NCBI GenBank assembly: GCA_004321915.1 | Contig: SCQE01000073.1 | Coordinates: 1-40,043 of the forward strand | Direction: 5' to 3' | DNA: 40,043 nt | Source: Nitrospirota bacterium | GTDB taxonomy: Bacteria > Nitrospirota > Thermodesulfovibrionia > Thermodesulfovibrionales > Dissulfurispiraceae | Part shown: positions 1 to 40,043 of the stretch, in pieces | How the letters are laid out: each line of letters starts with the position of its first letter | How positions within the stretch are numbered: position 1 is the stretch's first letter | Program-made: the position numbers and the translations under genes | The notes under the pieces: model-generated | What the model was told of the DNA's origin: nothing | The model's database searches: none | What the model saw: only the letters and a program-made list of their open reading frames with translations

Positions 1-113
1 AGCCTCTGCTGCCTGTGGAGAAACAACTCATAGGCTGGAGCATAGGCATAGGTGTCGCAGGCCTGCTTGTTCTCTGGTGGGTGGCCCAGACGTTTTTCCC
101 GCAGGGACACTGA
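1..113 (+). CDS. C-terminal end of a membrane protein (partial)
   Basis: The third forward frame is open from the left edge and stops with TGA at 111-113. It encodes about 36 residues, PLLPVEKQLIGW followed by a hydrophobic stretch of roughly 20 residues rich in G, I, L, V and W, and ends in PQGH. This looks like the last transmembrane helix and short tail of an integral membrane protein. The family cannot be named from this fragment. The gene ends just before a strong hairpin and is separated by a new promoter from the signalling genes downstream, so it probably belongs to another transcription unit. Confidence 0.55.
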   Translation, partial: PLLPVEKQLIGWSIGIGVAGLLVLWWVAQTFFPQGH

Positions 114-135
114 TTCAGGTCTAAAAAATTCAAAA

Positions 136-168
136 GGCCGGCTTCGCTTAGTAAAGGCGAAGCCGGCC
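136..168. terminator. 12-bp perfect stem, terminator-like hairpin
   Basis: The arms at 136-147 and 157-168 are exact reverse complements (GGCCGGCTTCGC and its complement), with a 9-nt loop. On the plus strand only three T follow. On the minus strand the hairpin is followed by TTTTGAATTTTTT, a better T-tract. It lies directly after the truncated gene at the left edge, so it probably ends that gene's transcript and could also stop transcription entering from the right. Confidence 0.65.
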
Positions 169-225
169 CTTTGAACGCCTGATCAAAATCTAAAATATAC
201 CTGACGCAGCTGATTTTTCCTATAT

Positions 226-254
226 TTGACAAGCACATAATTTAATGATATCCT
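226..254 (+). promoter_or_regulatory. Sigma70-type promoter for the signalling block
   Basis: A perfect -35 hexamer TTGACA at 226-231 is followed after exactly 17 nt by TATCCT at 249-254, a partial match to the -10 consensus. Transcription would begin near 261, giving a leader of about 20 nt. That leader carries the purine-rich ribosome site AAGGGGA (270-276) before the GTG start at 280. This is the only convincing promoter seen before the twelve co-directional genes, so it may drive most of them. Confidence 0.55.
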
Positions 255-279
255 TCACTTAGACATCGTAAGGGGAACT

Positions 280-2700
280 GTGAAATCAAACCGGTTTATT
301 GCCTATTTTAAAGAAAAAATGGCGCATGGTCCTGAAATTCAGACAGAGCATCGCGTTGTTTTTGCGCTCGTCCTGACATGCGGCATACTTACGGCAGGCG
401 TAGGCTCGGTCGCACTCCTAGGATGGATTGCAGGGTTTCCGATGCTCACCTCGTTCGGGTCGGGACGAATACCGATGGCTCCGAGCACGGCGCTTCTTTT
501 CATACTGTACGGCGCCGGTGTGATAATCCATACCGCATCTCCCTCACGCCGTATCGAAACGCTTATAGGGTATGTATGCGCTTCGTCCGCTCTATTGCTG
601 TTTGTGCTGTCTTCGCTCGGCATACGCCCTGAAATCGAGCATTTAGGCATGGACATATCCGGCACTGTAAACGACGCTGTAGTCGGGCACATATCCCCGC
701 TTACTGCCTTCTGTTTTCTGCTGGCAGGGTTGTCGTTCCTGCCTTTATTGTCCGCATCATCCGGCCGGCCGGCACGGACTGTCACCGCCTTTGTGGCCGC
801 TTTTTTGATCGTCTTGACATCCTTCGTTCTTTTGCTCGCCTATATTTTCGGTTCGCCGCTGCTTTACGGCAGCAATGTCATTCCACCTGCGCTCTCAACT
901 TCTCTGGCCTTCCTGAGCTTAGGCGTTGCGCTTATGCTGTCTTCCGGCCAACATATCCGGTCGCAAACCGAATCGTCGGAACGCGAGGGCGCGCAGGCCC
1001 CGTATGTGTTTGTCCTGATCTTCGTGTTTTTGGCCTCAAGCATAGTCGCTACAGGCTATTTTTATTACCGGAGCTACGAGAAACATCATAAGGTCGAGGT
1101 CGGAAACCAGCTTTCGGCAGTTGCAAAGCTGAAAATAGACCAGATCGTAACGTGGCGCAAGGACCATATAAACGATATTTCGGCCATCGCTGAAAGTTCC
1201 GCGATCACCAACACCATTAACAGGTTCTTTAAAAACAGGAACGCGCACGAAATAAAAGCTGAGACCTTGGAACTGCTGAGAAATCTGATAAAGTACTACG
1301 ATTACGAGAGCGCACTATTGTTCGACCCTGACGGCAAGCTTATGCTGCAGGCCGGCAATAAAACTGAACATGACAACGGCCATGCAAAAGAATATATATC
1401 CGAGGCCTTTCGAAAGGGCAGGATAGATTTCATAGACATCCACAGAGACGAAACCACGAAGGACATACATTTCGGGCTCTCGGTCCCGCTGTTTTCGCAA
1501 GCGGCGAAAGAAAGGCGGTTTGTCGGGGCGCTTATTCTGAGGATCGACCCCTTTAAGTTTTTATATCCACTGATCCAGTCGTGGCCCACACCGAGCAGCA
1601 CAGGCGAGACCCTGCTTGTAAGACGTGAAGGCGATCAAGTCATATTCCTTAATGAACTCCGCCATATAAAAAACACCGCCCTTTCGCTGAAGCTGCCTCT
1701 CACACAAAAAACACTTCCTGCTGCAATGGCAGCGCTCGGAAAAAAAGGCATTATCGACGGTCTCGATTACAGGGGCGTGCCTGTAATAGCGGCAATCGCG
1801 CCGGTACCCGATTCGCCGTGGTCCATCGTCTCTAAGATGGACAATGACGAGATATATAAGGACCTATGGAAAAACGCCCTGCTGGTGGCGCTCGTCGGCA
1901 TTACGCTCGTTTTCTCATCCGGCATGGGTGTGGCCATGTGGTGGCGGCATCAGAGCGCCCGGTTTTACAAAGAGAGGTATGAATCCGCCGAAACGCTGTG
2001 CCACACCATGCACGAACTGAAGCGGAGCAATGAGGAACTCAGGCAGTTCGCATATATAGCCTCGCACGATCTGCAGGAACCCCTCAGGATGATCTCGAGC
2101 TACCTTCAGCTTATCGAACGGCGCTATAAGGACAAACTCGATAAGGACGCCGACGAATTCATCGCCTTTGCGGTTGACGGCGCCAACAGGCTGCAGGAGA
2201 TGATAAACGGACTGCTCGACTATTCCCGCATCGAGACGCGCGGAAAGCCTTTCGAAAAAACAGACTGCGAATCGGTCCTCCAACAGACGTTCGATAATAT
2301 GCAGGTGGCCGTAAGAGAGAGCGGCGCGGTTGTTACGCATGACCCGCTGCCGGTTGTCGTTGCCGACAAAACGCAGCTTATACAGGTCTTCCAGAATCTT
2401 ATAGCCAACGCGATAAAGTTCAGGAGCGGCGAAATACCGCGAATTCACATATCGGCAAGGCAGGAGAAAGATGGGTTTGTTTTTTCGGTGAGGGACAACG
2501 GCATAGGCATCGAGCCCCAGTTCAACGACAGGATCTTCACCTTGTTCCGCCGCCTTCACGGCAGGGAGTATTCCGGCATGGGCATAGGGCTTACCATCTG
2601 CAGAAGGATAGTAGAACGGCATGGGGGGAAGATATGGGTCGAGTCGGAGCTTGGAAAGGGCGCGGTCTTTTATTTTACAATTCCGGTAAAGGAGGGATGA
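280..2700 (+). CDS. Membrane sensor histidine kinase with multi-TM and Cache-like input
   Basis: 806-residue sensor kinase. Residues about 29-222 contain roughly six transmembrane helices (unassigned membrane sensor module). A helix at 241-262 leads to an extracytoplasmic region at about 263-530 that resembles a double-Cache ligand sensor. A last helix at 533-553 and a short coiled coil precede the HisKA domain, with phospho-acceptor His596 in ASHDLQEPL. The ATPase domain has its N box near Asn706-710, the G1 box DNGIGI at 739-744 and the G2 box GMGIGL at 766-771. The SHDLQEPL class of kinase is typical of phytochrome-type (Cph1-like) kinases, and the next gene is an Rcp1-like receiver, so the two are probably partners. 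GTG start at 280 was chosen because of AAGGGGA just upstream. The ligand is unknown. Confidence 0.92.
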
Positions 2701-2706
2701 TCCGTT

Positions 2707-3150
2707 ATGGACGTTAAAAATTACAAGCCTATCGAAATACTGCTCGTGGAGGACAGCCCCGGGGACGTGAGATTGACCGAGGAGTGCATGAAAGAGGCGA
2801 AGGTGAAGAATATACTTCATGTCGTGAACGACGGAGTGGAGGCCTTGGATTTTCTCAGAAAGAAAGGGAAGTATGCGAATGCGGCAAAGCCGGACCTGAT
2901 ACTTCTGGACCTGAACCTGCCGAAAAAAGACGGCAGGGAGGTGCTCGCCGAGATCAAGTCGGACGAAAACCTGAAGCGCATACCCATAGTGGTGCTCACG
3001 ACCTCTAAGGCCGAAGAAGACATATTGAAGACGTACGACCTGCACGCAAACTGCTATATCGTCAAGCCCATAGACCTGCAGCAGTTTTTGCAGGTGGTGC
3101 GGGCCATCGAAAATTTCTGGCTGACGATCGTCAGCCTGCCGAAAAACTGA
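2707..3150 (+). CDS. Rcp1-like single-domain response regulator
   Basis: 147-residue stand-alone receiver. It has the acidic pocket VEDSPGD (Glu15, Asp16), phospho-acceptor Asp68 in LILLDLNLP, the conserved Thr98 and Lys120-Pro121. The extended loop with FLRKKGKY between helix 2 and beta 3, and the [12 protein letters not shown] signatures, are typical of the Rcp1 family that pairs with SHDLQEP-type kinases. The start sits 6 nt after the kinase stop, and its AAAGGAGGG ribosome site overlaps the 3' end of that gene, so the pair is translationally close. There is no output domain: it must act by protein contact or as a relay to the later REC-containing kinases. Confidence 0.93.
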
Positions 3151-3155
3151 ATGAC

Positions 3156-5075
3156 ATGCTGAAATTTGTTACTATGAAGGCGTTGCTGGTGGAAGACAAC
3201 CCCGGCGATGTCAGGCTGATCCGCGAGATGCTCAAAGAGTCGGGCGTGAGTTTCGAGCTCGAGTCCTGCGACCGTCTTTCTTCGGCCCTGAAACTGCTCA
3301 GGACAGAGCGCTTCGACATTGTGCTTCTGGACTTGGGCCTGCCGGACAGCCAAGGGATCGAGACCCTACACAGGATTTACTCTCAGGCCCCGGAACTGCC
3401 TATAATCATATTTACAGGTCTTGCCGACGAAGCGCTCAGCGCAAAGGCCATCTCTGCAGGCGCGCAGGACTATCTCGAAAAGGGGCAGATCGACATCAAA
3501 GGTCTGGTCCGTTCCATACGTTATTCCATCGAGCGTAAACAGGCGGAGGCAAAACTTAATGTAAGCGAAAATAAATTCTATAAGCTTTCGCAGGAATTCC
3601 ACGGCCTGCTCGACGCGATACCGGACAACCTCACCCTGCAGAACCACGAACTCAAAATATTATGGGCGAACAAAGGCGCGGCAAAGAGGCTCGGCAAAAC
3701 GCCTGAAGATTTAATAGGACAACACTGTTATGACCTGTGGCACGGCGGCACAGGGCCGTGCGAAGCCTGCCCGGTACTCGAAAGCTTCAAAACAGGGGGG
3801 CCCGAAACCCGCATAGTAGCAACGCCCGAAGGCAGGATATGGGACCTGCGGACAGTCCCGCTGGTGAACGAGTCCGGAAATGTTGCAAACGTCATCGAAT
3901 TGGGCAGGGACATAACCGAGCACAGAAAGCTCGAAGAACAGCTTCGCCAGTCCCAGAAGATGGAGGCCATAGGCACCTTGGCAGGAGGCATAGCCCACGA
4001 TTTCAACAATATACTCAATGTGATCATAGGCTACGGCGGCCTGATGCAGATGCACATGTTCGAGGAAGACCCCAACCTGCCCAAGCTCAAAGAGATAATG
4101 AAGGCCGGAGAGCGGGCAGCGCACCTGACTAGGGGACTTCTCGCCTTCAGCAGAAAGCAGATGATGGACATATCGCACGAGGACTTGAACGATATTGTGG
4201 AGAGCTTTAAAAAGATGCTGGTCCGGATAATAGGAGAAGATATAGAGTTGAAAATCGAACTGTCCGAAAAAAGCCTGCCTGTCATGGCGGACAGCAGCCA
4301 GATAGAGCAGGTGCTTATGAATCTGGCCGCAAATGCCCGCGACGCCATGCCGCACGGCGGACGGCTCGGCATAGGCACAGGGTACGCCGTGATAGACAGG
4401 GACTTTATCGGGGCGCACGGCTTCGGAGAAACAGGAGCTTACGGTCTTATAACCGTGGGCGATTCAGGCGAAGGCATGAACGAAGAGACCATAAAAAAAA
4501 TATTCGAGCCTTTCTTTACTACAAAAGATCTCGGCAAAGGCACAGGCCTCGGTCTGGCCATAGTCTACGGCATAATAAAGCAGCACAAAGGCTTTATAAC
4601 CTGCGAAAGTTCTGTCGGCAAGGGTACGGCATTCAACATATACCTGCCGCTTATCGAAGAGAGCGCAAAAAAAGCTGCCGCTGAAATAACTGTCGCTTTG
4701 CGCGGAGGCGCAGAGACGATACTCTTGGCCGAAGACGATTTTCATGTAAGAAAGCTTGTGAAAGAGATACTCTCGGACAGCGGTTACACCGTAATAGAAG
4801 CGGCCGACGGCGCGGATGCGGTCAAGAAGTTCAAAGGGGCCAAGGACACGATAAGCCTTCTTTTGTTCGATGTGGTCATGCCGAACAAAAACGGCAAAGA
4901 AGCATATGAAGAAATAAAGGCCGTAAGGTCCGATATCAAGGCCATTTTTATAAGCGGGTATCCTCACGACCTTATTAAAGAGAGGGGTATTCTGGAAGAA
5001 GATGTGAGGCTTGTTTCGAAGCCTATAGCTTCTTACGATCTTCTGAAAAACGTTCGGGATGCGTTGGACCGGTAA
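3156..5075 (+). CDS. Hybrid histidine kinase, REC-PAS-HisKA-HATPase-REC
   Basis: 639-residue soluble hybrid kinase. The N-terminal receiver (about 7-125) has Asp59 as phospho-acceptor. A PAS domain (about 145-255) carries C191-x4-H196 followed by PCEACP (C202, C205), a motif shared with two neighbouring kinases. The kinase core has His281 in [11 protein letters not shown], an N box around Asn389-397, G1 DSGEGM near 436 and G2 GTGLGL at 462-467. The C-terminal receiver (about 520-637) has Asp572. No transmembrane segment is present, so it senses a cytoplasmic signal or is fed by the upstream receiver. It starts 5 nt after the preceding stop with no clear ribosome site; ATG at 3174 (MKALLVEDN) is an equally possible start. 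Confidence 0.92.
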
Positions 5076-5090
5076 AATGGAGGGTTGAGT

Positions 5091-6797
5091 ATGGGGCCTG
5101 ATAAGACTATAGTCAAAAAAACCGACAGAGAAAAGCCTTTTATTCCCCGGACCAAGCCGGGTTCCGTAAAAGTGCTTGTGGTCGACGACGAGCAGCAAGG
5201 CATTAAAATGCTGTCGGCAATGCTGGCCGAAAACGACTACCTCATCGCAACGGCCAACAGCGGCTACGGGGGCTATCAGGCTGCGCGCTCCATGCTGCCG
5301 GACATTATCCTGCTCGACGTATTCATGCCGGACATCGACGGGCTGAAGGTCTGCGCCATGCTTCGTAAAACTCCGGAAACGCGCCATATCCCCATCATCA
5401 TCGTTACGGGCAGCGACGATATTACGATAAGGTCGAAATGCATCGAGGCGGGGGCGAACGATTTCCTTTCGAAACCGGTCGATCCGGTCGAACTGAATAC
5501 ACGCATCAGAAACCTTTTGTTCCTCCGCCACTACGAAAGGGTCACGGACGAAAACAAGGCGCTCGCGGAATCCCGCGACCTCATCGAGAAGTCCCGTCAG
5601 GAATGGGAGGACACCTTCGACAGCTTAGAGGACATCATAACCATCCATGACGCGGACTACAATATACTAAAAGCAAACAGGGCGGCGCGAGACCTTTTAG
5701 GGGTGGATATTCAGTCGGCGCCTGCGCACCTGAAGTGCTACCAATATTATCACAAGACCGACACCCCCCATCCCGACTGTCCGGTAAAAAAGAGTATCAA
5801 GACCGGCAGGCCCGCAATGTCCGAATACTACGAGCCTGCTCTCGGCAAGCATTTGGAGGTAAGGGTAATCCCCCGGTATGACAGCTCGGGTCTGGCCACA
5901 GGATACATCCATGTGGTCCGGGATATAACCGAGAGCAAAAAAACGCACGAAGCGCTCGAAAGCGCCTATACTAAGTTGAAAGAGGCCCACTCCCAGATAC
6001 TGCAGCAGGAAAAGATGGCCTCGATAGGCCAGCTGGCCGCAGGCGTGGCCCATGAAATCAACAACCCGACCGGCTTTATCATGAGCAATTTGGGCTCGCT
6101 CCAAAAATATGTAGAGAAGCTCACCGAGTTTATGATGTTTCAATCCGAAGCGGTCAGCCCTGACAAGGCGGAAGCTGTCGCGAAAAAACGCAAAGAATTC
6201 AAGTTGGATTTCATCAGCGAAGATATTCATAATCTGATAAAAGAATCGATCGAAGGCGCGGAGAGGATAAAAAGGATCGTGCAGGACCTGAAGAGCTTCT
6301 CTAGGGTGGACGAGGCGGACGAGAAACAGGCGGACATAAACGCAGGGATCGAGAGCACGGTCAATATAGTCTGGAACGAACTGAAATACAAGGCCGTTGT
6401 CAAAAAAGATTACGGCGACATACCCCTGACAAGATGCAGCCCCGGCCAGCTCAATCAGGTGTTCATGAACTTATTGGTCAATGCTGCCCACGCCATAGAA
6501 AAGCGGGGGGAGATAAGCATCAAAACATGGGAGGACGGCGGCAATATTTTTGCGACCGTGTCCGACACCGGCTCAGGAATACCCGCGGACAAGCTCAACC
6601 GCATCTTCGAACCGTTCTACACCACCAAAGAGGTGGGCAAAGGGACCGGTCTCGGCCTGAGCATCGCGTACGATATAGTGCAGAAACATAACGGCGAGAT
6701 CTCTGTCGAGAGCGAGGTGGGAAAGGGGACGACCTTTACCGTAAAGATACCGGTAGTATCCGGCCCGAAAGAGAAGGGGACGGACAGAGGCAAATAA
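5091..6797 (+). CDS. REC-PAS histidine kinase (soluble)
   Basis: 568 residues from ATG 5091. That start is preferred over an in-frame TTG at 5085 because GGAGGG (5079-5084) lies at correct spacing for the ATG and would abut the TTG. The receiver at about 25-140 has Asp76. The PAS domain at about 165-285 has C216-x4-H221 and DCPV (C230). A coiled coil precedes the HisKA with His321 in GVAHEINNPTGF. The ATPase domain has MNLLVNAAHAI, SDTGSGIP and GTGLGL. From the coiled coil to the end it closely matches the C-terminus of the next gene, so the two kinases share a duplicated core with different inputs. No membrane segment is present. Confidence 0.93.
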   Translation: MGPDKTIVKKTDREKPFIPRTKPGSVKVLVVDDEQQGIKMLSAMLAENDYLIATANSGYGGYQAARSMLPDIILLDVFMPDIDGLKVCAMLRKTPETRHIPIIIVTGSDDITIRSKCIEAGANDFLSKPVDPVELNTRIRNLLFLRHYERVTDENKALAESRDLIEKSRQEWEDTFDSLEDIITIHDADYNILKANRAARDLLGVDIQSAPAHLKCYQYYHKTDTPHPDCPVKKSIKTGRPAMSEYYEPALGKHLEVRVIPRYDSSGLATGYIHVVRDITESKKTHEALESAYTKLKEAHSQILQQEKMASIGQLAAGVAHEINNPTGFIMSNLGSLQKYVEKLTEFMMFQSEAVSPDKAEAVAKKRKEFKLDFISEDIHNLIKESIEGAERIKRIVQDLKSFSRVDEADEKQADINAGIESTVNIVWNELKYKAVVKKDYGDIPLTRCSPGQLNQVFMNLLVNAAHAIEKRGEISIKTWEDGGNIFATVSDTGSGIPADKLNRIFEPFYTTKEVGKGTGLGLSIAYDIVQKHNGEISVESEVGKGTTFTVKIPVVSGPKEKGTDRGK

Positions 6798-6819
6798 AGA
6801 GATCAAGGGAATAAGGGGA

Positions 6820-9800
6820 ATGGACAAAATCGGAGGCTTTTTTCAGTCGCATATCGACATCGTCTTTTTCGTTTACGGCTTGGCCTTCACCATAATGGGC
6901 ATAGCCATTCTGGCGCAGCCCAAAAGGGAAAGCGGTTTCGGGATAGCGCTGCTCTTCTGGCTGCTTGCGGCCTTCGGCCTTACCCACGGCGTCAACGAGT
7001 TCTTGGACATGTGGGTCATAAGCAAGGGCAAGGGCCCTGTTATCGACCTCGTTCGCTGGGCCTTTCTGGTATCCTCGTATATCTTCCTTTTTGAGTTCGG
7101 CAGGCGACTTATCAGCGCGACGCAATTGCGGAAAATCGGCGGTATTTGGCATCGCAATTCGGTTTTTGTCATATGCGCTTTAATATTTGCGACCGCTTTA
7201 ATGTCCGGAGATTTCTGGTTGACCGGCTCCATCTTGGCAAGGTATCTCTTGGGCTTTACAGGGGGCCTCTGCACCGGCATAGGCTTTATATTTTATTACC
7301 GCACGAATTCCGACAGGCTCGACCGGATGGGCCTGAAAAAGTATTTTATGTCGGCGGGAGCGTCTTTTATCTTTTACGGGTTGGTGGGCGGGCTTATAGT
7401 GCCGGCGGCCGGATTTTTCCCTGCCTCTTTTCTGAACCACGAATCGTTTTTCGCTGTTGTCAGCATACCGGTACAGGTCTTCCGGGGACTCTGCGCGGTT
7501 TTGATAGCCTTGGCAGTGGGTAAAATACTCAAGATGTTTCATGTCGAGATAACAAACAAACTCGAGGAAGACCTTTCCCTGCTCAGTCAGTCCCAAAACG
7601 CCCTCAGGCAGCTGCACAGGTTCATAAAAACGGCGTTCGACAGCTTAAACGAGGCGATCGTGATCGTGAATGTCCGGGACTTTACTATTGCAGGGGCAAA
7701 CCGGAATTTCCTTGATGAATACGGGTTCAGGGAAGAGTCCGAAGCGATAGGCAAAACCTGCCATGAGGTGTCACACAAGCAAAAGACCCACTGCACGCCT
7801 CCCTATGATGACTGCCCTCTGCTCAAAACGCTCGAAACAGGCCAGCACGAGACAGCGGAGCACATCCATACGGACCACTATGGCAATAAAAAATATGTGG
7901 AGGTCTCGACGTCCCCTATCAGGGACGATTCTGCGAATATAGTCCAAGTCATCCATGTCTCGCGCGACATAACGCAAAAAAAGCTGGCGGAGCAGTCGCT
8001 GTTGAAGAATGAGGAGAGGTTCCAGACCCTGTTCAACACCAGTCAGGACGGGATCTACTGGACCGACAGCAGCGGGGTGTTCACCCTTATAAACGAGGCA
8101 GGGGCCCGCATTTTAGGGCATACGGGTCCCGAAGAGATCATAGGAAGAAAAGCGGACGATTACTGGCGCAATCCGGCTGACAGGGACGAGTTCATATCTT
8201 TGATAAGAAGAGAGAAACGGGTCAGCGCTTATCCTATACCGGCAAAGCGCAGGGACGGAACGCCCATAGAGATCGAAGCCACTGTGCGCATCGTGGAGGA
8301 CAAAAAAGGGATATTTCTCGGGATCGAAGGCATACTGCGCGACGTGACCCAGCATATGCTTTATCAACAAGAGCTTAAACAGAAGAACGAGCAGATGTCC
8401 GCCTTGTTCGGCAAGGTCGAGGCGGTAAAGAAGGAATGGGAGTGCATCATGGACTCGACCGACGACATGATAGCCCTGATAAGTTCCAAGGAGACCGTAA
8501 TGCGCTGCAACAAGGTGTTCAAGTCGTTTTTCGGCAATGTCTATGAAGGGATCATAGGCAAAAAGTGGAAGGAACTGTTCGAACAATACGGGCTTCAACA
8601 TGAGGGTAATATTGTCCACGGCTCGGAACTTTACCACCCTGAAAGTTTTCGCTGGTTCGTGTTGAGCATCAATCCGTTCGAGGGGCATGAACTCCAGACC
8701 GAATATGTCCTGACGGTCCACGACCTGACCGATATGAAGAACCTGACCGAGTCCCTTTCGATAACCAACGCAGAGATAGAGCAGAACAAGATAAAACTGC
8801 AGGACGCCTTGGAAGAGCTGACCTTTCTCATTAATGAAGTCACGAACAAGAAAGACTTCAGCGTCAGGTTCCAGAACCCGAATCTCAGGATATGCTATGA
8901 AGAAAAGGGCTGCAAAAGCACCGATTGTCCGTGTTACGGAAAAAACGAGGAGCGCTGCTGGCAGGTCGCCGGCACATACTGCGGGGGCAAGGTCCAAGGC
9001 GTGTTCGCCGAAAAATTCGGCAATTGCGCTGAATGCGACATTTTCAGGTCCGCAACCTCCGACCCGATTTATCAGATAGGCGAAAACTTCAATAACATGA
9101 TGCACATTCTCGAAATACAGCACAAGGAACTGGAAGGCGCTTACAACGACCTGAAGGTGGCGCAATCGCGCATCCTGCAGCAGGAGAAGATGGCCTCGAT
9201 AGGCCAACTGGCGGCAGGCGTTGCCCACGAGATCAACAACCCTACAGGCTTTATCATGAGCAATCTCGGGACCCTCCAGAAATATTCTGCCAAACTCACC
9301 GAGTTCATAAAAGCTCAGGCAGAGGCTGTGCGGCCGGAACAGGCCGAGGCCGTCGGGAAGAGACGTAAAGAGCTCAAGGTGGATTACGTTATCGAAGACT
9401 TAAGCGCCCTTATAACGGAATCGCTCGACGGCGCAGAGAGGATACGCAAGATTGTGCAGGACCTGAAGAGTTTTTCGAGGGTGGACGAGGCCGAAAATAA
9501 AATGGCCGACATAAACTCCGGAATAGACGCCACCGTCAACATCGTATGGAACGAACTCAAGTATAAGGCCACGGTCAAAAAAGAGTACGGCGATATACCG
9601 AATACCAGATGCAATCCGGGACAGCTGAATCAGGTATTCATGAATATGCTGGTGAACGCGGCCCACGCGATCGAGAAGCAGGGCGAGATAACTATCAGAA
9701 CGCGCTCGGAAGAAGGCAATATTCTGGTTTCGATAAGCGATACAGGCAAAGGCATATCTCCCGAAAACCTAAACAGGATATTCGAGCCTTTCTTTACCAC

Positions 9801-9951
9801 AAAGGATGTCGGAAAAGGCACGGGTTTGGGTCTGAGCATCGCATATGAGATAATAAAGAAGCACAACGGAGAGATACTTGTGGAGAGCGAGGTCGGCAAG
9901 GGCACGACCTTTACGGTAGTGATTCCGGTCATAGGGGGCGAAAATGAGTGA
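6820..9951 (+). CDS. 7TM-PAS-PAS-PAS-Cys-rich histidine kinase
   Basis: 1043 residues. The N-terminal 235 residues form about seven transmembrane helices, starting FFVYGLAFTIMG, an unassigned integral sensor module. PAS1 (about 265-390) carries C314-x4-H319, C325 and DCPL (C332). PAS2 is at about 395-515 and PAS3 at about 540-640. A coiled coil leads to a Cys-rich segment at about 692-740 with eight cysteines (C692, C698, C703, C705, C713, C721, C736, C739) and one invariant-looking CW pair. The kinase core has His803 (GVAHEINNP), an N box near Asn942-946, SDTGKGIS and GTGLGL. It is the largest kinase in the block and its only seven-helix one. The Cys-rich segment resembles CW-type motifs of anaerobe sensor proteins; a metal or Fe-S cofactor is a guess. 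The downstream receiver overlaps it by 8 nt. Confidence 0.92.
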   Translation: MDKIGGFFQSHIDIVFFVYGLAFTIMGIAILAQPKRESGFGIALLFWLLAAFGLTHGVNEFLDMWVISKGKGPVIDLVRWAFLVSSYIFLFEFGRRLISATQLRKIGGIWHRNSVFVICALIFATALMSGDFWLTGSILARYLLGFTGGLCTGIGFIFYYRTNSDRLDRMGLKKYFMSAGASFIFYGLVGGLIVPAAGFFPASFLNHESFFAVVSIPVQVFRGLCAVLIALAVGKILKMFHVEITNKLEEDLSLLSQSQNALRQLHRFIKTAFDSLNEAIVIVNVRDFTIAGANRNFLDEYGFREESEAIGKTCHEVSHKQKTHCTPPYDDCPLLKTLETGQHETAEHIHTDHYGNKKYVEVSTSPIRDDSANIVQVIHVSRDITQKKLAEQSLLKNEERFQTLFNTSQDGIYWTDSSGVFTLINEAGARILGHTGPEEIIGRKADDYWRNPADRDEFISLIRREKRVSAYPIPAKRRDGTPIEIEATVRIVEDKKGIFLGIEGILRDVTQHMLYQQELKQKNEQMSALFGKVEAVKKEWECIMDSTDDMIALISSKETVMRCNKVFKSFFGNVYEGIIGKKWKELFEQYGLQHEGNIVHGSELYHPESFRWFVLSINPFEGHELQTEYVLTVHDLTDMKNLTESLSITNAEIEQNKIKLQDALEELTFLINEVTNKKDFSVRFQNPNLRICYEEKGCKSTDCPCYGKNEERCWQVAGTYCGGKVQGVFAEKFGNCAECDIFRSATSDPIYQIGENFNNMMHILEIQHKELEGAYNDLKVAQSRILQQEKMASIGQLAAGVAHEINNPTGFIMSNLGTLQKYSAKLTEFIKAQAEAVRPEQAEAVGKRRKELKVDYVIEDLSALITESLDGAERIRKIVQDLKSFSRVDEAENKMADINSGIDATVNIVWNELKYKATVKKEYGDIPNTRCNPGQLNQVFMNMLVNAAHAIEKQGEITIRTRSEEGNILVSISDTGKGISPENLNRIFEPFFTTKDVGKGTGLGLSIAYEIIKKHNGEILVESEVGKGTTFTVVIPVIGGENE

Positions 9952-10741
9952 GCAGATAAGAATCCTTTGCGTAGACGATGAACAGAATGTCCTGAACGCG
10001 CTCAGGAGGATATTCATGGACGACGATTACGAGATAGTGATCGCCAATTCGGGCAAAGACGGCATCAGGCTTCTGGAGGAAAAAGAGTTCCAGATAGTCA
10101 TATCGGACTACCGCATGCCTGAAATGAACGGGGTCGAGTTCCTGAAGCAGGTTTACGACAACTGGCCCGATACGGTAAGGATCGTGCTCTCGGGTTATGC
10201 GGACGCAGGGGCCATAGTCTCCGCCATAAACGAGGGGCGGATATACAAGTTCATACCCAAACCGTGGAACGACGACGAACTGAAGATCACTATCAAAAAC
10301 GCCCTCGAAAGATACTTTCTGTTCAAAGAAAACGTAAAACTCACAGGCGAACTCAAATACAAAAACACGGAACTCCAAAAACTCAATACTCAATTGGAGC
10401 AGTATCTCGCGCTTCGCACCGAGATGCTCGAAGCGCACCAGAGGATACTCGACTCGATACCGCTCGGAGTGGTCGGCATCGATTCCAACGGCATGGTCGC
10501 CTGCTGCAACGAACAATGGGTAAAGCTGATAAACCACAATACATCCGTGCTGTCGTCCTTTGCCGAGAACGTGTTCGACAAACCTATGCTCGATTTTATA
10601 GAAGAGGTGAAGGAAAAAGGCAGCGCAGAACAAACAACAACCGTAAACGGGGCTGCAGGCAGGCTTATGGGCAAAAAATTGGGGTACGAAGGCGAGTATT
10701 ACGGTGTGACCGTGGTGTTTATACCGGAATGCGCGGCGTGA
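9944..10741 (+). CDS. Response regulator, REC plus C-terminal PAS-like domain
   Basis: 265 residues. The receiver (about 5-122) has phospho-acceptor Asp55 and ends in the KPWND signature also seen in four other receivers of this block. A coiled-coil linker (about 125-165) leads to a small PAS-like domain (about 168-262) beginning RILDSIPLGVVGID. No DNA-binding or catalytic output domain is visible, so the likely role is as a relay or scaffold with the kinase upstream. The ATG lies 8 nt inside that kinase gene, which implies translational coupling. A 122-nt gap with inverted repeats follows. Confidence 0.9.
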   Translation: MSEQIRILCVDDEQNVLNALRRIFMDDDYEIVIANSGKDGIRLLEEKEFQIVISDYRMPEMNGVEFLKQVYDNWPDTVRIVLSGYADAGAIVSAINEGRIYKFIPKPWNDDELKITIKNALERYFLFKENVKLTGELKYKNTELQKLNTQLEQYLALRTEMLEAHQRILDSIPLGVVGIDSNGMVACCNEQWVKLINHNTSVLSSFAENVFDKPMLDFIEEVKEKGSAEQTTTVNGAAGRLMGKKLGYEGEYYGVTVVFIPECAA

Positions 10742-10771
10742 GGTATTATGGGCAGGAGAAATTTTTTCGTC

Positions 10772-10796
10772 ATGCCCGAGGGTTGTAATCGGGCAT
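10772..10796. repeat. 8-bp inverted repeat hairpin
   Basis: ATGCCCGA at 10772-10779 pairs exactly with TCGGGCAT at 10789-10796 around a 9-nt loop. There is no T-tract after it on the plus strand, but ATTTTTT precedes it. It lies in the 122-nt gap after the REC-PAS gene, next to a second palindrome, and may attenuate read-through or stabilise the upstream mRNA. Confidence 0.5.
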
Positions 10797-10807
10797 CCAA
10801 AAAGACA

Positions 10808-10834
10808 CTGGATTCCCGCCTTCGCGGGAATGAC
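10808..10834. repeat. dRS3-like palindromic repeat (ATTCCC-N8-GGGAAT)
   Basis: ATTCCC at 10812-10817 and GGGAAT at 10826-10831 enclose exactly 8 nt and form an 8-bp perfect stem with a CTTC loop. The format ATTCCC-N8-GGGAAT is the same as the dRS3 element known from Neisseria, and similar intergenic palindromes occur in many bacteria. Two further copies of the same layout lie on the other side of the next gene. Confidence 0.7.
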
Positions 10835-10863
10835 TCGATTAACTGTATCATAGGGACCGAATA

Positions 10864-11835
10864 ATGACAGAAAACAATAAAAAAAAGGTGCTTCTGGTAG
10901 ACGACGAGGAATATGTGCTGCACTCGCTCAAGAGGCTCCTGCTGGACGAAGATTACGAAGTGCTGACCGGGGTCTCGGGAAAGGAAGGGCTTGAACTCTT
11001 GCAGGGCAACGAGGTGGCGGTAATAGTTTCGGACCATAGAATGCCGGAGATGACCGGCGTCGATTTTTTGGAGAAGGCGAGGCTTATATCTCCGGACACG
11101 GTCAGAATAATCCTTACCGGATATGCGGACGTTACTGCAGCTATCGACGCGATAAACAGGGGCGGGGCCTACAAGTTCATAACAAAGCCTTGGGACCAAG
11201 GTGACTTTATGCGTGTGGTTTCGGATGCGGTCAGGCAGTACGAGACAGTAAAGGCCTTGAGGAGTTCGGACGAAGGGGCGCTGCTTTCATTGGCGCAAGC
11301 GGTCGAGTTGAAAGACCCGTATACACGCGGACACTGCGAAAGGGTGGCGGACTATGCGCTCATTATAGCCGGCTCTCTCGGCCTGCCTGAGGAACTGAAG
11401 AAGGACATCAAGCACGGCAGCTGGCTGCACGACTGCGGGAAAATAGGCGTGCCGGACGCGATACTCAATTTTAACGGCCCGCTCTACAAGGAACAGCTGG
11501 AGCTTGTGAAGAACCACAGCCGATGGGGGGCCAATATGGCCTCTCTCGCAAGACTGCCTCAGGCTGCCGTGAACGTTATCCTTTACCACCATGAGAGGTA
11601 TGACGGCTGCGGCTATCCTGCAGGGCTCAAAGGCGGCGATATCCCCCTTGAGGCCCGTATTGCGGCCATCGCAGATGTCTATGACGCGCTTACCTCGGAC
11701 CGTCCTTACCGCTTAAAAATGGACGAGCTACAGGCCCGGGAGTTGATGCTTTCCCAAAAAGAGAGCCACTTCGACCCGAAACTCATGAATATATTTTTTA
11801 ACGAAATTGCATGCTTAAAGACCGATGTTATATAA
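10864..11835 (+). CDS. REC-HD-GYP response regulator (probable c-di-GMP phosphodiesterase)
   Basis: 323 residues. The receiver (about 7-125) has Asp57 and the KPW signature near 108-110. The HD-GYP domain (about 137-318) has an intact set: HD pair His189-Asp190 in LHDCGKIG, HHERYDGCGYP at 242-252 and DVYDALTSDRPYR at 271-283. HD-GYP proteins of this layout (RpfG type) hydrolyse c-di-GMP in response to phosphorylation; activity here is inferred from the full motif. The ribosome site AGGGA lies upstream of ATG 10864. The gene sits between two 122-nt gaps that each carry palindromic repeats, so it may have been inserted or duplicated as a unit within the block. Confidence 0.93.
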   Translation: MTENNKKKVLLVDDEEYVLHSLKRLLLDEDYEVLTGVSGKEGLELLQGNEVAVIVSDHRMPEMTGVDFLEKARLISPDTVRIILTGYADVTAAIDAINRGGAYKFITKPWDQGDFMRVVSDAVRQYETVKALRSSDEGALLSLAQAVELKDPYTRGHCERVADYALIIAGSLGLPEELKKDIKHGSWLHDCGKIGVPDAILNFNGPLYKEQLELVKNHSRWGANMASLARLPQAAVNVILYHHERYDGCGYPAGLKGGDIPLEARIAAIADVYDALTSDRPYRLKMDELQARELMLSQKESHFDPKLMNIFFNEIACLKTDVI

Positions 11836-11860
11836 AATAACCGATTATCAATCTTTATCC

Positions 11861-11930
11861 GTCATTCCCGTGAAAACGGGAATCCAGTCTTACCATACAG
11901 CCATGGATACCCGCCTGCGCGGGTATGACA
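11861..11930. repeat. Paired dRS3-like palindromes with inverted ends
   Basis: Two palindromes of the same layout are present. ATTCCC-N8-GGGAAT is at 11864-11883 and ATACCC-N8-GGGTAT at 11907-11926. The whole element begins GTCAT and ends ATGAC, so its ends are inverted repeats, as in a BIME-like or miniature element. It fills most of the 122-nt gap between the two HD-GYP genes. It may act as an mRNA-stabilising or attenuating structure, or simply be a dispersed repeat. Confidence 0.65.
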
Positions 11931-11957
11931 AAAAGTGTGTAATAGGAGAAAAACAGA

Positions 11958-13292
11958 ATGGCTGATACACCCGGAAACGTATCGAAGAAGGTCCTTTTCG
12001 TTGACGATGAAGAAAATGTCACAAGGTCTCTGAAGAGACTGTTTATCGACACCGATATCGAGGTATTTACCGCTAATTCCGGCAAAGAAGGGCTCGAAAT
12101 ATTGAAGAGAGAGGACATTGCGGTGATAGTTTCGGACCAGCGCATGCCCGAGATGGGGGGCGCCGAGTTCCTCGAAAAGGCGAAGAAGCTGTCGCCGAAC
12201 AGCGTCAGGATGGTGCTGACCGGTTACGCCGACGTAAATGCCGCTGTCGATGCTATAAATAAGGGCGGGGCCTTCCGATACATCACCAAGCCTTGGAACG
12301 ACAACGATATGCTCATAACCGTGATGAACGCGGTCGAGCGCTACAACCTGCTCAAAGAGAATATCCGGCTCACAGCGCTGACCAAGAAACAGAACGAGGA
12401 ACTGAAGAAATGGAGCGACGAGCTCCAGATATATGTCCAGCAGCAGACCATAGACCTGACCAATCAGAACAAAGAGTTCAAGAAACTGAACAACAAGATG
12501 AATGAGGCCTTCGGTTCGGTCATTGCGGCCTTCACGAGCCTTATCGAATTAAGGGACAGCAGCGTACAGAACCATTCTGCGGGCGTTTCGGCGCTTTCGG
12601 TAGAAACGGCCAAACTCGCCGGCATGAATGAGGACGAGATCAAGACAATAGGCGTTGCCGCTCAATTGCACGACATAGGCAAGATAGGCATAACCGATTT
12701 GATACTCATGAAAAACCCTGCCGCGCTCACCCCGGAAGAGTTGATCGAATACCGCAAACATTCGGTCAGGGGGCAGTCGGCCGTCGATTCGATAGAGGAG
12801 CTGAGGCCCGCAGGCGTACTGATAAGACACCACCACGAATGGTACAACGGGAAAGGCTTTCCGGACGGGCTTAAAGGGAAAGACATTCCGGCCGGGGCGA
12901 GGATCATCGCGCTTGCGGATTATTTCGACCGCCTCATGCACGGAATAAAGACCCATTCGGCACAGACGGTGCTTTACAAGATGCAGTCTCTGGCGGGCAC
13001 CCAGTTCGACCTTTTTCTTTTCAAGAAGCTCGAAGAGGCCGCCACGAGCATGTTCCCTGCGGCGGTCGAAAATAAGGACATCGAACTAAAGCCGACTATG
13101 GAGGCCGAGCTGCACATCGACGATCTGGCGCCGGGCATGATCGTATCGCAGGACATAAAGAGCGGGACCGGGATCCTGCTTTTGAGCAGGAACACGGTCC
13201 TTACGCCTAAAAATATAGACGGGCTGAAGAGGAGTTCTCACATAGACCCGCTGTCGGCCGGAATATTCATCTGGAAAAAGGCGCTTGCATGA
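11958..13292 (+). CDS. REC-HD-GYP-like protein with altered GYP motif and C-terminal extension
   Basis: 444 residues. The receiver (about 9-127) has Asp60. A coiled coil runs at about 130-185. The HD domain (about 187-345) keeps the HD pair His238-Asp239 in LHDIGKIG and a downstream Asp in ADYFDRL. However, the signature reads HHHEWYNGKGFP (291-302), with Asn and Phe where the family has Asp and Tyr, and the DVYDALTSDRPYR-type motif is lost. A C-terminal piece (about 385-440) reads LAPGMIVSQDIKSG and GILLLS, a small domain seen at the end of some HD-GYP proteins. Metal binding may persist, but c-di-GMP hydrolysis is doubtful and a sensory or binding role is possible. AGGAG lies 9 nt before the ATG. 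The next gene overlaps by 4 nt. Confidence 0.9.
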   Translation: MADTPGNVSKKVLFVDDEENVTRSLKRLFIDTDIEVFTANSGKEGLEILKREDIAVIVSDQRMPEMGGAEFLEKAKKLSPNSVRMVLTGYADVNAAVDAINKGGAFRYITKPWNDNDMLITVMNAVERYNLLKENIRLTALTKKQNEELKKWSDELQIYVQQQTIDLTNQNKEFKKLNNKMNEAFGSVIAAFTSLIELRDSSVQNHSAGVSALSVETAKLAGMNEDEIKTIGVAAQLHDIGKIGITDLILMKNPAALTPEELIEYRKHSVRGQSAVDSIEELRPAGVLIRHHHEWYNGKGFPDGLKGKDIPAGARIIALADYFDRLMHGIKTHSAQTVLYKMQSLAGTQFDLFLFKKLEEAATSMFPAAVENKDIELKPTMEAELHIDDLAPGMIVSQDIKSGTGILLLSRNTVLTPKNIDGLKRSSHIDPLSAGIFIWKKALA

Positions 13293-13960
13293 TCGAATAC
13301 AACGAAGCTGAAAACAAGATGATACTCAAACTGGTCTACTACGGGCCTGCCATGTCCGGCAAGACCACGAACCTCCTCTGCCTTCACGATATCCTCGATA
13401 CTACAGGCCGGGGAGAACTGATGATGCTCGATACAAAAGAGGACCGCACGATCTTTTTCGACCTGCTGCCGTTTTTCTTTACGGCGCCGGGCGGCCTGAA
13501 AATAAAATTGAAGGTCTACACCGTGCCCGGGCAGGTGCGCCACGACGCCACAAGAAAGGCCGTGCTTACGAGGGCGGACGGCATAGCCTTCATCGCCGAC
13601 TCGCAGGTTTCCGAATCCGCAAACAATGCCGAAAGCTTCGGGAACCTTGAAAAAAACCTGACATTCGTGGGGATCGATATCGACCGTGTCCCTCTCGTGA
13701 TACAGTTCAATAAAAGAGACCTTCAGGAAATAACCCCCGAAGAAGAGCTTAGAAAAGTCTGGAAGAGTTCAGGAATACAGTTGTTCATGGCCTCCGCGCT
13801 GCAGGGTTGGGGCATTCTGGAAACCTTTACTTCATTGCTCGGCATGACCTATGATTCGCTCGACGGACGTTACGGCCTTGCCGGAAAACAGGGACTTACG
13901 AAGGACATGTTCGTGAAGAACCTCACAAGGCAGGAGGCGAATGGACAAAACGTCAGATAA
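13289..13960 (+). CDS. MglA-like small Ras-superfamily GTPase
   Basis: 223 residues. P-loop GPAMSGKTT at 19-27, switch I region with TKEDRT at about 49-54, switch II PGQ at 80-82 and the guanine-specificity motif NKRD at 141-144 identify an MglA-type GTPase. This is a bacterial Ras-like family that sets polarity and switches motility machinery in Myxococcus. It is slightly longer than the usual 195 residues, with a Gly/Lys-rich tail. No roadblock-domain MglB GAP gene is present nearby. The gene overlaps the preceding HD-GYP-like gene by 4 nt (ATGA) and the following kinase by 20 nt, so the three are probably co-translated. A role in switching a pilus or polar complex is inferred from the neighbouring PilB-like ATPase. 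Confidence 0.88.
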   Translation: MIEYNEAENKMILKLVYYGPAMSGKTTNLLCLHDILDTTGRGELMMLDTKEDRTIFFDLLPFFFTAPGGLKIKLKVYTVPGQVRHDATRKAVLTRADGIAFIADSQVSESANNAESFGNLEKNLTFVGIDIDRVPLVIQFNKRDLQEITPEEELRKVWKSSGIQLFMASALQGWGILETFTSLLGMTYDSLDGRYGLAGKQGLTKDMFVKNLTRQEANGQNVR

Positions 13961-15356
13961 ACTGGAGTTTGTCGTAGGCTCCGATGTTTTGCTCAAAGAC
14001 CTTCTCGAAGAGAAGAACGGGCAGGCTATTATCGACGCGCTCGTCTCTGCAGGGGCTTCGTCCGCCTGCGTGGCTGATGGAGGCGGCGGTATATTATGGC
14101 TGGCTGGAGACTTTTCATCACCCTCCCCTTCATCCCCTCCACTCAAGGGAGGGGAAATACAAAGTGTGTCCTGCCTCAAAGGAGGGGATGAAAAGAAGAA
14201 GCCTCCCGTACACCCCTCTCCCCCGGAGGGAGAGGGCAGGGGTGAGGGGGAATTAAAAATCTTCAAAAAAGGATTTCTACACGAAGGGGAAGAGATAGGT
14301 TTCATATCAGCCGCTTTTCCGGCATCGTTTCAGGATGCTCACTGCAACGCCCTGTTCCTGATGGCATACACCGCCCTCGCCTCCATCGCGCAAAGCAGCG
14401 TAAAGAGGATGCTGACCGCAGAACTGCACACCACCGTGGTGCAACAGTCTTACGATGAGCTGCTGGAGGCGAACCGCATGGTCACCGCGTCGGAGCGAAA
14501 GTATAAAGAGCTTGCCTTGAACTTGGAACAGAAAGTCAACGAGCGCACAGCAGAGCTTAAAAATGCGATGAGCAGCCTGCTCCAGCGCGAGACGATGGCG
14601 TCTATAGGGCAATTGGCAGCAGGCATAGCGCACGAAATAAACAACCCGATAGGGTTCATAAAGAGCAATCTCTCGACCCTCTCCAAATATTCGAAAAACC
14701 TTATAGAACTGCTGCAATGGCACGGGCAGGTCGCTGCAGCCTCAGGATACGGCGACAAAGCCGATGCCCTGCGCAAAAAACTTAAGATAGATCTGATCAT
14801 CGAAGACCTGAACGACCTTATCAGGCAGAGTATAGACGGGGCAGAGCGCATAAGAAAAATAGTCTCGAACCTCAAGGATTTTTCGCATATCGACGAAACG
14901 CGGTCTAGGGACATAAATATTGCCGAAGAACTGGACAACACGCTCTCGGTGCTTTCCCATGAGATAAACAAAAAAGGCGTGCGGATAAACAAAGAATACG
15001 CCGACACCTGCCCTGTTTACGGCAATCCCTCGCTCATAGGCCAGTTGTTCGTTAACCTGCTGATGAACGCGCTGCAATCGCGGGACAGCGAATTGATCAT
15101 TACGCTGAGGGTCGCGCAGTCCGGAGATTTTCTGTCGGTTTCGGTCGGTGACAACGGCAGGGGCATCCCGCAGGAAATAGTGGGCCGCATCTTCGAACCC
15201 TTTTTCACTACAAGGGAAGTGGGAAAGGGCACGGGCATGGGCCTGACAGTGGTTTACGATATCGTTAATTCTTTCGGCGGCACAATTTCGGTCGAAAGTG
15301 TTCTAGGGAAAGGCACCCGTCTTACAGCGACCTTCCCGTGCAGAAAGGACAACTGA
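13941..15356 (+). CDS. Soluble histidine kinase with repeat-derived insert
   Basis: 471 residues, starting within the GTPase gene behind AGGAGG (13932-13937). The N-terminal region (about 8-165) has no transmembrane helix and looks like a small sensor domain. It is interrupted at about residues 58-105 by a Pro/Gly/Glu/Lys-rich segment encoded by a palindromic DNA repeat. A coiled coil (about 168-215) leads to the HisKA with His231 (GIAHEINNPIGF). The ATPase domain has LFVNLLMNAL, GDNGRGIP and GTGMGL. The core belongs to the same HEINNP subfamily as the two kinases at 5091 and 6820. The reading frame is intact through the insert. The position between a GTPase and a REC-fused ATPase suggests it phosphorylates the latter. 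Confidence 0.9.
   Translation: MDKTSDKLEFVVGSDVLLKDLLEEKNGQAIIDALVSAGASSACVADGGGGILWLAGDFSSPSPSSPPLKGGEIQSVSCLKGGDEKKKPPVHPSPPEGEGRGEGELKIFKKGFLHEGEEIGFISAAFPASFQDAHCNALFLMAYTALASIAQSSVKRMLTAELHTTVVQQSYDELLEANRMVTASERKYKELALNLEQKVNERTAELKNAMSSLLQRETMASIGQLAAGIAHEINNPIGFIKSNLSTLSKYSKNLIELLQWHGQVAAASGYGDKADALRKKLKIDLIIEDLNDLIRQSIDGAERIRKIVSNLKDFSHIDETRSRDINIAEELDNTLSVLSHEINKKGVRINKEYADTCPVYGNPSLIGQLFVNLLMNALQSRDSELIITLRVAQSGDFLSVSVGDNGRGIPQEIVGRIFEPFFTTREVGKGTGMGLTVVYDIVNSFGGTISVESVLGKGTRLTATFPCRKDN
14113..14253. repeat. G/C-rich palindromic repeat embedded in coding sequence
   Basis: About 141 bp with two hairpins: CCCCTCC/GGAGGGG within 14135-14155, and CCCTCTCCC/GGGAGAGGG around 14214-14236. 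The end GGGCAGGGGTGAGGGGG resembles an intergenic repeat common in many genomes. Base composition is strongly strand-skewed and unlike the flanking codons. The stretch is open in the kinase frame and the flanks read naturally without it (GILWLAGD before, ELKIFKKGF after), so it looks like a repeat that inserted in frame. Confidence 0.7.
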
Positions 15357-17791
15357 TGTCGAAATACGCGAATCTTTTCACTTCGGCGCAGCAGGCGGAC
15401 AGAGATGTCCGCTTTACTGCTCAGGCCGCGGCCGAAGAAGGTTTTCCTGACACCGGTCGCTTCACACTGCTCTTCGTCGATGACGAAGAGAACGTCCTCA
15501 ACGCACTCAGACGCATTTTTATCGAAGAAAACTACGAAATATTGACCGCCCGGTCCGGCGATGAGGCGTTGAAGATCATGGAAGCCCGTCCCACGCAGCT
15601 CGTGATAAGCGACCACCGCATGCCGGGCATGACCGGGGCCGAACTCCTGAGGGAAATAAAAGACAAGTGGCCCCAGACGATACGCATTATGCTGACCGGA
15701 TACGCGGACGTGCAGTCAATCATGGGCGCGGTCAACGAAGGCGCGGTCTATAAATTCATAACAAAACCGTGGAACGACGAAGACCTCAGGATAACCGTAA
15801 GCTTGGCCCTTCAGCAGTATGTGCTGCTGAAGGAGAACAGAAAGCTCAGGGAAATTTCTAAGGAACAGGCCCTCAAGCTCAAAAACTACAGCAACCTTTT
15901 CGACGAAGACCGGGGGCTTTTAGGCAAGATCCTGCTCAAGGCCGGAGTTGTCAATGCCGCACAGTTGGAGTCTGCGCAAAAAGCAAAGAACAGGGACGAG
16001 TTCTTCGGCGACGCGCTGGTGCGCCTCGGGTTAACGTCCGAAAACAAGATCGTACATGAACTCCAGAAAAACCAGAACCTGCCGGTGCTCGACCTGAAGG
16101 AAACGCAGATAAATCCGGCTGTCGTAAAAATACTGCAGCGCGGGCTCTGCGCAAAGAACAGACTTATACCGATCAAGCTTGAAGGCGGGAACCTCACTAT
16201 CGCGATGGCCGACCCTTCGGACATTATCAAGGTCGACAACATCGCCATGCTTACCGGATTCAAGGTCCTTCCGGTAATAGCGAAATCATCCGATATAGCA
16301 GCTGTGCTGACCAAGGTCTATGGGGATTCGACCGGAGAAGAGGAGATCGCCGATATAGAAGAGCAGATGGAAGCGGAGCCGGTAGAGGAGATAGACATCG
16401 TCATAGAGGACGACGAGGCGTCCGAAAACCTTCAGGAGCTTATGACCGCCTCCGGTGTCCCGCCTATAATCAGGATCGTGAATGCGGTGGTGCTCGAAGC
16501 CTTACGTCTCAAGGCGAGCGATATACACATCGAGCCGAAAACCAAATACACGATCGTCCGCTACAGGATTGACGGCATGCTCTACACGAAACTGAAGGTG
16601 CCTTCGCAACTGCACACCGCGGTCATCTCCCGGATAAAGATACTGGCGAAAATGGACATATCCGAAAAGAGAAAGCCACAAGACGGCAGGATAACCATAA
16701 AAACCAGTGAACGCGTGGTCGACGTGCGCGTTTCTTCCATGCCCACTATCAACGGAGAAAAGGTCGTGATGCGGGTCTTGGACAAGACCGCTGCGGTCAA
16801 AAAGATTTCGGAGCTGGGCATGCTGGCCGACGACCTAAAGCGTCTCGATGTGGTCATAAAAAAACCTCAGGGCATAGTCATATCAACGGGCCCCACAGGC
16901 AGCGGTAAAACGACGATGCTTTATTCGATGCTCTATGAAATGCTCAAAAGCACGAAGAACTACGAGACCATAGAAGACCCTGTGGAGTATTTTTTGGAGG
17001 ACGCGAACCAAGTGTATGTTAAAGACAAAATAGGCCTCTCTTTCGCGTCGGTGCTCCGGGCCACGTTGCGTCAGGACCCGGATGTTATTCTCGTAGGGGA
17101 GATCCGGGACCATGAGACGGCGGATGTGGCGTTCAAGGCCGCGCTTACAGGCCATATGGTCTTGACGAGCCTGCACACCAACAACACCGTGGCCTCGATC
17201 ACGAGGCTTATGGACATCGGGGTCAAGCCGTATCTTATCGCCTCGGCGCTGGACGGCATCATAGCGCAGAGGCTTGTGCGAAGGGTCTGTTCCGAATGCA
17301 AGACCGATATTACGCCGGACAAGGACATAATCGAACTGCTCAATATCCCGGCAGACTCCCTGAAGCTCGTAACTCAGGGCACAGGCTGCGCCAAGTGCGG
17401 CAACACCGGATACTCGGGCAGGACCGGCATCTTCGAGCTCTTTGTGATGAACGACGAGTTCAGGCACATGATAAGCACCGATTACCGCGAATCGGAGCTG
17501 CTCAACCTGTCGCGGCTCGGCGGCATGAGAACGCTTATCGAGGACGGCATCGAAAAGGTAAGGTCCGGCATCACGACCCTCGAAGAACTGCTGAGGGTCG
17601 TGGGGCCGCCGACAAAATACGAGCGCAGGTGCGAGCGCTGCAGCAACATGGTCGACATAAAGTTTCTTTTCTGTCCCTATTGCGGCGCGTTCAAGCATAA
17701 TATATGCGTAAGCTGCAGGATGCCGCTCGAACAGGCATGGTTAGTCTGCCCGTTTTGCGGGACCTCGCGCAATAATTCAGACGATAAGTGA
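15356..17791 (+). CDS. REC-fused PilB/GspE-type secretion ATPase with double zinc ribbon
   Basis: 811 residues from ATG 15356, preferred over an upstream GTG because it overlaps the kinase stop (TGATG) and follows AAAGGA at good spacing. Domain order: receiver (about 36-150, Asp86, KPWND); linker; MshEN/GspE N-terminal-like domain (about 185-325) with two LG-x6-G-type repeats; acidic linker; hexameric ATPase (about 365-750) with Walker A GPTGSGKTT at 512-520, Walker B ILVGEIRD, His box LHTNN and a four-Cys zinc site (C645, C648, C678, C681). A double zinc ribbon follows at about 759-801 with eight Cys in CxxC pairs. PilB/GspE proteins power pilus assembly or secretion. The receiver and the terminal zinc ribbons are additions I do not know from a characterised member. 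No pilin or platform gene is nearby. Confidence 0.92.
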   Translation: MSKYANLFTSAQQADRDVRFTAQAAAEEGFPDTGRFTLLFVDDEENVLNALRRIFIEENYEILTARSGDEALKIMEARPTQLVISDHRMPGMTGAELLREIKDKWPQTIRIMLTGYADVQSIMGAVNEGAVYKFITKPWNDEDLRITVSLALQQYVLLKENRKLREISKEQALKLKNYSNLFDEDRGLLGKILLKAGVVNAAQLESAQKAKNRDEFFGDALVRLGLTSENKIVHELQKNQNLPVLDLKETQINPAVVKILQRGLCAKNRLIPIKLEGGNLTIAMADPSDIIKVDNIAMLTGFKVLPVIAKSSDIAAVLTKVYGDSTGEEEIADIEEQMEAEPVEEIDIVIEDDEASENLQELMTASGVPPIIRIVNAVVLEALRLKASDIHIEPKTKYTIVRYRIDGMLYTKLKVPSQLHTAVISRIKILAKMDISEKRKPQDGRITIKTSERVVDVRVSSMPTINGEKVVMRVLDKTAAVKKISELGMLADDLKRLDVVIKKPQGIVISTGPTGSGKTTMLYSMLYEMLKSTKNYETIEDPVEYFLEDANQVYVKDKIGLSFASVLRATLRQDPDVILVGEIRDHETADVAFKAALTGHMVLTSLHTNNTVASITRLMDIGVKPYLIASALDGIIAQRLVRRVCSECKTDITPDKDIIELLNIPADSLKLVTQGTGCAKCGNTGYSGRTGIFELFVMNDEFRHMISTDYRESELLNLSRLGGMRTLIEDGIEKVRSGITTLEELLRVVGPPTKYERRCERCSNMVDIKFLFCPYCGAFKHNICVSCRMPLEQAWLVCPFCGTSRNNSDDK

Positions 17792-17800
17792 GGAGTTGAA

Positions 17801-18361
17801 ATGTCCAAACACAACATTTTATTGGTTGACGACGAACCGTCGGTGCTTTCGTCCCTCAAGAGGGTGTTCATCGACGAACCTTACACCATCTTCACCGCAC
17901 AGTCGGCGAAGGAAGGCCTGAAGGTCCTGAGCGAAAAAAAGATAAAACTCGTCATATCGGACGAGCAGATGCCCAGCATGTCGGGCTCTGAGTTCCTCTC
18001 GATCGTGAGAAAGGATTTCCCGGGCGCAATCAGGATAATGCTCACAGGCCACGCAAGCATCGGCGCCGCTATGAGGGCCATCAACGAAGGCGAGATCTAC
18101 CGCTTCTTCACAAAGCCGTGGGACGATATAAACCTGCTTTTCGCGGTCAAGGACGCGCTCGAAAAATACGACCTCGAAGAAGAGAACAGGAGACTGCTGA
18201 AAACGGTCAAGAGGCAGACCATAGAGATCAAGAGCCTCGAAAAACAGTTCCCGGGGATCTCGGAGGTGCGGCGCGATGAAAAGGGAAACATAATCGTAGA
18301 CAATCTGACCAACGACGAGATGTCGGCCATTATCGAAGAATGCGAAAAGAAGTACAAATGA
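17801..18361 (+). CDS. Response regulator, REC with short C-terminal helix
   Basis: 186 residues. The receiver (about 4-122) has Asp54 in LVISDEQMPSMSG and the KPWDD signature, the same subfamily as the receivers at 9944, 10864, 11958 and 15356. A coiled coil (about 125-155) and a charged tail with VDNLTNDEMSAIIEECEKK follow. No recognised output domain is present. AGGAG (17791-17795), overlapping the ATPase stop, precedes the ATG by 5 nt, so it is tightly coupled to the REC-fused ATPase and is the last gene of the block. Confidence 0.9.
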   Translation: MSKHNILLVDDEPSVLSSLKRVFIDEPYTIFTAQSAKEGLKVLSEKKIKLVISDEQMPSMSGSEFLSIVRKDFPGAIRIMLTGHASIGAAMRAINEGEIYRFFTKPWDDINLLFAVKDALEKYDLEEENRRLLKTVKRQTIEIKSLEKQFPGISEVRRDEKGNIIVDNLTNDEMSAIIEECEKKYK

Positions 18362-18397
18362 AATGAAAACAAAAAACCGGGGTGAAAAAATCCGCTG

Positions 18398-19393
18398 CTA
18401 CTGCCCCTGCTGCTGCCTGTAAAGAGTCATGTATTCGTTTTCGAGGTCCTCATACTGGGCCTCGACCTTGGCGACCTTATCGGCCTTTTCTTTTAACAGT
18501 TCCTCGAACTCCTTTATCTTGGCCACCAGATCTTCCTTCTCTTTCAATATGCCGGAATAAACAGCTTCGTCAACCTCGCCCTCTACGCCGCCCTGCTGCA
18601 TAAGCCCATTCAGCTGCTCGTCCCACGACCCGAACTGTTCGGCGAGGGCCGAACTGCTCTTTTCGATGGTTGTGACAAAACCGCTCAGCTCGCTGTTGTT
18701 TCCTATGACCTGTTCGGTAGCGGCCTTCAGTTCTTCATTATCGGGCAGCCACGCAGTGAGAGTGGAAAATCTTTCCTGAACATCCTCATAGGTTTTAAGT
18801 ATCGATTTCAGCTTTTTCTGCGCGCTCTCAAAAAGATCTTTGTATCCCATCAGATCGACTATTTTTTGCTTTTGAAACTTTACGACCTTATGCAATGTGG
18901 AAGCCGTTTGCCGATTATCACCGGAGGCTTCTTCCTGCCCCGCAAGAAGATCATCCACGGACACTGCTTCTCCTCCGCCCGGAGCAGCAGCCTGCTCGGC
19001 AAAGGCATCGCCCCAATCGAGGTCTTCCTCTTTTTCAGGCCCTTCTTTTTCGGCCTCAACCTCAAGGGCAGCGGGCTCAGGCCCGGGTTCAGGCGCCGAA
19101 GCCGGAACGGACTCTATGACCGGCCCCTCTTTGATCTGTTCGGGCTCGAGCTCGGGCTCGGGCGCAGGCTTAAGTTCAGGCTCAGGCTCAGGTTCCCGTT
19201 CCGGAACGGAAACAGGTTTTTCCACAATCTCGACCGGCCCTTCCTTGACCGCTACCTCACCTCCGGAAACAGCCTTCTCATACAAAGCCTTGTATCTTGC
19301 CTGTCTGCGGGCGAGCACAACCATCGCAACCAGAATAATGAGGAAGGCCTCGACTACAAGCATGAAATAAAGGGCGTCTATCTCGATGGTCAT
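18398..19393 (-). CDS. Membrane-anchored coiled-coil protein with Glu/Pro-rich linker
   Basis: 331 residues; family not recognised. One N-terminal transmembrane helix (about 8-28) is followed by a short basic turn. A long Glu/Pro-rich repetitive linker (about 62-125, EPEPEPE-type repeats) comes next. Two predicted coiled-coil stretches (about 165-215 and 275-325) end in YRQQQGQ. With the N-terminus out, the bulk would be cytoplasmic on a flexible tether. GGAAGGGG lies about 9 nt before the ATG and the gene starts 15 nt after the stop of the VWA gene, so they form an operon. It converges on the signalling block with no clear terminator between. A scaffold role is possible but unproven. Confidence 0.75.
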   Translation of the reverse strand: MTIEIDALYFMLVVEAFLIILVAMVVLARRQARYKALYEKAVSGGEVAVKEGPVEIVEKPVSVPEREPEPEPELKPAPEPELEPEQIKEGPVIESVPASAPEPGPEPAALEVEAEKEGPEKEEDLDWGDAFAEQAAAPGGGEAVSVDDLLAGQEEASGDNRQTASTLHKVVKFQKQKIVDLMGYKDLFESAQKKLKSILKTYEDVQERFSTLTAWLPDNEELKAATEQVIGNNSELSGFVTTIEKSSSALAEQFGSWDEQLNGLMQQGGVEGEVDEAVYSGILKEKEDLVAKIKEFEELLKEKADKVAKVEAQYEDLENEYMTLYRQQQGQ

Positions 19394-19408
19394 AAAGGCT
19401 TCCCCTTC

Positions 19409-20896
19409 CTATCTCTTTTTCCCTGTCCGCTTCTTGGAAACAACAAGCTTGACCAAAAACGCGACCGCTAATATTGCTGCAAATACGCCGTTGATCAGCC
19501 CGAATTTAATTAAGACGGGCCTCCACGGACTGCCGTGGTCTTTCGTCGGACCATGTTTTGAAGCGTTGTCATAGGCCTTGGTGGAATTGTCCTTGGCCTG
19601 CGGAGGTTCGTTGATCTTAAGCCGGTAGTTCTTCTCCCGCTTGAAAGTCTTGCCTTCGGCCACGATCTTCACAACATAGTCGCCGACATTGCTGAAAGAA
19701 AATCCGGCGGCATATATACCGTCACCGGCCTGTGTATCGCCTAACGAATTCCCGTTGTCCGCAAGTTCGACCTTTGCAGTCTTACCGTCAGAAGTTATGA
19801 TCTCGGCATAAAAAGAGACCTGCCCCAATATCTCGCTCCCTTTCAGAACAACGCCGTCTTTTTCGAGTCTGGCATCCACAGAAATTAATTCACCTTTGTC
19901 CAAAAAATCCTTGTTCATAGAGCTCTTCAGATTGAGATTGGTAAGAATGAAAATACGGTTCCCCTCCGTTGTGCTTAGCTTGACCTTCCACCTGCCCTGC
20001 GCCGGATTCTGTATCGTTATCATATCGAATATCTGCGATTCGAACCACTTGATATTGCTTCCATGACTAGCCGGACTATAGGCCTTTTTTGCCGGATCGA
20101 AAAGTGTGGTCTTCGTTCCGCTCTTTTTGGTGATAACGAGCGTGGCCTCGGTTATGTCCTTGTCGATCGAAAACTCCTCGCCCTCCAAAGGCACGGAATC
20201 CGGAGATTTCATCTTTTCGAACATGTCCGTAAATGTTACATGCACGTCCTTGTCTTGTTTGGCATACCTGAAAAAACCCCCGGTCGCCTTTGCGACCTCC
20301 TCAAGAAGCTTGACGTCCGAAAGATCGGTAAATGCTATGGAATAAAGCCGTATATTGGCCTTGGCAAGGTCCGGCAGCATTTTTGAAAGCTCAACCAAGG
20401 CCGCTTTGTCCTTATCGTCGGAACCTGTAGTCAGCTTGCCGTCCGACATAAGCACAAGAAGCCTGTTCTTTCTTCCGGAGCCTTTGAGCTCGCCGAAACC
20501 CAGCTTTACGGCGTCATGCATATGGGTCGAGAACTCTTTCGAAGAAATCTTATCGACCGCCTTGAACAGAGAATTCCGGTTCTGCGAAGTGTTGGGGGTA
20601 AGAGGTATCAGCGTCTTTGCGGCGTCCCCGAACGATACCACGCCGATACGTTCGTCCTTGCCTAACAGCGAAATAAAGAGCTTGGCAGCGGTCTTCCTGT
20701 AATCGTGCGGGTCGGTCTTCTTCATGCTGCCGGAACTGTCCATCAACAGGATCACATCGTAGCCCCTGTCTGCGGAAGTGGCAGCGGCAGGCACAGCAGC
20801 GGATTTTGGTTCGGAAGAAGCATAAACGCTCCAGCACGAAAAAACAAACAATGCGAGCAGGATATACAGTAATTTTCTCATCAGAGAATATAGCAT
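19409..20896 (-). CDS. Secreted/membrane von Willebrand A domain protein
   Basis: 495 residues. A signal peptide (about 6-26, ending SVYA-SS) precedes a von Willebrand factor A domain (about 45-225) with the metal site DSSGS at 53-57 and a conserved SDGK later. A second region (about 330-430) contains LADNGNSLGDTQAGDGIY, resembling an Ig-like domain that follows VWA in some surface proteins. A Lys/Pro linker, a C-terminal transmembrane helix (about 462-483) and the basic tail KKRTGKKR anchor it in the inner membrane with most of it outside the cytoplasm. ATG at 20881 (MRKLLYILL) is an alternative start and gives a tidier signal peptide. It is the first gene of a two-gene operon with the coiled-coil protein. 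Confidence 0.85.
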   Translation of the reverse strand: MLYSLMRKLLYILLALFVFSCWSVYASSEPKSAAVPAAATSADRGYDVILLMDSSGSMKKTDPHDYRKTAAKLFISLLGKDERIGVVSFGDAAKTLIPLTPNTSQNRNSLFKAVDKISSKEFSTHMHDAVKLGFGELKGSGRKNRLLVLMSDGKLTTGSDDKDKAALVELSKMLPDLAKANIRLYSIAFTDLSDVKLLEEVAKATGGFFRYAKQDKDVHVTFTDMFEKMKSPDSVPLEGEEFSIDKDITEATLVITKKSGTKTTLFDPAKKAYSPASHGSNIKWFESQIFDMITIQNPAQGRWKVKLSTTEGNRIFILTNLNLKSSMNKDFLDKGELISVDARLEKDGVVLKGSEILGQVSFYAEIITSDGKTAKVELADNGNSLGDTQAGDGIYAAGFSFSNVGDYVVKIVAEGKTFKREKNYRLKINEPPQAKDNSTKAYDNASKHGPTKDHGSPWRPVLIKFGLINGVFAAILAVAFLVKLVVSKKRTGKKR

Positions 20897-20972
20897 ATAA
20901 CGGCTCTTTCTGAGAATTCAGGTTGTCAATAAACCGGTTTTGTTAATTGTTCTCTTGTGATGAGATAGGATT

Positions 20973-21230
20973 ATGAAAATTGCGGTATCTCATTTAACGG
21001 AAGAGTTGTCGGCGAGGACCGGCATTAAAACACTCCCCAGACATGACCTCGACCATCTTTCGGTGGACATCAAAAGGGCCTACTCGGCCCTTATAACCGA
21101 GTGGCTCGCATACATGCGGCATATGAAAGAGGATTACCCGTTCCTTTATTCGTTTGCCGTAAGGACCAACCCCTTCGACCCCGAAGCCTCGCCCGAAATA
21201 AAATACACCGGACAACCCTCAGCGGGATGA
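20973..21230 (+). CDS. Small hypothetical protein
   Basis: 85 residues; family not recognised. The sequence is mixed helix, soluble and mildly basic, with a middle part EWLAYMRHMKEDYPFLYS rich in aromatic residues and a conserved-looking tail RTNPFDPEASPE. ATAGGA precedes the ATG by a few nt, and base composition at third positions matches the neighbouring genes. It is divergent from the VWA gene, and its last 12 nt overlap the end of recO on the other strand. Likely real, function unknown. Confidence 0.6.
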   Translation: MKIAVSHLTEELSARTGIKTLPRHDLDHLSVDIKRAYSALITEWLAYMRHMKEDYPFLYSFAVRTNPFDPEASPEIKYTGQPSAG

Positions 21231-21971
21231 GAGAAAAAGCCTCTTGTCAAAAGATTTGGACCCGGAATTTATAAACGAAATGTGAGAATTTATCACGTTC
21301 TGGATTTCGGTCAGAAGATGCACCGGCGCTTTTATACGGTCCAGAGTGGAATACTGCCATTTGAATATGCTCTTATAGAATTTCAGCGCGCTCTCCGTTA
21401 CCTTCACGGCCCTGTCATCTCCCCCTATGCATTCACGACATATTATCGAGCCGTGGGAAACATAAAAATTATGGTGCCGCCTCCCTTCGGTCAGGCCGCC
21501 GCACCTGCCGCAGATCTCGAGCCGGGGGGAGTAACCTGAGATCTCAAGAAACCTGATCTTGTAATAAAGATAATAAAGCCTGTTGTTTATGTCCGCTTCC
21601 AGTTTCGAAAGCGTGGCCAGAAGAAGCCTGAATATTGCGGGATGCGGCTCACGGTCTATAAGAAAATGCAGGTTCATTTCGAGAAGCTCCATGATATTCA
21701 GCATGCCGCCGTAGTCGTCCCTGAGCTTATGAAAAGACTTGACTATATCCGATTGGGTCAGTCTGGGAAGATTGGCGTGCTCCTTGCCCCAAAAGGCTAT
21801 CTTGGCGTATGTCAGGGGCTCGATGCTGCTGCCGAACCTGCTTTTGGTCTTGCGCGGACTCTTGACAAAGACCCTGAGCAGCCCGAAATCCGGCGTGAGA
21901 TATGTGACTATGAGATCTGCCTCTCCAAAAATTGAGCTTTTTAGTACAATGCCCTCTGTCCTGTTAAGCAT
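21219..21971 (-). CDS. recO: DNA repair protein RecO
   Basis: 250 residues, normal length. The N-terminal OB fold begins TEGIVLKSSIFGEADLIV, typical of RecO. The central helical domain is followed by a four-Cys zinc site with C154, C157, C178 and C181 in LEICGRCGG and IICREC. RecO anneals SSB-coated single strands and loads RecA with RecR in recombinational repair. It is the last gene of an era - nuclease-family - recO minus-strand group, a common bacterial linkage for era and recO. Confidence 0.95.
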   Translation of the reverse strand: MLNRTEGIVLKSSIFGEADLIVTYLTPDFGLLRVFVKSPRKTKSRFGSSIEPLTYAKIAFWGKEHANLPRLTQSDIVKSFHKLRDDYGGMLNIMELLEMNLHFLIDREPHPAIFRLLLATLSKLEADINNRLYYLYYKIRFLEISGYSPRLEICGRCGGLTEGRRHHNFYVSHGSIICRECIGGDDRAVKVTESALKFYKSIFKWQYSTLDRIKAPVHLLTEIQNVINSHISFINSGSKSFDKRLFLSSR

Positions 21972-21995
21972 GACTACAGACCCTGCCGGGTGCGT

Positions 21996-22448
21996 TCACA
22001 TTATATTCCCGAAATCTTCGGGCCTTAGGTTCTTAAGCCAGTCTTCGAGCTCGTCGCCCCTGCGCACGCCTAAAATTTCATCTTCGACATAAATAGGGGC
22101 CTGCACCCTCAACGCGACCGCAATAGCATCGGAAGGCCTCGAATCGACAGAGACCTCCTTCTTGCCGTCAAAAGCGTATATTAAAGCGTAGTAGGTATTA
22201 TCGACAATTTCGGTTATCACCACGCGGGTCACTTTTGCGTTAAGGCTCTCGAATACATTTTTAACAAGGTCGTGGGTGAGCGGTCTCGGGGTCACCACCT
22301 TGCCTATTGCGAGCGCTATGGCGTCAGCCTCGGGTTTGCCTATCCAGATAGGCAGGGTTTCGCTGCCGTCGACCTGCTGAAGCAAAAGTATATACATCCC
22401 GCTGCGCGGATCGAAAAGCAGCCCTTCAACCTTCATCTGTATATGCAT
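21996..22448 (-). CDS. Bifunctional nuclease family protein (DUF151)
   Basis: 150 residues. The family is identified by the N-terminal MKVEGLLFDPRSGMYILLL, the central LPIWIGKPEADAIALA and the near-invariant DSRPSDAIAVALR motif, with a conserved acidic C-terminal helix. Members are small single-domain proteins; plant and mycobacterial homologues were reported to have RNase/DNase activity, but a bacterial role is poorly defined. Its ATG overlaps the era stop by one base (TGATG), so it is translationally coupled to era. Confidence 0.92.
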   Translation of the reverse strand: MHIQMKVEGLLFDPRSGMYILLLQQVDGSETLPIWIGKPEADAIALAIGKVVTPRPLTHDLVKNVFESLNAKVTRVVITEIVDNTYYALIYAFDGKKEVSVDSRPSDAIAVALRVQAPIYVEDEILGVRRGDELEDWLKNLRPEDFGNIM

Positions 22449-23335
22449 CAGTTATACCCTAAATCCTTCAGGGCCCTTTCGTCGCCCCGCCAATCCTTCT
22501 TTACCTTGACCCACAGCTTCAAAAACAGTTTGCAGCCGAGCAGCCGCTCAGCCTCAAACCTCGCTGCAGTCCCTATTTCTTTAAGCTTTCTCCCGCTTTT
22601 ACCTATTATAATACCCTTTTGGCCGTCTCTTTCAACATAAATATTTGCATCTATGAGTATTACATCCTCTTTTTTCTCAGTCCATGATATGACCTCTACG
22701 GCAACGGAATAAGGTATTTCATCGCCTGTCTTCTGCATAACTTTTTCCCGGACTATTTCGGCGACCATAAAACGCTCGATCTGGTCGGTGACTATATCGT
22801 CGGGATAGTATTTCGGGCCTTCGGGCAGGCGTTCGACAATCCGCTCCAAGAGGATATCTGTCCCGTCGCCCGTCTTTGCCGAAACCGGAATTATTTCGGT
22901 AAAGTCGTATAGCTCCGTGTAGGCCTCGATGACAGGCAGGAGTTCGGGCTTTTTTACATTATCGATTTTATTTATCAGAAGAAACACATCCTTGTTGAGC
23001 GTCCTGACCATGTCCAGTATAAAGTTATCGCCCTTGCCCGGCTTTTCGGGCTCGGCCATAAAAAGTATAAGGTCCACTTCCTTGACCGATTCGCAGGCCT
23101 TTGCAACTATAAGCTCTCCGAGCTTATGCTGCGGCTTGTGTATTCCGGGCGTATCGACAAAAATAATCTGCGAGCCGGGAAGATTTTTTATTCCAACTAT
23201 CCTGTTGCGTGTGGTCTGGGGCTTGGGGCTGACAATGGACACCTTCTCGCCTATTAGCGCGTTGAGCAGGGTCGATTTGCCCACGTTGGGTCTGCCTGCC
23301 AACGCGACCATGCCGCTTTTAAAGCTTTTCGTCAT
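22448..23335 (-). CDS. era: Ribosome-assembly GTPase Era
   Basis: 295 residues from the chosen start MTKSFKSG. The frame extends 26 codons further up, but that extension is hydrophobic and unlike Era. G1 GRPNVGKS, G2 with PQTTRNRI, G3 DTPGIHKP, G4 NKID and G5 SAK are all present. The C-terminal KH domain contains the GQKGIIIGKSGRKLKEIG motif that binds the 3' end of 16S rRNA. Era assists 30S maturation. No clear ribosome site precedes the start; the 5' region is AT-rich and shared with the divergent REC-HD-GYP gene. Confidence 0.95.
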   Translation of the reverse strand: MTKSFKSGMVALAGRPNVGKSTLLNALIGEKVSIVSPKPQTTRNRIVGIKNLPGSQIIFVDTPGIHKPQHKLGELIVAKACESVKEVDLILFMAEPEKPGKGDNFILDMVRTLNKDVFLLINKIDNVKKPELLPVIEAYTELYDFTEIIPVSAKTGDGTDILLERIVERLPEGPKYYPDDIVTDQIERFMVAEIVREKVMQKTGDEIPYSVAVEVISWTEKKEDVILIDANIYVERDGQKGIIIGKSGRKLKEIGTAARFEAERLLGCKLFLKLWVKVKKDWRGDERALKDLGYN

Positions 23336-23449
23336 ATGGAATATTATCAAAAAAACATAAAAAAATGTTATCCGGACGACAAAACACCTGCATCGCATCT
23401 GAAAAAACGGCATTCTTCCGGCCGCTGTGAAATTTTTTATAAAAACATC

Positions 23450-23455
23450 TATAAT
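23450..23455 (+). promoter_or_regulatory. Perfect -10 hexamer upstream of REC-HD-GYP gene
   Basis: TATAAT at 23450-23455 sits in an AT-rich stretch only 8 nt before ATG 23463. No good -35 is seen at 17 nt (GTGAAA). If used, the transcript would be leaderless or nearly so, which would agree with the lack of a ribosome site at that ATG. Confidence 0.35.
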
Positions 23456-23462
23456 TCAGTAT

Positions 23463-24575
23463 ATGGACCAAGAGAAGGACGCACGTACCTCCCCGTTTGC
23501 CTCCGAAAAAGAGGAGCCTCAAAAAATACTTGTGGTGGATGACGACCGCAATGTCCTTATTGTAAGTTCGGCCCTTCTCAAAGAATACGGCTATCTGGTT
23601 TACACCAGCGACCATCCGCTTGCGGCCTTAGAGATGCTTAAGAACACGGAGTTCGACATAGTGCTCTCGGACATCAAAATGCCCGAAATATCCGGGGTAG
23701 AACTGCTGAGCAGGATACGCGAATTCGACCCCGAAATACCGGTAATACTTATGACAGGTTTTGCCGAACTCGATATGGCGATAAACGCCGTAAAACAGGG
23801 CGCCTTCGATTTTATTACAAAACCGTACCAGTTCGAATACCTCGCCTATTCGGTCAAACGGGCCCTCGATTTCAAACGCTTCAGAAAAATGGAAAAACGC
23901 TACAAGAAAATGCTCGAAGACGAGGTAAGGAAAAAAACTAGGGAGCTGTCGCGCGCGCTTTTAAAGCTCGGCAACATGAGCAAAGAGCTGATACAAAGGC
24001 TGACCATAGTGGCTGAATACAGAGACACGGACACCGGCACCCACATCTCGCGCATAGGCATGTATTCGGAAGTGCTCTCCGAGGCGTTGGGAAGAGGGCG
24101 TGATTTCTGCGAGAGCATAAAGTTCGCAAGCACCATGCACGACATAGGTAAAATAGGGATCCCCGACAGCATACTGCTCAAACCGGCAGGACTTACAAAA
24201 GAAGAGTTCGAAATAATGAAAGAGCATACGACTATAGGAAGAAAAATACTGGCAGACTCCGAATACGAGGACATACAGATGGCCGCGCTGATTGCGCTCT
24301 CGCACCATGAACGCTGGGACGGCGGGGGCTATCCCAATAAGCTGAAAGGCGCAGACATACCTATCGAAGGAAGGATAGTGATGCTCGTAGACCAGTACGA
24401 CGCGCTCAGGAGTAAAAGACCTTACAAGCCCTCCTTCGAACACGAAAAAGTCGTGAAGATACTTACGGAAGGCGACGGCAGGACACTTCCCGAACATTTC
24501 GATCCGGATATCCTCAACGCCTTTCTCAAGATAGCGCACAAATTCGACGAGATATTCAATAAGCACACCGATTGA
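23463..24575 (+). CDS. REC-HD-GYP response regulator (probable c-di-GMP phosphodiesterase)
   Basis: 370 residues from ATG 23463; a GTG at 23427 would add 12 residues but overlaps the putative -10. The receiver (about 20-140) has Asp70 and ends KPYQFEYL, an NtrC-like receiver type distinct from the KPW receivers of the first block. After a coiled coil, the HD-GYP domain (about 175-365) has MHDIGKIG (His216, Asp217), [11 protein letters not shown] at 261-271 and [13 protein letters not shown], all intact. It should hydrolyse c-di-GMP. No cognate kinase lies next to it. The following DUF1460 gene starts 10 nt downstream and may be co-transcribed. Confidence 0.92.
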
Positions 24576-24585
24576 TTCCGCATAT

Positions 24586-25392
24586 ATGAAAAAGAGCGGC
24601 CCTGCCTTCTTCGCGCCTTTCTTTCTGTTTTTTATCATGTCGTATAACATTGCATCGGCGTTGACCGGAAACGACATAGAAACAATTCAGAAAACTCTTG
24701 CGAATAGACCTCCCGGTGAACGCATCGCCGTATGGGCCGAAAAATTCATAGGGACCCCGTACGACCCCGACCCGTTAGGCGAGTATGTTTCTAAAGCCGT
24801 GATAGTGGCCGACGAGCGCGTGGACTGTATGTACCTGACATTCCGCGCCGTGGAACTCGCGCTCGGAACTTCGCCCGAAGAATCGATACGGATAGCGCTC
24901 GACAAGAGATTTCACGGAAAAGGGATTGTCCGGAATGAAACGGTCATGAATTACGAAGAGCGTTTCGAATACGGTGAAGACATGATCTTAAGCGGCAAGT
25001 GGGGCAAAGACATAACTGCCTCTATCGGCAAAACCGTCAAGATAAAAGGCTCAAGAGGCATACCGGCGTTTGAAATCCTCACACCGCAAAATATCCTGAA
25101 AGGCGCGGACAAACTCAGGGACGGCGATATAATCTTCCTTGTAAAAGCGCCCCATAAGAGAAAACGGAACGAGATCGTGGGACATATAGGCATAATAAAA
25201 ACCGGCGCGCCCGCAGATAAGGGAGACCTGATGCAGAAGTCCCCTGCAAGCGCATCTCAACGCAATGTCCATATCATCCACGCGGGCGGCAGAAAAGGAA
25301 TAGGCGGCTCGGTAAAAAAAGTTTTACTGCAAGACTACATCAAAAAGATGCCCTTTGTCGGAGCAAAGATTACAAGGTTTGACGGGTCTTGA
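24586..25392 (+). CDS. DUF1460 family NlpC/P60-like amidase, exported
   Basis: 268 residues. An N-terminal hydrophobic signal peptide (about 7-25) suggests export. The motif FIGTPYDPDPLGEY (about 54-67), a probable nucleophile Cys81 in VDCMYLTFRAVEL and His200 in EIVGHIGII match DUF1460. This family is related to NlpC/P60 peptidases and includes a structurally studied N-acetylmuramoyl-L-alanine amidase-like member. A role in cell-wall peptide or amide cleavage in the periplasm is likely. It follows the REC-HD-GYP gene by 10 nt with no evident ribosome site. Confidence 0.85.
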   Translation: MKKSGPAFFAPFFLFFIMSYNIASALTGNDIETIQKTLANRPPGERIAVWAEKFIGTPYDPDPLGEYVSKAVIVADERVDCMYLTFRAVELALGTSPEESIRIALDKRFHGKGIVRNETVMNYEERFEYGEDMILSGKWGKDITASIGKTVKIKGSRGIPAFEILTPQNILKGADKLRDGDIIFLVKAPHKRKRNEIVGHIGIIKTGAPADKGDLMQKSPASASQRNVHIIHAGGRKGIGGSVKKVLLQDYIKKMPFVGAKITRFDGS

Positions 25393-25410
25393 ACCGGCTG
25401 TCGGCTTGCG

Positions 25411-25503
25411 CTATTTCCTTCTCTGCGCGCGGGTCTGTTTACGAAGTTTCTTGTGCTTATGCTTACGCATCTTCTTCTTTCTCCACTTTACAACGCTTCC
25501 CAA
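25411..25503 (-). CDS. 30-aa AURKAIP1/COX24-domain basic protein
   Basis: TTG start at 25503, behind a near-perfect Shine-Dalgarno sequence at 7-nt spacing, gives a 30-residue protein ending at TAG 25411. It begins MGSVVKWRKKKMRKHKHKK and ends LRKQTRAQRRK, with about half the residues Lys or Arg. This matches the very short bacterial proteins annotated as AURKAIP1/COX24 domain, which resemble a mitochondrial small-subunit ribosomal protein, so a ribosome-associated role is likely. It is short enough to be missed by automated calling. It lies downstream of the activase gene, separated by a heptanucleotide-repeat region, and converges with the DUF1460 gene. Confidence 0.85.
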   Translation of the reverse strand: MGSVVKWRKKKMRKHKHKKLRKQTRAQRRK

Positions 25504-25509
25504 TGTATG

Positions 25510-25518
25510 ACCTCCTTT
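25510..25518 (-). promoter_or_regulatory. Strong Shine-Dalgarno deciding a TTG start
   Basis: On the minus strand AAAGGAGGT lies 6-7 nt before TTG 25503. Its strength and spacing fix the start of the 30-residue basic protein and argue that the tiny gene is translated. Confidence 0.8.
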
Positions 25519-25527
25519 CTAAAATAC

Positions 25528-25612
25528 AAGTAAGAAGTGAGAACTTAGAACTAAAAACTTTTTACTTCTTACTTCACACTTCTCACTTTTTATTTCTCGC
25601 TTGTTACTTATT
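25528..25612. repeat. Inverted pair of 7-bp repeat tracts (CTTACTT/ACTTCTT family)
   Basis: Five phased heptads at 25528-25562 (AAGTAAG, AAGTGAG, AACTTAG, AACTAAA, AACTTTT) are followed, after one T, by seven heptads at 25564-25612 (ACTTCTT, ACTTCAC, ACTTCTC, ACTTTTT, ATTTCTC, GCTTGTT, ACTTATT). The left block is the same family in opposite orientation, so AAGTAAGAAGT can pair with ACTTCTTACTT to form a hairpin. The right end overlaps the last codons and stop of the activase gene. Confidence 0.75.
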
Positions 25613-28600
25613 CTTTGCCGCTTCCATAAAGGCTTCCAGCTGCAGCGCTGTGGCCGGCGACTCTGTTCCATCATAGGGGATGCTGATGCACGGTATGCCG
25701 AAATCCTTGGCCACCGTCTTCATAAGCGCGCTTACAATAGTGCCGGGCATGCATCCGAAAGGCATAGCTACTATTATTCCCGACGCTCCCTTTTCTATGA
25801 GATCGACCGCCTTGCCTATGCTCAATACGGTCTCCCCTTCGAAGGAATGATGCACATACGGCAGGGCCTTCTTTAAAAGCGTCTTGGTGGAAGGCTCCTC
25901 AAGGGTCTTAAGAAATCCTTTAAAAGGCTTCCCGAGCCTATGCTCTATCCTCTTTTGAAAGACCGTCTTTGCAAAGATATTCATGATAGCAGACCCGTCT
26001 CTTTTTATCAAGGCCTTTCGCATAGACATAGCATTGACATAATAGAGCCACTCTTCGACAGGCGCAAGCCAAACCTCTCCGCCCGAAGACTCGATCTTCC
26101 TGACCAGTCCCTCGTTAGAAAACCTGTGGGACCTTACAAAAATCTCTCCGACAACGCCTATCAGGGGCCTTTTCTCCTCTCTGCGCGGGACAGCCCTGAA
26201 ATCACGTGACATGTCGCTTAATACGCCCTCGATGTCCCCGTTCCTGCCCGCAATACCGCAATGGATCTTTTCGTGGTACCTGACATACAGCTCTTCAGCG
26301 TCGCCTTGCTCCTTCTCATACGGCCGGGTTTCATGCACGCATTTGGTCAAAAACTCATAAGCGATGACCCCGGTCCATGTCCTCTTCGTGAAATCACCGC
26401 CGACAACCCCGAGTTCTTTATAGAACTGTACGTCCTGATTCGGCGAGAAAATGGGCACATTGTCCATGCCTATTTTTTTCAGTATCATGCCGTGCGCAAC
26501 ATTGTACTGCCCGAACCTGCAGGGTCCCGTTCCCGAAGGCATGAAAAACGCCGAACCTGAAGGAACAAAATCAGGAGACAGCGCCTTCTTCAGCATATCG
26601 CCTGCCGTGACCGTATAGGGATAACACTCCTTGCCCGAAACATGCCTTCTGCCTATATCGACTGACGACCTGTCGGATTCCGGCAGGACCTCGGCGCGGG
26701 CGCCGCAGTATTCGAAGGCCGCCTTTATCGCAAACGCATGGTCCGACATCGGCGGGACAAAAACGGTCCGTCTGCTTATATCGGACCTGCTGAATATTTC
26801 GGGAGCAGAGGCCGTATTGATCTTGTCGGGACTCTCGCCCCGGCCGCAGGATATCTGCTGCCCGATACTGTCCAAAAAGGCCTCGCAGCGCGTAATAACA
26901 CCGGCATCTGCGCTGTGTTCGTCGATCTCTATATGCAGGAACGGTTTCCCCCCCATCTCCTCACCGAAGTATTTGAAGATGAACGAGTCGGGGCCGCACG
27001 AAAAGTTCGAAACGCACATCGCATACATGCCGGGGGTCTTCCTGATAAACCGAGCCGCCTTGAGTATCCTCTGCCCCGAACGCCAGTACATGCCGGGCCA
27101 CTGTTCAGAAAGTCGCTCATCCTCTATCGGCAGAAAATCCATCGGAACGGAAAGCACGTTTATCTGCGCCAGTTTTTTAGGAATATCGAGATTTACTCCT
27201 GAATCGAAAGAATTGTATGCCCTCCCGACAATAGCCAAGATCGGAGTGTCCGCCGTGCAATTCGAGAGAATTTCCCTGCCCTTGTCTTTTATACTGCCGA
27301 CAAAACGCTTCTGGACCGAAAGCGCTTTGTCCATTGCAGCCGATACGGCCTTACGGCTTACGCCGTAACGCTTAAGCGCTTTATAAATTTCATCGCCGAC
27401 ACACCCTCCGCCCCGTCCGCTGTCTATAAGCGGAGAGATCATATTCACGCCCTTTATCGCGGCCTTGGAAACATAAGGTATGGACTGTATATGCGGGCAG
27501 GCTAGGCCCCTATCATACTCATCGCCGTTGCCGTTCAAACATATAAAGCTCGGTACAAAAACCGCATCCACCCCCGAATCCATGAGGTGCTTTATATGCC
27601 CATGCGCTACCTTTACCGGAAAACAGGCCTCCGACAGTACATTTTCCAAGCCAAGGTTCACCGTCTGCTTATTGGTCTTGGGCGACACCGTAACTTCGAA
27701 ACCGAGTTCCCACAAAAGGGTTGACCAAAAAGGCAGATAGTCTTGAAAGTAGAATATATAAGGGATCCCGATCTTGACTGCCGACCGTTGACTGCCGACT
27801 GCCGACTCTCTTTTAAGCTGTTCCTTCCAAAGCTCTTCTTCCCTGAACGCAAAAAGGTCAGGCAGCCCGCTTTTTGAAGCCTTTCTTACATCATACTTTT
27901 CGCAGCGGCCTCCGTAAAAAAGATGTCCGTTGTCATCCTCCACTTTTACTCTGTTTATTTCACAGACATTCGGACAGCCCTTGCACTCAAACGAATTTAT
28001 CTCATATTTCCTCTTTGACAATCCAAAACCCTTAAACCTGCTGACTGCCGACTGCCGACTGTTGACTGTTGACTGCTGACTGTTGACTGTTGACTGCTGA
28101 CTGTTGACTGTTGACTGCCGACTGCTGACTGTTGACTGTTGACTGCCGACTGTTGACTGCCGACTGCTGACTGTTGACTGTTGACTGCCGACTGTTGACT
28201 GTTGACTGCCGACTGTTGACTGTTGACTGCCGACTGTTGACTGTTGACTGTTGACTGCCGACCGGCTTTTCATATGCTTCATTGCGATAAGCGCCATGCC
28301 TATCGCACCGGTAACATCGTGGTTCGGCGGAACCGTGACCTTTCTGTCCAGATACCTCTCGAACGCCGCTACAACAGCCTTGTTGAATGCCACCCCGCCC
28401 TGAAAGAATATCCGTTCGCCTATAGGCCGTCCGGACACGACCCTGTTTATATAATTCTGGACAATAGAGTAAGCGAGTCCTGCAAGCAGGTTATCTTTGG
28501 GGGCGCCCTTCTGAAGGTTTGCCATAAGCGAGTTTTCCATAAACACCGTGCAGCGTTCTCCCAGCCTGCAAGGGCTTTCTGCGCTGAACGCCGCGTCGGC

Positions 28601-29986
28601 AAACTCGCCTTTCACAGAGATGCTCAGCTTCTCGGCCTGCTCCTCCAAGAACGAACCGGTCCCGGCAGCACACGCCTTATTCATCTCAAAATCAACTATT
28701 ATGCCGTCCTTGATCGAGATGAACTTCGAGTCCTGCCCCCCTATCTCCAATATAGTGTCCACTTCGGGGTCTATAAATATTGCGGCGGTGGCTTGGGCCG
28801 TAATCTCGTTCTTTACTATATCCGCGCCGACATAATCGGCTATCATGTATCTGCCTGAGCCGGTCGTTCCGACACCGGCGATATTCACGGAACCGCCGAG
28901 CTCCCCGTAAATCTCCGTAAATCCCTGCATCACGGCCTCTATTGGCCTGCCTGCGGTCATCAGGTAACGCTTTGCAAGCAGCCGGCCGCCGGCATCTATG
29001 ACCGCAAGGTTAGTGCTTATCGAACCTATATCTATGCCTAAATACGCCTCTACCGGGGGGCCCTCTTTTTGCCCGCTCACGGCCCCGGAACAAGCGTTAC
29101 CGGCCGTCGTGTGTCGGGCAAAAAAGTCTTCGCCGTCATGTATCAACGCCTTATAGCCTTCTTCGGAAAACCCTGCATCGAGAAAGGCCTCGAGTCTTCC
29201 CAAATCGAATTCATTGAAATTGCGGTCGTCCATGTCCTTCATGACCGCGCCTATAGCGCCCATCAAAGCATAATCGGGCGGAATAAAAAGCTCGTCGAGG
29301 CCGAACACCTCCCTGAAGGCCCTTGCCACGCCTTGGTTTGCAGCCACTCCGCCCTGAAACGCCACAGGCATTTGAAGTTCCCGCCCCTTTGCAATAGCTC
29401 CCCTGAAATTCCTCGCAACCGCAAAACAGAGCCCTGCCACAATATCTTCCACAGGCGTCGCTATCTGCTGAAGGTGTATCATGTCGGACTTCGCAAAAAC
29501 ACTGCACCTGCCCGCGATCTTGGACGGCCTCTTTGACGCAACAGCCAATTTGCTGAATTCTTCTATGGTAAGCCGCAGACGTTCGGCCTGCTGTTCGAGA
29601 AACGAACCGGTGCCTGCAGCGCAGACCGAATTAAGGGAAAAATCCTTTATGTTGCCGTCCTCGATGATTATCAATTTGGAGTCCTCCCCCCCCATCTCGA
29701 TGACTGTCCTGATCAAGGGATAAAGTTTTCTGAGGGAATAGGATTGGGAAACTATTTCATTGACGGGTTTTATTCCAAAGGCCGAAGCTATCGCCTTTCC
29801 CCCGGAACCTGTAATCGAAAGACAGGGGGCCGGATATTTTTGCGTTAAATCCTTAAGCTGCTCAAACGCAACCTTCGCAGGATGGCCGCAATGGCGGACA
29901 TACCGCCCTTCCAGTTTCCTTCCGCTGTTATCCAGAACCGATAACTTAACTGATACCGAGCCGGCGTCGAGACCGATAAAATGCAT
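25604..29986 (-). CDS. Two-domain acyl-CoA dehydratase activase (BadF/BcrA/HgdC-type) fused to DUF2229/HgdB-like region
   Basis: 1460 residues. Two ASKHA ATPase domains occur in tandem. Domain 1 (about 3-255) starts GLDAGSVSVKLSV and has Cys122 (CAAGTGSFL) and Cys161. Domain 2 (about 315-570) starts GIDIGSISTNLAV and has Cys439 and Cys479. In dimeric HgdC such cysteines hold one [4Fe-4S] between subunits, so here the cluster may lie between the two halves. A Cys cluster (C668, C671, C675, C695) precedes a DUF2229/HgdB-like part (about 738 to the end). The family drives ATP-dependent one-electron reduction of 2-hydroxyacyl-CoA dehydratases or benzoyl-CoA reductases. Repeat-encoded inserts sit at about 574-650 and 727-738. 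No dehydratase subunit gene is adjacent. The gene follows manC by 23 nt. Confidence 0.9.
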   Translation of the reverse strand: MHFIGLDAGSVSVKLSVLDNSGRKLEGRYVRHCGHPAKVAFEQLKDLTQKYPAPCLSITGSGGKAIASAFGIKPVNEIVSQSYSLRKLYPLIRTVIEMGGEDSKLIIIEDGNIKDFSLNSVCAAGTGSFLEQQAERLRLTIEEFSKLAVASKRPSKIAGRCSVFAKSDMIHLQQIATPVEDIVAGLCFAVARNFRGAIAKGRELQMPVAFQGGVAANQGVARAFREVFGLDELFIPPDYALMGAIGAVMKDMDDRNFNEFDLGRLEAFLDAGFSEEGYKALIHDGEDFFARHTTAGNACSGAVSGQKEGPPVEAYLGIDIGSISTNLAVIDAGGRLLAKRYLMTAGRPIEAVMQGFTEIYGELGGSVNIAGVGTTGSGRYMIADYVGADIVKNEITAQATAAIFIDPEVDTILEIGGQDSKFISIKDGIIVDFEMNKACAAGTGSFLEEQAEKLSISVKGEFADAAFSAESPCRLGERCTVFMENSLMANLQKGAPKDNLLAGLAYSIVQNYINRVVSGRPIGERIFFQGGVAFNKAVVAAFERYLDRKVTVPPNHDVTGAIGMALIAMKHMKSRSAVNSQQSTVGSQQSTVGSQQSTVGSQQSTVSSRQSTVGSQQSTVSSRQSTVNSQQSTVNSQQSTVNSRQSAVSRFKGFGLSKRKYEINSFECKGCPNVCEINRVKVEDDNGHLFYGGRCEKYDVRKASKSGLPDLFAFREEELWKEQLKRESAVGSQRSAVKIGIPYIFYFQDYLPFWSTLLWELGFEVTVSPKTNKQTVNLGLENVLSEACFPVKVAHGHIKHLMDSGVDAVFVPSFICLNGNGDEYDRGLACPHIQSIPYVSKAAIKGVNMISPLIDSGRGGGCVGDEIYKALKRYGVSRKAVSAAMDKALSVQKRFVGSIKDKGREILSNCTADTPILAIVGRAYNSFDSGVNLDIPKKLAQINVLSVPMDFLPIEDERLSEQWPGMYWRSGQRILKAARFIRKTPGMYAMCVSNFSCGPDSFIFKYFGEEMGGKPFLHIEIDEHSADAGVITRCEAFLDSIGQQISCGRGESPDKINTASAPEIFSRSDISRRTVFVPPMSDHAFAIKAAFEYCGARAEVLPESDRSSVDIGRRHVSGKECYPYTVTAGDMLKKALSPDFVPSGSAFFMPSGTGPCRFGQYNVAHGMILKKIGMDNVPIFSPNQDVQFYKELGVVGGDFTKRTWTGVIAYEFLTKCVHETRPYEKEQGDAEELYVRYHEKIHCGIAGRNGDIEGVLSDMSRDFRAVPRREEKRPLIGVVGEIFVRSHRFSNEGLVRKIESSGGEVWLAPVEEWLYYVNAMSMRKALIKRDGSAIMNIFAKTVFQKRIEHRLGKPFKGFLKTLEEPSTKTLLKKALPYVHHSFEGETVLSIGKAVDLIEKGASGIIVAMPFGCMPGTIVSALMKTVAKDFGIPCISIPYDGTESPATALQLEAFMEAAKNK
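27774..27808. repeat. Five-unit 7-bp repeat tract inside the activase gene
   Basis: Five phased units, TTGACTG, CCGACCG, TTGACTG, CCGACTG and CCGACTC, lie within the activase coding region and encode SAVGSQRSAV-type residues at about 727-738. The unit is the same family as the 32-unit tract 230 bp away, including the CCGACCG variant that ends that tract. It sits just before the DUF2229-like region, at a domain boundary. Confidence 0.8.
28041..28264. repeat. 32-unit phased heptanucleotide repeat (YYGACTG) inside the activase gene
   Basis: 224 bp made only of TTGACTG, CTGACTG and CCGACTG units in perfect phase, with a last CCGACCG. Because 7 is not a multiple of 3, three units code for one heptapeptide. 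The protein therefore shows a 7-residue repeat of the QQSTVGS / RQSTVNS type (about residues 574-650), low in complexity and probably disordered, between the second ATPase domain and the Cys cluster. Gain or loss of one or two units would shift the reading frame. Confidence 0.95.
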
Positions 29987-30009
29987 TACAACCCCCTTAT
30001 GGTTAGTCT

Positions 30010-31398
30010 TTACCGATGCCGTTGATAGATATCGTCGTATCTTTCTATATCGTCCTCACCGACGTATTCGCCGTTCTGCACCTCTATTATTTCGAGCGGT
30101 ATCTTGCCCGGGTTCTCGAGTCTGTGAAGCTCCGATTTCGGCACAAAAACCGATTCGTTCTCATGCACAGTAATCTCTTTGGCGCCTGTGGTCACCTTGG
30201 CGGTGCCCTTTATGACGACCCAATGCTCGGACCTGTGATAATGTTTTTGCAGGCTCAGCTTCTCTCCGGGATTGACCGCTATCCTCTTTATCTTGTATCT
30301 CGGACCTTCTTCAAGTACGGTATAGCTTCCCCACGGACGGTAAACGGTGGTATGTTCCACCGCCTCTATCCTCTGCCGGTTTTTGAGGGTCTCGACAATG
30401 TCCCGCACCTTCTGCGCCTCGCCTTTCTTGGCTATCAAAAGCGCGTCTCCTGTATCGACGATAAGGCAGTCCTTCATGCCTATCGTGGCTATAAGCCTCT
30501 TGCCGCCTATTATCAAAGATCCGTCCGTATTTATTGTTACCGTGTCTCCCAACCCCGCATTGCCGGAACCGTCTTTTTCGAGCACCTCGAAAACCGAATC
30601 CCACGAACCGATATCGTTCCAGTAAATATCGAGCGGCACGACCGCGGCCCTCGACGATTTCTCCATCACGGCATAGTCGACGGATATATTCGGCAGGCTT
30701 TCGAATTCCGCCGTAAACTCATCGAAACTCTTTTCCATCATCGCATCTATTTCCGGAGCATGCAGTTTCAGTTCGGACAGCATCGCCCCTATTTTGAACA
30801 CATACATGCCTGAGTTCCAATAATAGCAAGCATCTGCGACATATTTGCCGGCTGTGTCCCTGTCCGGCTTCTCCGCGAACCTTTCGACCTTGTAGGCGTT
30901 GGCCGCATCCGGGTCCCCGATCTTTTCGCCGGCCTTGATATAACCGTAGCCGGTCTCGGGTTTGGTGGGTCTTATTCCAAAGGTGACGATAAAATCTTTC
31001 TTCGCCATATCGGAAGCGGTCCGGAGGTATCCTGAGAAGGCCTCGACAGGCCTTATAACATGGTCCGAGGGTGAAACCATTACCACCTCATCCATGCCGC
31101 AGCCTAATTTTTCGATGCAGTATTTTATGCCGAGGGCTATTGCCGGCGCGGTATTCCGCGCCGCAGGTTCGAGCACTATGTGTCCCTCTCCGCCGAGTTC
31201 CGACCGGACATAAAACCTGTAACCGCCGTTGGTGAGGACCACAATGTCGTCTAAAGAAATCGCGGGGGTCAGCCTCTCGACGGTTTGCGCAAGCAGGGAT
31301 TTATCGCCGTTCAGCTTCAGAAATTGTTTCGGATAATTCTTTCTCGACAGCGGCCAGAGGCGCGTCCCGCTTCCGCCCGCAAGTATCAACGCCTTCAT
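30010..31398 (-). CDS. manC: Mannose-1-phosphate guanylyltransferase / mannose-6-phosphate isomerase
   Basis: 462 residues, normal length for the type II bifunctional enzyme. The nucleotidyltransferase domain (about 1-285) starts with LILAGGSGTRLWPLSR and KNYPKQFLKL and includes SPSDHVI. The C-terminal cupin isomerase domain (about 340-455) has RPWGSYTVLEEG and the metal-site stretch LQKHYHRSEHWVV. It makes mannose 1-phosphate into GDP-mannose, and the isomerase half can supply mannose 6-phosphate. It overlaps the upstream phosphomannomutase gene by 4 nt, so the pair supplies GDP-mannose for polysaccharide or O-antigen. No glycosyltransferase is next to it. Confidence 0.95.
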   Translation of the reverse strand: MKALILAGGSGTRLWPLSRKNYPKQFLKLNGDKSLLAQTVERLTPAISLDDIVVLTNGGYRFYVRSELGGEGHIVLEPAARNTAPAIALGIKYCIEKLGCGMDEVVMVSPSDHVIRPVEAFSGYLRTASDMAKKDFIVTFGIRPTKPETGYGYIKAGEKIGDPDAANAYKVERFAEKPDRDTAGKYVADACYYWNSGMYVFKIGAMLSELKLHAPEIDAMMEKSFDEFTAEFESLPNISVDYAVMEKSSRAAVVPLDIYWNDIGSWDSVFEVLEKDGSGNAGLGDTVTINTDGSLIIGGKRLIATIGMKDCLIVDTGDALLIAKKGEAQKVRDIVETLKNRQRIEAVEHTTVYRPWGSYTVLEEGPRYKIKRIAVNPGEKLSLQKHYHRSEHWVVIKGTAKVTTGAKEITVHENESVFVPKSELHRLENPGKIPLEIIEVQNGEYVGEDDIERYDDIYQRHR

Positions 31399-32822
31399 GC
31401 AGCCTCCATAGCGGACGCCAGCTCTCTTTCGAGAAGGGTCCTGTAGTTATCGAGACTAAGTTCGTCTACGGCCTCGACCCTCATAACTATAACGGGCTGG
31501 GTGTTGCTGGTCCTGACAAGCCCCCACCCTTTTTCAAAAACAACCCTGACCCCGTCCGTGGTATCCAGACCCTTTATCTTGAGAGTCCCGGTCTCGTTAT
31601 CCATTAATTTCCTGAAATCGTCCGTAATCTTTTCAACCACCCGTTTTTTAAGGCTGTCAGAACATTCTATCCTTATCTCGGGAGTAAAACAAGCCTTTGG
31701 AACGTCCGCAAGAAGTTCCTTTATATCTTTTCCTGTTTTTTTCATGATCTCGACAAGCCTCAATGTGGTGTAAACCGCATCGTCATAGCCGAAATAGCGG
31801 TCGGCGATAAAAATGTGGCCGCTGAACTCTCCTGCGAGAAGGGCCTTTTCGTCCCTCATTTTCTGCTTGACCAACGAATGACCTGTCTTCCACATGATAG
31901 GATTGCCGCCGTGGGCCTTTATGTCCTCGAACATAAACTGCGAGCATTTCACATCGCCTATAATCGTCGCGCCCGGCTTTTCTTTGAGCAGGGCGCGTCC
32001 GAGTATTATCATCAACTGATCGCCCCAGATAACATTGCCCTCTCGGTCAACTACGCCGATCCGGTCAGAGTCTCCATCATAGCCCACGCCTATGTCGGCG
32101 CCGGTCTTTTTTGTTTCTTCGATAAGGTCCCGTATGTATTCGACAACAGTCGGATCGGGGTGGTGGTTGGGGAAATTGCCGTCAGGCTCGCAATAAAGCC
32201 CGGTCACCTCGCAACCGGCTGCCCCGAGTATTTCCGGGACGACCGTTCCGGCAGTGCCGTTGCCCGCGTCAACAACGATCTTCAGCCTCTTAAAATCATC
32301 CCCTGCCAAATAAGAAAACTGCTCAAACATATAACGCTTGTATGCCGCTACCGCATCAAAATTTTCAACCCTGCCTTTTAATGGAACGTCCGCAATAGCG
32401 TCGCTGAATATAATATCCTTCAACTCCTGAATATCCCTGCCGTGGATCGTGTCTTTGCCAATACTTATTTTGAAACCGTTGTATTCCGAAGGATTGTGGC
32501 TTCCGGTGACCATTATCCCGCCGTCGAGGTCAAGGTGAAAAAGCGAGAAATATTGTACAGGGGTCGGACAGACGTCTATATCGATAACATCGAGCCCTGT
32601 CGAAATGATCCCCCCGATCAGGTTCGAAGCAAGCCCGACTGAACTGTTCCTCACATCCCTGCCAACGCTCACGCGTGCTGCCGCCGGATTCCTCCGCCTA
32701 AGCATAATACCGAAGGCCCTGCCGATGCAAAATGCAACGCCGCTGTCAAGCTCTTTGCCGACAATGCCCCTTATGTCGTATTCCCTGAAAATGTGAGGAT
32801 TTATCATGCCCGAAGTTTCCAT
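31395..32822 (-). CDS. manB: Phosphomannomutase/phosphoglucomutase
   Basis: 475 residues. The alpha-D-phosphohexomutase layout is clear: catalytic phosphoserine Ser108 in TGSHNPSEYNG, the metal loop DGDSDRIGV, the sugar-binding loop GEFSGHIF and the C-terminal phosphate-binding part RTSNTQPVIVMR. It interconverts mannose 6- and 1-phosphate (and probably the glucose pair, like AlgC) and feeds ManC, whose gene overlaps its stop by 4 nt. ATG at 32807 (MINPHIFREYDIRG) is an alternative start and gives a more typical N-terminus; neither has a strong ribosome site. Confidence 0.94.
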   Translation of the reverse strand: METSGMINPHIFREYDIRGIVGKELDSGVAFCIGRAFGIMLRRRNPAAARVSVGRDVRNSSVGLASNLIGGIISTGLDVIDIDVCPTPVQYFSLFHLDLDGGIMVTGSHNPSEYNGFKISIGKDTIHGRDIQELKDIIFSDAIADVPLKGRVENFDAVAAYKRYMFEQFSYLAGDDFKRLKIVVDAGNGTAGTVVPEILGAAGCEVTGLYCEPDGNFPNHHPDPTVVEYIRDLIEETKKTGADIGVGYDGDSDRIGVVDREGNVIWGDQLMIILGRALLKEKPGATIIGDVKCSQFMFEDIKAHGGNPIMWKTGHSLVKQKMRDEKALLAGEFSGHIFIADRYFGYDDAVYTTLRLVEIMKKTGKDIKELLADVPKACFTPEIRIECSDSLKKRVVEKITDDFRKLMDNETGTLKIKGLDTTDGVRVVFEKGWGLVRTSNTQPVIVMRVEAVDELSLDNYRTLLERELASAMEAA

Positions 32823-32937
32823 GCAAGTAGTTCTAAATTTTACCAGAAATGAGCTGGATTAAAAAACTTTCAGGGAAAACCGCAACAAGCCGGATTCGCC
32901 GAGCTGCCGTCTAATAATGTAAAATATCCTGTCGGTC

Positions 32938-33786
32938 ATGAGAAAAATCCCCTATCTTCATATAATTCTGTTTGCAGCAACCTTTTTGACCACCCTGATT
33001 GCGGGTGCGTTCCAAAAAGGCATTGATATAATCTCCTCTCCGGAAAGGATCATCGAGGGGTTGCCGTTTGCAGGGACTTTGATGACAATACTGCTCTGCC
33101 ATGAGCTGGCGCACTATATCGCATCTAAAAAACATCATACGGTCGCAACGCTTCCGTATTTCATCCCCGCGCCTTCGTTCATAGGCACCTTCGGGGCGTT
33201 CATAAAAATGAAGTCGCCCATAATAACCCGCACTGCGCTCATAGATATAGGCGCGTCAGGGCCCATAGCCGGGTTTATAATATCCGTAATAGCCTCGATG
33301 GTCGGCCTGAGCATGTCCGAGGTGGCTGTCCTGCCTAAAACAGAGGGCGTGATCATATTCGGAGATTCTCTCCTCTTCTCGTTTCTTACATGGCTTCTTG
33401 TCGGCCCGCTCCCCGATACTGTCGATGTCCTCCTTCACCCGGTCGCCTTTGCAGGATGGATCGGGCTTTTCGTAACATCCATGAACCTGCTGCCGATAGG
33501 GCAGTTGGACGGTGGACATATAACCTATGCTGTCTTCGGAGACAGGCACAGACGCATCTCGGTCTTCCTTGTCGGCACGCTTGCAATTCTCGGAACCGCA
33601 TCGATATTCGGACTAGGCGGATGGGAAGGCTGGGCGCTCTGGGCTGCAATTCTGTTGGCCCTAGGCATTAATCACCCGCCCGTAATCTACTGGGACATGC
33701 TCGACAGGAAGAGAAAACTGACTGCGGTTTCTTCGCTCGTCATATTCGTGATAACATTCATCCCGTCACCGTTTAAGATACTCTGA
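32938..33786 (+). CDS. M50-type (site-2 protease-like) membrane metalloprotease
   Basis: 282 residues, largely hydrophobic with about seven transmembrane helices. The zinc motif HELAH (His55, Glu56, His59) lies in a helix, and the third ligand motif LLPIGQLDGGH has Asp191. This pattern is that of the M50 intramembrane proteases, in the branch resembling plant EGY and archaeal S2P homologues without an obvious PDZ domain. Substrates could be membrane-bound regulators, but none is indicated nearby. It is divergent from manB across 115 nt and is followed after 4 nt by a beta-barrel gene. Confidence 0.9.
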   Translation: MRKIPYLHIILFAATFLTTLIAGAFQKGIDIISSPERIIEGLPFAGTLMTILLCHELAHYIASKKHHTVATLPYFIPAPSFIGTFGAFIKMKSPIITRTALIDIGASGPIAGFIISVIASMVGLSMSEVAVLPKTEGVIIFGDSLLFSFLTWLLVGPLPDTVDVLLHPVAFAGWIGLFVTSMNLLPIGQLDGGHITYAVFGDRHRRISVFLVGTLAILGTASIFGLGGWEGWALWAAILLALGINHPPVIYWDMLDRKRKLTAVSSLVIFVITFIPSPFKIL

Positions 33787-33790
33787 AGAT

Positions 33791-34708
33791 ATGCGGATCT
33801 ATATTTACATATTTGCATTAATGACAATTTTGGCTACGTCCGCCCATGCGGGAGAGTTGTCAGCCAAAGCCGGAGCTGCGGTCGTTCTTATCAACAGGGC
33901 GGACAATCTCTGGACCGGGGGGAAGCCCCAGATTCAGAGCATCTATGAAAGACCGAAAACTGCAACCAAGATTCTGCCGTTCCCGATTCTGGACATCACG
34001 CATATTGACAATGCATCCGGCACGGAATATTTTTTCGGCACATCCAAGGACGAGCCCGGCTCGCTGACGCTCGGCAGGGGCAGGGATTTCGACAACGACA
34101 CATATCTCGAAATCTATGGCTTTTATTCGCTGAAAGAAAGCGGATGGAAAAATCCTTACGCGCTTAACAGAGAAACAACCGATATCAGAGAGTACGGCGC
34201 AAAATTCATATTTGAGTACAAGGCCCTTTCGTTGTCCTACAAGATAACGCAAACCGATTTTAAGAATGACGATATAGGCGCACTGTTTCCGGAGTTGAAA
34301 CGCAGCGGCAGCACACACGCGGTCGGGCTCAGCTATCAGCAGATGCTCGATATAACATACGGACTCACGCCCGGAATAATTTATGAAAAAGGCGTCTATG
34401 ACGGCAAAAGCAACAGCTATGAGATGTATGAAGCCTTTTTAGGCTTTGATTATATGAAACAGGATATTTCGTTTAATACCAAAATCTCGGCCAAAATCTC
34501 GGAGTTCGACAAAACCCATCCGCTTTACCAGCAAAGCCGTGAAGATAAAACCTATGGGGCCTCGGCTATTGCAACCTTTATGAATCCGTTCGGAATGAAA
34601 AACTACTTTGCGACTGCCGGGGCCATCGCCTCGAAAACAGACTCCAACATAAAATTCTTCGACAGCCGCAGCGTGATAAGCTTTTGCGGGGCCGGGTACA
34701 AGTTCTGA
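33791..34708 (+). CDS. Putative outer-membrane beta-barrel protein
   Basis: 305 residues; specific family not recognised. A signal peptide (about 1-20, ending SAHA-GE) is followed by alternating hydrophobic/polar strands rich in Tyr, Gly and Phe, such as LEIYGFYSLKESGW. The final stretch VISFCGAGYKF ends in Phe, as BAM-inserted barrels do. It starts 4 nt after the M50 protease stop, so they are probably co-transcribed. It is convergent with the DUF1302-like barrel gene, with only 7 nt between and no hairpin visible. Confidence 0.75.
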   Translation: MRIYIYIFALMTILATSAHAGELSAKAGAAVVLINRADNLWTGGKPQIQSIYERPKTATKILPFPILDITHIDNASGTEYFFGTSKDEPGSLTLGRGRDFDNDTYLEIYGFYSLKESGWKNPYALNRETTDIREYGAKFIFEYKALSLSYKITQTDFKNDDIGALFPELKRSGSTHAVGLSYQQMLDITYGLTPGIIYEKGVYDGKSNSYEMYEAFLGFDYMKQDISFNTKISAKISEFDKTHPLYQQSREDKTYGASAIATFMNPFGMKNYFATAGAIASKTDSNIKFFDSRSVISFCGAGYKF

Positions 34709-34715
34709 CTAAAAA

Positions 34716-35948
34716 CTAAAACTTCCACGCAACCTTTGTAAATACTCTGTCATTCCGGCTGTATCCGCCCCAGAAAGTATCAGGCTGTCCCGAAATTATT
34801 CCAACACCCGTTTCTGCGGTAACATTGCCTTTCTTCCAGACAAGGGCAGGTTCAATGTAATTGTCATGGGCGCCCAAATTATACGACCCTTCCAGTTTCA
34901 AAGCCCAGCTTTCTTTATCATCAAAGTTGTATTTGATCTTTCCGAGGATAGCGTTGTTCAATCCGCGCCTGAAATCAATTATGTCAAACTTTGTGGGATT
35001 ATCTTTTTGAACTTTTATCTCATTCGCGTACTGGATCAGCATGTACAAGCTTCCGGTTCCATCAAATACATTGTTCCATTCCTTATCCACTCCGGTTACA
35101 TGCTGAACGAAATCATCTCTCTTGTCCTGCCTGAAATATCCGGCCTCAGCACGGATATTGAATCCTGATATTCCTTTTGCAACTGAAGCTGTATAAACGT
35201 CCTCCCTATAATAAACAGGCGTCAATACTGTCTCAATAGCCGAGACAGATGCAATCTTTACCGAAGGGCTGTACCCGTAGCCGTGAAAATAACTCGCTCC
35301 CAAATCAAAGCCGTTCCATATAACAATGCCTCTTGCGCCGAATTGTCCGTGATTCCGGCTCACAACTTCCTGCTCTACATATTTCAGGCCTTGCGGCATG
35401 TCCCGTTCCCACCGGCTTCCGGCTGAGGGAAGTCTGGAGGGTGTGAACAATGGCACATAAACAAATTCAAGATAGTTGTCATATCCCAGTCTGAGAGATG
35501 CAGACGGCACGCCCATACGCTCCCACCTGATAACATCAGTCCAGTCACGGGGATTCAGATTGTCGGCTGGAGATACCGTATCCGTTACCGACCAGTCAAA
35601 TATCTGCTTGCCTGCTCTAAGCCTAAGCCATTTCTGATCCAACTCAGCGTATGCCTCTTTGATTCCAACCACACTCCGTTCCTTCTTTCTGTCGGTGAGT
35701 CCGTTTATAACGCCCTGTGAATAGTCGGCTGTATCGAGTCTTAAATCACCTTCAAGATAAAGCAGACTATTCTCTGACATTGTGGATGTTAGTTTTGGCT
35801 TAAATCGCGCTTCGCCGTAAAGGCCACCGCTTCTCTGAAAATAACCGGCTCCGTATGTATCGAGTGATCCGCCCAGCTTAATATCATTTGCCGCAAAAGC
35901 ATTAGAGATGAACAATAAAATACTAATCGCTGCGATAAGAATCTTCAT
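34716..35948 (-). CDS. DUF1302-like outer-membrane beta-barrel protein
   Basis: 410 residues. A Sec signal peptide (about 1-19, ending NAFA-AN) precedes a mature barrel starting IKLGGSLDTYGAGYFQRSG, with many aromatic strand ends and a C-terminal FTKVAWKF ending in Phe. The segment WLRLRAGKQIFDWSVTD and NPRDWTD resembles DUF1302/alginate-export-like barrels that occur with RND transporters. Its start overlaps the LolA-like gene stop by 4 nt (ATGA). Together with the next two genes upstream it forms an envelope export operon. Confidence 0.8.
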   Translation of the reverse strand: MKILIAAISILLFISNAFAANDIKLGGSLDTYGAGYFQRSGGLYGEARFKPKLTSTMSENSLLYLEGDLRLDTADYSQGVINGLTDRKKERSVVGIKEAYAELDQKWLRLRAGKQIFDWSVTDTVSPADNLNPRDWTDVIRWERMGVPSASLRLGYDNYLEFVYVPLFTPSRLPSAGSRWERDMPQGLKYVEQEVVSRNHGQFGARGIVIWNGFDLGASYFHGYGYSPSVKIASVSAIETVLTPVYYREDVYTASVAKGISGFNIRAEAGYFRQDKRDDFVQHVTGVDKEWNNVFDGTGSLYMLIQYANEIKVQKDNPTKFDIIDFRRGLNNAILGKIKYNFDDKESWALKLEGSYNLGAHDNYIEPALVWKKGNVTAETGVGIISGQPDTFWGGYSRNDRVFTKVAWKF

Positions 35949-36724
35949 TTCTGCCTGCTCTCAAGAAACTTCTGGCTGAAATAATCCGAAGAAAATCCAT
36001 TGTTCAGCTTGCGATCAACAGTTTTTATAGAAGTCTTGCGATTCAACAGATGGTTGTTCAATAATATAAGTCCTGTCCTCCACAGGCCGTTCTTCTCGTA
36101 AACCAACTGGCTGTTTGTCTGAGTTTTTAGGTGTTTCCCGTCTTTTGCGTAATACTCGATCTTTATAAAGGCGAATCTGCCGTCTATCCTGAATATCCTT
36201 TTGCTGTAGCCTGTTTCGGTTCCGGCTTTAGGCAAGGCTTCGATAATCCATTGTTCGCCTTCTTTCTTCAAAAGCCGGTAATCGAAGTCCTTCAGCCGCT
36301 CGCCCACAAGCTGACGGGTGTCCTCATAGGTCAGGTCTGTACCTGCAAAGTATTTGTCCTGATCGCTTACAGAAATGCGGCGCACGCGGTCCAGAGAAGG
36401 AAGCTTAAGCCACTGGTCGTCACTCCTGTCCGGATGCCTCCATGTCAGCAATCCCAACCCCTCGTCCATAGCTGGCTTTGAAAACTTGACCGTGATCTTA
36501 TCTTCCGATTTTCCGGCATCATACTTTGTCCAGCGGGTGAAGGTCTTTTCTTCGCGGCGTCCATTAGATTGTGTGACCTCTATCTCAAAAATCTCCTTCT
36601 CATCCGATACCTGACGGTAAAGCTCCCAGCTTTTTGCGACAATCTGTCCGGCGGTCATATCAGCAGCATTAATTTGTGCAGTACTAAAAAGCATAATTGC
36701 GACAAACAATAAGATTATTCTCAT
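35945..36724 (-). CDS. LolA-like outer-membrane lipoprotein-sorting family protein
   Basis: 259 residues. A signal peptide (about 1-20, ending INAA) precedes AGQIVAKSWELYRQV. The LolA-like fold is indicated by FTRWTKYDAGKSEDKITVKF, GLGLLTWRHPDRSDDQWLKL and RRISVSDQDKYFAGTDLTYED, which are signature stretches of the family annotated as outer membrane lipoprotein-sorting protein and found beside RND/MMPL genes. It probably shuttles a lipid or hydrophobic substrate across the periplasm. It starts 1 nt after the RND gene stop and overlaps the barrel gene by 4 nt. Confidence 0.88.
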   Translation of the reverse strand: MRIILLFVAIMLFSTAQINAADMTAGQIVAKSWELYRQVSDEKEIFEIEVTQSNGRREEKTFTRWTKYDAGKSEDKITVKFSKPAMDEGLGLLTWRHPDRSDDQWLKLPSLDRVRRISVSDQDKYFAGTDLTYEDTRQLVGERLKDFDYRLLKKEGEQWIIEALPKAGTETGYSKRIFRIDGRFAFIKIEYYAKDGKHLKTQTNSQLVYEKNGLWRTGLILLNNHLLNRKTSIKTVDRKLNNGFSSDYFSQKFLESRQK

Positions 36725-36725
36725 T

Positions 36726-39200
36726 TTATCCTCCTGTCTTCCTTTCCTGTACGCACCACGGCAGAAGCGCAGGCATGATGAGCAACGCGCCTATTCCGCA
36801 GGCTATAAGCATGACGATCATCACCCATCCCAGCCGCGCAACCGGGATGAAGCTCGAAGTGATCAGCGGCGCAAAGCAAAGTATGTTCAACACAATATCT
36901 ACGACAACCACTTTACCCCTACCTACCATTGCGTACTCTAAGGCACTCCTTCTGTCCCCTCCGTTCAATAGAGCAGTCTGGTAGTCAGCAGCAATATATA
37001 ATCCGAAATCAACAGCCGCATTTATGGCGAGGGCCGTAACACAGGCTGTTGCCTGATCAAGCGGCACTCTAAAGGCTATCATCACAATAACTATTGCCGA
37101 AGATGCAAAAACAAAGGGCATGTTTATAACGAGACCGGCACGCCAGCCGGACATTCTGTATTGGCTTTGCTTTTTTCTGTTTCTCCATGCTACCCAGAAC
37201 GCGCATATAATAATCACTATCCACTGGGATGTAAGAACATTGATGGGTTTCCCCTCACGAATATATCGGTCGGCCTGAGGATATACAGCAAGCTTGCCGA
37301 AGGGCAGTATCCTGAGATCAGGAAACTTCTCATTTCCCATACTGATAATTTCGTTAAGAAGCTCTGTCCATTCGTTTGTGTCCTCCATTGCGGTTGATAC
37401 AAAAAGAGTTATCCCGGACTCAAACCACAACTGGTCTTTAATGCCCTGACCGAGGTCCCAATCAATAGTCTGAAGCGCGTCATGTATCTGCCGTCTGTTA
37501 TCCGGCATATCGAGTTTGTATGATTCTTTTGAAATGAGCTTTACCGTGTCATATACGGAGGTGACTTCACGGACTCCGCTGATCTTTGCCACGGCCCGTT
37601 TGAATTCCATTGTTCTTTTCATGAATTCAGGATCGCTGACAGCAGCAGAACCTTCTGCAGCGCCTTTAGGCATAACCGCAACACTCAGTCGGTCAAAGCC
37701 GTAGCTTGAAGGCCTGTTGAGCAGCAGGCTTGCTTTATAAACAACGGTGTCTTTGATGTATTCGAGCGGGCGTGTTTTTATTTCCAGAAATTTAAAATTG
37801 TCTTTGCGCCATGGAACATAGTCCATAACAACCAGCCCAGTTGCCGTAATCAAAAACAAGAGCGTGATACCGGTATAAAGGCACGCTGTTTGCTTGTACT
37901 GAAAAGGTTTATCAGGATGAGGATCGAGCCTATTATGGAAAAAGCGTATTATGCTTTTTAGTACCTTGTTCCATTTATGACCGATACTGTCACTCCATAC
38001 GCCGGGCCTGTTTTTTACTTCACCCCCGATTATTGTGTGCAGGGCAGGCAAAAACCAGAGAACAAGAGCAAGCAGAAACAGGATGCCGAGCGCGGACAAA
38101 ACCCCGACCTCAAGAATACCCCTTATCTGAATCTGGTAGAGAGTGGCAAAGTTGAGCACAGAAATAACAGCGGTTACGATTATAAGCTCGTTTACAGATG
38201 ATGTCTTCAGCCACGCCTCATGTCTCGATAAATCAGGGTTTTCGGCTCTGACATCGTTATAGGCGCTGAATTTGCGCTCGGCAAAGGATATGCCGGACAC
38301 TATAACCGCCGTATAGACCAACAGAAAATATACCCGCTCATAAAGCGGTATGCCCATAAATTGAAGAAGACCGAGGCCGCCCCTGACCCAGATGAAACAG
38401 ATAAGCACTATCGAGGTTGCGATCAAAGCCTGCCTAAACGATATGAGTGAAAAGAAGAATGCCGCGCCGACTATTACGAGCCCTATACTCGAAAGCTTCA
38501 GTATGTCTGCAATAAGCGCAGCATCCATAAGCCCGCGTGCAACCACCCAACCGGCAGGCATTACGCCTTTGAATTTTTCGGCAGGCTGTATGTTTGTTTT
38601 CAGATACCATTGCCATGCAGGTATCTTCCTGCCTTCAAGAAATTCCACTGTTCTGCGGAATACGCCGACTTCATCATAGCCGGACGGAAGAAGCACACTT
38701 ACAGCCGCATAATCAAAGTCTCTGCCCACAAGCACGCCGTAAACGCCTGAGTCTCGCTTCACCTGTTCTTTCCATTCATTTGTATAAGAAGGCGAAGACG
38801 ACATGAGAGCAAGAACATCGTTGTTGATATACGGCCTGTTGTCTATCTCTTTGCCTGTGTCGCGGTAATTGGGAACTATAGACAGACTGAGCACGCCGTA
38901 TTCCGGAAATGCGGCTTTTACTTCGTCCGTAAAACCTTTTACGTATGCCAGCGACTCTCCGGTTACGCCTTTGTCCATAGGTATTACGAACATAACAACA
39001 TCGCCTGTATTCAGTCCGCGAGAAGAGAGAGCCTTGACCTCTTTGTCCATAAGATAAAAGGGGTCTTCAAGGTTCAAAAGCGTGTCATCTAAAATGCCTC
39101 CCTTTTTTGCGATAACATTGCCGTACAGCATGGGCAAAAGAGTAATGAGCAATACAGCTATAACTATTGCCCATGCTTTGTATTGTTTACCGGATTTCAT
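36726..39200 (-). CDS. RND superfamily (MMPL/HpnN-like) transporter
   Basis: 824 residues with two repeats typical of RND permeases. TM1 (about 10-27) is followed by a periplasmic loop (about 30-225) and a cluster of about five helices (230-390). TM7 (about 440-460) leads to a second periplasmic loop (460-660) and a last helix group (about 665-815). The length is close to hopanoid/lipid transporters (HpnN, MMPL) and shorter than drug-efflux AcrB types. Neighbouring LolA-like and barrel genes fit transport of lipid-like material to the outer membrane. The gene overlaps the upstream hypothetical gene by 14 nt. No membrane-fusion or TolC gene is present. Confidence 0.9.
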   Translation of the reverse strand: MKSGKQYKAWAIVIAVLLITLLPMLYGNVIAKKGGILDDTLLNLEDPFYLMDKEVKALSSRGLNTGDVVMFVIPMDKGVTGESLAYVKGFTDEVKAAFPEYGVLSLSIVPNYRDTGKEIDNRPYINNDVLALMSSSPSYTNEWKEQVKRDSGVYGVLVGRDFDYAAVSVLLPSGYDEVGVFRRTVEFLEGRKIPAWQWYLKTNIQPAEKFKGVMPAGWVVARGLMDAALIADILKLSSIGLVIVGAAFFFSLISFRQALIATSIVLICFIWVRGGLGLLQFMGIPLYERVYFLLVYTAVIVSGISFAERKFSAYNDVRAENPDLSRHEAWLKTSSVNELIIVTAVISVLNFATLYQIQIRGILEVGVLSALGILFLLALVLWFLPALHTIIGGEVKNRPGVWSDSIGHKWNKVLKSIIRFFHNRLDPHPDKPFQYKQTACLYTGITLLFLITATGLVVMDYVPWRKDNFKFLEIKTRPLEYIKDTVVYKASLLLNRPSSYGFDRLSVAVMPKGAAEGSAAVSDPEFMKRTMEFKRAVAKISGVREVTSVYDTVKLISKESYKLDMPDNRRQIHDALQTIDWDLGQGIKDQLWFESGITLFVSTAMEDTNEWTELLNEIISMGNEKFPDLRILPFGKLAVYPQADRYIREGKPINVLTSQWIVIIICAFWVAWRNRKKQSQYRMSGWRAGLVINMPFVFASSAIVIVMIAFRVPLDQATACVTALAINAAVDFGLYIAADYQTALLNGGDRRSALEYAMVGRGKVVVVDIVLNILCFAPLITSSFIPVARLGWVMIVMLIACGIGALLIMPALLPWCVQERKTGG

Positions 39201-39663
39201 TTGAAGTTTCTTTTTCTATATGCAGCAGCAGGTCATGGGCCGCTTTTTCGAGTTTCATAAAAACATCTTCATGCGAATCATCTTCCATGTGATTGCATTT
39301 GAGTTTGCAGCCACCGGCAAGGAGTTCCATTTTTAATTCATGGGCCTTTTGGTCAATCTTGTCGCCATGCCTGTCTTCTTTCCATCGTATTAGGATTTCC
39401 TTTTCCCTGAGCCATTGCTTGATGACGACAAGGATATATGTCCAATGCACGCGGTATGAAAGCTTAAGAGTAAGCGCCCTTACCTTTTCCTGCCGTATGT
39501 AATATTTCATACCCTTTGAATTAGAGACCATTCTCTCCCTGATCAAACCAAGGACTTCATCGTCTGAATGTCCGTTGCTGAGGAGCTTGCGAAAGTGAGC
39601 GATGTCTTTTTTGGTGAGAGATTCTTCGACTATTTTTTTCAGCAGCCAATCGTCACTTTTCAT
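39187..39663 (-). CDS. Hypothetical protein, first gene of the RND operon
   Basis: 158 residues; family not recognised. It is soluble, highly charged and mostly helical, starting DDWLLKKIVEESLTKKDIAHF. The middle part RVHWTYILVVIKQWLREKEILIRW could be a helix-turn-helix-like or packed helical region, and a C-terminal His/Cys-containing stretch GGCKLKCNHMEDDSHED follows. Its 3' end overlaps the RND gene by 14 nt, so the two are translationally coupled. A regulatory or accessory role is possible, but the sequence does not establish one. Confidence 0.65.
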   Translation of the reverse strand: MKSDDWLLKKIVEESLTKKDIAHFRKLLSNGHSDDEVLGLIRERMVSNSKGMKYYIRQEKVRALTLKLSYRVHWTYILVVIKQWLREKEILIRWKEDRHGDKIDQKAHELKMELLAGGCKLKCNHMEDDSHEDVFMKLEKAAHDLLLHIEKETSNEIR

Positions 39664-39746
39664 GACAGTCTTTTATCCCCTTAAAAAGGAATTCAGTTGT
39701 TGTTTCACTGTCTAAAACTGTGGTAAAGTTTAAACATACGGCAGCT

Positions 39747-39753
39747 AAGGAGG
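39747..39753 (+). promoter_or_regulatory. Shine-Dalgarno fixing start at 39762
   Basis: AAGGAGG lies 8 nt before ATG 39762. An upstream GTG at 39720 in the same frame has no such site, so the shorter 60-residue product is preferred. Confidence 0.75.
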
Positions 39754-39761
39754 ACGTATTT

Positions 39762-39944
39762 ATGAAAGCAATGCAAGGCAGTACGTTGGAGATGCTCCAC
39801 AGGATTGAGGGCACAGAAAAAGAGATTGTGGGATTAAAATTATCAATACTCAAAAACATATCGCCTTCCGGCAAAAAAAACGTCTCGCTCAAGGGTATCC
39901 TTAAAGGGATTGAAGTTACCGATCTCGACAGTGCAAAGTATTAG
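39762..39944 (+). CDS. Small antitoxin-like protein, possibly truncated
   Basis: 60 residues: MKAMQGSTLEMLHRIEGTEK then a helix EIVGLKLSILKNISPSG and KKNVSLKGILKGIEVTD. The layout (N-terminal helical part, KKxVSLKGIxKGxxxTD near the end) resembles short antitoxins that accompany PIN-type toxins, in which the sequence usually continues for about 15 residues after the TD motif. Here it stops soon after, at LDSAKY. No toxin gene follows; a minus-strand gene end begins 1 nt after the stop. Assignment is from memory of the family pattern and is tentative. Confidence 0.55.
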   Translation: MKAMQGSTLEMLHRIEGTEKEIVGLKLSILKNISPSGKKNVSLKGILKGIEVTDLDSAKY

Positions 39945-39945
39945 A

Positions 39946-40043
39946 TTACGCCGCCATGCGTAACCCCGGTATTTTATCATGATCGGCATTATCGAGGATG
40001 ATTTTCTTGAGTTCTGAGTCATGATCATCACTTAAGAGAAATT
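39946..40043 (-). CDS. C-terminal end of a gene entering from the right (partial)
   Basis: A minus-strand frame is open from the right edge to TAA at 39946-39948. It encodes about 32 residues ending SELKKIILDNADHD and KIPGLRMAA. Composition looks coding and hydrophilic. A different minus frame over the same bases also stays open, but it yields a Ser/Met/Arg-rich product and is less likely. The family cannot be named from this fragment. Confidence 0.45.
   Translation of the reverse strand, partial: FLLSDDHDSELKKIILDNADHDKIPGLRMAA

Follow-up and report, generated by a model that had tools for sequence, protein, structure and literature searches.

A receiver-fused MshEN-PilB-type ATPase with a C-terminal double zinc ribbon in an MglA-containing operon of a Nitrospirota bacterium

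Control of pilus motors normally rests with c-di-GMP or with adaptors that are separate proteins (SgmX, FimX/PilZ). The window analyzed here, a stretch of 40,043 nucleotides from a Nitrospirota bacterium (contig SCQE01000073.1), encodes a protein that joins a response regulator receiver to a PilB/GspE-type ATPase, which raises the question of what such a motor would respond to and which machine it would drive. A preliminary description of this DNA had proposed that phosphorylation, and possibly c-di-GMP, gate the motor directly, with the zinc ribbons at its C-terminus serving as a docking module.

Domain architecture and its conservation

The open reading frame has no internal stops and encodes a single protein, in which a receiver (D86) is followed by a 43-residue helix, an MshEN fold, a complete PilB/GspE-type ATPase and a double zinc ribbon. 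The features of the gene, all on the + strand, are:

15356–17791, +, receiver-MshEN-PilB/GspE ATPase-double zinc ribbon protein, 811 residues (main feature)
15470–15796, +, receiver domain, residues 39–147, with phospho-acceptor D86, acidic pair D42/D43, T114 and KPW at 137–139 (Pfam Response_reg over the same residues, 2.4e-24; conservation; structure match)
15776–15904, +, predicted continuous helix of 43 residues (141–183) from receiver to MshEN (AlphaFold2 model)
15908–16333, +, MshEN-like domain, residues 185–326, c-di-GMP motif degenerate (Pfam MshEN over 241–326, 6.9e-20; alignment to PilB and MshE structures; motif test)
16454–17596, +, T2SSE/PilB-type ATPase core, residues 367–747 (Pfam T2SSE over the same residues, 4e-128; conservation; structure match)
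17288–17398, +, tetracysteine zinc site C645, C648, C678 and C681 (conservation)
17630–17761, +, C-terminal double zinc ribbon, residues 759–802, eight cysteines in four CxxC pairs (Pfam DZR, PF12773, over the same residues, 1e-6, 29.3 bits against a gathering cut-off of 27.3; conservation)

The ATG at 15356 has AGGA upstream and agrees with the family start (MSKYA); an alternative GTG start at 15338 would give a product six residues longer.

The Pfam searches, together with residue conservation in an alignment of 78 sequences from Nitrospirota, Desulfuromonadota-type and Desulfobacterota genomes, confirmed that the proposed architecture is real. Receiver residues D42, D43, D86 and T114 and the PW of the KPW motif were invariant and, with K137, the window protein has the acidic pair, phospho-acceptor Asp, Thr/Ser and Lys of response regulator receivers. 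Its receiver structure matched known receiver domains at Z scores of 20–22. The PilB motif set was complete, comprising Walker A (residues 512–520), Asp box (538–545), Walker B region (573–585), His box (600–607) and the tetracysteine site, and was essentially invariant in the alignment; the Walker A GPTGSGKT, the acidic residues of the Asp box and Walker B and the His-box histidines were invariant. All thirteen cysteines, including the four of the tetracysteine site and the eight at the C-terminus that make up the double zinc ribbon, were each kept in at least 76 of the 78 sequences. That assembly or sequencing could have merged two separate genes here, a concern raised in the preliminary description, is virtually inconceivable, as the same domain order occurs in all 78 sequences, which derive from independent assemblies including those of isolates (Desulfoluna, Geotalea and Geobacter argillaceus).

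The AlphaFold2 monomer model has an ordered receiver, the continuous helix and then the MshEN domain. The pLDDT of the linker helix was 57–85, with its minimum at residues 171–190, and the coupling of receiver, MshEN and ATPase is not resolved in this monomer model (pTM 0.49). No VIA or Foldseek hit spanning both receiver and motor was seen among the matches listed, a list filled by single domains, so the lack of one has no bearing on novelty.

The architecture was present in 9 of 198 Nitrospirota genomes; the order that includes Geotalea had it in 47 of 117, and the class to which Desulfoluna belongs in 11 of 147. It is therefore not rare. No account of a receiver-fused MshEN-PilB-zinc ribbon protein was found in the openly readable literature searched, in keeping with the earlier statement that no characterized protein is known with this order. 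Fairly common but undescribed fits the architecture better than unique.

Class of the motor and its platform

The ATPase core has the PilB/PilF fold and was nearest to PilB extension motors (47–49% identity, Z 44–46, rmsd 2.3–2.8 over ~380 residues). PilB (TIGR02538) was the top NCBIfam match at 568.3 bits, below its curated equivalog cut-off of 675.65, and GspE (TIGR02533) scored 546.3 bits, below its curated cut-off of 630.25. The window protein shares with PilB of G. metallireducens (5tsg/5tsh) and PilF of T. thermophilus (5oiu) the MshEN domain and the ATPase core, with Walker A, Asp box, Walker B, His box and tetracysteine zinc site. It differs from them in its added N-terminal receiver, long helix and C-terminal double zinc ribbon, in the absence of the c-di-GMP motif, in its location outside pil operons and in its score under the PilB equivalog cut-off.

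The neighbors of the motor gene in the window are signaling genes; no pilin, platform or secretin gene and no gsp genes adjoin it, nor does it share its locus with pilC or any other pil gene, as would be expected of a PilB. No T2SSF gene was found on the contig that holds the window (C130). The home genome encodes six full PilB/GspE motors and three T2SSF platforms, and such motors outnumbered platforms in 18 of the 18 genomes tested, all of which also encode PilM, the T4aP marker. Because motors exceed platforms in every genome checked, we suggest that the protein uses a shared platform. Being an orphan does not set it apart, however, since some receiver-less motors in the same genomes also have no platform.

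Which machine is driven can be read in another way, namely as a system akin to type II secretion, or a dedicated filament other than a pilus (T2SS/Msh-like platform), and not the T4aP machine. We consider this quite unlikely, given that the top structural and family matches were PilB/PilF, that MglA is tied to T4P in characterized systems and that one relative, in Desulforapulum (L087), has PilT-family genes ~2 kb downstream, even though the GspE score was close to that of PilB (546 versus 568 bits) and T2SS-like and Msh-like platforms (C28, C143) are present in the home genome besides the one on C107.

The MshEN domain and c-di-GMP

The window protein has in common with MshE-type c-di-GMP-binding ATPases an MshEN fold ahead of the T2SSE domain. 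The binding motif, RLGxx(L/V/I)(L/V/I)xxG(L/V/I)(L/V/I)xxxxLxxxLxxQ in two repeats, was absent from both of its repeats. The preliminary description had noted the loss of the Arg in the first repeat, which is correct, but the loss is not confined to that repeat: the Arg positions are L188 and F216, and both Gln positions are also changed (K211 and N239). None of the 78 orthologs had Arg at either site, only one had Gln at both, and no repeat in any of them matched the strict or relaxed published motif. In the control scan, by contrast, the relaxed motif matched at least once in 5 of 5 canonical PilBs and in 7 of 11 receiver-less DZR motors. With the motif degenerate in every ortholog, the earlier suggestion that c-di-GMP might act directly on the motor via its MshEN domain is not supported.

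A version in which phosphorylation and c-di-GMP both gate the motor directly, the latter through an atypical MshEN site, is improbable. The MshEN fold is present, the operon encodes two HD-GYP response regulators and, in the accessible part of PMC5013675, imperfect MshEN motifs are reported as able to bind; against this stand the motif scan and the precedent of XpsE, for which the same part reports binding lost through changes in key residues. That part also notes the association of MshEN with receiver domains, for example in the response regulator Bd2402, so the pairing is on record in general terms, whereas neither the receiver-MshEN-motor-zinc ribbon order nor the MglA cassette is described there.

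The MglA cassette and a possible phospho-switch

The motor gene lies within a conserved cassette on the + strand:

6820–9951, +, HK1, PAS-PAS histidine kinase, N-terminus probably in the membrane; the cassette starts with this gene (Pfam)
9944–10741, +, RR1, receiver with a weak PAS-like C-terminus (Pfam)
10864–11835, +, response regulator with HD-GYP domain, predicted c-di-GMP phosphodiesterase (Pfam)
11958–13292, +, response regulator with HD-GYP-like domain, 4-nt overlap with mglA (Pfam)
13289–13960, +, MglA-like small GTPase, 223 residues, 20-nt overlap with HK2 (PDB MglA matches, 5e-42)
13941–15356, +, HK2, histidine kinase, 471 residues, 1-nt overlap with the motor gene (Pfam HisKA and HATPase_c; 46 orthologs aligned)
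17801–18361, +, RR2, receiver with a tail of ~70 residues, 9 nt downstream of the motor gene (Pfam, alignment)

The order of histidine kinase, response regulator, one or two HD-GYP response regulators, MglA, histidine kinase, motor and response regulator mostly stays intact. The expected closeness to an MglA-like gene was borne out, with the GTPase gene at most 6 kb from the motor gene in 62 of 66 loci; a histidine kinase gene lies directly upstream, often overlapping, in 62 of 66, and a response regulator gene follows in 62 of 74. The P-loop, intrinsic Arg finger (R53), PGQ82 and NKRD that mark MglA were invariant in 22 orthologs. No Robl_LC7 (Roadblock/MglB) match was detected in the home genome, which is 99.6% complete, nor in five others of the nine carrier Nitrospirota genomes, and Roadblock/MglB was found in some other carriers. 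HK2 has no transmembrane segment apparent by eye. Its N-terminus was considered as a possible hidden Roadblock/GAP domain for MglA; Pfam gave no match there, and the model has the element order alpha-beta-beta-beta-beta-alpha, with low reliability in the middle. Promoter-like sites were at chance level (6 versus 6.8 expected), and terminator-like sites (24 versus 10.9 expected) were mostly on the minus strand and within genes.

Within Nitrospirota, fusion of a receiver to a motor of this kind has happened at least three times, in one case within a canonical pil operon. In loci L131–L135 a receiver-PilB lies within a pilC-pilM-secretin operon, and in L127 and L128 the order is MshEN-T2SSE-DZR-receiver with a histidine kinase alongside; in the tree, both fusions belong to clades other than that of the window protein. 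These three separate fusions strengthen the suggestion, made from sequence, that such motors may be phospho-gated. The zinc ribbon was also found on receiver-less PilB-like proteins.

The reading we favor, with moderate confidence, is of a hexameric extension motor of the PilB class that is gated by phosphorylation and coupled to two-component signaling and MglA; it would be auxiliary for type IV pili and share their platform. We infer phosphotransfer to D86, the contact with MglA, the filament driven and the role of the zinc ribbon. Because one operon encodes two kinases and five receivers, the phospho-donor is not pinned to one kinase; D86 would be phosphorylated by a histidine kinase of its own operon, most likely the adjoining HK2. 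The long helix between receiver and MshEN would carry the signal to the hexamer, altering its activity or docking, with the MshEN domain presumably retained as a structural relay that has lost canonical c-di-GMP reading. The two HD-GYP response regulators may be the point at which c-di-GMP enters the circuit. The MglA-like GTPase would recruit or position the motor, in the manner of Myxococcus MglA-GTP acting on PilB via SgmX, and the motor, bringing no platform of its own, would work on a type IV pilus platform that the cell has anyway. The docking role suggested earlier for the zinc ribbon is plausible, and the ribbon would probably be the surface that meets a partner. Counting against this reading are the lack of pilus genes beside the motor gene, the PilB score under the cut-off, the number of kinases and receivers in the operon, the unresolved coupling in the monomer model and the other orphan motors.

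A cassette made up almost wholly of signaling genes, in a neighborhood without pilus genes, could also mean that the output is mainly signaling, with the ATPase hexamer as a phosphorylation-controlled scaffold or ATP sensor regulating, for example, exopolysaccharide; Myxococcus PilB is reported to signal to EPS production (PMC5544727). This seems unlikely, since motifs of a working motor are kept beyond the needs of a scaffold and the parallel receiver-PilB fusion is located in a pil operon.

Among the closest known systems, Myxococcus has a published link from MglA through SgmX to PilB (PMC7519303). With the RomR polarity module (PMC3441718), it likewise brings a Ras-like MglA and a PilB motor into one pathway together with a response regulator. 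Here, however, receiver and motor are one polypeptide sharing an operon with MglA, and Roadblock/MglB went undetected in six of the nine carrier Nitrospirota genomes. Actinobacterial conservons (Cvn) likewise have a histidine kinase gene adjoining an MglA-type GTPase, but they include a Roadblock protein and CvnC and have no motor ATPase (PMC4316618). More tentatively, we speculate that the locus could be a complete, self-contained phospho-relay and Ras-GTPase cassette that would turn a two-component signal directly into motor activity. A dedicated extension ATPase, needing neither MglB nor SgmX nor c-di-GMP binding, would be licensed by MglA-GTP and phospho-D86 acting together. Such a cassette may pass as one unit between Nitrospirota and Desulfobacterota-type bacteria and may give Geobacter-type cells a second motor. 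In G. sulfurreducens, pilin filaments persisted after pilB was deleted, and PilB homologs were listed as possible substitutes (PMC8557921); a receiver-controlled second motor would be a natural candidate class for this stand-in.

Here, unlike in motors with separate adaptors, the polypeptide of the motor itself carries the two-component input, and a pilus motor may thus be switched directly by phosphorylation. As mglA is in the same operon as the receiver-motor gene, the route from MglA and a phospho-signal to PilB becomes testable in one short cassette, in what is a widely conserved and apparently unstudied version of the pilus extension motor.

Architecture and conservation of the motor protein

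The gene at 15356-17791 was found to be a single uninterrupted open reading frame of 811 codons on the forward strand, and its product contains four domains that each exceeded the Pfam gathering score:

Residues 39-147, receiver
Residues 241-326, MshEN
Residues 367-747, T2SSE (PilB/GspE-type ATPase)
Residues 759-802, double zinc ribbon (DZR)

An AlphaFold2 monomer model of the motor (50-sequence input, mean pLDDT 78, pTM 0.49), in which relative domain placement is unreliable, showed an ordered receiver, a single unbroken helix (141-183), the MshEN fold, a disordered linker (325-363) and a two-lobed ATPase, the monomer being uninformative on the hexamer. In structural superpositions the receiver matched other receiver domains (Z 20-22), and the ATPase core fitted PilB/PilF extension motors (Z 44-46, 47-49% identity) better than GspE or PilT. 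The protein falls below the curated cut-offs of both PilB and GspE and is therefore best classified as a new subfamily within the PilB-class motors.

A scan of genome contigs identified 80 loci, and 78 full-length sequences, including the window protein, were aligned. D42, D43, D86, T114, P138, W139, the Walker A core GPTGSGKT and the catalytic acids were invariant, and all 13 cysteines were kept in at least 76 of the 78. The same order of domains also occurs in cultured isolates (Desulfoluna, Geotalea, Geobacter argillaceus, Oryzomonas and Geothermobacter), which ruled out metagenome-assembly error. The domain order read in the preliminary description is thus that of a genuine protein and not of a gene join.

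Occurrence was counted with thresholds passed by orthologs alone and with genomes drawn evenly from the larger groups, so that the counts are sample fractions. Orthologs, almost always one per genome, were present in 9 of 198 Nitrospirota genomes (matches at E = 0), 11 of 147 from the class of Desulfoluna, and 47 of 117 from the order of Geotalea toluenoxydans, three of the 47 being partial matches, either cut off by a contig end or divided over separate contigs.

The MglA cassette

The motor gene lies in a tightly packed cassette in the order histidine kinase HK1, response regulator RR1, two receiver/HD-GYP regulators, MglA, HK2, motor and RR2. The second HD-GYP regulator gene overlaps mglA by 4 nt, mglA overlaps HK2 by 20 nt and HK2 overlaps the motor gene by 1 nt; RR2 starts 9 nt past the motor gene. 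Among the 66 loci for which 3.5 kb or more of upstream DNA was available, MglA was encoded within 6 kb of the motor in 62, and a histidine kinase was immediately 5' of the motor in 62. A response regulator followed the motor at 62 of 74 loci, the Desulfobacterota branch being without it.

The cassette MglA should, from its sequence, be an active GTPase, because the P-loop, intrinsic Arg finger (R53, Myxococcus numbering), Q82 and NKRD are kept in 22 of 22 aligned orthologs. MglB, the Roadblock protein that is the usual MglA GAP, was not found in the home genome; it was undetected in six of the nine cassette-bearing Nitrospirota (home genome G000, G067, G090, G160, G174 and G140) and present in the other three.

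Several repeats were also observed in the window. HK2 carries an in-frame insert of ~40 residues (14117-14250; SPSSPPLKGG...PSPPEGEGRGEGE) that is missing from its orthologs or differs in them. At the DNA level it is one copy of a GC-rich interspersed repeat that has 18 further partial matches in the home genome, and its folding is more stable than that of shuffles (z -2.55). Two 122-nt gaps, between RR1 and the first HD-GYP regulator and between the two HD-GYP regulators, each hold one of two inverted copies of a 28-nt sequence (10807-10834 and 11861-11888), likely a second interspersed repeat. Elsewhere, a 1460-aa BadF/BcrAD-like ORF (25604-29986, reverse strand; family assigned by eye) contains in-frame tandem SQQSTV(G/S/N) units.

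The MshEN domain and related motors

The published MshEN motif is two copies of RLG...LxxxLxxQ (PMC5013675). In the window protein the two Arg positions are occupied by L188 and F216 and the two Gln positions by K211 and N239; none of the 78 sequences had Arg at either site and one had Gln at both. Even the relaxed pattern given in the same paper matched none of the 78 orthologs, compared with at least one match in 7 of 11 receiver-less DZR motors and in each of the five canonical PilBs. Judged from these motifs, the domain is therefore unlikely to bind c-di-GMP canonically, and the earlier proposal of direct gating through MshEN was not upheld. As two HD-GYP-type regulators are still in the operon, c-di-GMP may act elsewhere in the circuit.

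Three related kinds of motor were identified. Receiver-less DZR motors (~630 aa), which share the zinc ribbon and whose MshEN motif is for the most part intact, occur in many other Nitrospirota. A second kind has its receiver at the C-terminus (MshEN-T2SSE-DZR-receiver; loci L127:5214-7472 and L128:9351-11612) and adjoins a histidine kinase and a DnaJ-type gene; the L127 neighbourhood also encodes a receiver-GGDEF protein. The third, receiver-MshEN-PilB without the zinc ribbon, is part of a canonical pil operon that also encodes a T2SSF platform (PilC), PilM and a secretin (loci L131-L135; genomes G013, G003, G039, G046 and G031, of another Nitrospirota family). A tree of the ATPases placed the window family in one clade (support 100/99) and the C-terminal-receiver type with the DZR motors that have no receiver (95/93); the pil-operon type was placed with other PilBs, on a branch of weak resolution (84/46). 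Since the three receiver-bearing types take different places in the tree, receivers were fused to such motors at least three separate times. These convergent fusions are the best evidence, albeit indirect, that motor phosphorylation benefits the cell.

Filament and proposed mechanism

The home genome encodes six full PilB/GspE-type ATPases compared with three platform proteins, all on other contigs, and no platform gene was found on the window contig. Motors outnumbered platforms, and PilM was encoded, in 18 of 18 carriers tested. The simplest reading is that the protein would be a second motor on a shared, existing platform. It is possible that it instead serves a platform of T2SS or Msh type. 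Two PilT-family genes were located ~2 kb 3' of the cassette in Desulforapulum. Two more orphan PilB/GspE-like ATPases without a platform were observed in the home genome (L136:8015-10234 on contig C9 and L139:8859-10601 on C134); the C9 ATPase has two relaxed c-di-GMP motif matches and adjoins a MinD/ParA-like gene.

What the analysis establishes is the domain anatomy, its conservation and the gene context. From these we propose that a kinase would phosphorylate D86 of the motor and that MglA would contact the motor as its spatial partner; the zinc ribbon would be a docking surface. With two kinases and five receivers in one operon, the kinase that would act on D86 is ambiguous. In Myxococcus, SgmX localises PilB and MglA-GTP promotes pilus extension via SgmX (PMC7519303), and the response regulator RomR links signalling to MglA (PMC3441718). 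The cassette would do the same job with fewer parts.

That MshEN and receiver domains occur together has already been noted in general terms (PMC5013675); no description of the motor protein, its zinc ribbon or the MglA cassette was found in the open-access literature. The regulatory logic proposed for the motor is testable and would be fairly unusual.

Follow-up and report, generated by a model that had tools for sequence, protein, structure and literature searches.

A tandem array of heptanucleotides inside a conserved enzyme gene of a Nitrospirota bacterium (assembly GCA_004321915.1) is the longest example, among those found here, of a class of dispersed 7-8-nt repeats in this Nitrospirae lineage. 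Its locus is not special but one member of a genome-wide class. The arrays of this class have probably been expanded by slippage and kept where they are in frame and harmless, a reading that needs no regulatory switch. The window, that is, the whole stretch of 40,043 nucleotides of contig SCQE01000073.1 that was analysed, holds the following features in and around the host gene.

28041 to 28257, minus strand: heptanucleotide array of 31 exact CAGTCRR units (YYGACTG on the plus strand), encoding residues ~577-649
28258 to 28264, minus strand: degenerate 32nd unit, CGGTCGG on the coding strand (CCGACCG on the plus strand)
25604 to 29986, minus strand: gene of the 2-hydroxyacyl-CoA dehydratase activase type with two ATPase domains (two BcrAD_BadFG plus DUF2229), 1460 aa, unbroken (ORF translation, Pfam)
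28283 to 29041, minus strand: second ATPase (activase) domain, residues 316-568, stopping shortly before the tract (Pfam BcrAD_BadFG)
27902 to 27985, minus strand: four invariant Cys (668, 671, 675, 695), C-terminal of the tract (43 aligned sequences)
27134 to 27775, minus strand: DUF2229, residues 738-951 (Pfam)
27776 to 27807, minus strand: short second array of CAGTCGG type in the same activase gene, just N-terminal of DUF2229
25528 to 25588, no strand assigned: inverted period-7 array of AAGTRAG type with two arms in opposite orientation, intergenic, just past the 3' end of the activase gene

The earlier note on this DNA had described the tract as 32 perfectly phased heptads at 28041-28264, composed only of YYGACTG units. 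The phase is indeed perfect, with 0 indels, but only 31 of the 32 units (28041-28257) fit the pattern exactly, the last one (28258-28264) being degenerate. On the coding strand, the exact units comprise 18 CAGTCAA, 8 CAGTCGG and 5 CAGTCAG, and the longest run of identical units is 3, so that the array lacks the purity of a contingency repeat. TRF scores the tract at 293 for period 7 and at 326 for period 42, and no inverted arm is present within 28041-28264. Apparent in-frame steps in the order of the units (lag 3, p 0.04; lag 6, p 0.027) were set aside, as lag 10 yielded p 0.03 (all values uncorrected). As short reads roughly match the array in length or are shorter, the exact unit count may be off in the assembly. 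That the tract as a whole is an artefact of assembling a short-read metagenome is extremely improbable. The genome is a draft in 145 contigs, and a gap of Ns with adapter-like sequence in the relative G029 proves that such errors occur, but the tract lies inside a 40-kb contig with its frame intact, and repeats of this class occur in many genomes, among them that of G006, which consists of a single contig.

The activase gene was matched in 56 of the 60 genomes of the relatives set. The solved activase chains PDB 4eht and 1hux align to residues 316-574; the ATPase fold consequently ends at about residues 568-574, and the tract (about 577-649) begins where the fold ends. The reported position of the tract between the ATPase domain and a Cys cluster was therefore correct, since BcrAD_BadFG ends at residue 568 and the Cys residues (668-695) come after the tract. 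These four residues, which are invariant in alignment A1 (43 sequences, namely, that of the window and those of 42 out of 45 usable relatives), may bind an Fe-S cluster. The description of the C-terminal part as a DUF2229/HgdB-like half holds for DUF2229, but the C-terminal HGD-D match is weak, with 27.7 bits and thus under the Pfam cut-off of 28.4. An AlphaFold model of residues 306-960, based on the 43-sequence alignment (mean pLDDT 78.5, pTM 0.52), has pLDDT values below 50 at protein residues 581-645 (model residues 276-340), with ten-residue means of about 26-32, and this stretch is flanked on both sides by more confident regions. The linker that carries the second short array measures 48 nt here compared with 51 nt in the genus-mate, and has therefore not been lengthened. 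The inverted array at 25528-25588, which belongs to the same repeat class as the tract, sits between convergent genes and may form a terminator hairpin. Another repeat in the window, of period 6/18 at 19138-19195, is located in a 331-aa ORF next to a von Willebrand factor A gene; the match of this ORF to an acidic repetitive protein model is weak and far under the cut-off.

Within this genome, a pattern of three CAGTCRR units gave 58 overlapping matches, half of them (29) in the tract and the remaining 29 spread over nine further contigs, compared with 0 matches for the reversed control. With occurrences on ten contigs and 17 distinct runs in context, the pattern behaves as a dispersed multi-locus class of 7/8-nt repeats. 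It was detected in 19 of the 60 genomes of the relatives set and in 35 of the 295 genomes of the phylum set, this genome being counted in both. A sample of 405,542 bases of this genome, picked partly around such tracts, contained 21 period-7 arrays, whereas a Markov control gave 0, and arrays of other periods were all but absent; at a looser cut, the same sample gave 29 period-7 arrays, 27 of them inside ORFs as predicted by a crude caller. The loci fetched from relatives (591,827 bases) contained 65 period-7 and 27 period-8 arrays, with 0 and 0 in the control.

All 65 CAGTCRR runs of at least 3 units (17 in this genome, 48 in relatives) are in predicted ORFs and in sense orientation, which differs from the preference for non-coding DNA that is described for the Xanthomonas/Nostoc and Beggiatoaceae repeats, though not for those of Geobacter. 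At a coding fraction of 0.919, zero intergenic runs among 65 would occur by chance with a probability of 0.004, assuming that runs are independent and that the caller is correct; the crude caller may, however, stretch ORFs through arrays because these are open in every frame. Most runs (50 of 65) are at least 40 codons away from both ORF ends, whereas, near the predicted start, 11 begin at most 20 codons away and 12 at most 40 codons away, and these may belong to a 5' leader.

According to Pfam, period-7 arrays in this genome are hosted by IspD, CarA, two radical SAM enzymes with CofH/MqnC C-terminal regions, a molybdopterin-binding protein, HypF, a HemD/methylase fusion, an MMPL protein and a 4Fe-4S protein, as well as by the cobalamin/cobalt proteins CbiX-CbiC, CbiM, CbiQ, CbiD and two CobB/CobQ-type amidotransferases; one array-hosting ORF has no Pfam match. 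The hosts are thus mainly biosynthetic enzymes, plus one MMPL and two cobalt-transport proteins, rather than surface or variable proteins. A single hypF gene (L058:9674-12208) contains six period-7 arrays, of the CAGTCRR and AAGTCAG types. The distribution along contig C39 is uneven, with 12 arrays at 150-190 kb (L061-L062) and 0 in the other 200 kb fetched. Clustering is strong in L062 (G000:C39:170001-190000), where ten period-7 arrays lie in and around a cobalamin gene cluster.

Orthologous linkers were compared at eight sites in four genes, namely, two in the activase gene, one in CarA, four in HypF and one in IspD, all picked for an array in this genome. The resulting 279 linkers stem from 50 genomes for the activase, 30 for CarA, 30 for HypF and 29 for IspD. 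For the activase, 50 of the 56 matching genomes were kept, and G021, G023, G035, G040, G053 and G057 were dropped as weak, paralogous or fragmented; the IspD locus L222 was dropped as weak, and L009-L011 are duplicates of L019, L017 and L014. Significant periodicity was found in 50 of the 279 linkers, with a best period of 7 in 38, 8 in 11 and 11 in 1; when this genome is excluded, these numbers are 30, 11 and 1 for 42 periodic linkers. The periodic linkers comprise 31 distinct units (strands merged), one and the same linker being filled with different units in different species, and in several of them a forward array and its reverse complement are placed on either side of a spacer.

At the tract site, an array is present in 12 of the 50 genomes and absent from 38. 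The activase-site linkers of G034 and G042 look repeat-like by eye, yet are under the significance cut. In the genus-mate G001, the linker at this site has 18 nt as opposed to 228 nt here, and the gap of 210 nt corresponds to 30 heptads. Arrays that have not lengthened their linker were also observed: at HypF site 0, the linkers of G006, G012 and G013 (L165, L170, L171) all have 48 nt, and there, as at activase site 2 in the window, it is as if the native sequence had been overwritten.

Linker length is a multiple of 3 in 277 of the 279 linkers and in 49 of the 50 periodic ones. Both exceptions, G029 and G011, are at the activase tract site, where 48 of the 50 genomes have an in-frame linker. 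That of G029 (L083) was ruled out as a second frame break, since it consists of a scaffold gap of Ns with adapter-like sequence, which we take to be of the Nextera type. In G011 (L016), a linker of 106 nt with about nine AAGTCAG units, one heptad off a multiple of 3, leaves the activase halves out of frame; the linker has a TGA after 28 codons, and in the downstream frame ATG, GTG or TTG first occurs 49 codons beyond the linker. This frame break may represent a mutation, a variant within the population or a fault of the assembly. As the only one among the 279 linkers that is not explained by a gap, it is the best place to look for slippage. In the comparison with the genus-mate, in which synonymous sites are near saturation (dS 0.72-1.54), dN/dS amounts to 0.064 before the tract and, beyond it, to 0.069 and 0.079, and both halves of the activase gene are under strong purifying selection.

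These data bear on the proposal that the tract is a contingency locus, in which one-unit slippage would part the ATPase half from the DUF2229 half and turn the enzyme off or on. Its premise is sound: 7 is not a multiple of 3, and the gain or loss of one unit does split the halves, as the other frames run into stops 2 or 14 codons past the tract. Furthermore, the AAGTCAG array of G011 has its halves out of frame, one heptad from 3n, which makes slippage conceivable, and heptanucleotide phase variation is reported for the hmw genes of Haemophilus influenzae (PMC2651432). A phase switch is nevertheless judged quite improbable because of the core metabolic genes that host the sister tracts, the impure array, in which no more than 3 identical units follow one another, and the conservation of frame in 277 of the 279 linkers. 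The array is also absent from the genus-mate, dN/dS is similar on both sides, and the case of G011 may come down to the assembly or to a population variant. In the comparison across species (one assembly per species), retained changes are multiples of 3 nt, like the 210 nt or 30 heptads that separate the tract from the genus-mate. The other option raised in the earlier note, a tolerated insert in a disordered linker, has fared better, as it agrees with the pLDDT of about 26-32, the empty site in the genus-mate, the in-frame linkers of 48 of the 50 genomes and the similar dN/dS on both sides.

In the favoured reading of slippage and tolerance, the birth and growth of arrays would be due to slippage during replication or to template switching, with 7-8 nt as the preferred step, frame-breaking or stop-making versions would be purged by purifying selection, and disordered linkers would tolerate the remaining ones. 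That a 7-nt step reflects polymerase contact is an idea of Mrazek, as cited in PMC4679880. Read in sense, CAGTCRR has no stop in any of the three frames, and the same cyclic Ser/Gln/Val-rich peptide results from each, which makes it an easily tolerated filler. Of the antisense CAGTCRR frames, 41 of 195 are open, which predicts about 11 antisense runs among 65, whereas 0 were observed. Stop avoidance hence explains much of the sense orientation, but the excess over its prediction suggests that more than tolerance and stop avoidance may be at work; proteins may accommodate the hydrophilic sense peptide more readily. Three further observations count against the favoured reading, namely, the arrays at HypF site 0 and activase site 2 that have not lengthened the linker, for which simple expansion gives no account, the clustering on C39 (12 arrays in L061-L062, 0 in 200 kb), and the out-of-frame state of G011 at the tract's own site.

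Copying between loci probably contributes, since unrelated genes have units in common more often when they belong to one genome than when they belong to different ones: with this genome excluded, units were shared across genes in 15 of 38 pairs from the same genome and in 88 of 514 pairs from different genomes (permutation p = 0.002). The arrays as such might be mobile copies of a MITE- or REP-like element with heptad-array arms, comparable to the Rickettsia palindromic elements, which are described in unrelated metabolic genes, many of them in frame (PMC10969869). Apart from the recurrence of units, this explanation draws on the inverted arms, often around a spacer, that are significant in 8 of the 42 periodic linkers of relatives, and on three Y1_Tnp (PF01797) matches over the cut-off in this genome (G000:C8, C139, C144), whose link to the arrays is hypothetical. 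It is rather unlikely in view of the 31 different units, the occurrence of any array length and the lack of an inverted arm in the tract at 28041-28264; nor was a conserved element body or ends noticed.

The arrays could also have a selected function in the mRNA or protein, such as a regulator site, an inter-domain translational pause or a useful hydrophilic linker. The sense-only orientation above stop avoidance and the repeated occupation of the same linkers are consistent with this option, and the Geobacter arrays have been proposed as regulator sites (PMC2700814). The tract RNA folds at -53.7 kcal/mol compared with -16.2 (sd 2.8) for shuffles, a z-score that partly reflects repetition because the shuffles do not preserve the repeat. 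Selected function is considered improbable, since any given site is free of arrays in most genomes (the tract site in 38 of 50), units are not shared, and the hairpin propensity of the observed units is not above that of permuted ones (mean rank 0.78). The same ranking of the 31 units, in which 0 is the most hairpin-prone, led to the rejection of hairpin-stabilised slippage as a general cause. Going beyond slippage and tolerance, one may tentatively entertain that an active and largely sequence-independent process with a step of 7-8 nt operates in this Nitrospirae order and keeps adding tandem repeats to permissive core-enzyme linkers, which would thus be remade again and again from repeated DNA, with the coding sense favoured and some linkers overwritten at constant length.

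Dozens of cases in conserved enzymes, together with empty orthologous sites, make it possible to test how 7-8-nt repeats originate, what sets the step at this length and how often proteins accept them. They also advise caution, in that a non-triplet repeat in a gene need not mean a phase switch. A search of the open-licence literature returned no description of heptamer arrays in Nitrospirae or of in-frame heptanucleotide arrays, and the coding-sense distribution and the repeated occupation of the same linkers appear to be new. One cyanobacterial STRR is reportedly located inside the RNase P RNA gene, going by the title of a 1997 paper by Vioque. Dispersed 7-8-mer arrays as such are already known from Geobacter, cyanobacteria and Beggiatoaceae, and a bacterial excess of heptanucleotide repeats has been noted since 2007, mostly for non-coding DNA, in work cited in PMC4679880 and PMC4692102.

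Among the known systems, the hmw genes of H. influenzae likewise possess a long 7-nt array, one of which is reported within an ORF with a frame shift (PMC2651432). As described there, these repeats belong to adhesin genes, are mostly in promoters and differ in length between strains, unlike the enzyme-linker arrays here; by the standard of phase variation in that report, a unit change in the tract does shift the frame, but array purity and host function do not correspond. The GGGAATC-type repeats of Xanthomonas/Nostoc (PMC4692102) and the cyanobacterial STRR are likewise dispersed 7-nt tandem repeats of variable number. The TAACTGA arrays of Beggiatoaceae, cyanobacteria and Bacteroidetes, which rank directly after the Geobacter elements described below and ahead of the Xanthomonas/Nostoc and Rickettsia repeats, are also dispersed heptamers whose orientation in coding regions is limited by stops; according to PMC4679880, they have one unit, are mostly intergenic just upstream of starts, and related heptamers are rare, whereas the arrays here are mostly intragenic and have many units. 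The Rickettsia palindromic elements are similarly in-frame repeats in unrelated metabolic genes, and in-frame insertion into unrelated genes is a property of the Nitrospirae arrays as well; the former are reported as defined elements of ~150 bp that fall into ten families and have a conserved peptide (PMC10969869), in contrast to the 7-8-nt arrays here, for which a common body was not seen. Finally, Geobacter metallireducens has tandem hepta- and octanucleotide multicopy elements, Gmet_H4 and Gmet_I1-4, which resemble the present arrays in that 7-/8-mers occur within and between genes and that array pairs on opposite strands are found at variable distance (PMC2700814). The Geobacter elements are described with few units and a copy number fixed at three to five, and are read as regulator sites, whereas the Nitrospirae arrays have many units and variable copy number; the latter arrays are mostly in enzyme linkers and in frame. 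Of the comparisons found, these Geobacter multicopy 7-/8-mers are the closest in print.
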